DNA from: Thuidium tamariscinum
Taxonomy: Eukaryota; Streptophyta; Bryopsida; Hypnales; Thuidiaceae
Assembly: GCA_947034885.2 (NCBI GenBank)
Contig: OX344755.2
Location: 25,613,052 to 25,677,051 of the forward strand
Reading direction: 5' to 3'
Length of the DNA stretch: 64,000 nucleotides
Shown: positions 1 through 64,000 of the stretch, piece by piece
Layout: each line of letters opens with the position of its first letter
Position numbering within the stretch: position 1 is the stretch's first letter
Position numbers and translations under genes: made by a program
The notes under the pieces: generated by a model
What the model was told of the DNA's origin: nothing
What the model saw: the letters and a program-made list of their open reading frames with translations, nothing else
Database searches by the model: none

Positions 1-1120
1 TGTGCAACCCTCAGAAGACCCGGACTAGCGCTCAGAAGGACGCTTTATGGAAAACTCACCTTAAAACACTTTCAGTGTCATCTGCCTTTGGTTACGAAAG
101 AATACCTTTGAACTTGCCATCCGTAAACAGCTCTTTGCGAGCTTACGTCTGAAAGTGAGGGTGGTGGCTCCTGCACAAAGGAGACGAAAATTGACCAATA
201 CGAAGTTCGCTGACACAAACAGCCCCGGAATTTCCTCCTAAGAAGGACGGAATTAGGGATTTCAAAACGTATGGGTCTAACACATGAAAGGAAAATAAGT
301 TGTGTGAGCCAGGAGTGGCGATCAACCCCCCAAGAAGCAAGAATTCATGGTAAGAAAATGACGAATTCGACTCTCACATTGTGAATCATATAACGGTGTC
401 CAACTTCATATCACCAAGTAGGTGAGTGTCTTGCACTTATTTGATATTTTCCATACTTTGATAATCTGATTTGACAACCTAGATTGGCTAGTGAACTTCC
501 GGTCGACAAAATCAGTGCCTTAATGTACCTGCGAAAGACGACGCTGTACTAGTGCTCAAGCTGCGATCAATTCGAACACGGCTGATCGATGCAACTTTTT
601 GGATGCTACATGTGGGTGTCCAAATAAATCAACAGCAACAGCGTCATTCAAATGCACCCAAAAATTGGTGGCAGTGCGTTACTTCCAAGACAAGCGGCGA
701 ACCACGACCACCCACTCCCCAACCCAACCCGTCAGCCAAGCTCCCAAATTGAGATGCGCACGCCACTGGGAGTGGAAGTAGCGAACGAGTTCCTGCCGGG
801 GTTCCGCCTCCGTCCCTTCCAAGACACGCATTGCAGCAAGCTGAGCCATCTGCTTTACCCCTGGAACGCCGCTGCGGACAGTCGGACACTAAGTGTCCGA
901 TGGATGACAGAGAATTCTGGGGCAGAAGTGCAATTGTTCATCCTCAAATTTTGTGTAAAAAGGGGAGGTCATGAATAGTAGCTTGGTCTATGGTGAATTA
1001 TTTTTGAATTTTTTAGTAGATGATTCACATGGTTTAAAAATGATGATTTTTACGAGGACCGGTCTATCTTTCTAGTGATAACCCCTAACCCTAAAAAGAT
1101 AGACCTGTTACCACTGATTT
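1..1120. other. Low-copy-looking region without a supported gene
   Basis: I see no conserved protein domain or tRNA here. The short open frames between 552 and 978 overlap in several frames and resemble nothing I know. A small hairpin lies at about 1063-1112, where GGTCTATCTTT pairs with AAAGATAGACC. The last 40 bases or so (about 1080-1120) align with the reverse complement of about 11548-11600, so they look like the outer left arm of the palindromic element that the neighbouring LINE interrupted. Confidence 0.5.
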
Positions 1121-2164
1121 CAAGCCTCATTGTTTTTGTTTTGTTTTTGAACAAATGGGGGAACCATTGCATTAAAAAAAACGGAAACCACAACAGCCAA
1201 GCCAAAAAGGCTGGAATAGAGCATTAAAAAAAGAAAAAAAAGGAAAGTTAACTAAACCTAGATAAAAATACAAGAAGGAGGGCCTTGCCTCCTCTAGATG
1301 ATGGAGGACCCGATTCTAGATGCAATAATTGGAGACTTGAGCCATACACTATCAAATTTGTCCCAAATAGATGTGGCATCGTGTGGACGTTGGTGAGCGC
1401 AACATTGGGCTTTTAGTTGCACAGCTCGGCATGAGTCAAGGAGTGCATCCCAAACAGTGGCCTGTATGAGTTCCAAGGGCCACCGCTGCTATGAAAAGAT
1501 TGTACTGGTACGTGAGAGCCAAATAATCCAAATGCACAACCCCCTGAGTAAGGACCAAATATGTTTGAGTTTTCGAAATCGCTTGGGGGTTGATGATCCA
1601 AAAACGCATTGGGTGAATGTCATCCTGGCCTGAGGTCCTGTGATAAGATGCACATTCTTGAATCTTGAGGTAGTAGAGTATGGATTGAGAGTAATTCCAC
1701 ACCTCCTGAGCTCTTGGGCATGCAAAAAATCGATGGTGTAGCGATTCCTCTTCCCCTAGGTTATAATAGTTGCATTGTGTGTCAATGTTTGGGTTGATCA
1801 AGGCCCTCCAAGAATGCACTGCAATTGCATTGTGGAACACGGACCAAACAAAAGCAGCTTCCTTTTTAGATCTATCTTTTTGCCAAATGTCGTGCCAATC
1901 AAGGAGGAAGGCTTGTGCAAGGTGCCCTATCCACTTAGATGGAATTGACCTACTTAGCTGAGAATTTTTGGTGATAAGGTGCTGTCCTAAGGCTGTCGTG
2001 TATGACATAAGCTGAGTGTCACCATCCCATAGCCACCTTCTTGGGTTGAAATTCAGAGATTGAATTGCCCCAAAATATATGAGATGAGGATTACGTTGCT
2101 GACCTTTATGCACCTTAAGAATGCGGACTCTGCGGACGAAACCCGAATACTCGATGATTCGATC

Positions 2165-2393
2165 CACTAGAAGAAAACCATGTTAAAATCCTTGAAAACA
2201 CGTCATGTAGTTTGTGTTGAGTTCTTGTTCCAAAACACAGTTAAAATGCAGTCAAAACGCAAAAAAATGCAGAAAAAGCATTTTTTTGCGTTTTTTTGCA
2301 TTTTGACTGCATTTTAACTGCGTTTTGAAACAAGAACTCAACATAAACTACATGACGTGTTTTCAGGGATTTTAACATGGTTTTCTTCTAGTG
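2165..2393. mobile_element. CACTA-type palindromic MITE
   Basis: This 229-bp element starts CACTAGAAGAAAACCATG and ends with the inverse, CATGGTTTTCTTCTAGTG. It is flanked by a 3-bp duplication, ATC (2162-2164 and 2394-2396), as is usual for the CACTA superfamily. Almost the whole length folds on itself around a centre near 2280. It lies inside the LINE, so it is younger than the LINE. Confidence 0.85.
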
Positions 2394-5108
2394 ATCTGGG
2401 GCTGGGATCAGAGTCAACTGATTCGTAGTAAGGTCCATTGTTGTCGTGATATCATTGTCAGTCAAGGTCAAGGACTACAGATTAGGAGCTAGAATCCAAT
2501 TGTTGGAGATTTGGTTCTACCAGACTACCACTGGATCAGTCTCATTTCTCTATAGAAAAATCCCAACCCACTCATTCACCTGAACTGTGTCGAATTGATT
2601 CCTAATCAAATACAACCAATCCGTAGGAATTGAAGTGATGAGTTCGAACCAATGATTCTTCTCGAAGCTTGTGAGTGAAAATTCTGTTGACACCACCGCC
2701 CACAGTTTAAAATCTTGGGAGTTAAGGTCCGGGTCTAAACGAGGTAATAGGAACCAATTTTGACGTAATCATTGCTTTTTTTGGACAATTATTGATTTTA
2801 AAGCTCAAATTTGAATAAATTTGTCTTAACAAATTATACTTTAAGAATCATAGATGTTATAGTGTCATGTTAAAGCATTTTATTGTCTATTATGTCATCA
2901 TTTTATTTTAATTAAGCATAAAAAACCTCATGTAACCAATGCTTTTTAGTCCTTTGGTGAAATTCAAAATAGAGGATTTAGGAACTTTTCTATTGAAATT
3001 TTTAATATTTTTAATAGAATTTGTCAATAACAACTTTGAACAATTTTTAGAATCAATTTTGATGAAATTGATGAAGTTTTTGAATAAAACATTCCTTGAA
3101 AATTTCAAAAGGACCTCCAAAAGGACCTATAAGCATGTCAAAATTGGCTCCTATTATCTTGTTTTGACCTGTCCCACAAGTCCTTGATAATACGCATCCC
3201 GTTTTGAGCAAGAGTCCGAGTTCTCTCAACTGCAAAGTTGAAATTTGAGCCGATGTAGCTAGTGGCCCACCATATATTCGTTCTGAGTACTTCATCTACG
3301 TTAGTAGGAGGGGAAGGTTCTATATATTTTACTATCTGTTTCCAAGCACAAATAATCCTATTCCAAACCTTAGATCCTCGTGATACTGAAGGTTTATAGA
3401 TCATTAGCCATCCTTGGGAAGGGTACCAAAATCCGCATCTACGATGAGGCTTCATCCTGTTGATTCTAAGTCTAAGAAGGATCTTAAGATTAGAGATTCG
3501 AGGTTCAATGGCAAATAAGATCCATTTTGCTAATAAGGCAGTAAGTGATACCTCTGGATTTAGAAACTTGAGCCCTCCAAGTTTTGGGGGGAGACAACAA
3601 TCGTTCCATCTAACGCGTGTGCGAGTTGTGTGCTTGGTGCCGCTCCATAAGAAGTTATGTAAGCTACCTCTTATATCTCAAAGAGCCTAGAGGGAGCCAC
3701 ACCAAATAGTGATAAAATAATAAATGGTGGATAGAAGGACGACATTTACCATTGTTACGCGACCTGCTAAGGAAAGTCTTTGAATTGTCCAGTAAGACAC
3801 TTTCTTCGAGACTTTGTTTTGAAGGAACACATCAACGTCGTCTGTTGTCAACGTAATTCCAAATGGTGCCCCAAAAAGTTTGGTAAGAGAGCCAAGTGGT
3901 GCCCTAGTGAGATTGAAGTGATCTATTCAGTCAAGTTGAGGTTTAGATGGAAACCAAAACAAAAGATTCTTTACCTAGTAATCCAGTTGATGATAAGACC
4001 TGTAGCTTTGCCAAATCTTGTGAGGAGTGCAATTGTGTTTTGAAGATTAGTTTCTCTTCCCTAAATTGACATCCCTGTATCGTCCGCATACTGCGCCACT
4101 AGTTGCTACAAATCACTTTGTGGAAGCTGGATCCCTTGGATGTTGCCGATTTATTGTTCCACCTTTGCTGCCATCTGTAACACTTCTCCTACTAACAAGA
4201 ACAAATAGGAAGCAAGGGGGGGGCACTCTTGTTGGACGCCTCTATTAATAGGAAATTGGGTGGTCACAGTTTCGTTGATCAAAATTGCTACCGAGGCATT
4301 ATAAAGCAACATCATAACTAGGCGGGAGAATGAATTAGGAATCCCTATTTTCTTCAGAGCTTGAACCAAGAAGTCCCATGACACTATGTCGTAGGCTTTG
4401 GTGAAGTCGAGCTTCAGAAATATCAAATCCTAGTCAAACTCCCGCGTCCATTCGACAGTCTCATTTTGAAGTAGTATGTTACCGAGAATATGGCAAAATG
4501 GTAAAAAATGCAGATTGCTCAGGGCTAATAATGTCTTTAGGCAACTTTCGTAACCTACTCTGTAACGTCTTAGCTATTATTTTATAAGAAACGTTCAATA
4601 ATGTTATAAGATGCCAATTGGATAAGTTTGCTTTGTCACCTGATTTGAAAAGTAACGTGATAATTCCCGATGTCATGCCTGGAGGAAAACTACCATGGTT
4701 GACGATGTTGGTGATCATCTCGGTGAATGCATCTCCGATAAGCTCCCAATATTTGTAGAAAAATTCCGTTGTTGTCCCGTCTAGACCTGGGCTCTTTGAT
4801 TTTGCCATTAACATCAGAGCTTGATGTAGTTCGGATTTGCTTATTAGAATCTCAAGTTGTTGCGATATCTCCAGGGAGAAACAATTCTCTACGCATGAGA
4901 GGATCGCAACCCTATCTGCTTCTGTTTTTGTTGAGGGGGTCTCTACTGTATAAATCGAGTATAAAATTCAAGGCATATATTTTCTATTTCTTATCTATCC
5001 TACTGAATCCTTCCGTCTTGATTCCAAAGTTTAGTCAAAAGAGGTTTTTTCGGGGTATTGAGAGACTGTTTCAGCCTCGTTCCCCATTTTGTGAACTAGC
5101 TACTGCTG

Positions 5109-5353
5109 GTCAGAATTAAAAAAATTTAAAAAATTTAAAAATTTAAAAAATTTAAAAATTTAAAAAATTTAAAAATTTAAAAAATTTAAAAATTTAAAAA
5201 ATTTAAAAATTTAAAAAATTTAAAAATTTAAAAAATTTAAAATTTTTTAAAATTTTAAAATTTAAAATTTTAAAATTTAAAATTTTTAAAAAAAAATTTT
5301 AATTTAATAAAATATTATTATCTGATGTGGCAGTCTTTGTACCACATCAGATC
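5109..5353. mobile_element. AT-rich insertion with a terminal hairpin, in the LINE
   Basis: The direct repeat CTACTGCTGG flanks this stretch at 5099-5108 and 5354-5363, so about 245 bp were inserted with a 10-bp target duplication. The body is a simple alternation of A and T runs (AAAAATTTAAAAAATTTA-like, to about 5300). It ends in a hairpin, CTGATGTGG with CCACATCAG (about 5322-5351). The same hairpin stem recurs at about 20934-20954. The element class is not clear: a 10-bp duplication could suit a Mutator-like element or a short retroposon. Confidence 0.55.
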
Positions 5354-5443
5354 TACTGCTGGGACTGTTTCCAGCGAGTTCCCACAGTCCGGGAACTTGT
5401 AGTCTCCCAACATGGTGAGAAAACCTCTTATGTATCGATGAAG

Positions 5444-6177
5444 GGTTAATGCAAGAAACACTTGTACTATTTTCCATCTCAATCTAAGTACTGATTTGTT
5501 TTTTGGCCATAACTTTTGCATTTTTGCTCAAAATGACTCAAGATTTCTAGAGAAGGTACTCATGTCTATCATACACCTTACATAATTTTTTCATAATTTT
5601 CAAAAATATTTTAATACTAAAATAGTACTAGTGATTAAATGTTACAAATGAAAATTTGAAGGTTTTTAGTACTAAAGAGTACCTTTTTTTAATGATTTTG
5701 AGATGAAATTTGGATGAAATGGTCTTCTAGCAGACTTACATCTCTCTACGTGAGGTATTTTGAAAAAAGGTATTTTTATGTGGTGTGGAAGTCTACAAAG
5801 TGAGCTTCTTCTTGCTTGAATTTTGAAACATATAAAACATTATTTGGGTTTTTTTTTGGTGAATGACCATTTGTTGCAAATGGAAACTTTTTATTTTTTT
5901 TTGTTTACTTATTTTTACTATTTTTCTAGAATTAAAACATGAAAGAATGTATTTTCTTGAGGTTTGGCGCTTTTTAAGTTCTCCTACTTAGAGAATTTTT
6001 CTATCAATTTCCTTTCGTGAAAACCTTCATTTTAGAAGTGTATATATTGTTCATAATTTTCAAATATTTTTCAAATATTTTTCAAATTAATTTTCTAATT
6101 TTAAAGTACTCCAAAAAAAAGTCATGGGTATTGTTGTAAAATGCAACAAATAGTACAAGTGTTTCTTGCATTCATCC
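5444..6177. mobile_element. MITE, GGTGAATGCAAG family, copy 1 (in the LINE)
   Basis: This is a 734-bp non-coding element with inverted ends of the form GG(A/T)TGAATGCAAGAAACAC, flanked by a 5-bp duplication TGAAG (5439-5443 and 6178-6182). Removing it would leave an open LINE frame across the site, which supports the boundaries. It is most similar to the reverse complement of the copy at 17795-18528, and copies at 18763 and 57294 are related. It codes for no protein I can see. Confidence 0.8.
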
Positions 6178-7699
6178 TGAAGTACGTGGAGGTTCATGTA
6201 CTATATTGAAAAACTTTGCACAGAGTTTATCCCCAAAGAGGTGCCAACAAGATCGTGATTGAATCTTTTGCCCTTCCAACTTTCAATGTTCAAACTCAGC
6301 TAGTTCTAAGCGAATTTGGTTAACCGCTTTCTGAATTGGAGATGAGTGAGGTTGTTGTTGAAGTTTGGTAGACCTCTTATTCAAGTTCAACCTACGCTCT
6401 TCTTCTTGTTGTTTGTTGGCTCTCGCTCTTTGGATACAATACCGATGGTAGTATCAAGTAACTCTCTTCAATTTGGTGAAGAAAGAGGTTGTATTTGGGG
6501 CAAACCTCTAAGCTTCAAGGATTCCTCTTTCAGCTTCATCAAGGTAGAGTGATGACATTGCCCATCTACTGGGCCGCAATGGTGTCTTTGCTAGTTCTAT
6601 GACCATTGAAATAGGATAGTGGTTTGATCTAGTATGATCACCTCAGATTCTATATTCGATGATTTTCCGTTCTCTGAGTGGGTCGTCAGGGAAGATATAA
6701 CAACAGTCCAATCTTGCCATGATCCTTGTAGAGTTGTTGCGAGCATTATCCCACAAGAAAGATAAAGAGGGTTGAGTCAAAGGATAGTCTATAACCTCTA
6801 AAGTATCTTTAAGTCCATTAAATAACTATCTCTCATGTGATGTCAATACCCTACCACAAGAACTAGTTTTGTTTGATCGACGCTCAACCATGTTGAAGTC
6901 TCCTAAGAGTATCCATCTGCGGTTGTTGGGCAATTTTTGGGTCATAGTTTCCTAGAGAACCTTCTAGCTTTGTATTCCATTGGAGCATATATATTTATAA
7001 AGCCAAGATCCCCTCATGGTATCCTAGAGAGAATGTACCAAAGTACACGGCCACCAAATAGGGAACCTGTTTGGATGATATGGCTTGACAATTTTGGAGA
7101 GATGAAAGAGGCTACACTACCTTTCCCAAAACAATTGCCATCAAGGGAATAGCCGAGCTCTGCATCGGTGTAGGAGAAGGTAGCTCGACGCCATAACTGC
7201 CTACCAAAGTTAGCAGTGCTTTGTCTTCTTAACTTATGTTCTTGAAGGAACACAAAGTCTACGGGGATTCTATGTAAGTAGTTGCGTAGATTATCTATAG
7301 CTTAGGGGGGTTTCAGTCCACGTATGCTTTGTGATATTATGCTAATTTTCATGTTGAGTACAAACCAGGAGTTTTCCCAGTGCTCCCTGCGCGATCTGTA
7401 TTAGAGGATTTACGAAATCCCCATGTATCTAATGAAGAATCTGAGGAAACTAAAGTTATTCAAATATGAGGTTGCTGATGTGCAACCTTTTTCTGTTGTC
7501 TAGCAGAGGCTCTGATGTTGCAGAGGGAAAGCTCTCCTTTAGTATTACCATCCCAGGTTGAAGGCTCAATGTTAATCCACGGACCATCACCTTCGACTAT
7601 CTCTAGGGTTAAAGGATCAATTGCTAACCACTATGCCAGGGCTCCAGAAATATGGTTGAAGACTTTAATGGCCAAAGATGTGCCAATGTTTGTAGACAG

Positions 7700-9777
7700 G
7701 GAAATAAGTTCGGAAGTTTCCTAGAGAGGGATCAAGTTCAATGGTGCATCTACAAACTGATCAAGATCAATGTGTGGTTTGTTTGAAGGAATGGAGGGAA
7801 CAATGAAGTTGAGGTTAGGGTTGGGTGAGATTGGAGATGTTGATATGGGAATTGCTGAGATCGGATGATCGCTAGTGAAAGAATGGCTATTTTGTTTCTG
7901 AGTTGAAGAGGTACTAGCTACCAAGTTTTCGGTATCTAACATCTTGGTTGTTTGATATGGTGCTCTAGGTAATAGCTCTGGTTTGATGGATTGAGAAGGA
8001 CTGTTCCCTTGAGGGGCAAGGGCAAAGTTATGTGGATTGAGGTCATTCGAGGGGACTACCCTGTTGGTGTTAGAGGCTTGGTTCTTGTAGAATGGAGAGG
8101 AGTAATTGATCTGGTTTGCAATACTACGGTTTGCTAAACGAAGAAGATCTAAGGTGAAAGAATCTGTAGGAGGTATTAGTCTTTGTGGATCTTGAAGTGG
8201 TAGGGGAAGGATGGATGGATCGATCTTTGATGTACTCGTATGACTACGAGATGGGAAAAGTTTCAACATGGAAGGTGTTTTCAGGTTGGATCTATGTTCC
8301 TGGGGAGAGAGCTTTGTCTAGTAGATCTAGGTTGAAAGTACGAGAACATGTGTGGAACACTATATAATTGTGCTTCTTCCCTTCTTCTTTCTATGGACAC
8401 CCTCTGAGCCTAGTAGTGACTCGGGGAGGCGGGTGTTGCTGATCCCCTAAATATACGATCCCTTCTATGGTTCTGAACCGATATGAAACCTTCGTGGTCA
8501 AGTGACAGAGGAGGGGGACGATACGAGTTACCTCCGTACTTATTGTGTTGATTATAATTCCGGTACTGAGAAGCTGAAGATCTATCTTTACTGAACTCGT
8601 GGTGTCGGTGGAGGTCATGAGTGGCTCCAATAAAGGGGTTTACTGATGAGTTCTGAGATTCGATCACAAGGAGGCCCTTGCTAACTACTTGCTTTCCAAT
8701 GTTGTTGATCGTGGAGCAATCAGAACTTGAATGGGAGGAGGCACCGCATCTACTGCAGTTGAGACGTAAATCTTCATATACTACTTGGATCTATGTTACC
8801 TCTCGGCCTCCTATCTCAATGAGTAGCTTAGAAGACCATCCCTGCGAGAGATCTAGGACTACACAATATTTGTGGTAATTAAGCGCCGGGTTAGGAGTAT
8901 CTTGTTCAAGGACTCTACCGAGATGTCGACAGAGTGCTTCGAAGAATGGTATGAGCTCAGCGGTAGGTTTTATACCGTTAATTAATATGGATGATTGAAG
9001 CTACCACTAACTTCAGGGTTAAAAAACGGGTTGCTAGGGTTGGTATGTGGTTTGGCCACCCGGGAACGTATGGAGTTGCAAGTTAATGGCTCTTTGTACA
9101 GCTATTAGACTATCAAATTTGACATAATGAAAGCCGTTTCCTGCTTGTTTGTGTAAGATAATGTGGTGCGGATGCAATTGGTTGCCTAGATTTGTAAGCT
9201 AGAAGTTGGTAGCAGTCTCTTTTAGTCGTCTTCCTACAAAGCCCGCTATAACCACATGGTTTTGAATATACGATATTTCTTGAGCTAGGACACTGGGTTC
9301 AATAATGTTGTGTGGAAGTACCTTGTATGGTTGCACGAGTAAACCCACCTAGTTCCTTTATGCTGTCGGTGGTAAAATTTTGTTCACCGCAGTTGAGAAC
9401 AAGTTGAGATTCTATAGATGGTAAGGTAAACGGTTCCTTTCCTACTGGCCTAGCTTTGAGAGAGGAGGAACGTCTTCCGTTGATGAACTGTGGAGATCCG
9501 GGACTGTAGGGTGCAGATCTGGAACTGTGTGGTATAGACTTGGAACTATGTGGTGTAGATCTGAGACTTGGGATCTCTGACTACCCGTGCCTTGGCTTTG
9601 CCTCTTGTTGAGTTGCCACCACTGTTGAACTTGTTTGCCCTACGACTGACCCACCATAAGTGTGTTGTTAGTGAATGGATCCAGTTGATTGTTTCTTGCG
9701 TGCTGACGGTGAAGCTCCATATATTCGTCAGCCGTATAGCGTCTTCCATCTCGAACTACATCTCGGTACGTTGACAT
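7700..9777 (-). pseudogene. LINE ORF1 (gag-like nucleic-acid-binding protein), broken
   Basis: The frame opens with ATG at 9777, giving MSTYRDVVRDGRRYTADEYM, which I take as the start because it directly follows the LINE leader. A CCHC zinc knuckle of the form C-x2-C-x4-H-x4-C is readable at about 8713-8757 (CSRCGASSHSSSDC). A proline, serine and asparagine-rich tail follows, open from 8269 to 7721. ORF1 proteins of plant LINEs bind the element RNA. The frame is interrupted several times, so only fragments would be made. The boundary with ORF2 near 7.4-7.7 kb is approximate. Confidence 0.7.
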
Positions 9778-10095
9778 CTTCAAATCTAGTTTAAATGCTA
9801 AGTACGTTTATTGACAGATCAAGTTGATCAAGGTTTGAAAGAATAAAACAAAGAGAGATTCGAAAAAGAGTTTTGAAATAGCCGAATGTCGAGCTTCAAG
9901 TGACCGGTTGAACACTTGAACCCTAGACCACCAGTCGTATTTCTGTGAAATGTGCAAAACTTCTTGCTAAGCTACTCTTCTTCAAAGGCAATGACGATCT
10001 CAATGTTGCAAGAAAAATTGTAACGTCTCTGTGCAGCAACTCCGCCATCGGTCCGCATCGCTCCTCCAACCCTATCCTTGCTACTATATATGAAG

Positions 10096-11560
10096 CAAGC
10101 CTCATTGTTCATTACTTAGTTTGTTGTCATTTTGAATATATAAATATATATATATATATTGTGTGTGTATATATATGTATGTATACAAATTCTTTTTTTT
10201 CTTTTTCAACGATGAAATTACATGTCTTCTTTCCTTCACAAAAATTTTAGATTCTTTTGACAAAAATTAATTTTTATGAGAATTTTCGAAGGAAAAATGA
10301 AGAAAAATCATATCAAGTAGAAAACTATTTCAAAACTTCTCCATGTGTTTACATTACAATGAAAAACATCATAGTGTAAACACAACTTCCATATCATTCT
10401 ATAATTAAAATATAATTAACATTGAAAATACATCCAAAGTTCAGATTCCAATATTCAATATTTCAACTTTTTCCAAAATTCCAATTGGAGTAGAAACTAG
10501 AGTAGATGACCTTCATTTTGTTAGTTGGACTCAAATTCAAAAAATACCATTTTTTTGAGAAATTTTAGATTTAGAGCAAAGAGCAACAACTTTTCAAAAT
10601 ACATTGAAATAACAAATTTTGCCATCCATTTTTTTTACTTACTTCTTAGCTACATGAAAACAAACACTATATTAGACTAAAAACTCAAGTGGATATTCTT
10701 TGTGACACAAAATGAAAGGCCAACAAACCAAAGTGTATGAAAAAACTGCTTCTCGTTTCTTTTGAGGACCCTAGATTGTCATCCAAATGCCACAAAATGG
10801 CAATTGTGGTAAGCCAGGGTTAATGTTGCCAACACCAATTAGTTGTGGCTTTTGAATGACCAGAAGTTGATCTCAAGAAAGATTGAAAGCATTTTTTCAT
10901 CCATTTTTTTTTCTTGTTGACCTTTCATGAAGGGTTATAAAGAATATCCAATTGAGTTTGTAGTCTTGCTAATATTTGTCTTCATATGAATGAGAAGTTA
11001 GTAAAAAAATGGATCACAAAATATACCATTTTAGTGTATTTACGGAACTTACTACTTGCTCTAAATTTGTACTTTCACTACAGAAATGAATTTTTTTTGA
11101 GTTTGAGCCCAACTAACAAAATGAACGTCATCTACTCTAGTTTCTATTACAATTTGAATTTTGGAAAAATTAATATAATTCAATTTTTTGTATTGCCATA
11201 TGAATTTTGGATGTATTTTTTATGTCTATCAAATTCTAAGTTATAGAATGACATAGAAATTGAGCTTATACAATGATGTTCTATGATATTGATCAATGTA
11301 ATATATGCATATGGTGAATTTTCAGTTTTTTTTAAATAATTTTCCATTTGATGTGATTTTCCTTCACTTTTCCTTCAAAAATTCTCAAAAAAATCAATTC
11401 TATACCAAAAAAAAAAAAGCCTAAATTTTTTGTAAAGTGCAAAAGATATGTAATTTCATCTTTTATAAATAAATATAAAAAATTTCACACATATCTAAGT
11501 CAAAAATGGAAAAAAACTGTATGATGGGCAATGAGGCCTTGAATTAGTGGTTATAGATTT
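10096..11560. repeat. Large degenerate palindrome (foldback element), split by the LINE
   Basis: The stretch from about 10110 to 10800 matches the reverse complement of about 10830-11550. Examples are CTAGAGTAGATGACCTTCAT at about 10498 and its near-inverse around 11125-11150. The arms are diverged by perhaps 20-25% by eye, and the centre is near 10815. The left arm continues on the far side of the LINE (about 1080-1134), because ACCACTGATTTCAAGCC there pairs with the sequence at about 11535-11560. Its true outer ends are not certain. No coding sequence is visible. Confidence 0.7.
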
Positions 11561-11905
11561 GGTCTTCATAGGTTAAATTGATTGCCAATGACTTTGTGTA
11601 TATACTTCAAGACATAGTAGAAAATTTTAGTGATTTTTGTCCTATTAGTTAGTGTATGTGGATAATCTTCATCTACAAAATTAGTGTTAGTACAAATTTT
11701 CTTATTTTTTTGGTCAAAATTTATACAATCTCTTTCAACTTATACCAACAATGCTAGTGTGTGAGCATGAACATGTGAGCATGAACATGCGAGCAGGTGA
11801 GCTTCTAATATGTATATAAGTAGATATACTACCACCTTTGAAGGTGTTTATAGTGAAAATATCTATAATATAGCGGTACCTATAGTATAAATATATTCTT
11901 ATCAT

Positions 11906-12127
11906 CACTACAAGAGAAAGGGGTGTTTTAAATGAGTTTTAAAGTATAGTCTTAGACATAAGATTTCAAGTAAAAACCTTTAAGGCGATTTTCAGCAAAA
12001 TTTTATTAGAAATACATGTATTTCTAGTAAAATCTTGTTGAAAATTGCTTTAAAGGTCATTACTTATAATTTGATTTCTAGGTCTATATTTTAAAATTCA
12101 CTTAAAATACCCCATTCTCTTATAGTG
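11906..12127. mobile_element. CACTA-type palindromic MITE
   Basis: This 222-bp element begins CACTACAAGAGAAAGGGGTG and ends with a diverged inverse (CCCCATTCTCTTATAGTG). A 3-bp duplication CAT flanks it (11903-11905 and 12128-12130). It is an older relative of the copy at 19834-20045, with more mismatches between its arms. Confidence 0.85.
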
Positions 12128-12130
12128 CAT

Positions 12131-13370
12131 AAAAGGGTTTCATAGTATAAGGACCTATACTATAGGTGCATCATCTTTGAGGCTCATAAGCTCACACTTC
12201 TATGCTCACATACTAGCAACCATGCAACTCATACTAATTAAACAATATTACTATGAGTGTGATTTGATAAATAAATGGTAGTATCAAATATGCTACTAGG
12301 ATAAATTAGTGTAATAGACTTACATTCTTTGAACATTTGCTACAACCCCCCCTAATGCATTAAAAACATGATGTTTTTTTGGTTTATTTAGATGATTCTA
12401 GGTGCTTTTTTTTAATAGCTCAACATAAATATGTGCTATTACTTGACATGGCTTCATTGCTTCAACAACAACCATATGTTTTCAATGGAATCCTTTAGAA
12501 AAATAGCTAAAATACTTATTCTAGATAATGTCCCAAGTACAATTAAGGATACAAATTAAATAACATTGATAACTACAAAATTTATACACCAACTTTGATT
12601 GGACACATTTCTAGAAATTTCGATGCTCTTATTCCTCGATTCTTAAAGAATTTTGAAATAAAATCCTTCTACTTAAGAGAATGAACTTTCTCCTTTGAAG
12701 TTTTTTGAATTTGTTTAAAGCCTACATTCCTTATTATAAAAAATTTAGACTTTCTTGAAGGCATAGTTGTAGATTTTTTGGAAATTATGCCATTATGCCC
12801 ATTGTGCAATCGATTTTGGCCAATTTTGGTCAATTGTGAATGTTATAATTTTGAGATTTCATCATTGAATCTTGGTGAAACATTGTGAAGTAGTGCATAA
12901 TAGAATATTCTTAATGACCTTGTAGTTATTTTGTTGAAATGTGTGATAACAAACACATTTCAAATGTGTCTATTTATAAAGATGATTTTTTAACTACAAA
13001 AGATCAACTAACCTCCAATCACTTATTGGCTACAATCACAAGGGGTTGAAAGTGGGCAACTCCATGGAAACACTACAACTATTCATCCTCAACCAAACTC
13101 AAGTCATAGAAGATCAAAGGCTACACCATGTCTTCTGAATGTCACGCTTCAATTCATTGCCTTTGCCTGCTTAAAATCCATGAATCCTAATTTGTAAAGC
13201 AAAGTCATTAATTCTAATCGACCAAATGCAATAGCTTAACTTTGCATCACATAGCAGAATCTTACCGGCACATTTCTTAGATGCCAACAGACTTTTCCAT
13301 GGTAGGAATTTGAATCTCATTCAAATTGACGGAAAAAATTAGGTTAGGAAGATTAGGGCAAGAGGTGCTC
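12131..13370. other. AT-rich spacer
   Basis: This is AT-rich DNA with many short A and T runs and no frame, RNA gene or clear element end that I can support. The last part may include the upstream region of the decayed dehydrogenase gene that follows. Confidence 0.5.
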
Positions 13371-13377
13371 CTGCAAC

Positions 13378-16300
13378 ATAGCTAGATTTTTCAAGGAAAT
13401 CCTTGCTAGTAATGGAGCATTTAAGTTTTACATGAATGGCCAATGGAAGGAGTCTGACTCAGGAGTTCACGTGGACATCATCAATCCCTTCACATTATAG
13501 AAGCAATACAAGATTCAAAGTACCATGTGACATACTATTCTATTATAATCTTGACTATCTTTGTCTTTGGATTTGAAGTTTGTATCACTGTAGTTTGAAT
13601 CAACAGTCCACAACATACACAACAACCACATGAGTCAAGACATGAACATGAATGTGCAGTGTATACTTCTGAAAAAGTAAACAAGTGCGTGGACCAAGAT
13701 AAGGTAGCATAGAAACAATGGGCTCAGCTTCTGTTGTGGAAACGAGCCGAAGCACTTCACCGGTTTGCCAAGATTTTAAAGGACCAAAAAGAATCCAATT
13801 ACTCGATGCCTCACAAACAAAGTGGAGAAATGCTTTAAGGATGCTGTAGTGGAGGTGATCAATCCTAACCCTAGTTTGAGACCAATACTTATTGTTGATT
13901 GGTCCAGTGACAATGACACCAGTAACTTTTGTAATTCACATTGCTCCCAAAAACATTTGAATGGCAAATGGAAAATTTGTGAATTCAAGTGGTGTGTTCT
14001 ACTGATCTTGTATTGTATACAACAGAGGAAGGAATTAGGGCTCTATCTCAAGGAAAATTCTATGTATCAGATTGCTTTCCAAGGAATGGGAAGAATAAGT
14101 TATGCCTTGCTTCCAAGGTGATAACGACTTTTGGAGTTGCGAAATGCCAAATAGTTAGCAATTGCTTTTACAGCTTGCAAAATCAAGATGCCATGCCTCA
14201 AAAATGTTGCTTGATTTAACGCTCTACTATTGGGTAAATACTATAGATTCTTCTAGGTGTCATCCTCGCAGTTCCTCCGTTCAATTATCCCATAAACTTG
14301 GTTGTATCCAAGATTTCTCCAACCTTGGTCGCAAGAAACTTGGCCCGGGGAGATCACTCCTTGTAATTTTAAGCATACACCTGAGTTAAGAGGGTATTTA
14401 ACATAGGGCTATTTACCTTCATTTTAGTAATTAAAATGACCATATTTTTACATATAAATTCAATCATTTGGTTTTTATAGTTAGGCTATCTTATATACAA
14501 AATTTATATGTCTAATTTTTTCATATCCATTACAACACACTATAAAAATAGTGTCTTACATATACACTATTTTTTTAATATATGCACTACTTGTATTGTA
14601 GTACAATTTCAAATGAAAAATAAAAATGTAAAATACAACAATAGTTTTAAATATTCTAAATTCTATGCCATGTATTCTAAACAACCTAATATGGTGAATA
14701 ATAAACATCATAGAAACATTAAATATAGTCATAATACTAAAACTAAGAAAAACACCAATACTAGTAATATAACATGAACAACATGAGAAATTGACACTCT
14801 AAAAACATTGTAGATTAACCCAAAAATATGACCTCTATTTTAATATAGAGACTATATATTTTATTTTTACATATGCATTTACAATGGTTTTGAATTTAGA
14901 ATCAAAAAATAAAAGAGTGTTTATTAAACACTAGTAAAAAGAAGATGATTCTAAACATTTACAAGTATATGTTCAAATAGTTGAGGCAAATCTAGAGTTT
15001 GTAGTGTCAAAGTATAGAAAAGATTCCATGCAAATGTTGCACACTCTACACCAATTTCTTAATGGCTACTTTGTGTGAACACAAATCTCTATAGTACAAC
15101 CTCATTGTAAATTTACAGCTCAATTCTTTTGTCTTAGAACAATAGATTCTTACATGCTATTACATAATTGGTATACTTAAGGAAAGATTGGTATGTACAG
15201 GCTAGAATTATTTGATGATAACAACAAATCTCTTGAAAAACATCCTTAGATTTACTAAATTGTGTAAGTTTTATCATTCAATTAAAAAAGTTTGTTTACA
15301 TCTATACTCATTGTACTACAAATTTTTTATATGAATCCTATTTGTAAAGGCTAATTTATTAATAAAAATTCCTACTAAATGATATTTATATATAGCCTAA
15401 TTTATATATAATAGGATATGTGACATTTCAAGAACCCTATAGTAGTTCTACATATATATAAAATTTGTCCCCTTTGAATTAAATAGACCCTATCTTTTAA
15501 CTCACATAGTTTTCTAAAAATCACGAGTAATCTCCCCGGGAAACTTGGTCATGCTGAAGCCTCCCACCCACGTTTACTACTAGAACTCAGTCAATAAGCA
15601 AGGCATAAATACCGATGATTACAAGAAAATAGGGTTTTATAGTTCATCTATCCATTATTGAGTTTTTAAGCATAAGTTTACGAGGATTAGTGCCATTGGT
15701 TCAGAACTGAGAGTTAACAAGTTTGAATTACATCTTATCAATTTGAGATGAGAGACATGACATAAATTAGTCCCCTATCAATGAGTATAGTAGAAACCAT
15801 GTCATCTTAGATTTTAGTTTTCTGGTGGATACAAGCATTGGATACTTTTTATCACGATTCCATCACGTATTAAAGATCTTTACCGGAGTTCATTATTGGA
15901 CTCATGAAGGCAAGTTAGAGGCATTTTGTTTCGAATCCTTATTTTTCAGTTCGTTAGTCTGGTATTTACAGCACTTGACGGGTTCATTGATAATCTAGGG
16001 AGCAGTCTCTTGTTTGCACATGATGCATTGTCTACACAAGGCTGGTTTTCCGAAAGGTCTCTTTTGTGCTATTATGGATAAAGACTTAGACATAGGAGAC
16101 TTGCTCACCACGCACCCCACAATTAATTGCATAAGGTGAGCTGCGGTACTTCGTACGAAACTCCCAAATGGAGTATAAAAGCTTCAAGAGGGGATTTTAT
16201 TTGAAGGGACTTTACCAAAGATGACTTATTATGACCATTTGTTATGAACATAGTTTTACAAGAGGTGACATTGGCATTGCCATCTCCAAAAAGGCTGGTA

Positions 16301-17675
16301 TGATTCCGTTTCAAATGGAGCTTGGAGGCAAAGATGTTTGTCTTGTACTTAAGGATGCAGACTCGGAGCTTGCTACCACTCACATAATCAAGGGTGGCTT
16401 TTCCTATAGGTATCCTAAGATCTTAGAACCCGTCATTGAGGACCTTGAAAAGAGTGTTGTCTTTGAATTGGAGGTAGTGATTTGACTTAAAAATAACTTG
16501 TTGATGATGTATTACAGTTGAAATGTTCTAGTAGACAAAGATGCACAACAATTAGTGGTTTGTGTGATGGAGAAGGTGGCAGATGAATTGGTAAAGAAAG
16601 TTATTAATAAAATAGGCAAGTTGACGATTGCTTTTCAGAATGCTGATTGTGATATTACGCCAATCATCAACAGAGTATCAGCTAAGTTCATTGAAGGTCT
16701 TGCTATGGATGCAAAGGAGAAGGAGGCTAGGTTCCATTAGGTGAGGTTCGTACACCATGCGAGAAACACAAACAGTTTGTTGAGCACAGTCAATAAATTT
16801 TTCAACTAGCTAAACTGTCTCACAAACTTTGATTTGAAGTATTTATAATCCAGGAATGGAAAAGAGAGGGTAACTTGATTTGGCCGTTTTTTATTAACAA
16901 TATTACTACTGATATGAGAATCGCTTGGGAAGAACCCTTTGGACCCGTCATCCCTATCATACGCATCAAGGCTCTAAAAGAAGGCATCGCCCATTGCAAT
17001 GCAAGAAAATTGGCACTTTAGGTACTAACTTCTTTTCAATTGCTTAGCAATATAAGTTAGAAGATGTGGAACATCCCCTTGCTGATTTCTGGTTTTAAGT
17101 CCTTTTGGCAACAACAACTAGCAAGGTTTTTTTGGACCTTGCCCTTTTGTCAGGGACATTGCATTGCAATCCAAAAACGACCTTGAATTATTTACAATCC
17201 TATTCATACAGTAGAGCAATAAGTGGTCATGATGTCTTTCTTTGAGATTTATTCATTCATCGAGAGAGCATAGATTATTTGAAGATAAAATTTGGTACTA
17301 ATCTAATTCAGCTCAACTAGGCATAAGTCACGTGGATACGTGGAGTTTAGGGTTGCAACTTCACTAAGAGCATTGACAACGCTATCCTGATGAGTAATGA
17401 AATGGAGTCTGGAACCACCGAAATAAACGCTGCACTTACACGAGGACCAGATCATTTTCCTATCCAAATTTGAATTCTATCAAAATCCATCTCATCAAGC
17501 GTTGAGATCATGCCTTCAGAAAACTAATAATTTTTGTGCATGTTTTCATCATGAACACAGGGTCTGCATGATAGTGGTATTGGCTCTCAAGGAATCACCA
17601 ACACTATCAACATGATGACTAAGACCAAAAGCACTGTCATCAACTTGCGTGGAGAATCCTACAGCATGGGCTAGA
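13378..17675 (+). pseudogene. GAPN: NADP-dependent non-phosphorylating GAPDH (ALDH11/GAPN), broken copy
   Basis: Pieces matching the plant cytosolic enzyme that oxidises glyceraldehyde-3-phosphate to 3-phosphoglycerate occur in order. They include FKFYMNGQWKESDSG (about 13425), LLLWKRAEALHRFAKILKDQ (13730), YTTEEGIRALSQGKF (14009), VPPFNYPINLVVSKISPTL (14260), KAGFPKGL (16040), SFTRGDIGIAISKKAGMIPF (16250), MELGGKD (16315), SRQRCTTI around the catalytic Cys codon (about 16520-16543), DMRIAWEEPFGPV (16915), ARGPDHFP-like TRGPDHFP (17440) and DSGIGSQGIT (17570). Intron-like gaps with splice-type borders remain, so this is not a processed copy. Stops in several pieces, a one-base shift just after the Cys region, and a 1.2-kb insertion inside a coding segment make it non-functional. 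The ELGGK glutamate and the Cys codon survive. Confidence 0.9.
14344..15540. mobile_element. hAT-like non-autonomous element inside the GAPN pseudogene
   Basis: This is a 1197-bp AT-rich element with inverted ends of about 28 bp, starting CCCGGGGAGATCACTC on the left and, read inward, CCCGGGGAGATTACTC on the right. A perfect 8-bp duplication, AAACTTGG, flanks it (14336-14343 and 15541-15548). The 8-bp target fits the hAT superfamily, although the CCCGGGG tip is not the commonest hAT terminus. The target lies inside coding sequence: VARN precedes it and LVMLKPPT follows. No transposase is encoded. Confidence 0.85.
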
Positions 17676-17794
17676 CCCTCGCCACTCTCTTCGCATTGCA
17701 CCATATCTCAGAAAATACAACAGTTTTGTCAGACTATAATATGAAAAAAAACAAAGTTTTGGCAATAGTACATTTACCACACAACTGCGCTAAT

Positions 17795-18528
17795 TGGTGA
17801 ATGCAAGAAACACTTGTACTATTTGTTGCGTTTTACTACAGTACTCATGACTTTTTCTGGAGTACTTTAAAATTAAAAAATTAATTTGAAAAAAATTTGA
17901 AAAATATGAACAATGTATAGACCTCTAAGATAAAGGTTTTCACCGAAGGAAATTGATAGAAAATTTCTCTAAGTAGGAGAATTTAAAAAGCTCCAAACCT
18001 CAAGAAAATACATACCTTCATGTTTTAATTCGGGAAAAATAGTAAAAATAAGTAAATACAAAAAAATAAAAAGTGGCCATTTGCAACAATTCTATGGAGA
18101 TGGTCATTCACCAAAAAAAACACCAAAATAATATTATATATGTTTCAAAATTCAAGCAGAAAGAAGCTCACTTTGTAGACTTCCACACCACATAAAAATA
18201 ACTTTTTTCAAAATCCCTCACGTGGAGAGATGTAAATCTATTAGAAGACCATCTCATCCAAATTTCATCTCAAAATCATTAAAAAAAAGGTACTCCTTAG
18301 TACTAAAAACCTCCAAATTCTCATTTGTGACATTTAATCACTAGTACTATTTTAGTATCAAAATATTTTTGAAAATTATGAAAAAATTATGTAAGGTGTA
18401 TGATAGTCATGAGTACCTTCTCTAGAAATCTTGAGTCATTTCGAGCAAAAATGCAAAAGTTATGGCGAAAAAACAGATAAGCACTTAGCTTGTGACGGAA
18501 AATAGTACAAGTGTTTCTTGCATTCACC
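17795..18528. mobile_element. MITE, GGTGAATGCAAG family, copy 2
   Basis: The inverted ends share 29 bases, beginning GGTGAATGCAAGAAACACTT. The apparent target duplication is CTAAT (17790-17794 and 18529-18533), with one unpaired base at the left border. The copy is about 734 bp and non-coding. It lies just downstream of the GAPN pseudogene. It is the best preserved of four related copies in the window. Confidence 0.85.
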
Positions 18529-18762
18529 CTAATGGATCTTGTCTACCACTAATAACCTGTTTTGTATGGTATCACTGAACATACTATAAAGATGTGAGAA
18601 TTGGTACAGTTTCAAAACCTACACAACTGAGTATAAGGCAAATATGAAAATTATAAAATGTTCTTTGCTCCACTTCATGATGATGAGCAAAGAACCTGCC
18701 ACCATTGAAGAATGAAGACCTGCCTAAATAATGTGGTAATTAAAGGTCTAAGCAAAATCTAA

Positions 18763-19494
18763 GGGTGATTGCAAGAAAGGGATGTCCTTTTTGGCGTCAC
18801 AATGGAAGTGACATTTGTGACATTGGTTATAACTTTTGGGGTATTAATTCAATGTACTTGAAATTTTTATTGAAGATCGCTAACTTGATAGTAAAGAAAT
18901 TCCTTATTTTTCAGAAATTCCAAAAAACATTTTCTAATTAAATTTTAATTGACCTAATTTGTCACATTTTGCAATTTAAGGTTTTTTAGTACTGTGGAGT
19001 ATCCAAAATTAATGACGTAGACTTGAAATTTGTATGGTCTATTTATACACTAAAGATTTATGAATTGACTAGAAATATTTAAAAAAAAAATTATTTTATG
19101 TCCTCTACATTGATGCAAATAGGGGCCCCTTGCGCATACAATTCTGAACATCAAAAATGGTTTCAAAATAATTCTTTTGGTGAAATCTCATCATCATCAA
19201 TCCTTACCAAATTTACAATTTTTAGTTTTTTCTTAAATTGCTTTTCCTATTTTTTACAAATTAAAATGTGAAAGTACTAATTTTCATGAGATTTTGCACT
19301 TTTCTAGTTCTCCTAGTTAGAGAATTTTCCTGAACTTTTCCTTCCTAGGGTACCTTCTTCTTAAAGGTGTATTCATTAAAATTATTTTTCACATTTAAAA
19401 AAAATTGTTTTCTAATTAAATAGTACTCCTAAAAAAATTATGAGTACTATTCAAAATGAGACAAAAAAATGGGAGGCCTTTCTTGCAATCACCC
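18763..19494. mobile_element. MITE, GGGTGATTGCAAG family (related), copy 3
   Basis: This 732-bp element has inverted ends GGGTGATTGCAAGAAAGG flanked by CTAA (18759-18762 and 19495-19498). Its length, tip sequence and internal phrases such as the AGTACT/GAGTA stretches relate it to the 17795 copy, but the body has diverged. It is non-coding and appears to be a distinct subfamily. Confidence 0.8.
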
Positions 19495-19498
19495 CTAA

Positions 19499-19833
19499 CG
19501 AGAATTTCGAGAAAGGATGAGTGTGAGCTCCGTGAAAGTAGAAGAGTGACTAGTTGAATTGGAAGTAGAGAACTTTTGCCCAGAGTTGGAGTGATATTCA
19601 CTTCCAAAAGTTCATTTGAATAGAGTACCAACAATTGGGTTAATCAAACTTTCTTCTGGAGATTTGTAGAATTGTAGATTACATTACATGTAAGACCAAG
19701 TAAACTTCCCACCACCTTTGTATAGGCATCTTTAGAGCCTTTTGAATTGCTTAGAGAAATTTTCATTTTCATTTAGTTGTAATATGGTTGTCAACTAGGT
19801 GCATACACCTTACATGTTGAAGGTGCATTCCTA
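19499..19833. other. Spacer between MITEs
   Basis: I see no gene or repeat end of note here. The short minus-strand frame ending near 19634 overlaps the MITE end and has no recognisable features. Confidence 0.4.
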
Positions 19834-20045
19834 CACTACAAGAGAAAGGGGTGTTTTAAGTATAGTCCTAGAGATAACATTTTAAGGAATGACCTTTTTA
19901 GGAGACTTCAAGTAAGAAATAAGTGTCTTTCTAGTGAAATTTTACTAGAAAGACACTTATTTCTTACTTAAAGTCTCCTAAAAAGGTCATTCCTTAAAAT
20001 GTTATCTCTAGGACTATACTTAAAACACCCCTTTCTCTTCTAGTG
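19834..20045. mobile_element. CACTA-type near-perfect palindromic MITE
   Basis: This 212-bp element begins CACTACAAGAGAAAGGGGTG and ends CACCCCTTTCTCTTCTAGTG. The 3-bp duplication CTA flanks it (19831-19833 and 20046-20048). The two halves are nearly exact inverses with almost no loop, centred near 19940, so the transcript would form a long hairpin. The arms are much better preserved than in the related copy at 11906, which suggests a younger insertion. Confidence 0.9.
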
Positions 20046-20400
20046 CTAGCAAGTGTGGTGCCTTAGAAGAATGCTCGTGCAGATTAGAAATAGACCTAAA
20101 GTTGAGTTAAATGTGGCTCACAAGTAAATATACAACATCTAATCATTTTGATATTGTTTTACTAATTGAATAGTCAATTGTAATCACAATATGAACCCCC
20201 CACATGAGCAAAATTCCAAAACTTTGTAACTTATTCATAAGATATCCAAACAATACATTTTTAGTGCATTACAATCCTCAAATCCTCTTGAAAATGTAAA
20301 CAAAATCCACATAACGTTTATTCCCTTGAATAATTTAGTAACAATAGTTGAAAGCCAAAAGAATGGGCTACCTTGCCTCATCATACATCTGATGAAGTTT

Positions 20401-23400
20401 TTTAATCCCTAAATGCCTAAGGCATCAAAATCTAGTCTTTGTAACTTTGAAGTTAAATAAAACCTAATCAAGTTGCTATTTTTTGGTAGTTTGTATTTTT
20501 AGGAAACTTTTTATTGAGGTTTGATTTGAGCATAAAAATTTGATCTTGAAAATAATTAATAATAATTTTTCTATTTGAGATTTTGTATAAGGGAGCCCAT
20601 TGCAATCTTGACTTTTGGTAGTGTTAAGGGCTCTTGAAAATGAGCCTCAAATACATTAGATCAAGGAGAAAAAACCACATTAAAAAAATCGAAGAGTAGA
20701 TTTTGAGAAGCCATAAATTGATTGGGGTTATATGTGTTATGCCCATTAGATGAAATTTGGCTTCTTAAAGGGCCATTTTTGGCTAGTTCCCCCTATTGTT
20801 CTTGTAGCAATGAAGGAGCAATTGACAACAATTAGCCATTATTAATACCAAAAACAAAAAATTTAGGCCAATGAAATTGAAAAAAAGTTAATTTTTTTTA
20901 AATTTTTGCAAAAAAAAATAAAAATCTGATGTGGTCATCACCCGACCACATCAACATTCTACTGATCTACAAGTATGTTCCCACTTGCTGTTAGTGAAAT
21001 TTTAGGTGCATTTATAGGGGGCGTGGTTAGACAGGATGTCCCTATTGAGCCTCTTTCAGGGGCAGGGATGGGATGCGGGCTGCTCCTCACACTTCTGAGG
21101 ACCCATCAATCTACTTCCAATTTTTGTTCAAATTTGATTTTTCCAACAAAGTAGATGAGAATGCTATAGAACACAAGATTTTCAAGAGGAAAATTGAAGT
21201 AATGATGTGGGTTTTGTGCCACATGTTCACTTAAGCCTCACAACCAACCTTGGATTGAAGTGGGAGAGAAGAAAAACTCTTTATACTAGTGGAGTAGTGG
21301 TGGGTGAAACAAACCATGTGGGATATGTGATTTAGGAGAAAAAAGAGCTCCATTCATGGTTGTGGAAATGCAGGAATTGTGATAAAAGTCAAATTTCAGA
21401 CCTCATTTAAACATAGTAGATTGTATTTTTTCAAAAAAACTTCAAACTAAGAAAAGTTGGGGAATCAAGTGAAATTTTACCTCCAAAAATCCGTTTGAGA
21501 TTTCAATACTCCACCTAAAAGTTATGGACAAATTTTAGAGGAGGTGTTCAAAAATGTCCCCAAAATGTCCTTTCCACACGCACCCCTCTAGAATTTGTCT
21601 AGAATTCTTACGTGAGGCTTCAAAATCTCAAGTGGATTTTTAGAAATAAATGTTAGCTTGTTTCTCCCTTTTCTTTTAGTTCTATTTTTTTTAAAGAAGC
21701 TATAATGCAATGCCCAAATGAAGTCTAAAATTCAACTTCAAGCATAATTCTTGTGTTTCTAGTTACATCTCAAATTTTTAAGAACTTTAAATCAATATTT
21801 CACCATTATTGAAACTACATGACAAACACAAAGTAGACACTTAAGGTTGTCTAAGCAATGTCACAAGCTATATTGAATCAATGTTGTGAATCAAAGGTAT
21901 TGTGTCAATAATTTGAATATGGTGATGTAAGAAAGTTGAATCAACAATTATTGAAAGGTATTGTTTCACATTTTCAATATGGTGGTGTAGAATATTGGAT
22001 CAACAACTGTTGAGGGTTGAATTCTTAAAAATCATCTTCTACAAGGGTTTCTCAAGACTTATAAAAAAAAGTGGTCACCCCATTATGTGTTTGTAAGGGC
22101 TTGTTCAATTTTAATGGATTCATACTCTCAAGTTGAAATGTTTAAATGTTAATTCAACAATGTTGTCAAATTTTAATTCTTTTGAAATAAAAATATTCTC
22201 AAAATTGTAACAAAGAGCGCTTTGGGGTTTTAATGAGGGAATAATACCCTTTTATAATTCATACCTTTCAATTGATGTTGATAGTGTACATCAAAACAAC
22301 ATTCAAATTTTAGAAATGTTGGTGAATATCTTATGCCAATTGTTCACCCCTTATGTATTGCAAGCACTTGATGATAGATTGATGATGATAAAAGAAACTT
22401 GTCAATATCCAAAATTCCAATTACTTGAGAATGCAAAAAGAAACTATTTCCTCTCTCAAGCTAATTAGATTGAATTTGACTATTGTATTGTGATGCAAGT
22501 ATAGATTATTTATTTATTTATTGGATTTATATGAGGAGGGTATTGTACATACAATAACTCTTTTTGTTCAGTAGGACATTAAAGCATGTCAAAGCTCTTA
22601 TCACATAGAAGGTATCTTACAAAAAATGGAACTTCTTATGAAAAGGTATGAAATATGTATTAATTTCAAATTTAATTGTCTATTGATGACATGATGTTAA
22701 AACAATTTAACTTTTGTTATACATTTAACCATTAGGTACACATGGTAAAATGTTCCATTGTTGTTTCAAATAACATTAGACTAATTTTTAGTTGTGGCAA
22801 CATCTTTGAAAAAGTGCACTAATGCACCAAATGTTGAAACAACAATGAAATAACGGTGAAGCAAAATTTGAGGTGTAACCATGAATGGCTTCATTTTCTA
22901 TAAACAAAATTGAGAAGTGTTGAATATGGTACAATGTTAGTGGTGCAGTATTATCAATGTAGACTACACCTACATGTGCTATTAATAATATGTAACATTG
23001 TACAACTTTTTTGACATTCTTACTTTGTTTGATGTTCAAATTTATATTTAGAAAATATTCATATCAAGCTTTTAATATCTTTAATGATTAGTATTTGTCA
23101 AATCAATTAAAAAACACATAACTTTCAAGTACTTGAAAAGTACAATTTTTATTTCATTGCTTGAATGAAAGTTTGTTATGATTGACAAAACTTATGCATT
23201 ACACACACACTTATATATATATATATAAAAGAAATATTTACAATGAAGAGTTGAAAATAAAAACATCACTACTTAGATCCTCATAGTATATATGATTGAA
23301 TATGCAATTACACATTGTTTGTATAAAGAAACTACCAAACTCTTCTAGGATTTTAGTGGAAGTAAGTAGAATACTCTAAAATCTCTAAAATGCATCTTTT

Positions 23401-24732
23401 TTACACAACAATATCGTACAAATTAGATAGAAATTTGTAAAGACTATCACCTTAAATAAAGGATCACAATTGGATTCACTTACTAAAATAGAAAATTCTA
23501 CACCTCTAAGATTGTACAACATTCAACACTTTTCAATTTTGTTCATAAAAAATGAAGCTGCTAATGGTTAAGGAGAAATGCAAGAACTATGCTTGAAGTT
23601 GAATTTTAGACTTCATTGGGCATTGCATTATAGCTTCTTTAAAAAAAAAATAGAACTAAAAGAAAAGGGAGAAACAAGCTAACATTTATTTCTAAAAATC
23701 CACTTGAGATTTTGAAGCCTCACGTAAGAATTCTAGACAAATTCTAGAGGGGTGCGTGTGGAAAGGACATTTTGGGGACATTTTTGAACACCTCCTCTAA
23801 AATTTGTCCATAACTTTTAGGTGGAGTATTGAAATCTCAAACGGATTTTTGGAGGTAAAATTTCACTTGATTCCCCAACTTTTCTTAGTTTGAAGTTTTT
23901 TTGAAAAAATACAATCTACTATGTTTAAATGAGGTCTGAAATTTGACTTTTATCACAATTCCTGCATTTCCACAACCATGAATGGAGCTCTTTTTTCTCC
24001 TAAATCACATATCCCACATGGTTTGTTTCACCCACCACTACTCCACTAGTATAAAGAGTTTTTCTTCTCTCCCACTTCAATCCAAGGTTGGTTGTGAGGC
24101 TTAAGTGAACATGTGGCACAAAACCCACATCATTACTTCAATTTTCCTCTTGAAAATCTTGTGTTCTATAGCATTCTCATCTACTTTGTTGGAAAAATCA
24201 AATTTGAACAAAAATTGGAAGTAGATTGATGGGTCCTCAGAAGTGTGAGGAGCAGCCCGCATCCCATCCCTGCCCCTGAAAGAGGCTCAATAGGGACATC
24301 CTGTCTAACCACGCCCCCTATAAATGCACCTAAAATTTCACTAACAGCAAGTGGGAACATACCCTACAATTCATATAGTTCTATACTATGTGGAAACTTA
24401 CAATCTTCTCTAAGCTGAAATCTCCTCTAATGCTTTAAACTCAGATATTTTTGGTGACTGACTTCTTTGATTTGACATGTGAAAAAAAGATCAAAAGACT
24501 TCAAGACACTTTTGTAGTTTTAACTCCCTCATGATCAAACATTATAATCTTTCAATTCATAAGAGATATTGTTTTTTGTTTTTTTCCTTAAGTGATCTTT
24601 AGCATGTCTAGTTTGAATTTGCACAGGAACATTTTAAGAAATAATTTATAAAGCTTATCAAAATCTTGACTTTTTGTTCACTTTGCGGCGGATTCCTGAA
24701 AGCTCAAAAAAGACCTTGGGCATTTAGGGGTT
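20401..24732. mobile_element. AACCCCTAAATGCCCAAGG-ended element, split by a foldback element
   Basis: The left end TTTAATCCCTAAATGCC (20401) and right end GGGCATTTAGGGGTTGA (to 24732) are inverse. The flanking halves (20401-20971 and 24364-24732) align in order with the reverse complement of 32422-33083, which is a shorter uninterrupted relative. The halves are separated by the complete foldback element at 20972-24363. A further partial relative of the right half is seen at about 59815-59950. Confidence 0.65.
20972..24363. mobile_element. Foldback element with ~790-bp near-identical inverted arms
   Basis: The left arm (20972-21760) and right arm (23574-24363) are inverse copies that differ by eye at only a few positions, mostly in homopolymer lengths and near the inner edge. 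The tips are (A/G)GTATGTTCCCACTTGCTG. CTACA flanks both ends (20967-20971 and 24364-24368). The 1.8-kb middle is AT-rich and has no transposase-like frame. It contains two diverged tandem copies of a ~62-bp phrase at about 21885-22010 (TTGAAAGGTATTGTTTCACA-like). It is probably a non-autonomous DNA transposon. Superfamily is undecided: the long arms suggest Mutator-like, but the apparent 5-bp target does not. Confidence 0.85.
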
Positions 24733-25230
24733 GACACATCGTTCACGTGCTTCGGCACTGAGTGCGCACAACTTGTGTCTCAACAGTACCAATTCCATAG
24801 CTTGGGCTTCTTCAATGATACGTTGTAGAGAGATTGTTCTCATACACTTCCAGTAAGTAAATTTGATGTTCAATTTGAACTGAAGAAACTCAGGATCGTC
24901 TCGATAATAAGGCAATAAGGTCACGGCGGGCTATCTCAAGTTGCACAAAACATGTCCCGATTGCCTTGAACACAGACGTGCATTACGGAACACTAATCCG
25001 CAGATGACAAATACTAAACCAAATTTACCTCTGAAATTGGTTCACGTGAACGTGTTCTAGACTTCCAGGGTACTTCGAGTGCAGACCCCATTGAACCCCA
25101 CGCCCTTCTAAAGGAGGGTGTCAGTAGCAACACCTCTTCGCATCTGCTCAACCGAACTTGGACTCAACGAAATCAAATCTCCCCACACTAGGCCGACTTC
25201 ATTGGAGCTAAGTTAATTGGATTCATGGGA
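24733..25230. other. Spacer and probable 3' flank of the PDI-like gene
   Basis: No supported gene lies here. The small minus-strand frame at 24724-24924 resembles nothing I know. Base composition rises towards that of the PDI-like gene, and the part next to 25231 should include its 3' untranslated region. I could not identify a poly(A) site with confidence. Confidence 0.4.
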
Positions 25231-28200
25231 TCACAGCTCATCCTTGAGGTCTGTTTCGTCCTCCTTGGGATCAGGAAACGGAATAGCAACGTTTTCCTTC
25301 AAAAACGTTTGCAGCTTTTTCCAACTGGTCTTCTTGGATGGCGCAATGATCTGCAGCAAGCAACTCAGAAAGTCAGGCCACATGAATTCCACACGGCCGA
25401 GGAAATCGCTGAATTGCACAACTGGGCGTTCCTGAAGACACGTTCATGAACCCTGAAATGACGGGACGAGCATCGTCGTCATCCCTCATGCCAGGGTTAA
25501 TCTCAAATAGTCAGAAGTGGAGATTCCATATTGACTCGAGCAAACAAAAGCAAGAGGAACGTTGTCCTTGCAACGTTGGTTTGCTTTTCAAATAAGGGCC
25601 TACTCAAAGTTGCAATAAATTGACTACCAATAGAAAGCCTGCTCCTCATGGTTTAGAGTCAATAAACCATTAGGGAAGCTTCAAGGGAAAAAAACACGTT
25701 AGAAATACCGTTAGAAATAGAAAAAACTCTTCCCTACATTTTGAACAACAGAATTAAGATATGTGTCGAAAAATACAGAAGTCGACTATTACCTCTCAAA
25801 GTGGAATTATTATTTATTACTATTCTTATTATCTTGGACATTTAGGAAATACGCTAAGTGCCTAAGTGGGAGCTTCCATATCTTTAGGAATAAAAATGGA
25901 TCACTCATCCTGTAAGAGCGCAAAACTAATTTACTAGAGTCACACTATTTTAAATAAGTGCACGCTGAGATATTCCTATATTCTAGTAGAAATTTTTATT
26001 TTTGAGTGACACAGACTTTGCAAGTAATTCTAATCGGATGAATCAGTGTAGCTAAATATAACAATAACAAGAAGAAACCAAGCCGCAACGTTTTCAACAA
26101 CAGAAAACATCGTGGAAGTTACTGTAATTGGATATGACTTTCCAATGTGGACTTTCTATTTCTGTTCAGGCACTAAGGCAAGACTCCTTTTGCGACAAAA
26201 TTGAAGTTCCAAAGGTGAAAAAGAAAGGGACATGACTGAATACGCACCGGTTTACTTGACTTTCCTCCCGCTGGGAACAGCAACAGTGATGGATAATCTA
26301 ACACATCCTGCATAACACACCAAGTAATCAAGCCATGTGACCTTCATCTTCAAAGCCTTCCTTAACAATATCCGGATACAATTGGCAGATGATCATAACA
26401 TGCACTTTCATTTGCAAGCTCGAGATGTAGAAACAAAGCAGCAAACTTTGCTCCCATGCCCCCAAACCACAAGTGTTCCAGGTGATTATCTTCCTTACCA
26501 ATAAGAAGGGGTGCTCATTTGCTTGCCCATCAAACCTCGCCATTACAAGGGAAGGCACGTCTTGGACGCGTTTGGCCAAGTTCTCAAAAACTCGACTTAC
26601 TTTCTCACATGGCTGGCACCAAGGCGCATGGACCTAAGTCACATTCAAACAAACATTCAAACAGTCATTGAGAAGAGCCATTGAACACATAGCTCTCCGT
26701 GCTACTCACAAGCACTCAGCCGTATGTTCGAGCAGTAGAGTTAGCAATAGCTTGTATCTCAAGTTTCTATGACTCTAGACTTTTTCATTAAATCTAGTCT
26801 ATTTGGTTAGATTTAGACCAATAAGGAGCTGTCAATCTTTATTCAGGTAGATTTATTGCTCAAAAATCAATAATTTCAATGGTCATTTCAGGAGTCAAAT
26901 TTCTTGATTTCCGTGACCATATTGATGTTGAGCAGGATTTCAGGTGTTTGTTAGTCATCTTCATTGCTTCGAAACATTTTTCTATCAATAATTTAAGGCT
27001 GAACGGTCTTATCGACATCATGGTGGCTATCTAACATTTGACCTCTTTCTAAACTAAGATTTGGTCGAGAATACTTAAATGACTTAAATTTTGTCAACAT
27101 CGGCAGACAAGATGGTTTGAAAATAATAAATCGATGGACACTTGATGTAAGAAGAGCACTGATGCAAGAAGAGTAGCATAGTATAGAAAAACTCATGAGG
27201 ACACTCTTATCAACCATGGTTGTGAGAGCAGCAAGTAGGAAAAGTGGGTATTACTTCCAGAAAGACATCCTTCGTGTCATCCATCACAATCTCGTCAAAA
27301 GTCTTTCCCACAACTTTCTTCACCAGACCTTCATTCTGCACACGTTATCAAAAGTGCCAAGATCGGATAACCGACAGAAACTTTCTTAGATGAAATCCAA
27401 AATCCTACAAGGATGTTTTCAGCATGTTTTTAAGTACACTTCACAAACTGATTGCAAAGAGTCCCCAAAGACCGAACGTACCGCAACAGGAACCGGTTCA
27501 GACTTGTGATATACTGGCAGTTGTCCAGTATAGAGATCATCTGCAAATTTCTGCATTTCAGAACAGGTTAAAAAAACTGATATTTGCCACAGCAGTCTCA
27601 TTTCAAATAGGATAGTGTTTCTAAAAAGCCTACGATGATAGTAACTAGATTCCAACTATAATTTGGATTTAGATGTAGCTTTCCACTACATGAATGACTA
27701 CGGAGGAAGACCTTTAAACACGCGCACCCTACGCAGCCGAAACCGAGCCCATACTAGCTCAAAAATTTCCAAGAAGGGCATTCAAAACCCTGAAATCCAT
27801 CCACAAGGAGCCCAGTGGCCAATCCGAAATGAGTTTTTCCATATCCTATTCCATTACCTTCACATTCGCAACGGTAACGTCTGACTCCATAACATACCGT
27901 GAACCATCTTCATTGTTGAGACCAGCAACCTGCCAGGAAAAACCAAGATAAGGGAAACGGTACCACAAATCTATAATTCAAAAAAATAACTCTGGTTCCT
28001 TAAACTATTCCATGGTGTGAGAATGGTCAAAAGCCGTCACTTCCTTTACAAGAGCTGAAATTAATATACAGAGAGCTTCAGAAAAGTTAACAAAATGCAC
28101 CAATGGAGAAGAAATCACACCCCACAATAGAAATGTCTTGAAAGTTACCAATCAACTATATGCTTCCCAAGTGCGAAGGAATTAAAGTTTGAAAGTGAAA

Positions 28201-31004
28201 TAACCGTTGAAACTCACATTAGTACAACCGCGGCTGTTAGCAGCCAGAGAGGATGCAACTTTCATTCAAATCCTTAGTTTTTCTGATCATCTAATCCACG
28301 ACACAGTAATTATTTCAGAGTCAGAACTTTTTAGAAAGCTTGACACCTTACAAGTGGTTTTTTAGCGTCCAATCCATACACAGCAAGCATAGGCATTGCA
28401 AATTCTGGGTCCTCCATATCAATCACTAGAAACATGATCTGCCCCACCAATGACACGCAAATGTTAACTTGGTTACACAAAGTTGCAAGCAATATGATCC
28501 AATGCGTCTCAACTCTCCCCTCGGTCTAGAGCCAATAAATATAAGTTCTTCATTTTCCTGAACTCATGGACGTCCAAGCAACAGTGTCCAACAAAACACT
28601 TGCTTCTTCATTTCCATGTCATCTTTCATGTGTCACATACGATGTCCAGTGCATGTCCAAATGACAAAAGAATACTCAAATCTTTCTCGCAATTTCACTA
28701 GTATGGTAGCCACAAGCTGTAATAGATCAAAGACATTCATTCCATTTCGCGTAAGATGAAAAAAGAAGGGGACACTAATAAAATAGTGCGCGGGTCTCTA
28801 ATTTCGGGACAATGGATACAATAGAAAGAACAAAAACCGAACCTTCCCCTTGAAATCTCTTGCTGCTTCCAGGTACAAAGATTTGACGTTATCATAGTCC
28901 TTACTTTCTGCAAATAGCAAAACCTGAAACCAAGCAGTATGTTCTGTCACTACCTCAAGAGTACTTTTCAGATCGTTAGAAAAACAGGCAAGAGCATCCT
29001 TCTTCCCAAAGTCAGAATTTCACTCCCAATCTTTTATACTTGCAACATTCAAACATATGCAGGCAAAACCGTTTCTTCGGTGTGACACAATTGGTAGCCA
29101 TAAATTAGAAGACAAAAAAAGAGAAGTAAGAAAGAGTTACATGTAACTTCAACGCACTCGCATAAACCGTGTTCGCATTCTTGGAATTCAAAACGGTAAG
29201 AAGAGGGTGCTTGTTGATCTCCACGAAAGACTTGATCTCCTCTGTGTTGAAACGACCGCCTGCATCATTAAGGGCAACATAACGACAACTTCAGTCAATT
29301 CATAAAACTCTAAAGCCAAAAAATTGTTTCTCATCTGCAAAAGCCTCGAAATTTTATTTGATGTCCTGTTCTTAGGTCTACAAGTACCAGTATAGCCAAG
29401 AGCATAAAACCAAAACCATACCGAAGGCAGTGAAGTGCTCTGGTTGTTGCTTGAGCAGTGCGATAAACGGTGCCCTAAAAGGCGGGCTTATCAATATCTC
29501 TGCAACTTCACTATCCGTAGTTTGCACAAACTCGGTGCCAGGTTCCGCTAGAGCCGCTGCCGTAAAAGCATCATGCTCTGGGCCCTGCAGCAAATTCAAA
29601 TTTAAGAGATTGAATTGCAAACACTTCAGTATCCTAAACCCTAACCTAGATACTCCAATTCAACCTGGCTTATCAAACCATGCATCTATAACCTCCATCA
29701 AAGACAATTAGTAGCAACCAAAATCACCACATCCTAGGATTCCATGCTCTCGTCAACAACCAATAAACTTTGAAAACCAACTCTCACCATAGGTCAGATC
29801 ACGGTTTGAGGGAACTTATGTTAAAGACCTTATAACCCTGGTCATGCAACGAAGACTAGGAATGAATGATGCATACCTCTCGATTGGAGAAAAAACCAAA
29901 GACCATAGTCACACTCTTGCTCACAAACGTCTCAGCCTCGTCTTTGCTCGTGATGGTGGTAACAGCGTCACCCGTGTGTTTCCGCACCCACAAAACGAGC
30001 TCCTCTCTACAAACGCCATTACACATGCCCAACTTTGTTACTTAGGACGGTCAGAGTGTAAGACTAGCGCCCAAGCATTGAGGCAAAGTCAGCAGTGCCA
30101 TCTGAAAGTTCAGCAGAGGGTCCTAGTGCTTTTGATTCTGACTAGATTCTGGGACTCAGAATCGCACAGGCGAGGAATTGAAATTAGGGTAAAATCCTAG
30201 GAGGGGATATCCATGCGAGGGTTACCGTAGTATTTTGACCGTAGCATCATTCACGACGCGCAGTAGAAACTAAAAAAAGAATCTCACAGTTGAAGTCACC
30301 TACGTACACCCCCTACTCGCATTGCTGCAGGAAATACTAAGTGAAAGAGGCAAATAACCGCACTAAGGAATGGTTGCCACCCCAAAGCTTTGCTACCAAG
30401 CCTGGCATTGTTCCGACATTCGTCAAGCTAGCCCAAGGGCGGACCGGACATGGCGGATTGCAGCCCACCTGGAGAATCCGCCGTTGTACGCCTGTTGCGA
30501 ACCGTTGACGAAGAAGACGAGCGTGGGGAAGCCGCGGATCTGGTATCGGGACGCCGCGGACGGATTGTTGACAGCATCGAGCTTGGCCAGCACGGCGGCG
30601 TTGCCGAGCTTCGCCAAGCGCACGGCGGCGGCGGCGAATTCCGGCAGCAGCTCCTGGCTCTGCGTGTCCCACGGCGCGAACCCCAACAACAACAGAAACT
30701 GGAACTTGGCGATCACGCGCTCCACGTCCTGGTCGTTCACGTTGGCCACTTGGCTGGCCGCCAGCGCGTCCGCGGAGCTCGACGCCCAATCTCTTCCTCC
30801 TGCTGCTGCGGCGGCTGCTGCCCCCTCCACCTCCTCCATGCCCTCCTCCAAATCCTCCAAATCCTCCAGATCGTCATTGCTCTCCTCCTCCGACGGCACT
30901 GGGTGGTGGTTTCCCAAGCATTGGATGTACACTGCGGACAAAACGAGCAGCAGTAGCAAGAAACGAGCCCACCGCTTCCCCATCGCGATGCCGCATCTGC
31001 CCAT
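25231..31004 (-). CDS. PDIL1-6: Protein disulfide isomerase-like protein (plant PDIL1-5/1-6 type), 12 exons
   Basis: Exons are 31004-30469, 30006-29877, 29584-29422, 29259-29141, 28923-28843, 28438-28352, 27929-27858, 27550-27482, 27335-27255, 26633-26499, 26307-26248 and 25350-25231. All introns are GT-AG, all phases agree, and the product is 550 aa. The ATG at 31004 precedes a signal peptide (ARFLLLLLVLSAVYI). An acidic stretch (residues 39-60) leads into an N-terminal thioredoxin fold (about 75-180) with APWDTQS where the active site would be, so both redox cysteines are absent. Two middle b-type folds follow, then an a' domain with WCQPC (451-455), DYP and a C-terminal KDEL (547-550) for ER retention. 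The protein should form or shuffle disulfides, or act as a chaperone, in the ER lumen. Residue patterns such as GKTFDE and ANEHPFLL match Arabidopsis PDIL1-5/1-6 as I recall them; I cannot separate the two. Confidence 0.93.
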
Positions 31005-32421
31005 CGCCTCCACCAGAAGCTGCAGCAACTCCACCCCTGCACTGGAAGTCCAAATCTAGGGAGCGCCGCAATGGAAGGTCTAATCAACTCTGTGGCTGCG
31101 CGGCTGTGCCCAACTGCCCACCCACATTCACTTGGAAGACCACAGAGAACTGAACTCCTTCGATAAGTTAGAGCACGGGTATTGTTCCAATGGCCTCTTT
31201 CGAAGTTACATCACTACAGTACCAGACTACTACTGTAGTGTACCATTGTCCAGCACTTCCCATTCCCGGAAAACTCTGAAAAAACTCCTAAAAACGGGGC
31301 CGTGCCAAACGGAGTTGCACCCCAGCGGCCCAGCAGATCCGATCCGAAGGGGGCGAAAGAAAAGAGAAGGAACAAGAAAAGGAAACGGGGCCCCGAGAAA
31401 TCCTCATGGGAGAAGCACCAAAGCAGATCAGACCCAATTCATGCGATCATGTCTCACCGAGGGGACAAGTAACTGACCTCGAGCAACGCCGGTCCAGACG
31501 CCAGAGTCCTAGCAAAGTCGCCGGCCACTTGTGCCTCAGGTTGAGCGGGCGTGGTCGAGGTGCCTCAGAGCATTCCCACCAGTGCCCGCTCAAAATGACG
31601 CGCCAGAGGAGATTGAGCGGGCCCTGGTGCGGTGAAAGCCAAAGCAAATTCAGGAACCCCACTTCTCTCGGACTTCCAAACTGTAACCCCACCTCCTCAG
31701 ATCACCTCCTCAGATCACGTGTCTTCTTGCATCTGCTACAGCATCCTACCACACCCCAAAAAAGCAAGCGGACAAAGTCTGACAACAAGATTCTCCCCAA
31801 TCTACAATCATCCATCACTTGAGAGGGCTCGCCATTAGGGGTAGTCACGCCTCCTTTGAGCACCCAGATTTCGCAGAAGAATGAGGGAAAACAGGATCCA
31901 ATCAGGAGTCGATTAGCATGAAGGAGCTGTGACACCCCTTTCGAATGCGGTGAGTGTGTGGAATCAGAATTGTGCGAATGCGTTTCCGGCTTTCACTTCA
32001 TCGGTGAGATCGGTAGCTTCCAATAACAACTTCGCTCACTAACGGTTCTTCACACCGCTTATTCACCTCCAGAGTAGAATAAGCGACACCGCGAAGTTTT
32101 CGCCGTCAAAGAATATTCCGTCACATGCCGTCTCACAAGAGCCAACCCTAAGCTGCCACGACGCTTAACAGTGGCGAAGTTCGGCAAGGAGGAAGAGCCG
32201 TGACTACCCTTATTGTTGAATGGCCGGGTTCATTTTTCAAGTGGCTGCTCCGGAAGAGAATGTTGCAAGAGAAAAGGTGGGGAGAAAAAAACTAAATGTG
32301 CATATTAGGAGTTGTTGACCACCTCCAATATACATTGGTGGCCATGCTCTCAAATCTAACTGAGCCCCATTAAGTATGTGAAGGAGGTACTCATCGACAA
32401 AGGGACTTGTTGAATTGTATG
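31005..32421. other. Upstream flank of the PDI-like gene, no gene seen
   Basis: The first few hundred bases are the probable 5' leader and promoter of the PDI-like gene. Open frames at 31132-31476 and 31406-31822 are low-complexity, overlap one another and match no family I know. A stem can form around 31541-31600, where GAGCGGGC pairs with GCCCGCTC. I could not pick a TATA box with confidence. Confidence 0.45.
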
Positions 32422-33083
32422 TTAACCCGTAAATGTTCAAGGCCTTTTTTGAGTTTCTAGGAAATTGTTCTAAAGTGAACAAAAAGTCAACTTTATGATG
32501 AGCTCATGAGCTTTATCAATTTAAAAAAAAAATGTAACTATGCAAATTCAAACTAGACATGTTAGAAATCATTTAGGAAAAGAAAATATGACAATATCAC
32601 TTGTGGATTTGAAGATTATAATGTTTGATCATGAAGGTGTTAAAATTGCAAAAGTGATGTAAAGCCTTTCAATCTACTTTTCACAAGTCAAATTTAAAAA
32701 GTTGGTGATTGAAAAAATATAAGGTGAAAGGGCATAATATGCATAACTCCAATCAATTTATGGCTTCTCAAAATCTACTCAACAATTTTTTTAAATGAAT
32801 TTATAATGTGATTTTTTCTTCAAGATCTAGTGTATTTGAAGCTCATTTTCAAGAGCCCTCAACACTAGAGAAAGTCAAGATTGCAATAGGTATCGATGTA
32901 CAAAATCTTGAATAGAAAAATCAAAGTCAATTATTTTCAAGATTGGATTTTTGATGCTTAAACTACACTTCAAAAAAATTCTTTAAAAATACAAACTGCT
33001 AAAAATAGCAACTTGGCTAATATTTCTTTAACTTCAAAGTTTTGCAAACACCAGAGGTTGGTGCCTTGGGCATTTAAGAGTTA
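32422..33083. mobile_element. MITE with TTAACCC/GGGCATTTAAG ends
   Basis: The left end GTTAACCCGTAAATGTTCAA and right end TTGGGCATTTAAGAGTTAA are roughly inverse. The body is the reverse complement of the two halves at 20401-20757 and 24450-24732, so it shows the uninterrupted form at about 660 bp. Flanking TTA/TAA could be part of a 3-bp target, but the borders are not exact enough to assign a superfamily. It is non-coding. Confidence 0.6.
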
Positions 33084-35036
33084 ATTAATCCTATAAAGAT
33101 GGACTAGTCACTGTAGAAATCATTTTTTTTGAAACAATGAAAATCATCTACTTTAAAAAAAATTCAAAAGCATTCATTGGAGATCAAACTATTATTGATG
33201 ATCTCCTTTTTTTGCACATAATTCCAAGGATGAACAATCGCTCTTTTGTCTTACATGCGAGAATTGGGTTTTGTCATCCATCAAACCATCTTAGTTTACA
33301 ATGTCCTTGTAGACTTAATTGAATTAACAAAACGTCTAAAATTTGGTAAATAAGAAATTAGATGTTGAATCCACTTTTCTTACTTTTAATAAATTTTTGA
33401 CTAACATGTGTCAAACCTACTAGATGCCTACATAATTCTGGGCATCTACTAGGTAGATTACAAATGATTTACGAAATGATTTCATAAACATTCAAGTATA
33501 TTGAGAAAATCAAATTCATTTTTTTTCTAGCAATGTAATAGGCATGGTCACTTGATGCTTCATGATTCCTCAATAAGGTTTTTAAACCAATTCAAATAGA
33601 GATAGGAAGAAAAGAAATAGCTACAAATATGAAGATTTTGAGTTTAAAATCTTCATGTGCTAGAAATGATTTTGTCCCAAAATCTTAAATCTATATCATT
33701 CCCTACTATAGACTCTTAGAGGTTAAATCTTAAACATTTTAAGGAGACTTTCATACTATGTTAGAATCAAAAATGAAAGGTTTCATTTTCCAAAGTTGGA
33801 ATTGCATTGGTCAAATTTTATGAGGCTTTCAATTATATTTGGCTAGAAAGAAAGTACATTTTAAAGAGCAGCTTTGCCTTCATATCAATCTAAATTTAAA
33901 CATCATTGGTAGTTTAGATATGAAAGTCCACACTTGGTTCCAAAAATGTTTTTAATATAGACATCATGCAACTTGTACAAATAATCAAACAATAATAAGC
34001 TTTTGCCATTTTTAAGACAAAAGACAACTTCAAATTTATTGTACATAAATTCTCAAAAACTTTCTTATGTAATAATCATATGTTCAAATTATTATTTGTA
34101 ATATAAAATTAAAAAAATACATGTATTTGATACATACATCTCTTTTTAGTAAAAAATATGATATTTAATACTTACACTTTAGTTAACAAGTGGAAAACTT
34201 ACCTTCTAGATTCTCTAATAACCAAATCCTCAAATTGGCTACAATGTGCAAGAATTAAGTTACTTGTTACCATGCTACACCAAAAATAAAGGCTCCTTCA
34301 CTTATAGTACTAGCTATCCACACATTGATAGTTTTCATACACCATTCATCTTTACATGAATAATGTTGGGTATTCTCTTCCAATTCACACAAACTATTCA
34401 CAAGAAAACCAACCAACTAGTATTCACAATTTTTCTCATTTGCAAATACAAGAGCGAAAACACAATAAATAATATGTATAGCACACCAATGAAATCATGG
34501 TACTACAAAAATAAATACTCTGTTTGAAGGGGACATGATAGAAAACCCCTACCTAACTTTGGTCCATGGTTGGACCCTGATGAAAGATTGCATTTGAGTT
34601 CTAGATCAATTCGTGTGTGCTCTGAAATGAAAATAGGGAATGCCCAACTGCGCGTTATCTAAATACAATTAGTTGAATTCTTCCTAAACTTAGGACTTTG
34701 TGCCACAAAGTCGGCCCACTTCCACTACATCGTGGTGTGGTGGAACACAACATGCACCGAAAGGGCCCAAGTGCTTCTACTCTAGCCATCATCATTCACA
34801 GCCCATTGGTGTGGAAGCCACCCCCAGGGCAGAAGTGTATGGAAAGCTAGAAAAACGCAGCAGTCATGTCACAGGAGCTTCAAAGCAGCACAACGGAAAT
34901 ACCGCGAACTCTTACATATTGTGCACTGCTCAAATTGTTCACCTTCGGGAAGCACAGACGTCTGCAGAAAAAATAGAAAATGCCTCAGCTACCCCCCAAA
35001 ACGGTCCGTTTCCGATGGTCTCTAAGATTCATGCAT
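33084..35036. other. AT-rich spacer and 3' flank of the proteasome gene
   Basis: From 33084 to about 34550 the DNA is AT-rich with no gene or clear repeat end. From about 34560 the composition becomes more even, and the last part should contain the 3' untranslated region of the proteasome gene. The plus-strand frame at 34700-35056 runs opposite to that region and has no recognisable domain. Confidence 0.45.
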
Positions 35037-36629
35037 TCAAGTCTCCATGTCTGTAGGACCTTCACCTTCAGCACCAACCCCAGCATCTCCTCCGCCCGGA
35101 ACCTCCTGTCGCTCAACAACGACAGCACTGCTTTCCTCCTCTGCTTCAACCTTAGCCGCTTGGTCATCCTTGCCACCTTCCAACGAATCGATATGCGCCT
35201 GAAGAGTCTTCGGGTCAAGGATGACAAACGACTCTCCGATACCGACTATGGCAACTCCACAGTTGCCGCTGCTAAGCTCCTCATCTTGAAGTGACTCCTT
35301 CACAGCGTGAAGAGCATGACGAACCAACTCCTCTTTGGAACAGTCCATAAAAGTCTCAAACTTACGTTCCAAGTAGGTCTTCGCCGCCTGTGACCGGGAT
35401 CCAATAGCGAACGCCGTGAATTCGAGGTAGTTGCCAGAAGGGCAGTTCTGGTAAAGGTGAGGTCCAGTTTCATCTAGTCCTGCGACTAGAAGACCTACGC
35501 CGTAAGGCCGTCTGGATGACCGCTGCGTACACACCTGCAGAATCGCATTGGCAGTCACTCAATAAACACATGCTTTTAACACAGGCACGCTTCAGTGTCT
35601 CATAGTTCAAAAAAACCACAGATAAGCGCGAGCTCAGACGAGGCCAAAAGACGCAGGGGGGTTCTGGACACAATGAGTCGCTCGCGAAGATAAACCCTAA
35701 CGCCGAGCAAAAACAGATTCAGGGAACACTCAGAAGCATAATTTGCGTCCACTTGAAAGCACACATTCGAAATCGTAAATGCATTTGAGGGTCACCACAC
35801 ATAATTAGAGATGCATGATGAAGCTGTATGTTAACCCCGTATCCTCACTACACCACTAACTTTGAGGAGCTATATAGAGGAACTTGAACATTTCGGACCA
35901 CCTCAGGTATACAATTCTAGGCGCTCTCCATGGCCTTTGCATAGTACCGGCGTCTGATATCCGAGGAGCAACAAACCCACTCAGTGACGCGTCCTTCGAC
36001 CCGGTGCTAAATCCACGTCCACTTATCTCATTGGGACCGCGCCTACCATTCGAGTGAGATTCCTCGAACCCTAAACAGCGCGACGAACTGGTATACCCTA
36101 CATCCTTCCAAGTCTTTCAGACCCTTCTGAAACCTAATTCCTTGAAATGGGAGTACTCGTGATTATACACGTACGACGCGTGTTCAAAACGCCCTGTACT
36201 CTGGCCACATTTGAGCTCAAACCTAGAAGTGAATCCGATCTGAAACAATCAAACGAGGCGACAAGAATGCTCACATACCTGAGCTTTATCTGCAACTTGG
36301 ACCACCAACCGGCCAACAGGGAGAGGCGACTCGTAAACAAAATGGTGATTGATACACTCCGATCGCATGTACCGAGACAAGACACGCCCATCGGCAGTGA
36401 GGCCTGCCATGGCAATCCCGATGTGATTGTCAATCTTGAACAGCTTTTTCTGATACGCAGAAAGCTCCGACGAGGACTTGTTGACGGTCGCTAGCACCAC
36501 ATGCGTCTTCGACCGCACCCCGATCACGGCGCTGCCCTGCTTCACGGCCTCCATGGCGTACTCCACTTGGTGCAGGCGCCCCGCAGGACTCCATGTCGTC
36601 ACATCCGTATCGTACTGGTTCCTAAACAT
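35037..36629 (-). CDS. PAF1: 20S proteasome subunit alpha-6 (PAF, PSMA1 type), two exons
   Basis: Exon 1 (36629-36279) and exon 2 (35534-35037) join in phase across a 744-bp GT-AG intron (donor after ADKAQ, acceptor before VCTQRS) to give 282 aa, the usual length for the family. The protein begins [18 protein letters not shown], and the proteasome alpha-type signature covers residues 6-28 with GRLHQVEYA, where most relatives have Phe in place of His. [53 protein letters not shown] and [14 protein letters not shown] are all characteristic of PSMA1/PAF. An acidic, glycine-rich tail ends in DMET. The subunit builds the non-catalytic outer ring that gates the 20S core in cytosol and nucleus. It looks intact. 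Confidence 0.96.
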
Positions 36630-38152
36630 CCTTCACACCCCGCAAACCCTATTACCGCCTCGTGGTCCCTCTGCAGAGCGCCCCAATCGTTTCAATCGTT
36701 ACAATCGAGCGCAACTTGAAGCTCCTGAAACACTCAACAATCCGAACCGCAAATGGCCTCCTTCTTCTCGCCCCAGCCGCACGAATTGAATTGCGATTCG
36801 GTAACAATTCGGCGATGGCAGCGAGCTGAAGCCTTGATGTCCAAGTTCGAAGCCGAAACCGAAAGCAGGCAAGGCAGACTCGGTGCTTCGAGGGAGGGGC
36901 GGGAGGGGAGGGGAGGGCGGGTATAGATTTGTCCGGTTCTCTTCCTGAGCCCCAGAATACACAGTTGGGATCTCGGGAACACTCTGTTGAGCAGGCCCTA
37001 AGCAGTGTTTTTTTAAGGCGATAAAAAGACTAAAAGCACCCAAAAAAATTCCTTTGCACTATGGTAGAGGTACCTATTGTTGACACCCCATCCATTAACA
37101 ACAAATAGAGTACCCTATTCCAAAGAAGATTGGAGTAGATTTTCATTTTCTCCTTGGAATGTGTGTCTTTGTACTTTTCGAAGATTTGGACCAATAAGTT
37201 AATGACACATAAGTGAGCATAAATGTAGGAAGTAATTAGTAGGAAAGTATTCTTGAATGATTGAAATTGGATGGCTTTAGATGTTGGTTGCAAATCAAGC
37301 CCAATTTTTGCCTTCCAAAATTCATAGTAATTTCAATTCAAGAGATAAAATTACCAATTTTTTTGCAATCCTCATTATTTTTGTCAATGCATCTTTGAAA
37401 ATATTTGCTTTGCCTTGCACTACCCTAGATTATATCCAAATGTGCTTATTTTATTGGTTATGGATACTTCTATCATAAGCGCTTGGAAAGATTCAGAGAT
37501 AAAAATATTTAAAAAGCCAAATGTATATCTTCCAGCACATTCTGACTGCCACTATTTTGACTATATTTCTTGATATTCACTGCCTTGTCGCCACTTGTCT
37601 CAAAGTTGCTTCGACAACATTTAATCTGAAGTTGTCTAATATACACCAAAATTGGAGGGTTGAATAGAGCTTGTAGCCACATGTCTCTTTGTTGTCTGTA
37701 CAAGTACTATTACTATTGCAGGTGTCTATGTGACCTAAAAAAGGTAGCTAAAATTCTAAAATTCTTTTATTGTAGCTGTTTGTAGCTATTTAACTCTCCA
37801 AGTGGGAGTGAACTCAATGAAGAGTAAGACTTTGCGACTCAAACTTAGTTGTAAAGGACAAAAAGTAGGTAGATTGCTTGCCCTAATGCAATCGTTGTTA
37901 TCCTAGAAAAGCACTTAAATTTGTAATCTTTCGAAAAGAAATAGTAGCCAAGCTCGTATGCACTTCCTTCATTCTAATTTATCAGTAGATTTTGTTTGCA
38001 CACTACAGCCTATATATGCTTGCAAATTTGTGTCCAATTTGTTCATTTTCTTGTTTAATTTAAGTTTTTTGTTGTAAAATTATAATTAGGATTTCGAAGA
38101 AATTGTACGTTTGATTCATTTGTAATTGATTATTTACTAAATTTCTGTCAAT
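36630..38152. other. Proteasome gene promoter side and AT-rich spacer
   Basis: The GC-rich stretch 36630-37010, with a purine-rich run (GGGAGGGGAGGGGAGGG-like) at about 36896-36918, is the likely 5' leader and core promoter of the proteasome gene. From 37020 on the DNA becomes AT-rich with no gene I can support before the hAT relic starting near 38153. Confidence 0.45.
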
Positions 38153-41100
38153 ATGGTGTTATTTGAGGCATCGAGGAGCGAACATGGCTCTACGTCAACA
38201 TCAAAGTTGGGACATAAGGCTGCAAATGACGCACTATTGTGAAAGCAGAGAAGGAGAAGCATATCCAAAAAGCTACCAAAGTTGAATGAGAAAGCAGAAG
38301 CAAGAGCGTCAAATTTCAGAGGAGCAAGGGAAGAGGAGGGCCAAAGATCAAGCCACTCTTCGAAGCTTTTACACAACTTCACGGAATTCTAAAAATCGAG
38401 GCCCACTTGATCTATTTGATCCACTGAAGCCCACCTCGATGCCTTCTTTTGCTAGAAGGAAGAGAAGTACGTCACTACTACCTCGTCAAGTCAAGTTGCC
38501 GACATCAAGACCTATGTCTCTCGACACAAATTTTGCTGGAATATCAAATGCACAGGTAGAGCGAGGTAGTTGTGTCATTTTGAAGTCTGCTCCACCTATC
38601 CCTATAGTCTCTATGTCAACGGACTCTCCAAGCTATGTCTATAGCAAAGATGATCCAGACTTCAATGTAATTTATGCCTTCTTGAACAGTAGTAATTTGT
38701 CAAGTGACGATACGGATGATGGAGAGGAAGTAGAGCCTCTTATTCGGTTTGGAAAGCCAAATTATGACTTGACACAAAAATTTCAGATGGAGTGGAGTAT
38801 AAAGTGCCCTTGGGCTAAGATGGTATTCACAACTAATGGATTATTCCACATGGTTGAGTGTTGAGTGTACTTAGATTTGGGAAAAAAACCTCAATTGATG
38901 GCACCAAAGTGGGACACTATAAGCAAACATGGTCATCATAAGGTACATAAAGCTAACTTGTTGCTCTACGCTGCTAAACACCCTACCTTTATCCTCCAGC
39001 AAATCAACAGTTGCACTACAGGAGAAGCACAGCAAAAGTAAGTTCAACTTGCAACTCTATTCCAACTCTTATGTATTGGTTGTCCAATGGTTGACTTCGA
39101 GTCTAAATTTTAGTTGTACCGTTTGCTGGAGACTCCAAATTGCCCCTCCATACACTGGAGTGCAAGTGCTAGATGGATAATGGTTGAGCACATGTATTCT
39201 TTCATGCAAGAACACATGAAAGCCATGATAAAATCTGCAAAATATATTGCAATGATATGTGATAAAACATCTAGGATTGACAATTGTTCTTACATTGATG
39301 TACACATTTATATTTTGCAAGATTGGATTCGAATGCCATTGCTCATAACCCTCCAAAAACTTGAGTCTAATGGAGCAACAATTGATAGTTTGATAGCCCT
39401 TTTGATGGATGTTCTTGAAGTTTGTGGAAATCTTGATCTCTTCAAAATAGCTACAAAGCTTGTCTACTTTGGTGTAGATGGTGTCTCTGCATTTCATAGC
39501 TGTAGAACAGGGGTGACAGTCCAATTGAAGGCAAAGTTTGTACCACATGTGGTAGCCGTACATTGTATAGGACCCCGACTTAACTTGGCTATGAAAACAT
39601 TGAGTGGACTGGATTTGTTCCATATAATTGAGGATCTCTGTAAACTTTACTACACTTACTCTGCCCACTCTTCCAAACGGCAAGTAGAGTTCCGAGCGTT
39701 GGCATAATTACTTGATACAAAAGGCTTGAAGTTGTTGAAAAACATCACAATAAGGTGGATCTCTTTGATTTCTTGATTGCGGTGGCTTCTCAGCGAGTAT
39801 AGAAGTGTAGCTTCATGAATTCTACAAACAAGGTTGAGAAGGTACAATTCATCAATTAACCTCAATAGCTATTTTTTAGGGTTCCATGTTATCCAATCAA
39901 GGAATTAGAAATTGGTATAATAGAAATTGCTTGACAAACACATTTGGAGTTCTTTGTCATCATGATTTGTTCGTCTCTGAAATTTCTTAGTACAACAACA
40001 TATTTATGCTAGATGTATAGAATAAGAATCACCTTAGCTGCATTAAATATCACCTTAAGTTAGGCATCTTCAAGAGTGAGCAAAAAGTTGATAAGGGCTC
40101 TCTGATGTGCCTTTGTCAGTTCTTGTGTTGGTTCTGCGTCAAGGTTGGTTGTCAAGTTTGGGTGTTGGATTTAGTTGTCAGGTGTCTATCTTTTCATTGT
40201 CTAGCAAGGCTATTTGAAGATAGCAATGAAATTCCATTTCATTTGTGTTAAATAAAAAAACTTAGCAAGATTTTTTCCAAAACAAATGAATAATCTTGGG
40301 AAGACTTTGATTATATGTTGACCCAAGGGCTTATTTTCTATGAATCTAGCATCAATTTCAAACAATGTTGATTTGTATGTTGACTTGACCTCACTTGCTC
40401 AAATTGTGCATTAAGTTAAGTGAAGTTATGTATAATGAATTATGTTTTTTTTAGTTTCTTTATTACACAAATGAAACAAAATTTCATTACAAGACTAAAT
40501 TGAGCTAAGAGCATATATGGCCAAGCAACACTGTAAGTGTTGGGGGCTATTGATCCTCTTTGTTAGAAGAAGATCAATGGCCTCAAACACTTAAAGTGTT
40601 GTTTAGCCATGCGCTTGTAGGGCTGTTCTAAGGAACCACGCAATTTCTCATTACATGCATGTTTTCTGTTTTTAATTCTAAAGAGTCTTTTCGGTACATT
40701 AGGCATGTCGAAAAGAAGTACTCACCAGGAACTCATTGATGGTAAAGCCTATGACCATAGGTGGTTGTTAAATATTCTTTGGAAAACTTCTCATGGCTTA
40801 CTAGTAGTTCAAAAGTACGATTCATGTAATTGAGCTATTTATTTCTCTTGCACTAATGCAATTGTTTCTTTCTTATAAGTGGAGTCTCTATATGAAAGCT
40901 ACAAATTTACTGGAGAAGATGCTAGATTCTTACCATGTAGTGGGCATGATTTGTCTTCTACCACTATTAGAAGTCGTAGATGTGCTAATTCAATTTGCGC
41001 AATGATGAGATGTATTCATCAGTGACTTCATTGGAGCACTCAAAAGATGTTTGGAGAAGCTATTTGAGCTCTATGTAGGTCAAGGCTCAGCTTTTTGTGG

Positions 41101-42328
41101 ACCTAAATTGTGCACTTATCAAACTTGTTGGAACTTCGGCATGATCAAATTGACTTGTAATGGAGCTCCAAAACCTTAATGAAGTGCAACACCTTCAATT
41201 TGTTCTCAATGGAGAGGAACTTTTTGCAAAGCATGAGGGTGCAGTCATAACTAGGGAATCTTGGAATTCATTCATTAAAGCTGTGAAGAACAAATGTACA
41301 AGTAAGTATACCTTCTTCCACCTAATTTTTTTATTATCATGTTTTGTAGATTCTCTCTTCACAGTTTGTCATTTCTTAGATCCTTAGTATCCTTGGCTTG
41401 GCATATTTTCCAATTTCAGAGTTAGTACTTTTATAATCATGTGTGAGGTACCAGTCACAAGCTAATTCCACTTGTTAAAAAGAATGGATGTTTTGATGCT
41501 TATCATTGATTTTTTTGAAATAGTTGTGATGATCTTTTGGTAATTGGAACAAATGGATAAAGTAAATTAAAAAAAAATAGACCATCAGTAACATATCTTT
41601 GTTGTATTGTTGTTCTTATATTGAATATGAATTATGTTAAAAATAATGATGTTTTTTGGGGTGTTTTTCTTAAAACAAATGAAGAAAATGATGTTTTTGA
41701 ATTCTTAAGACCTTAATGTTGTAAGGACCATTGTAAGTAATTATTGTTATTGAATTTATTTTTTAAGCTCCAACAAAGGTGCAAATTGTTGTTATTTAAA
41801 ATAATTTGAATATTGTTGATTGGAAGCAAGTACGGCCCAACAACTCATTTTTGAGCTCAGTACTTGTTTTTTTGCTCATGGTCTACTCGATGCTACTTTG
41901 GGTATAGTGTACCCTCAATACTAAAGGCAAACGAATGCTGAGAAGAGCTTTCGGAAGCACCTTGATGTCATCAAAAAACATTATGGAGAAACAATGAGGA
42001 TTGGAGAAGATGATAACAAGCACTTGATTCCACCAATGCTCGATTATTTCCAACTGGAACTCCAACAACATTTAATCAAGCTATCCATGCTATCAAATAG
42101 CATAGATGTAATGGAAGACCCGAACTTGGCTATAAATCCTTTAACTTGATTGTGGCAGATTTTGGATGCCAACATTTCTTTGTCAAAGGAGATTCCAGAG
42201 TACATAAAATTAGCTAAAACAGCCATGATACATGTTTTAGACTTTGTTGAAGATGAACAATGTTTTTTCTTCACTTGCCCTCTTGAAAATAAGCTTCACA
42301 ATCATTTGCAAGGTGACCACCTTAGCCT
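38153..42328 (+). pseudogene. hAT transposase relic with TTF-type zinc finger and DUF4371-like core
   Basis: Pieces in one reading frame cover 38286-38864 and 39114-39707, then resume near 41900-42320. The N-terminal part ends in KFQMEWSIKCPWAKMVFTTN and a VEC...VY pair, typical of a TTF zinc finger. The core shows MICDKTSRIDNCSYIDVHIY, KLVYFGVDGVSAF and VHCIGPRLNLAMKTLS, as in DUF4371 hAT transposases. The C-terminal part has YIKLAKTAMIHVLDFVEDEQ and LENKLHNHLQ, matching the hAT dimerisation region. Several in-frame stops (for example TGA after VEC, TAA and TAG before LYRLLE, TAA after EFRALA) and a poorly recognisable stretch at 39900-41800 show it is dead. A Copia LTR abuts its 3' end at 42329. 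Confidence 0.85.
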
Positions 42329-42583
42329 TATTGAGATTACAAAGGTATTGATGGATGAAAGGCTTTACTTAGATGGTAGGAAGATACCATGCCCCATGAG
42401 TGGGTTGAACATAAGGTAGAAGCCTTCACTAGTTATCCACAAACCTTGTGGGATAACTAACCACTATGGGCTGCCTTTGACTACGAGCAATACCCAATCA
42501 ACTCTTAGTCTAACTAAGTGTCTAATGCTACTCCTAGGGCTGTATGTATGTAGTCTACACTAATATGTACATGTTCGTCAACA
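42329..42583 (-). repeat. Copia LTR (255 bp)
   Basis: Read on the minus strand it runs from TGTTGACG to CTCAATA. It is preceded on that strand by a purine-rich tract (CTCAAAGTGGGAG), the usual position of a polypurine tract before a 3' LTR. Relatives lie at 45376, 46273, 59277 and 63915. It is the 3' LTR of the minus-strand Copia fossil that follows. Confidence 0.8.
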
Positions 42584-45500
42584 CTCCCACTTTGAGAGTG
42601 GTCAAAAGTGCGAAGGTCCATCTTCTTGATCAAGTTTTGGTGTTGTGGCTTCCCAAAAGCCTTGGTCAGCACATCAGCACCTATAGTTCGTGTGGACTCA
42701 CAACACTCACAAAAAATGCCTAATTAGCCCTTGTGGCTACCATGGCATACATCAAACAACCCACCGTTGCCTTGTAAGGCACACCTTGCTTTTCAGCTCT
42801 CACCTCTTCAAATTCTTCATTGCTAAGCTAAGGCAACCTCCCATGAGTCTCAACTTCCCATGAGGGCCTTGTACTCCTCTTGCATGGCCAACTCCCACTT
42901 GCTTGAATCTCCACAAAGCAACACCTCTCCAAGTGTGGATGGATCTCCAAGGAAAGCCACATTGGCATAATCTTCATGTTGTGGGGGAAGAATGTAATTC
43001 AACCACCAATCTCCAAGGGGCTTGCGGGTCCTTGTTGGATAACGTGGCTCCTCCATGGTCTGATCTTGCTCTTCCAAGGGCTGATCTCCTTCTACCAAGG
43101 GCCGATCCTTCCCTTGCTCCCTTGGTGAAGTGCTTGAAGAAGGGGCTCATGATCTCTTCAATTAGGGTGTGGCCAACTTCTTCTTGGGCTCCAACAAGTC
43201 CTCATCTTCCCCTCCTTGCTCTTCATCTTCATCTCCATCATCTTCCATGTGCACTCTTGGAGTTGTGCCCACCACATGGGCTGGTCCTCCATTTCTCCCA
43301 CTTGGGCTCATCTCCAAGAGCTTGGGATCAGCACCTCCATCCTCCAAGAAGGTCACATCTCTACTCTTGATGATTTTCTTGCTCTCCACTCACATCAGCC
43401 CATAAGCCTTGGTTCCCTCACAATAACCAAGGAAAAGGCACTTGATGCCTTTGCCATCCAACTTGGTCCTCTTGGCACTTGGGACCAATGCATAGGCCAT
43501 GCACCCAAAAATCCGCATGTGAGACACATGGGGCCTAATCCCACTCCAAGCTTCTTGGGGTGTCATGCTTGTCAAGGCTTGGGTGGGGCACCGGTTCCTT
43601 GTATAAACCGCTGTAGATACCGCCTCCCCCCAAAGCTCATACTTCAGCCCTTGGCCATGAATCATAGACCTTGCCATCTCCACAATGGTGCGATTTGCAT
43701 GCTCCGCTACACCGTTTTGTTGAGGAGTGCAAGGTGCTGATGTGTGGTGCTCAATGCCATGGGCCTTCAAGTACCCCTCAAAGGCCTTGGACACATATTC
43801 CCCTCCATTATCCGACCGCAGCACCTTCACCTTGCACTCGGATTGGGCCTCCACAAGGGCCTTCCAAGTCTCAAAACGCCCAAACACCTCACTCTTGCAC
43901 TTTAGCATATACACCCACACCTTGCGAGAGAAATCATCAATGAAGGTCACAAAATACCTTGCTCCTCCTATGGTTGTGGTCTTCATCGGCCCACACACAT
44001 CTGAATGCACAAGCTCCAATGGCTTGGTGGCTCGGGTTACCCCATCCTTAGGGAAGGGATGCCTTGCTTGCTTGCCCTCAATGCACCCCTTGCACACCAT
44101 AGAACTCCAATGATGCTTGCAAGAAGAGAGGTTCAGCCCCTTCACAATGTGTTGGAGGCTCTTCATGCTCTTCACATTCAAGTGCCCAAGCCTCCTATGC
44201 CAAAGCTCCACAAGGTCTCCATGAGCTGATCCTTGGGCAACACAAGCCAAGGAAGTACCATTCACCTTGGTGAAGAGAAGGGGGTACAAGTGGCCCTCAC
44301 GAGGGGCTGATGCTATCAAAACTCCACTTGGTGCCCTCACAACGCACCCCACCTTGTTGAAATGAACCTTCAAACCTCCCAAAGACAATTGGCTCACCGA
44401 AAGCAAGTTGGCATGCAACTTGGGGATATGGAGGGCCTCTTGGATCTGGATCCTCTTGGTCAGCCCCTTCACTTGCACCTCCACAAGGATCTCCCCCTTG
44501 CCAAGGGCCTCCACCATGCCATTGTCTCCCAAATAAATCTTCTTCCCCGAAATGGGTTGATAGGTGTGGAAGGCATCCCGATGGCTGGTCATATGTTGGG
44601 TGGGCCCCTGAGTCCACAATCCAAGTAAACATGTTGGCCTTCTCCCCTCCTCCATCGGTGGCAAAGGCGATCTCCTCCTCCTCCTCCTCCTCCTCTTTGG
44701 AGGCTTGGTGTGCACTCTCCTTGTCTTTGGCTTGGCTGGCCTTGCAATCCGTAGCAATGTGGCCTGGTTTGCCACACTTGAAGCACGTCCTTGTCTCCTT
44801 GAATGCCTTGGTGTTGCCTCCTCTCCCACACTTGAAGCACGTCCTTGTCTTGAGAAAAGGGCTGATCCCTCCCCTTGGGACTCATTCTCTTTGCGCTTGG
44901 TCACCTCATGCATCAAGCGGGCCGTCACAAACTCCATGGTCAGATCCTTCATAGGCCTTGTCTCCAATGCGGTGATGAGGAACTCATAAGATGGTGGCAA
45001 GCTTGCCAACAAGGTCATCACCACATCTCCCTCCGTCATGGGCGCCTCCAAGCAAGCCAACTCATCCGCAAGAGCCTTGACCTTGTTGACATGATCCAAC
45101 AAGTCATCCTCCTCTTGCATCTTGCTAGTGAAGAACTTGCGTCGGAGAAAGAGGAGATTGGAGAGGCTCTTGGTCTCATGGATGTTGCAAAGGGTGGTCC
45201 ATGCTTGGGCTGGTCCCTTGCAATGGCGAATGTGTGCAATTTGCCGGTCCACAAGGTTGATGGCAATGAGAGCAAAGGCCTTCCTCTCCTTCCTTTCAAA
45301 TGCCTTCTTGGTCTTTGGATCATCATCTTCACTTGGAGGCTCCTCACTCCCATCCACCATGTCCCACAAGTCCTTTATTGAGATTACAATGATATGAATG
45401 GATGAAAGGCTTTACTTAGATGGTAGGAAGATACAAAGACCCATGAGTGGGCTGATCTTATGCTAGAAGCCTTTCCCTAGTTATCCACAAACCATGTGGG

Positions 45501-46010
45501 ATAACTACCTTTCATGGGCTGCCTTTGACTACGAGCAATACCCAATGGACTCTAAGACTAACATAGTGTCTAATGCTACACCTAGGGCTGAATGTACATG
45601 GGCTACACTAATATGTACATGTTAGTCAACATGCTCCTAGGGCTATATGTACATGGTCTACACTAATATGTACATCATCTTCAACATCCTTCTCCGCAAG
45701 GATCATCTCCATCTTGAACTTCCACATGCCAAAGTTCTCCCCATGAAACTTGTCAATGATGCGCACGCCTTCTCCTCCACTTGATGCCATGGTGAAGCAC
45801 CTCCCACTTGTTGGCAGCACCCAATGTGTCTCCAAGAGTTCACAAACTCAATTCAGCCTCCAAACACTCCCTTGGCAGCCAATGGGGCTGAAATAGCACA
45901 ATTCAGCCCTCACAAGGACCTCCCAAGATCCTCCGAGCTCCAAGAACGACCAAACATTCCCTTGGCAGCCAATAGGGCTGAAATTGTTGCCCAAGCTCAT
46001 AGGTGACGAA
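42584..46010 (-). mobile_element. Fossil Ty1/Copia retrotransposon, internal part, incomplete
   Basis: Parts recognised on the minus strand are the gag start (MASSGGEGVRIIDKFHGENF at 45790), a UBN2-type gag body and RNA-binding region, the gag-pre-integrase zinc-binding segment (LWHRRLGHLNVKSMKSL), the integrase core (HSDVCGPM, FIDDFSRKVWVY, RSDNGGEY) and the leading edge of the Copia reverse transcriptase. It is broken, with several breaks, and its own 5' LTR is not seen. A solo LTR of the same family sits in its gag region. LTR copies differ noticeably by eye, so it does not look recent. Confidence 0.88.
45376..45686 (-). mobile_element. Solo LTR of the same Copia family, inserted in the Copia gag
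   Basis: This 311-bp LTR is flanked by a perfect 5-bp duplication, TCCTT (45371-45375 and 45687-45691). Read on the minus strand it runs TGTTGAAGATG to CTCAATA. It is 56 bp longer than the LTR at 42329 because its first part is repeated in tandem (CATGTACATATTAGTGTAG occurs twice). The partial copy at 63915 shows the same duplication. Confidence 0.85.
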
Positions 46011-46528
46011 TTTGAGGAGGCGAGGGCTGAAATGCAAGGTGTGCCTTATAAGGCAGCGGTGAGTTGTTTGAAGCATGCCATGGAAGCCACAAGGGCTGAT
46101 TTGGCATTATCGGTGAGTGTTGTATGTGAATCCATGTCTAAGTATGGCCCAAAGTGTTGGGCAGCGGTCAAGAGAGTGTTGAGATAGTTTTATGGCGTAC
46201 TTGGTAAGCCACCAACCCAAACTTGATTGCAATGATAATTCATTGCACCTTTGACCACTCTCAAAGTGGGAGTGTTGAAGATCATGTACATATTAGTGTA
46301 GCCCATGTACATTCAGCCCTAGGTGTAGCATTAGACATTAGGTTAGTCTTAGAGTCCATTGGGTATTGCTCGTAGTCAAAGGCAGCCCATGAAAGGTAGT
46401 TATCCCACATAGTTTGTGGATAACTAGAGAAAGGCTTCTAGCTTAAGTTCAGCCCACTCATGTGGCTTGGTATCTTCCTACCATCTAAATAAAGCCTTTC
46501 ATCCATCAATACCTTGGTAATCTCAATA
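46011..46528 (+). mobile_element. Oppositely oriented Copia 3' fragment with LTR
   Basis: On the plus strand a short remnant of the Copia reverse transcriptase/RNase H side (QGVPYKAAVSCLKHAM) is followed by a polypurine-type tract (CTCAAAGTGGGAG) and a 256-bp LTR at 46273-46528 (TGTTGAAGATC to CTCAATA). It lies head to head with the minus-strand Copia fossil. It is a fossil fragment. Confidence 0.8.
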
Positions 46529-47593
46529 AATTCCACAAATTGATTTTCTAGAGTTTTGTATACCATTTTGATGAAGGAGTCAAAAGTTATGTGGATTTTG
46601 TGTTTTCGGGCAGTTTTGGATTTCCTACTCTAAAATAAACTTTGAAATCCTTTATCTTACCCAATTTCCAATATTTTTGGACAAAAATAAAAATTGTAGG
46701 ATGTAGATACATTATTACAACATTTCAAATTTTTGACCATTGGAAATTTGGGATTGAGAATTTTCAATTCCATATTTCAACTGTAAATAATTTAGTATGT
46801 TTTATCATTCTCTACTACTACGTACTTACTATTTTTTTCCTATATGTTGTATTATTCCAAATGATTTGAAATTTTTTAAGCATGTGCCCAATTTATCTAG
46901 GAAAACAAATCCAAAGAAGCACCACCATTTAGGACATTTTTTCATAGAAATGTGGGCTTGGGAAGTGCAGCTGCCTTGCTTTTCGTAGGGGCAAAAAAAT
47001 GATTTTAGTGAATTTGAATGCTTATATCTTGCAATCCACTTGGTGGAAATGTTTGAAATTTTTATCACATGCTTTTGATATTATATAATACAATATCCTA
47101 TGGTCAGATATGTCAAAAAAAGTTGTTTTCCGAAAATTTTGGTATTTGTACTAGAAATGACAGTTTTGTTTTTTTGGAGGCAATTGGAGCGCTTTTGGTG
47201 AAAGTATATTGACGGTCCTTTAAGGGTTAAAGCTTTAAATATGACTTCTGGAGAACCCAATGTTGAGTTTGGACTTGTGGAATCCAATGTCGAGTTTTCA
47301 CTTGTGGAATTCAATGTTGAGTTTGGACTTGAAATCTGAGCGGTCAACAGGGCGGACGCCTTTGTCAGACACCCACTCGGTCGTCAAGGTGGACGGGCAG
47401 GGCCGAAGGGCGGATGCTGGGCAATCGACAAGGCGGACAGCCATCGGAAGGGCGGATGGACGGCGGGGCCGTCGGACGGGCCTGTCGTCGGACGACCCAA
47501 GGCGGACGCCGGAGGTCCGGGCGGACTCCCCGTCTGGCGACGATCCGCACTAGCCATTTGCCAATCCGGTGCCGGACTTGTCTAGGTCTGGCG
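46529..47593. other. AT-rich spacer, then a GC-rich GGCGGAC-rich segment cut by the giant element
   Basis: From 46529 to about 47240 the DNA is AT-rich without a gene. At 47255-47335 a short phrase (TTGGACTTGTGGAATCCAATG-like) is repeated three times with small changes. From 47338 to 47593 the DNA is GC-rich with many GGCGGAC motifs. Its right edge is the 8-bp duplication GTCTGGCG (47586-47593), and its natural continuation lies at 58431 beyond the giant element. Confidence 0.6.
47586..47593. repeat. 8-bp target duplication, left (GTCTGGCG)
   Basis: It is identical to 58423-58430 and directly adjoins the CAGGG terminus of the giant element. Confidence 0.88.
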
Positions 47594-47868
47594 CAGGGTT
47601 GTTCTGTTAGACATATTTTTGGGTTTCGGCGTCGTGTACGACGTCCGATGTCGCGTGTCGTATAAGACAACCTGTCGCTACCCTGTCCCGTCCCGTCGCG
47701 CAAGGGTAAAATTTTTTACCGCGAAGTAAGAAGTTTTTGCCTACGTGGCAGGCTGTCCACGCTGACGTGGAAAGTGAGGCAAGGCGACTATGGGTGGGGC
47801 GACTACGCATCAAGATAGGGCGACCGCGTATGTAGTTTTGAGGGCGACCTCTTATCAAGGGGCAACCG

Positions 47869-48402
47869 CGGGTGGGCGACCTCTTTGTTGGAATTTTCAA
47901 AAAAACACTCAAAACTGCCATTTTTAGTGCAAAAAACAAAAAAAATTAGAAATGGTAATTTTTTGTGTATGTAATGGTAGGATCTTCTAACATTATAGTA
48001 TGAGAATATGTGAAAAAAATTTCAAAAATTTTCACCACATAAATTGCAAGATAATTGCATTCAAACTTCAAAGTAAAGAAATCATTTTTGGGGGGACTTT
48101 GGCAACCTCAAGTGGGCGACCTCTTTTCATGGGGCGACTGCGGGAGGGCGACCTCGGGTGTAGGGGCGACCGTGGGTGGGCGACCTCTTTGTTGGAATTT
48201 TCAAAAAAACACTCAAAACTGCCATTTTTAGTGCAAAAAACCAAAAAAATTAGAAATGGTAATTTTTTGCATATGTAATGGTAGGATCTTCTAACATTAT
48301 AGTATGAGAATATGTGAAAAAAATTTCAAAAATTTTCACCACATAAATTGCAAGATAATTGCATTCAAACTTCAAAGTAAAGAAATCATTTGGGAGGGGA
48401 CA
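47869..48402. repeat. Direct tandem duplication, ~230 bp, offset 304
   Basis: The block starting GGGTGGGCGACCTCTTTGTT at about 47870 recurs at about 48174 and runs almost unchanged through CAAAGTAAAGAAATCATTT to about 48400. Between and before the copies lie GGGCGACC-rich phrases like those in the array at 52.6 kb. The copies differ at only a few bases, so the duplication is fairly young. Confidence 0.85.
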
Positions 48403-49499
48403 ATGGCAAATTAAGGTAGACATGCCTATTTAAAATCTAGCTATATTGGAGCCAATTCTAAGAGGGGCACATATTTCTTTAAAGTGTGCACATGTTTTTT
48501 CAATCAAATCCAAATGGAATCATAATTTTTCAATCAAAACTGTAATTTCTGTAAATTTTTGAAGTGGACAATTTTAAATTACAAAACCACCTCTAGGCTA
48601 AGGTCATAAACAACTTATAAACATCCTATAACCACCTAATCAACAACTAGATGTTCTCTATTTAAATAGAAACACATTACTCCAATTTGTCATAAAATCC
48701 TTGATTTTGTCATAGAGTGAAGGGAATTGGGTTTTTTTTAGGTAGAAATGGGGCCAAAATTAGAGTGACAAAAACAAACTGGTCTACTTGGTAGAATGGA
48801 GTTTCAAATGAAAATAGACTAGTCTACTTTAGCTTAAGAGATTTGATTTCTTAACTTAAAAAAAAATTCACTTTAGATCTTGACTTTAAAAAAATTATTC
48901 TTCAAAACTAAATTGAAAATATAGGAAAAATAACTATAAAAAAATAATGTAAATTTCATTTTATTTTAAATTGTTAGTAGAAGGTACATCATAGAGGAAA
49001 AAATAAATCATGAATAGCTCTAAGGTGGAATTAGAAATACTAGTTCTAATAGTGAGATTGTTCTAATAATCAAAGTTAATACTACAAAACTATTTGTTTA
49101 AAAAAGAATTAAAATTGAAGTAAAAAATGAATCCTATGTCAAACAATTTCAAAATCTTTTAATTATTGACCGCAAAATAAAATGCTTCATAATCTTCACA
49201 TCATCAATCTAAATAAAATGAATCAAAGTTCTAAGTAGACAAAATTACAATCTATAAGAAAAAAACATTTTTAAACTTTTGTGAATTTGTTTTTACCTAC
49301 ATAATTTAGATCTAAACTTATTTTGATATGACTCTTGCCTTTAGGCACTAATTCAAATAAAACTACATTTCTAAAAAGCTAATAAGATTTTCTATCTTAT
49401 AAAAGTGTTTCAAAAAGTTCCATAAAAAATTGACCTTATAGGAACTTGTCCAAAATCCATTTTGACCCCTTGTAGAGACAATGAAACTTTAGGAGATTA
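48403..49499. other. AT-rich body of the giant element
   Basis: I see no coding frame, RNA gene or clear repeat in this stretch, only A- and T-rich sequence. Confidence 0.5.
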
Positions 49500-49734
49500 C
49501 AGTCTACTCATGTATTACTTATCAAGAAGATTTTGAAATATAAAATTATGGATTGTGATTTTTTTTAAAATCATCCCCATTTGATTTTTTCTAATCTTCA
49601 AGGATCATCATATTCTTATATTTCTTAGCAAGTTAGCATCTTCACCTAAAATTTAAAAATTAGAAGAAATAGATTTGAATTAAAACTTCGCTTTGTGAGT
49701 TACGTAAAAGTCAAAGAATCATCCTAATGTTGTA

Positions 49735-50485
49735 CTGAAGGGGTGCACTATGTAATATGTTAGGACATCATGTGCATTCAAGCCCCTAAAAGATGAGGGC
49801 TATGTAGGTACATTTGATGAATTAAAATAGGGACATCTTTACGTAAATTTCTAAAGTCAAGTCATTTCAATCACCCTATTTTTATTTTGGAATTTTTTGG
49901 GGTGCTAATTAATTATACCCTATCACCCTATGTTCATTATACATAGAAAAGAATTCCATTTTTCTTGCAAACACAAAGAGAAGAGGATTATTTTCTTATT
50001 AAAACTTTGACTAAACATGTGATACATTTAAAAAAGACTAGATAAGCAATACTTCCATTCAACAATTGCATTCAAACACATTCAAAGTGTGAATACTTAT
50101 AAGAGCACAACCATTAGTTGTCACCATTAGTTGTCATGCATTAGTTGTCACCATTAGTTGTCACCCATTAGTTGTCACTCTCATTTATATGTAGAGCTCA
50201 TGCTCTCATAAAATTTAATTCATAGGATTCTTAATTTCAAACTTTGTTTACTACATAATAGTTTAGATTTTTGGAGATTCTTTTTGGCAACCCAACTTTA
50301 GAAAAAGAAGAAGAAGGTAAAGTTGTGTATTATTTCCTATCCTTCATTATTTATAATGAGTAATATCCCATTTTAGTAATGCTAGTTTACATCTAAAAAT
50401 TGTCTAAAATTTAGGCCAAGAGAATTAAAACCACACTTCATTTGATTGCACATTATAAGTTAAAGAATTGGGAGTGCCCTTCAAG
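49735..50485. mobile_element. hAT-like MITE nested in the satellite
   Basis: This 751-bp non-coding element has inverted ends CTGAAGGGGTGCACT and, from the right, CTTGAAGGGCACTCCC. It is flanked by a perfect 8-bp duplication, ATGTTGTA (49727-49734 and 50486-50493). Removing it restores the ~217-bp periodicity of the surrounding satellite. Confidence 0.85.
50108..50178. repeat. Short tandem repeat (ATTAGTTGTCACC)n
   Basis: The phrase CATTAGTTGTCA is repeated five times with spacings of about 13-18 bases. It lies inside the 751-bp MITE. Confidence 0.85.
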
Positions 50486-52559
50486 ATGTTGTATTATTGA
50501 ATAATTAGATTTCAATATACAAAAAAATGAATGGATATTTGTGTAAGAACTTCATCATTTTAATTTCTCTATTTTTCAAGCATCATTATATTCATGTATT
50601 ATTTACCACCTTCACCAAAAATTTTAAGACTAGAGGGAAGAGATTATTTTAACTTAGAACTTCTCTTCTGATTTTATATAAATTTCATAGTCATTTTAAT
50701 GGTGTAACATTTATAAAGTGGATTTTAGGATACAAAATAATGATTTGAATTTTGTATAATTAAGAATTTCTTTGTTTGAATTTTTTAATTTTCCAAGTAT
50801 CAACATATTCATGTATTCTTCATTACCTTTACCAAAAATTTAAAAACTAAAGGGAAGAGATTTAAATGAAAATTTCCCCTTTTGATCGAATCAAATCTTA
50901 AAGCCATCATTATGGTGTAATATTCATTAAGTGAATTTTAGAATAAAAAATAATGCATGGATATTTGTGAACGATCTTCTCCATTTGAAATTCTCTATTT
51001 TCCAAGCATCATTATATTTATGTACTATTTATCAATTTTCACCTTCAACAATAAAGAAAAAAGAAAAAAAGAAGAGGTTTAAATAAAAACTTCTTCTTTT
51101 GATTTATACAAATGTTATTTGAAGGCTCATCCTAATGGCAAATTATTTATCAAGCAAATTTTAGAATTCAAAATAGTGGATGGAGACTTTAATAACAATT
51201 TGCCTATTTCAATTTTTCCTATTTTTGAACCATCATCATAGTCATGTCTTATTTAGGCACCACTTTGATTTCATCTTAAAAATTAGAAGGAAGAGGTATA
51301 AGTGAAATAAGTTTTCTTTTTGATATACAACTTTATTTTGAAGGTTCATCCTCATGGTGAATTATTTTATCAAATAGATTTTAAAACTCAAAATAGTGAA
51401 TGGAGACTTTATTAACAATTTGCCTATTCAACTTTTTTCAATTTTCAAGCATCATAATACCTATGTCTTATTTAAATACAACCTTACTCTCATCTTTAAA
51501 ATTAGAAGGAACAAATTAAAAAATGAAACTTCTCTTTTAGATTTATGCAACTTTTATTTGAAGGCTCATATTTTTGGTAAATTATTTATCAAGCAAACTT
51601 TAGAACTCAAAATAGTGGATAGAGATTTCAATAACAACTTGCCCATTTGAGTTTTTCTATTTCCAAAGTATCACCGTACTCATATTTTATTAGGTCACCA
51701 CCTTCATGTCAATTCTAAAAATTAGTGGAAAGATATTTAAATGAAAACATTTTCTTTTTGATTTACAAAAATGTCAAAGAATTATCCTACCAAAAAAAAA
51801 TATCAAATAAATTCTAGTATACAATATAATAGATGGAGACTCAAGTATATAAGAATATATCCATTAGAATTCTCCATTCTTTAAGCATCATTCTACTCAA
51901 GTATTTTTTATTACCTCAATCTACAATTTTAGAATTAGAAGGATGAAATTTAAATGATAACTTCTCCTTTTAATTTATGTAAATGTCAATGAGTCATTTT
52001 AATAATGACTTATTTATGAATTGAACTTCAAAATACAAAATAATAAATAAAGATCTATGTAAAATTGTAAATTGTTCCCCATTTAATAAATCAATATACA
52101 AAAAATTACAATTCCATTTACAAAAACATCCATACAATAATAAATTCCCCTCTATACAAAAGTTGAATGCTCATTGAAATTTTTGACCTTATCACTTCAA
52201 TTATAAAGTAGAAAAAATTCATAGATTAAAATAGACATACAAAAATTAAAGCTTTACTATAGATAATTCAAGATAAACAAATTTTGAGAAGAGCTTTAAT
52301 ATTTAGCAAATGATATAAGACATCTATCCATTGAAGTCTAATCTCAAACATAAACATTGTCTTAGCTCACCAAATATAAAATGTACATTAATATGTTCAA
52401 AAATTGATGCAAGTGTAACTCATCATAATCAACTTTACTACTCTTCCCTCCAATTTAAAAAAAATGCCATACTCTATGTCTCATAGACAATTACTTCTCT
52501 ACAACCTCTTATAGAAGAATACTGGTTTAGAGTCACCGCATAGGGAAGATAGAGCTGTT

Positions 52560-54560
52560 GTCCCCAAATTTTCAATTTTTTGCAATTTTTTGGGTATTTT
52601 GGGTCTTGGGGACCTCTTTAAAGGAGAATGCGGATCTAGGGCGACCTCTTGTAGGAGAACGCGGGTGTAGGGCGACCTCTTAAGGAGGTGGGAGTTGTTT
52701 GCCCCCAAAATTTCAATTTTTTGCAATTTTGGGGCCATTTTGGGTCTTGGGGACTTCTTTGAAGGAGAATGCAGGTCTAGGGCTACCTCGTGTGGGGCTA
52801 CTTCGGGTCTCAGGGCGACCTCTTGTGGGCGACCGCGGGTGTGGGGCGACCGAAGGTAGGAGAACACGGGTCTAGGACGACCGCAGGTGGAGGTGAGAGC
52901 CATTCCCTTGTCCAAGTTCAAAAAAAGCCATTTTTGGGCCATTTTTGGCCATTTTGGGGTGACTTCGGGTCTTGGGGCGACCTCTTGTGGGCGACCGCGG
53001 GTGTGGGGCGACCGAAGGTAGGAGAACGCGGGTGTAAGGCGACCGCGGGTGGAGGTGGGAGCCATTCCCTTGTCCAGGTCCAAAAAAAGCCATTTTGGGG
53101 CCATTTTGGGGCGACTTCGGGTCTTGGGGCGACTTCGGGTCTTGGGGCGACCTCTTGTGGGTGACCGCGGGTGTGGGGCGACCGAAGGTAGGAGAACGCG
53201 GGTGTAGGGCGACCGCGGGTGGAGGTGGGAGCCATTCCCTTGTCCAAGTTCAAAAAAAGCCATTTTGGGGCCATTTTGGGCCATTTTGGGGCGACTTCGG
53301 GTCTTGGGGCGACCTCTTGTGGGCGACCGCGGGTGGAGGTGGGAGCCATTCCCTTGTCCAAGTTCAAAAAAAGTCATTTTTGGGCCATTTTGGGGTGACT
53401 TCGGGTCTTGGGGCGACCTCTTGTGGGCGACCGCGGGTGTGGGGCGACCGAAGGTAGGAGAACGCGGGTGTAAGGCGACCGCGGGTGGAGGTGGGAGCCA
53501 TTCCCTTGTCCAGGTCCAAAAAAAGCCATTTTGGGGCCATTTTGGGGCGACTTCGGGTCTTGGGGCGACCTCTTGTGGGTGACCGCGGGTGTGGGGCGAC
53601 CGAAGGTAGGAGAACGCGGGTGTAGGGCGACCGCGGGTGGAGGTGGGAGCCATTCCCTTGTCCAAGTTCAAAAAAAGCCATTTTTGGGCCATTTTGGGCC
53701 ATTTTGGGGCGACTTCGGGTCTTGGGGCGACCTCTTGTGGGCGACCGCGGGTGGAGGTGGGAGCCATTCCCTTGTCCAAGTTCAAAAAAAGCCATTTTTG
53801 GGCCATTTTGGGGCGACTTCGGGTCTTGGGGCGACCTCTTGTGGGCGACCGCGGGTGTGGGGCGACCGAAGGTAGGAGAACGTGGGTGTAGGGCGACCGT
53901 GGGTGGAGGTGGGAGCCATTCCCTTGTCCAAGTTCAAAAAAAGCCATTTTTGGGCCATTTTGGGCCATTTTGGGGCGACTTCGGGTCTTGGGGCGACCTC
54001 TTGTGGGCGACCGCGGGTGTGGGGCGACCGAAGGTAGGAGAACGCGGGTGTAGGGCGACCGCGGGTGGAGGTGGGAGCCATTCCCTTGTCCAAGTTCAAA
54101 AAAAGCCATTTTGGGGCCATTTTGGGTCATTTTGGGGCGACTTCGGGTCTTGGGGCGACTTCTTTTAGGGGGTCTAGGGCGACCTCGTGTAGGAGAACGC
54201 GGGTGTAGGGTGACCTCTTAAGGAGGTGGGAGTTGTTTGCCCCCAAAATTTCAATTTTTTGCAATTTTGGGGCCATTTTGGGTCTTGGGGACCTCTTTGA
54301 AGGAGAATGCAGGTCTAGGGCGACCTCATGTAGGAGAACGCGGGTGTTGGGCGACCTCTTAAGGAGAACGCGCTGTTAGGGCGACCTCTTAAGGAGGTGG
54401 GAGTTGTTTGCCCCCAAAATTTCAATTTTTTGCAATTTGGGGGCCATTTTGGGTCTTAGAGACCTCTTTGAAGGAGAATGCGGGTCTAAGGCGATCACTT
54501 GTATGGGAACGCGGGTTTAAAACATAATTTTATAGGAGAATGCTTGTCTAAGGCGATTGT
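52560..54560. repeat. GC-rich GGGCGACC minisatellite with higher-order structure
   Basis: The phrase GCCATTCCCTTGTCC recurs at 52899, 53061, 53231, 53344, 53497, 53649, 53763, 53915 and 54077. Spacings alternate between long (152-170) and short (113-114) units; the short form lacks the segment with GGGGCGACCGAAGGTAGGAG. The order long, short, long occurs twice (53061-53497 and 53497-53915), and some variants (CCAGGTCC, GGGTGACCGCGGG) mark the same position in both, which indicates a three-unit higher-order repeat. A second unit type, with GTTTGCCCCCAAAATTTCAA, flanks the array on both sides (52560-52800 and 54170-54500). Long frames across it on either strand, up to 543 codons, are products of the repetition. 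Confidence 0.9.
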
Positions 54561-57293
54561 AATTGGTGTGTGAGCTATTACCTTGCTTTTGGATGAGTTT
54601 CTTTTATTTCGAAATCTTTTGGCCATTAAAACGAGGTTTTGAATTTTTTAACTTTTTTTCAATTCTACTTGAAGAATTATTTATTATTATTTTTTGTCCG
54701 AGGGTTCTCATATCATCACAGACTCTAGAGACCCTAGAAATAGTTATTTTCTAAGTTATTGAAAAATATTTATTGCTTACCTCCACTTTGTTTCTTCGAT
54801 TGAGTTTGGAGAGCTTAATGCCTTGATATTTTTCTCTAGGAATGTATTTTAGGAGTTCTTGATTTCTAGGGTTTGTAACGCTTGAAGAACCATTGTACCT
54901 TTAGGGAATTAGGGAACAAATGAGATTTTATATAGGTACCTATTGTCTTAATTTTGTCTTGATTATTGGATTTTTTTTTTAAGATAGAAAAATTGATTAG
55001 CTTCAATGAATTTATATTTTTTCAATTAGTATCCAAGATAAAAAGTTATGCCTAAATAAACTCAAAACAATAGAGAGGAGTAGCCCACAACAATTTTTAA
55101 AATCAAAGTTTTATTTTTTATTTTTTTCTCATATATTATATTTTTGCCTACATGAAAAGTTTTGATACATTTGGATTTATTTTGAGAAAGTTATGAACAA
55201 TCTTGTTTCTTGGACAATTGAATCATTGTCTTGAAAAATAATTTATTGAATTCATATCTAAATGCAATATTTACAATTCTTCTAAAGGATATCCACGAAT
55301 TTTTGTACTAGTTAGGTATAAGAATCTAAGGTTAGATGCCGAAAAAAGCAATTTTCAAATTTTTCTTCTCTTTGCTATAAAAATGAGAGTTTAAGTATTT
55401 TTTTTTGTAGAAAAATGGCCTTGGTCCTTTAGGGATTAAGAACTCAAGTGTTCTAAAATTGCCCTTGTTCTTCAAATTGTCCCTCTATATAGTGCTAAAA
55501 TCTTTATTATGGTTTGCAAGCTCTTTCTTGTAATTATGCATTAAAAATAAACAATTTGGTTGTCTAGTTAAAACTTTTAATGTCATTTAAGAATGACTAA
55601 AAGAAGCCCTAAAAAAAAGATGCATTAGGGAACTATGTGGGTTGACTTTATGTACCTTGATATTATTTTTTTATCTCCCAAGATTCATTCCAAATATCTT
55701 ATTATGGAAAGAAAGTTGAAGAACTATTGGTAGATGACTCTAGAATTATTCTCTGTGAATAGGTGACAACATTTAAAGAAGAGTATAGTAAGAATGCAAG
55801 AAAAGTATAAATACACAATAGAATCTATTTTGTATTTTATTAGAAAATTTGCCGAATTAATGAAAATGAATTAATAATATGGAAAAAATACAATAGTGAA
55901 GTTTCTGAAAATGCATCAATTAATGAAGAAGTTGAGTGTATTGATCTAAAGAAGCAATTGGCAAGTAGATAGTTGGTGAACTTGGTTATGGATAAACCAT
56001 GGTTGATGAAGCCCTTGAAAGTAGTTTCCTCCATCCATTGTTTTGTAATAAGACATGATATTATTATACTAGCATAAATTCTTAAGCCACATTGCATGCC
56101 TCTAAATTTCAAAAAGTAATGTAAATAAATTAACTTGTTCTTTTATGATGTGCCATTTAAAAAAGAATATTGAATATCCTATATGCAAGGTGATAAGGTG
56201 TTGAGGTCTATGTATAGAATCTCAAATTTGAATTTTCTTGTGCAAATTTTTGTAATTTTTGTCATAAAATTTAATCTCATTTGTTCATTTCTAAATTATT
56301 ATGTGAAAAAATTTGCAAAAATGAAATTAAAATATAACTTGTAAGGGATCAAAAATCCACTTGTCTAAAGCTATGATTCATTGTATTTGGACTAAACATA
56401 AAAAATTATAGACAATCTTGTTTATTGAGCAATTATAGAAACTTCTTGAAAAAATAACATATTAGATTTCATTTTGAATGCAATTTTCACAAATTTTCTA
56501 AAAAATTGTTTGTCAAGGTTAAATTTTCTTCCTAGAAGAATCACACAATTAGAATTTACATGTTTTAATTACATCTTAGAACTATTAATAATTTATTTTC
56601 TTGTTCAACCTATTTCTACCTAACAATTTGTTAACCCCTAAGTACTCAAGCAACCATTTTTGGTTGTTGCCTTACTTTGGGTATAATTTTTGGGCATAAT
56701 TTCTTTTTGCTTCACTTTAAAAAAAATAGATTGTCTTTCAACATTTACATTCAAAACTAATTAAGATCAATATGGCCAAAAAGAAATTATTAGAAAAATA
56801 TCATGAAGTGTTTATAATTGCATAGTGTTGAAAAACTTAATATTTGGAAAAAGTGTTGATGCTCTCATTACTAGATCTTTTTCATTTTTTCACAAATCAA
56901 TAGAAATCATAGTTTTGACTAATTCAAATAAAACTTCAAGTGCTATTTAAGATGAAAATTGTATTTTTGGTGATTTTTTTGAAGTTATATCTTCAAAATT
57001 CATTTGAAGATAATCTAAAAACAACTTTATAACTGTACCTATATAGATACTTTCTATTTTTTGTGCTTCATATAATCTTCTTTGATGCTAACTTCAAAAA
57101 AATTATAGAAATTGTATTTTATCACATTTGTATTTTGTCCTAACCCCTTGGGCTCTTAGGAGTAATTCAACATAAAAAACAAAGTCTATAGTGTATAAAT
57201 TTTCCACAAATAGTGGTCAAAGTCATTGAAATTGTAGGCCAACATTCAAAATTTTATTTTTCCAATTTTGAATGCAAATATCTTCTAATTTGT
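54561..57293. other. AT-rich body of the giant element
   Basis: This is AT-rich DNA without a gene I can support. TTGGTCCTTTAGGGATTAAG at about 55412-55431 resembles the ends of the TTAACCC-type MITE at 32422 and may be a remnant. The frame at 55840-56112 is isolated and unrecognised. Confidence 0.45.
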
Positions 57294-58008
57294 GGGTGAT
57301 TGCATGAAAGACTTGTACTATTTGTTGCATTTTGCAATAGTACTTCTGACTTTTTTTGGAGTACTATTTAATTAGAAAAATAAATTTTAAATTAAAAAAA
57401 TATACCTTTAAGACAAAGGTACCTACAAAAGGAATTGTATAGGAAAATTTTCTAAGTAGGAGAACTGGAAAAGTGCCAAACCTTAAGAAAATACATACCT
57501 TCATGTTTTAATTAGGGAAAAATAGTAAGAATAAGTAAATACAAAAAATAAAAAGTGGCCATTTGCAACAATTTTATGGAGATGGTCATTCAGTTAAAAA
57601 TCTGCCAAAATAATATTTTATATGTTTCAAAATACAAGCAAAATGAAGCTCTCTTTATAGACCTCCACATGACATAAAATTAACTATTTTTAAAAATCCT
57701 TGTGTGTAAAACTAGAAGTCTATTAGAAGACCATCTCATCCAAATTTCATCTCAAAATCATTAAAAAAAGGTATTCCATAGTACTAAGAACTTCCAAATT
57801 GTCATATGTGACATTCAATCACTAGTATTATTTTTATATTAAATATTTTTGAAAATTATCAAAAATTCATGTAAGCTATATGATAGTTATGAGTACCTTT
57901 TCTAGAAATCTTGAGTCATTTGGAGCAAAAATACAAAAGTTATGGTCAAAAAATAGATCAACATGAGACATGTGATGAAAAATAGTACAAGTCTTTCATG
58001 CAATTGCC
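57294..58008. mobile_element. MITE, GGTGAATGCAAG family, copy 4
   Basis: The left end GGGTGATTGCATGAAAGACT is roughly the inverse of the right end AGTCTTTCATGCAATTGCC. The body aligns over its length with the copy at 17795-18528 in the same orientation, for example AAGAAAATACATACCTTCAT. I could not define a target duplication. It is nested near the right end of the giant element. Confidence 0.75.
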
Positions 58009-58195
58009 TTTATATGGTCATACCTCATGAAAATTTTACCACATGATTTTAGACAAGTGAAGTAGAAGATTTTATTGTTACATCCACTTTTTTGTATTTT
58101 TAGAGAAGTGTAACAAATGTAATTTGCAATAGAAGAGGTTTCCCCCTTTTTTTGCAATGGAATTTTTCCATATGTTAACCAAAAAAAAAAAAAAG

Positions 58196-58257
58196 AGGTC
58201 GCCCTTACCCGAGGTCGCCCCACCTGAGGTCGCCCCTACCCGAGGTCGCCCTAAAAT
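58196..58257. repeat. Inverted GGTCGCCC cluster near the right end of the giant element
   Basis: Four GGTCGCCC motifs are spaced 13-20 bases apart. They are the reverse complement of the GGGCGACC motifs found in the left subterminal region (47788-48185) and in the central minisatellite. The inverted placement suggests subterminal repeats of the element. Confidence 0.75.
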
Positions 58258-58422
58258 GTAACACGTGCATGTCACATGGCATCCAGGTGGCATTATTTTC
58301 CACGTGGTAATTTAAAAAAAGTCAAAGGTAAATTTGACTTTTATGGACGTCGCGGAGGGCCTACTGGACGTTTAGTGACGTCGCAATGTCGCGATGTCGC
58401 AATGTCCGGCAGAACAACCCTG

Positions 58423-58430
58423 GTCTGGCG
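58423..58430. repeat. 8-bp target duplication, right (GTCTGGCG)
   Basis: It is identical to 47586-47593 and directly adjoins the inverted CAGGG terminus of the giant element. Confidence 0.88.
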
Positions 58431-58685
58431 GCGAACGGGTATATGGTCGGACAGCCCCTTCATTTTCTCTCACTTCTTCTTTCCTCACGAAGTGCCTCAA
58501 GTTGGATGTGCTGTCTATTGCCACGTGTCAGTGCGTGGTGCTAGTTGCTCCGACTTGGCGGAGAGAAGGGGTCCATTACTTTTTCACGCCGAAGCTTTGA
58601 CCAATTATATTACGAAGACATGTTTCATAACTTCCGGTTTATAAAATCTTGATTTGCAAGGGCTTGCAAATTTGGATTCTCTATC

Positions 58686-59279
58686 ATGGCTACTGATAGC
58701 GGTGCAGGTACTGATGGGATGAATTCAGGATGTGACCATAAAAAGCGAATTAAAGTGAAGGGGACTACACATGGACTACACTATGAAATTTTGGATGATC
58801 CAAACATCATAGCGGAGAGCGGTTGGGAAAATGAAGCCGCAGATTATTGGACCTCCAAACTATGTAAGCAATAAGTTAAAATGTACCACATCAACAAGTT
58901 GTGGCCTCGAGATGCACACGCACGCCAGACTGCGGATTTCAACTATAAACCATACAGTTGCATTGATAAGCACTTTGTCCATCGAGCGGCAAAGGTGTGG
59001 AGGGCCATGATTGGCCCTAAACCAATGTCTAAAGGGTACATCAACTACAGCTTGGTGGCCATGGTGTATGCAGAACTCAGATTGAAACACAAGGTGGATT
59101 GGAGCACGTTCCAAACAACAAAGAAGAATCCACTATTGCTGCAGCAAAATCAAAAGGATAATCCCGATTCTTGGACACAGACGACGCAGAGGGTACAACC
59201 AATCTTACAAAATCCAGCAACGCCTACAACGATGGCCTCAGCAAGCGCATGTGCGAAACTGCAGTTGGATTCGAGGTAA
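58686..59279 (+). pseudogene. Unrecognised reading frame, one internal stop
   Basis: An ATG at 58686 opens a frame of 62 codons (MATDSGAGTDGMNSGCDHKK) ended by TAA at 58872-58874. The same frame then continues for about 130 codons to 59279, including HFVHRAAKVWRAMIGPKPMS and YINYSLVAMVYAELRLKHKV. The composition is protein-like: charged, with tryptophan and cysteine and codon usage unlike the AT-rich spacers. The last codons run into an LTR fragment at 59277. I do not recognise the family. It could be an accessory protein of a transposon or a host gene relic. The GC-rich DNA on the other side of the giant element (47338-47593) would lie upstream of it at the empty site. Confidence 0.5.
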
Positions 59280-59388
59280 CTAGAGAAAGGCTTCTAGCTT
59301 AAGTTCAGCCCACTCATGTGGCTTGGTATCTTCCTACCATCTAAGTAAAGCCTTTCATCCATCAATACCTTTGCAATCTCAATACACT
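59277..59388 (+). repeat. Copia LTR fragment
   Basis: It matches the last ~112 bases of the LTR at 46273-46528, from TAACTAGAGAAAGGCTTCTA to CTCAATA. The first part of the LTR is missing at its left border, which abuts the unrecognised frame. It is a fossil piece. Confidence 0.8.
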
Positions 59389-60772
59389 AAAGATGAATCG
59401 TCTCGTGGTTTGGGAGAGGGTAGTAGTAGTAAAACAAAGTAGACATGGACCTATACGTCTTATATGAGTTTTTGATTGAACCATCGTATTGTATAGACTA
59501 TGGATGGTTAGATGGTGATGTGGATTTTAGAAGGATAGAGCAATACTAAGTAAACGTACCCAGAATATGCTTTGACTTATTATCAGTTTTTAATATAAAC
59601 ATATATATGGAATTATTTATCTATCTATTCATTTATCTATCTATTTATATATGTATCAATTAGTCAATGTATGTATTCACTATATACAATACTTTTTTAT
59701 GTGGAATGTATGCTATTAGAGGCATGGTATTGAATGTAAGAAATTATGATTGAATATTATAATATTTGAATTTTTAATTGATTTTGATTTGTTTTGTTTT
59801 TGTATATGATCTCTAATATGCCTAGTTTCAATTTGCACGGTTACAATGCAGAAAAAGAAATATACAACTTATAAAAATGTTTGTTTTTTGTTCAATTTGA
59901 ACAAATTTGTCGAAGCTCAAAATAGGCCTTGGACATTTATGGGTAAACACTAGAGGTGTTTTCAATAAAATATTATTTTCAGTAAACATGTATAGTTGTG
60001 AAATAATTTCTAAGAACTACTTTCATTGGTAGATTTGAAGTTGCTTTCTATGAGCAAATCCTTAGAACTTGAAATTTGACATACATATTATCAATATAGA
60101 GATGATCTCATGCCAAGAATTTCATGGCCACATTTTAATTTCTCAATCTTTGCCTCTTTGGGAGGGTGTCAAAGTTGGTAGCATTGAAATTTTTCTCACA
60201 ACCACACATGTATGTAGATTTCAAATATATTTTTCTAGGCAAATCTTTTGGCCTTGAAATTTGACACATGTGTTATTAACATAGAGACGATCTTGTGCAG
60301 AAAATTAAATGTAAAAATAACAATTTTTGAACCCCAGGGAGGGCGTCGAAGATGGCAGCAGCAGGGGATTTTTTTTTCCATGTGAAAGTAAGAATTCGTA
60401 AATGAAATAGACCTTACTGTATATGTTTTATCTATTTAAATACACGGTCAATTCGCCCCGACCAAATTGGGCATCCGCTTCGATTCGGCGACTGTTGCAA
60501 CGAATATTTGTCCCCAACGGTCAGCTGCACTAAGTTTACTATAAGTAGACTGAGAGAAGTCATTTGTAAGCACTCCTGATGAACTGAACACTAAGATTTC
60601 CAAGGGCTAGGCACTGCAAATTTATTTGTGTCCCTTGCTTGGTAATGCATAATTTGGTGGAAGGGGGGGCTTTTATTTTGAAGGTTTTTTGCACTCAGTG
60701 CTTATTTGATTGTGGACTTTTACAACACAGTGCAAACGTTATCAATTACAATTGAAGGGAAAAAAATTCAAT
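59389..60772. other. Spacer with simple repeat, short duplication and leader of the next gene
   Basis: A TATC-rich simple repeat lies at about 59615-59660. The stretch 59815-59950 is related to the right half of the TTAACCC-type element at 24.5-24.73 kb. Two diverged copies of a ~185-bp phrase (CTTGAAATTTGACA to GGGAGGGTGTCAAAG) lie at about 60056-60185 and 60240-60362. A TATA-like TACTATAAGTAG at 60538-60549 sits about 220 bases before the hAT transposase start and could be its old promoter. Confidence 0.5.
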
Positions 60773-63700
60773 ATGAGCAAGGATTTCACCACTTGGTACA
60801 CGATCCCGGAAACAAACAAAATACAATGCAAGGCTTGCAAGTGTGTGTTCACCCGAAAAACTAGCCGTATATTGAGCCACTTGGGATACGAAGGCCCTAC
60901 GGGACATCGTGATAGGGGAATCGGCTTGTGCTCGCAGTTGACATCTAGAACAAAATCCTTATTTGTTAATTGCAAAGGGTTGTTTCCAAAAAGACCTATT
61001 GCAGACGGAACGGATGGCAACAACATGCCAATGTCCACAAGCAATCTTTTAAATGATAGGGGCACACCGTGTTCTACACAAGAAGATTCATGCACCGCAC
61101 CGGAAGAAGTGGTCGCTGTGGGTTCGCAAATAACTTCAAATATGGAATCAGCTGGTGATTGGCATACTTCGAGGGCATCAAGTAGTAGGCCTGCAACGCA
61201 GAGTAGGCTAGTGGATGGCTTTGATGAAGCCAACAGACGCAAATTACATGCAGCATGGGCCCATTTTTTTTATTCGGCAAATATACCATTTTTAGTAGCT
61301 CGAAATCCAGCCTTTAGGGAAGCAGTGAAGTTGACGACTGAGTTTAAAAAGTCCTACACTCCTCCATCGTACAATGATCTATGACATAAATTGCTTTAGT
61401 AAGCGAAGTTAGATATTCAAACGAAGTTGCTTCAGAGGACTGAAGATAGTGTGAGGAAGTTCGGAGCAACAATGTCCTTTGATGGATGGAGCTCGGTGAC
61501 GAACCGTCCATTAATAAATGCAATGCTCATATCTTCAGCAGGTGAACAATTCCTTGGATCGGTGGATACGAGTGGACAGAAGAAGTCAGCACCGTATGTG
61601 GCTTCTATCTTGGAAGAATTCATAGAGCAAGTGGGCTCCAAGAATGTAGTGCAAGTGACCGCGGATAATACCAATACAAACCCCGCAGCATGGAATTTGG
61701 TGTCCCATAAATATCCACACATATATTTTCAAGGATATGTGGTGCATGCCTTGAGCTTGTTGCTTAAGGATTGGGCAAAGCAGCCATGGATCAAAGATTA
61801 CGTGAAGGCTGTCGAGGTCATTGTCAAATTCTTCAAGAAAAGGCATATGCCACTTGCCATATTTCGGAAGTACGAGACAAGATTCAGTTTGTTGAAGCTG
61901 TTGGAAACAAGGTTTGCTTCTTATTTCATTATGATTGACCGCTTGTTGGAAGTGAAGGATGCGTTGAAGCAGAGTGTGGTGGATCCACAATGGGTGGTGT
62001 ACGTGAATACCTTGGATGATAGAGAAAAAGGCAAATCACGATCGCAGTCAAGGAATGTGTACAATATAGTTTTGGATGAGCATTTCTGGGACCAGTTGAC
62101 CAATGTGCGAGAAGTGACTGCCCCAGTTGTATTCGGTCTACGTGATTTGGATGCAAAGACACCGTGCATGGGGAAGGTATTGCATATTATGTAGAATCTA
62201 GAAAAACATGTGTTTGGTCTACAAAGAGTGCCTTTTTGTTTGGACCTTGACCGGACAATACCACTGGAGGAGTCCTTTGTAAAACAACGAGAGATGGGGG
62301 AGACAGACCTCCATTATGCAGGCGCTCTTTTGAACCCGTATCTTCTCCACGACAAAGGACTAGCCAACGATCAAAATGCAACAGAGCGATGCAAGAAGGT
62401 TATAATGAAGATATGTGACCGCGAAGGTGGTGAAGGAATTTGTAGCCTTCCGCCATTGGTAACCTCCATTCGACAACATGTTGGAGCTACAGGAACAAAT
62501 GTTGTTGGCCCATGCTTGGTGGGATTTTGAAGGTGCATGTGGGAAGCTAATTTCTCCCATTGCCAAGAGGATTTTGGCCCAACTAGTGTCATCATTTACT
62601 GCGAACAAAATTGGAGTAGCTACTCTTATGTTCACAACAAATCTCGGAACAAATTGGCAACAACCCGGGCAGCGGACTTGGTGTATGTGTACACCAATTC
62701 AAAAGTTGTGGGCGCATCGAAGAACAAGGATGAGAAGAAATGGTACAGAGACAATGTGGACTACGAGTCCTCCGATGCGGGAAGCGATGCGGAAGACATT
62801 GATGATGGACCTCATCCACTTGACCAACTAGATGGAGATGACGAGGACAACGACATGGACAATTTGCATGACGAAACGTACCGTAGTCCTAATCAAACAA
62901 ATGGTGGGTGGAGAGGCAATAATACAAACATCTATGACTTTCACTCCGATGAGGAGAATGATGGGTACGGTGAAGATGAACCTCATATAGCAAGATTCGT
63001 AGATGAATCTGGGTTTTTGAATAGCGAATATATTTTATCATAGAAGGAGGACGCTTTTGTAAAGATAGCAGAGGCGGATGGGATAACACTTCCCGATAGT
63101 GGGGATGGTGGCACGGATGAAGTCATTCGTATTTGTCAATCTCCATCCACAGGAGGGGTTTAAGAAAAGGATAATGATGAAGAAAATGATGGAGGAAGGT
63201 GTTGTACGGACAATGAAGAGGTCCCGATCAATACAAATGTGCATTCCAAGAAGGCGCTCGGAAGCAAGAACAATGGTGAATCCATTACGGGTACCGACAA
63301 TCCAATTGCAGTAAAGGAAAATGGTACTGAACGTGTAGAAGAGGCCGAGAATCCAAGCTTTGGCAATACACTCAAACGTAGAAAAGAGCTCATGCAAGAT
63401 TCCCCTAAACCACCTCGGAGCGGTGCACCGTGTGCCATATTTGGAACTAGTAGCCAAATTCCGGACGGTTCAAAGAGCTTAGGGCTTGGACATCGGCTTA
63501 TTAATGTTGGCAAGGCAAAGCAGCCTTGCATCGAATTTACTGCCACTGTATTATCATCCATCGATGATGATGGAGATGTGACATTGGTACAGATGAAACA
63601 TAAACTAGCTTTGCACACCGCACTGCCACGATGCAATATGAAATCAGCAGCCTCTCCACCGCAATCATCGAGGGCTACAAACATAATCATTCATGGAGGT

Positions 63701-63914
63701 CCCCAAGCAGTGCAATTAGAGGTCAAAGTAGGCAATGAAGGTAATAAAAAAAGACCTATGCAGCCTTTCGCGGTTTCACCAGTGAAGAAATTGAATGCAG
63801 GTAGAACCTCCCTTCATGCATGCCTACCTGTTGCGAAGAGGAAAATGAAACTTGTCGCGTGTCTAAGTTCTAGGGACTACCAAAGCCATATTGACAGTAA
63901 AAGAGTAATACAAG
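60773..63914 (+). pseudogene. hAT transposase gene (BED finger, DUF659-like core), broken
   Basis: Starting at the ATG at 60773 (MSKDFTTWYTIPETNKIQCK), one frame carries a BED-type zinc finger (CKACKC...HLGYEGPTGH). It then carries a DUF659-like core (MSFDGWSSVTNRPLINAMLI, FLGSVDTSGQKKSAPYVASI, VVQVTADNTNTNPAAWNLVS) and LHYAGALLNPYLL. The hAT dimerisation region follows (WWDFEGACGKLISPIAKRIL in the next frame, then CEQNWSSYSYVHNKSRNKLA at 62600 back in the first). Stops occur at 61382, near 61397 (two), at 62192, 62528, 63041 and about 63161, and a pair of compensating shifts lies between about 62450 and 62600. A long charged C-terminal extension reaches the LTR at 63915. hAT transposases cut and paste DNA in the nucleus; this copy could not. 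Confidence 0.88.
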
Positions 63915-64000
63915 TGTTGAAGATCATGTACATATTAGTGTAGACCATGTACATACAGCCCTAGGAGTATGTTGAAGAATATGTACATATTAGTGTAGCC
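63915..64000 (+). repeat. Copia LTR, start only (cut by the window end)
   Basis: It begins TGTTGAAGATCATGTACATA and shows the same internal tandem duplication (second TGTTGAAGAATATGTACATA at 63957) as the 311-bp solo LTR at 45376-45686. It interrupts the end of the hAT frame. Confidence 0.8.

Follow-up and report, generated by a model that had tools for sequence, protein, structure and literature searches.

A 10.8-kb hAT element lacking a transposase gene in Thuidium tamariscinum and the giant kinase-bearing elements with the same tips

hAT elements are textbook small transposons, typically a few kilobases long, and their MITE-type non-autonomous forms are under a few kilobases. A 64-kb stretch of the Thuidium tamariscinum genome (GenBank assembly GCA_947034885.2, contig OX344755.2, positions 25,613,052 to 25,677,051; here called the window) holds a 10.8-kb element with hAT-like ends, in which a preliminary description based on the sequence alone had recognized satellite and minisatellite DNA and no protein gene. 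This raises the questions of whether the interval is a single transposon, which transposase would move it, and where its tandem arrays come from. The reading that we consider probable as a whole is that the element was inserted as a unit into another giant element (F3), that a ~29.4-kb family is the likely source of its transposase, that it descends from a kinase-bearing giant element, and that its arrays would be bound by an element-encoded protein.

Ends, target site, and size classes

The 13-bp tips and the 8-bp target-site duplication (TSD) claimed for the element proved exact (Table 1), and within the window the tip matches only at the two element ends. The joined flanks of the element matched paralogous empty sites (40 scored matches of 133 candidates), and all 12 empty-site sequences retrieved carried a single target site without additional bases, some of them with 1 or 2 base differences. 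The interval moved as a single unit, and these empty sites bear out the claim of one insertion. The element sits in F3, just 5' of the WCHI-type gene of F3 (WCHI is our own name for a domain that is described below).

Table 1. Features of the 10.8-kb element and of the surrounding element F3 (window coordinates)
Feature	Position	Strand	Remark
F3 CGGACGG-type motifs	47353..47525	+	upstream of F3 WCHI-type gene, separated from it by the 10.8-kb insertion
Left TSD GTCTGGCG	47586..47593	+	8 bp, exact
Left terminal inverted repeat CAGGGTTGTTCTG	47594..47606	+	13 bp, exact
Left terminal region common to 29-kb element	47594..47873	+	~88-91% over 255-281 bp (A29, B29 vs window copy)
Left GGCGACC array	47819..48185	+	7 motifs, one orientation; overlaps duplicated unit of ~304 bp
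Tandem unit of ~219 bp	51087..51647	+	2.6 copies; repeat matches in corresponding region of other ~10-kb copies
Central GGCGACC array	52640..54386	+	35 motifs, single orientation; the "satellite/minisatellite"
Degenerate kinase-gene relic (C-terminal part)	55728..56026	+	stops, frame change; from the giant element's protein kinase
Segment like sequence just downstream of 29-kb element's kinase gene	57485..58004	-	~72% identical
Right GGTCGCC array	58197..58250	-	4 motifs
Right terminal region common to 29-kb element	58198..58422	+	~86% over 226 bp
Right terminal inverted repeat CAGGGTTGTTCTG	58410..58422	-	13 bp, exact
Right TSD GTCTGGCG	58423..58430	+	8 bp, exact copy of left one
F3 WCHI-domain gene	58653..59279	+	in-frame stop
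F3 hAT transposase gene	60710..63943	+	broken; 44% identical to F2 transposase; zf-BED E 0.006, below cut-off

Further copies of the tip, which the preliminary description had proposed to look for, are numerous: the 13-bp sequence occurs 270 times in the 363-Mb genome (142 forward and 128 reverse), against 26 matches for a reversed control pattern. Adjacent convergent tips less than 80 kb apart had identical 8-bp flanks in 60 of 75 pairs, including the pair in the window, with 1 or 2 flank mismatches in 7 more and no duplication in the remaining 8; the background of identical flanks was 1 in 16,353 combinations of tips from different contigs. TSD-matched elements fell into classes of 9.3 to 14.4 kb (n = 23), 26.6 to 31.0 kb (n = 30), and 32 to 108 kb (n = 17), the last with nested elements in at least some of its members, and 130 of the 270 tips lay outside any TSD-matched pair. 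The smallest TSD-matched elements, of 9,347 bp (one mismatch) and 9,538 bp (no mismatch), exceed the MITE-type size, and no convergent pair of exact tips spanned less than 9.3 kb in this search, which elements with diverged tips escape.

That the two ends reflect chance or two separate small insertions is thus extremely improbable and already refuted by the empty sites with one target copy, by the matching duplications of most adjacent pairs, and by the discrete size classes; we found no point in its favor. Neither outcome that the preliminary description had named as fatal, tips present nowhere else or ends of separate origin, was observed.

The ends are also those expected of the superfamily. 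hAT-type terminal inverted repeats are short and start with CAGGG, and Ac-like elements prefer the target nTnnnnAn. Among 63 distinct TSDs, T was found at position 2 in 51% and A at position 7 in 49%, both together in 17, and at least one of the two in 46, in keeping with the Ac-like preference. The element thus resembles Ac/Ds, Tam3, and Hermes in its 8-bp TSD favoring these two positions and in its short CAGGG-starting repeats.

The giant kinase-bearing families

A transposase gene between the same tips, likewise proposed as a search target, is present in the ~29.4-kb element (F1), and together with the tips and the TSD it upholds the description of the 10.8-kb element as hAT-like and non-autonomous with exact ends. 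The gene inventory, taken from two 29-kb copies (A29 and B29) and one nested copy, comprises five genes for the 29-kb element: a hAT transposase (Pfam DUF659, E 7.2e-32; Dimer_Tnp_hAT, E 1.9e-7), a protein kinase (Pkinase, E 1e-12), and three paralogues with the WCHI domain, one of which has a RING-like finger. None of the three copies has all five genes open; WCHI_a in A29 contains a stop, and the transposase frame of B29 is broken. The WCHI domain had no explanatory match in Pfam, NCBIfam, or PHROG (NCBIfam gave two coiled-coil-type matches near E 0.06, in one protein), no match in PDB whether queried as a single sequence or as a profile, and no relative among 57 pattern matches in viral contigs. 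The likely catalytic D, D, and E positions of the transposase were picked out by eye.

The kinase gene is present once in each of the 30 TSD pairs of 26.6 to 31.0 kb and in 14 of the 17 larger elements but in none of the 23 elements of 9.3 to 14.4 kb. The transposase, for which 41 copies were scored from 869 first-look candidates, is similarly distributed, within 23 of 30, 7 of 17, and 0 of 23 elements, respectively. Frames were open in 34 of 66 full-length kinase copies and in 19 of the 41 transposase copies. The kinase dN/dS was 0.23 to 0.34 against a more diverged copy, with close kinase pairs giving 0.29 to 1.25 and other genes 0.22 to 1.10; because the ratio is clearly below 1 solely for the kinase against the diverged copy, selection on the genes is weakly shown. 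These TSD-verified hAT units of 27 to 31 kb, plant elements that have retained a protein kinase and also encode a new domain, suggest that hAT transposition is able to move some 30 kb. They are accompanied by a second, nested family of 22.5 kb (F2), which is CAGGG-tipped and has the same gene types with a different motif, CGGACGG. Three pairs near 51 kb resembled a further size class, and composite movement of 51-kb units was considered and rejected since the pairs are independent of each other. In the first, F2 is nested at A29 position ~2922; a second (L032) has no F2 there; and in the third, in the first 4 kb read, the left 204 bp match A29 and an internal 4-kb piece matches again.

The 10-kb family is a non-autonomous passenger, with the ends of the 29-kb family and without its transposase, much as Ds is a non-autonomous derivative with the ends of Ac. 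The ~29.4-kb family, in which a transposase gene and the same tips occur together, is the most likely source of its transposase and would mobilize the shorter elements by cut-and-paste. Mobilization by a different hAT transposase of the genome is improbable: the 869 related candidates leave room for it, as does at least one further family with CAGGG tips (F2), but of the elements read it is the 29-kb family that has the same 13-bp tips and ends resembling those of the 10-kb family over 200 to 280 bp. The giant partners would also explain how a gene-less 10-kb element persists, and they bear on its size, which had been called unusual. It is indeed larger than MITE-type elements; beside a ~29.4-kb partner with the same tips it is the short form and less odd.

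Internal layout and origin of the 10-kb family

No intact protein gene is present, as described, but the right half of the element holds a kinase relic riddled with stops. The relic was detected in all five ~10-kb copies read (E 6e-7 to 6e-5), whereas 99 reversed or shuffled control proteins gave no match, and a DNA profile placed it on A29 positions 17561 to 17910 (E 9.5e-10). No other element gene was found in the 10-kb family by tblastn at E 0.5, and long open frames considered as genes were rejected as read-through of the arrays and were of unequal length in the two copies listed. What the 10-kb and 29-kb families have in common is mainly the outer 200 to 280 bp and this dead relic. The 10-kb family would thus be descended from a giant kinase-bearing element after gene loss, with the relic and the arrays left behind. 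In the 29-kb element, the counterpart of the segment at 57485..58004, next to the kinase gene on its downstream side, forms an inverted repeat.

The satellite and minisatellite content is present as described but is not peculiar to the window copy. Five ~10-kb copies at different sites have arrays in similar places, including near both ends in all five, and are ~90 to 98% identical over the matching rest. It is therefore very unlikely, and as to origin already refuted, that the window copy absorbed or grew its arrays after insertion as an unusual carrier of satellite DNA. What survives of that idea is array growth, which is possible within single copies: the central array ranges from 12 to 35 motifs among the five copies, with the window copy at 35, a variation indicating that growth, with ongoing slippage, continues.

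Motif arrays and their possible role

The arrays of the 10-kb element correspond to those preceding each gene of the giant element, which has such arrays at both tips as well, and are a family trait. In A29, 51 of 54 GGCGACC motifs are found either between -800 and +100 bp relative to a gene start or no more than 500 bp from a tip, as are 61 of 63 CGGACGG motifs in F2, and all five genes in A29 and all four in F2 have at least three motifs in the gene-start interval. Random placements matched this in 1 of 20,000 trials for A29, with its own gene starts, and in 16 of 20,000 for F2. The RING-like gene shares its array with the right tip, as does WCHI_d in F2, so that in these cases gene and tip count only once. 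Orientation relative to the gene is uniform for three of the five genes in A29 and mixed for two, and it is not uniform in F2. No array precedes the F3 transposase gene in the window. GGCGACC occurs 46 times within the 10.8-kb element, but the remaining 53 kb of the window has none, nor do 21 kb covering six light-harvesting gene loci. The genome gave 49 light-harvesting protein matches, and for one of these genes the best single-domain PDB matches were 8htu and 7xqp, both moss photosystem entries.

We suggest, by analogy and less securely than cut-and-paste by the 29-kb transposase, that a regulator encoded by the element, either the WCHI proteins or the transposase, would use the arrays as landing pads. 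Binding would open or coactivate all element genes and the ends, as VANC does for VANDAL, and the 10-kb family would retain and amplify the motif to profit from that activation. In its full form this proposal is tentative: giant multigene hATs may carry a private, clade-specific array code at ends and genes that is read by their WCHI set (with the kinase and the RING-like member), lifting silencing from the whole 29-kb unit, with the 10-kb family parasitic on it and keeping and amplifying the code.

Alternatively, the motif could mark a site for the transposase or belong to a GC-rich promoter. Subterminal repeats are bound by hAT transposases such as those of Ac and Hermes, and 19 of 54 motifs in F1 and 23 of 63 in F2 are no more than 500 bp from a tip; in every 10-kb copy read, motifs also lie near both ends. 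Were the arrays transposase-binding sites only, the internal ones would serve to titrate or recruit transposase, with antisilencing playing no part; this is somewhat unlikely, considering that the rest of the motifs (35 of 54 and 40 of 63) are hundreds to thousands of bases internal and nearly all ahead of genes. The position of the arrays directly 5' of genes, and the open translation of some stretches of them, would suit an ordinary GC-rich promoter or 5' leader made repetitive by slippage, with no dedicated binding protein. Such an origin seems doubtful, since an element has the same 7- to 8-mer at its genes and tips, the motif differs between clades, and GGCGACC is missing from the rest of the window and the light-harvesting loci.

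Several known systems share parts of this organization. In En/Spm, the protein TNPA binds short motifs that recur close to the ends and at the promoter; such repeats recall the arrays seen here, but En/Spm has a CACTA transposase and a 3-bp TSD, and the present elements are hATs. Within the hAT superfamily, the DUF659/Dimer_Tnp_hAT transposase is as expected, encoded in the 29-kb partner and not in the 10.8-kb copy, but the partner's length, its five genes including a kinase, and a non-autonomous form of 9.3 to 14.4 kb set the system apart. Starships, Mavericks, and Terminons use other enzymes, for Starships and Mavericks a tyrosine recombinase or an integrase with DNA polymerase B; neither type gave a Pfam match among the nine F1 and F2 proteins scanned. 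Like those giant transposons, the elements here span tens of kilobases with extra genes, but the same kinase gene is found in 30 of 30 main-class copies in place of varied cargo. VANDAL elements are Mutator-like. In two Arabidopsis papers (PMC5735166 and PMC10398659), VANDALs with VANC antisilencing appear as multigene DNA transposons with family-specific noncoding motif arrays, as here near gene starts and tips; the hAT transposase, kinase, and WCHI-type genes differ, and a motif-binding role is proposed here by analogy. The words hAT and kinase were not found in the available text of a giant-transposon review (PMC6431247), and giant or kinase-bearing hATs were not described in the titles and abstract openings among the literature matches listed, a scope outside which most subscription papers fall.

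Should WCHI proteins indeed read the array code, VANC would have an independent parallel in a different transposon superfamily, and two clades with two motifs and one layout offer a comparative test for sequence-specific self-activation outside Mutator. A further kinase family (71 to 72% identical), represented by two loci that were read after the array pattern had been noticed, has five sense-oriented GGTCGCC motifs ~200 to 370 bp 5' of the open frame at both.

Insertion of the 10.8-kb unit into the giant element F3

The genome (363 Mb in 19 contigs, the window being C7:25613052-25677051) was searched for sequences related to the 10.8-kb unit. With 49 matches to light-harvesting proteins, the organism appears to be photosynthetic. 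The inverted tips and 8-bp target-site duplication (TSD) of the unit are exact, as the preliminary description stated. A 300-base empty-site probe, in which position 47593 was joined directly to 58431, gave at least 40 scored places (133 candidates) at 82 to 90% identity, with every match spanning the join; all 12 of the copies fetched carry a single GTCTGGCG-like site with zero extra bases, which bears out the earlier claim of one insertion. The insertion site is part of a high-copy element, F3, whose insertion-site region is represented by at least 40 scored genome copies (133 candidates). Among the F3 genes is one with a domain that we call WCHI, after a motif within it. Because this gene and the F3 transposase gene lie on the right of the unit and F3's own motif cluster on the left, the unit landed between the WCHI-type gene and its cluster; it is inserted just upstream of the gene, which it splits from the cluster. 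A long open frame on the minus strand at window 43390-45369 resembles, by eye, a copia-type retrotransposon polyprotein.

Features of F3 on either side of the 10.8-kb unit
Feature	Window position	Side of the unit
Pieces of F3 (giant hAT-like element; WCHI-type and transposase genes both broken)	45370-47593 and 58431-64000	
Own motif cluster of F3	47353-47525	left
WCHI-type gene, broken	58653-59279	right
hAT transposase gene, broken	60710-63943	right

Tips, size classes, and gene content

The same tips recur genome-wide, and all 270 exact ones (61+86+79+44) were gathered with their 8-bp flanks. Among 75 adjacent convergent tip pairs less than 80 kb apart, the flanks were identical in 60, one base off in 5, two off in 2, and at least four off in 8; in the background of tips on different contigs, identical flanks occurred in 1 of 16,353 combinations. 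When pairs less than 110 kb apart were accepted with up to two flank mismatches (two further matched combinations above 260 kb were excluded), 70 elements resulted, 63 of them with zero mismatches; they fall into short (9.3 to 14.4 kb, n = 23), mid-size (26.6 to 31.0 kb, n = 30), and large (32.1 to 107.8 kb, n = 17) classes; 130 of the 270 tips belong to no matched pair. Some large elements are nested, as with C7:2886984-2922427 within C7:2858869-2922614. The 270 exact tips, a set that counts only elements with unchanged tips, included no convergent pairs below 9.3 kb and no TSD-matched pairs between 14.4 and 26.6 kb; neither MITEs nor graded deletion forms carry these exact tips. Target sites favor T at the second and A at the seventh position, an Ac-like preference. 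At C6:25.09-25.79 Mb, several tips have identical flanks (CTTTGAAT, ACGAAGGC), probably reflecting a segment duplicated after insertion.

Two fully read copies of the 29-kb family, A29 and B29, are 98.3 to 98.6% alike across two main matching blocks and contain genes for a transposase (DUF659, Dimer_Tnp_hAT), a protein kinase, and three proteins that have the WCHI domain in common; one of the three also matches RING, below the Pfam cut-off. The transposase gene, which the preliminary description noted as lacking from the unit itself, is found between the same tips in both copies, with its frame broken in B29; WCHI_a has a stop in A29. The WCHI domain, of roughly 110 to 140 residues, is present in the 29-kb family, F3, and a second giant hAT family, F2, and had zero matches in Pfam, NCBIfam, PHROG, and PDB. 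One kinase gene is present in each of the 30 mid-size elements, in none of the 23 short ones, and in 14 of the 17 large ones, and 34 of the 66 full-length kinase copies with 90% or higher identity are without a stop. Of 869 transposase candidates, 41 were scored, and 19 of the 41 are without a stop; one of the 41 is present in 23/30 mid-size, 7/17 large, and 0/23 short elements. Kinase dN/dS was 0.23 to 0.34 against the more diverged copy in a 51.6-kb tip pair on contig C2 (C51) and 0.29 to 1.25 between close pairs. Because values for the other genes ranged from 0.22 to 1.10, selection, as estimated from these ratios, is clear for the kinase only.

F2 was read in a single copy, a whole 22,518-bp element inside C51 with a GTGGACCT TSD on each side; another copy of its host element is uninterrupted at this point. 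Transposase identity between F2 and the 29-kb element is 37%; F2 also carries a kinase-like gene (27% identical to the 29-kb kinase, with a Pfam score below the cut-off), two WCHI proteins, of which one matches RING above the cut-off, and its own CGGACGG arrays. A further kinase family, with 10 places listed at 71 to 72% identity to the 29-kb kinase and 8 of these without stops, probably represents another giant element family.

No description of giant or kinase-bearing hAT elements was found among the literature titles listed, whose partial coverage makes this weak evidence of absence, and the words hAT and kinase do not occur in the accessible portion of a giant-transposon review (PMC6431247). 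The elements are hAT by their enzyme and new in size, gene set, and array layout.

Motif arrays near genes and tips

The sequence previously called satellite is the motif GGCGACC, with 46 occurrences in the 10.8 kb and none in the remaining 53 kb of the window. Motifs were scored as positioned if they lay from -800 to +100 bp of a gene start, taken as the open-frame start rather than a mapped transcript, or no more than 500 bp from a tip. By this measure 51 of 54 GGCGACC motifs in A29 lie near five gene starts or tips (3 to 15 per gene), and 61 of 63 CGGACGG motifs do so in F2 (7 to 23 per gene in all four genes); randomly placed gene starts matched the observed layout in 1 (A29) and 16 (F2) of 20,000 trials. 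The array of the RING-like gene in A29 is also the right-tip array, as is that of WCHI_d in F2, so that four of the A29 genes and three of those in F2 have arrays of their own. At both loci read in the further kinase family, five sense-oriented GGTCGCC motifs lie about 200 to 370 bp upstream, and CGGACGG is absent. In the window, F3 has CGGACGG ahead of its WCHI gene and none ahead of its decayed transposase. Since GGCGACC or GGTCGCC occurs in the 29-kb and further kinase families and CGGACGG in F2 and F3, motif type seems to go with clade.

Beside the observed insertion, common ends, co-occurrence, and array layout, a mechanism can be proposed in which the 29-kb transposase would move both the 29-kb and the 10-kb families by cut-and-paste, and an element protein would read the motif, turning on or protecting every gene and end. 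WCHI proteins and the transposase are candidate motif-binding proteins. The nearest precedent is VANC, the anti-silencing proteins of Arabidopsis VANDAL elements. The motif bound by VANC21 is nine bases long and dense in non-coding tandem repeats; the motifs of VANC6 are different, and the repeats both gain and lose units (PMC5735166, PMC10398659).

Origin of the 10-kb family

Five 10-kb copies, including the 10.8-kb unit, match one another at about 90 to 98% over most of their length. They have in common with the 29-kb element about 200 to 280 bp on the left and 215 to 250 bp on the right; further matches, to it and also to F2, are scattered and weak. One of these, present in all five, is a kinase relic, a protein-level match to residues 400-521 that is interrupted by stops and shifts frame (E values of 6e-7 to 6e-5; 9.5e-10 by DNA profile, in a search space of two elements only); the 99 control proteins, reversed or shuffled, gave no match. 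Given the short common ends, the decayed relic, and the scattered weak matches, the family is most likely derived from an older giant element rather than from today's 29-kb one by recent deletion. The 10-kb family retains arrays at the left end, middle, and right end; the middle array, of 12 to 35 motifs, begins 5.0 to 5.8 kb from the left end, similar to the A29 array ahead of the transposase at 5.95 kb. Downstream of its kinase gene (about 18.5 to 19.3 kb), A29 also has an inverted repeat about 0.8 kb long, and a 10-kb-family segment at window 57485-58004 resembles one of its arms.
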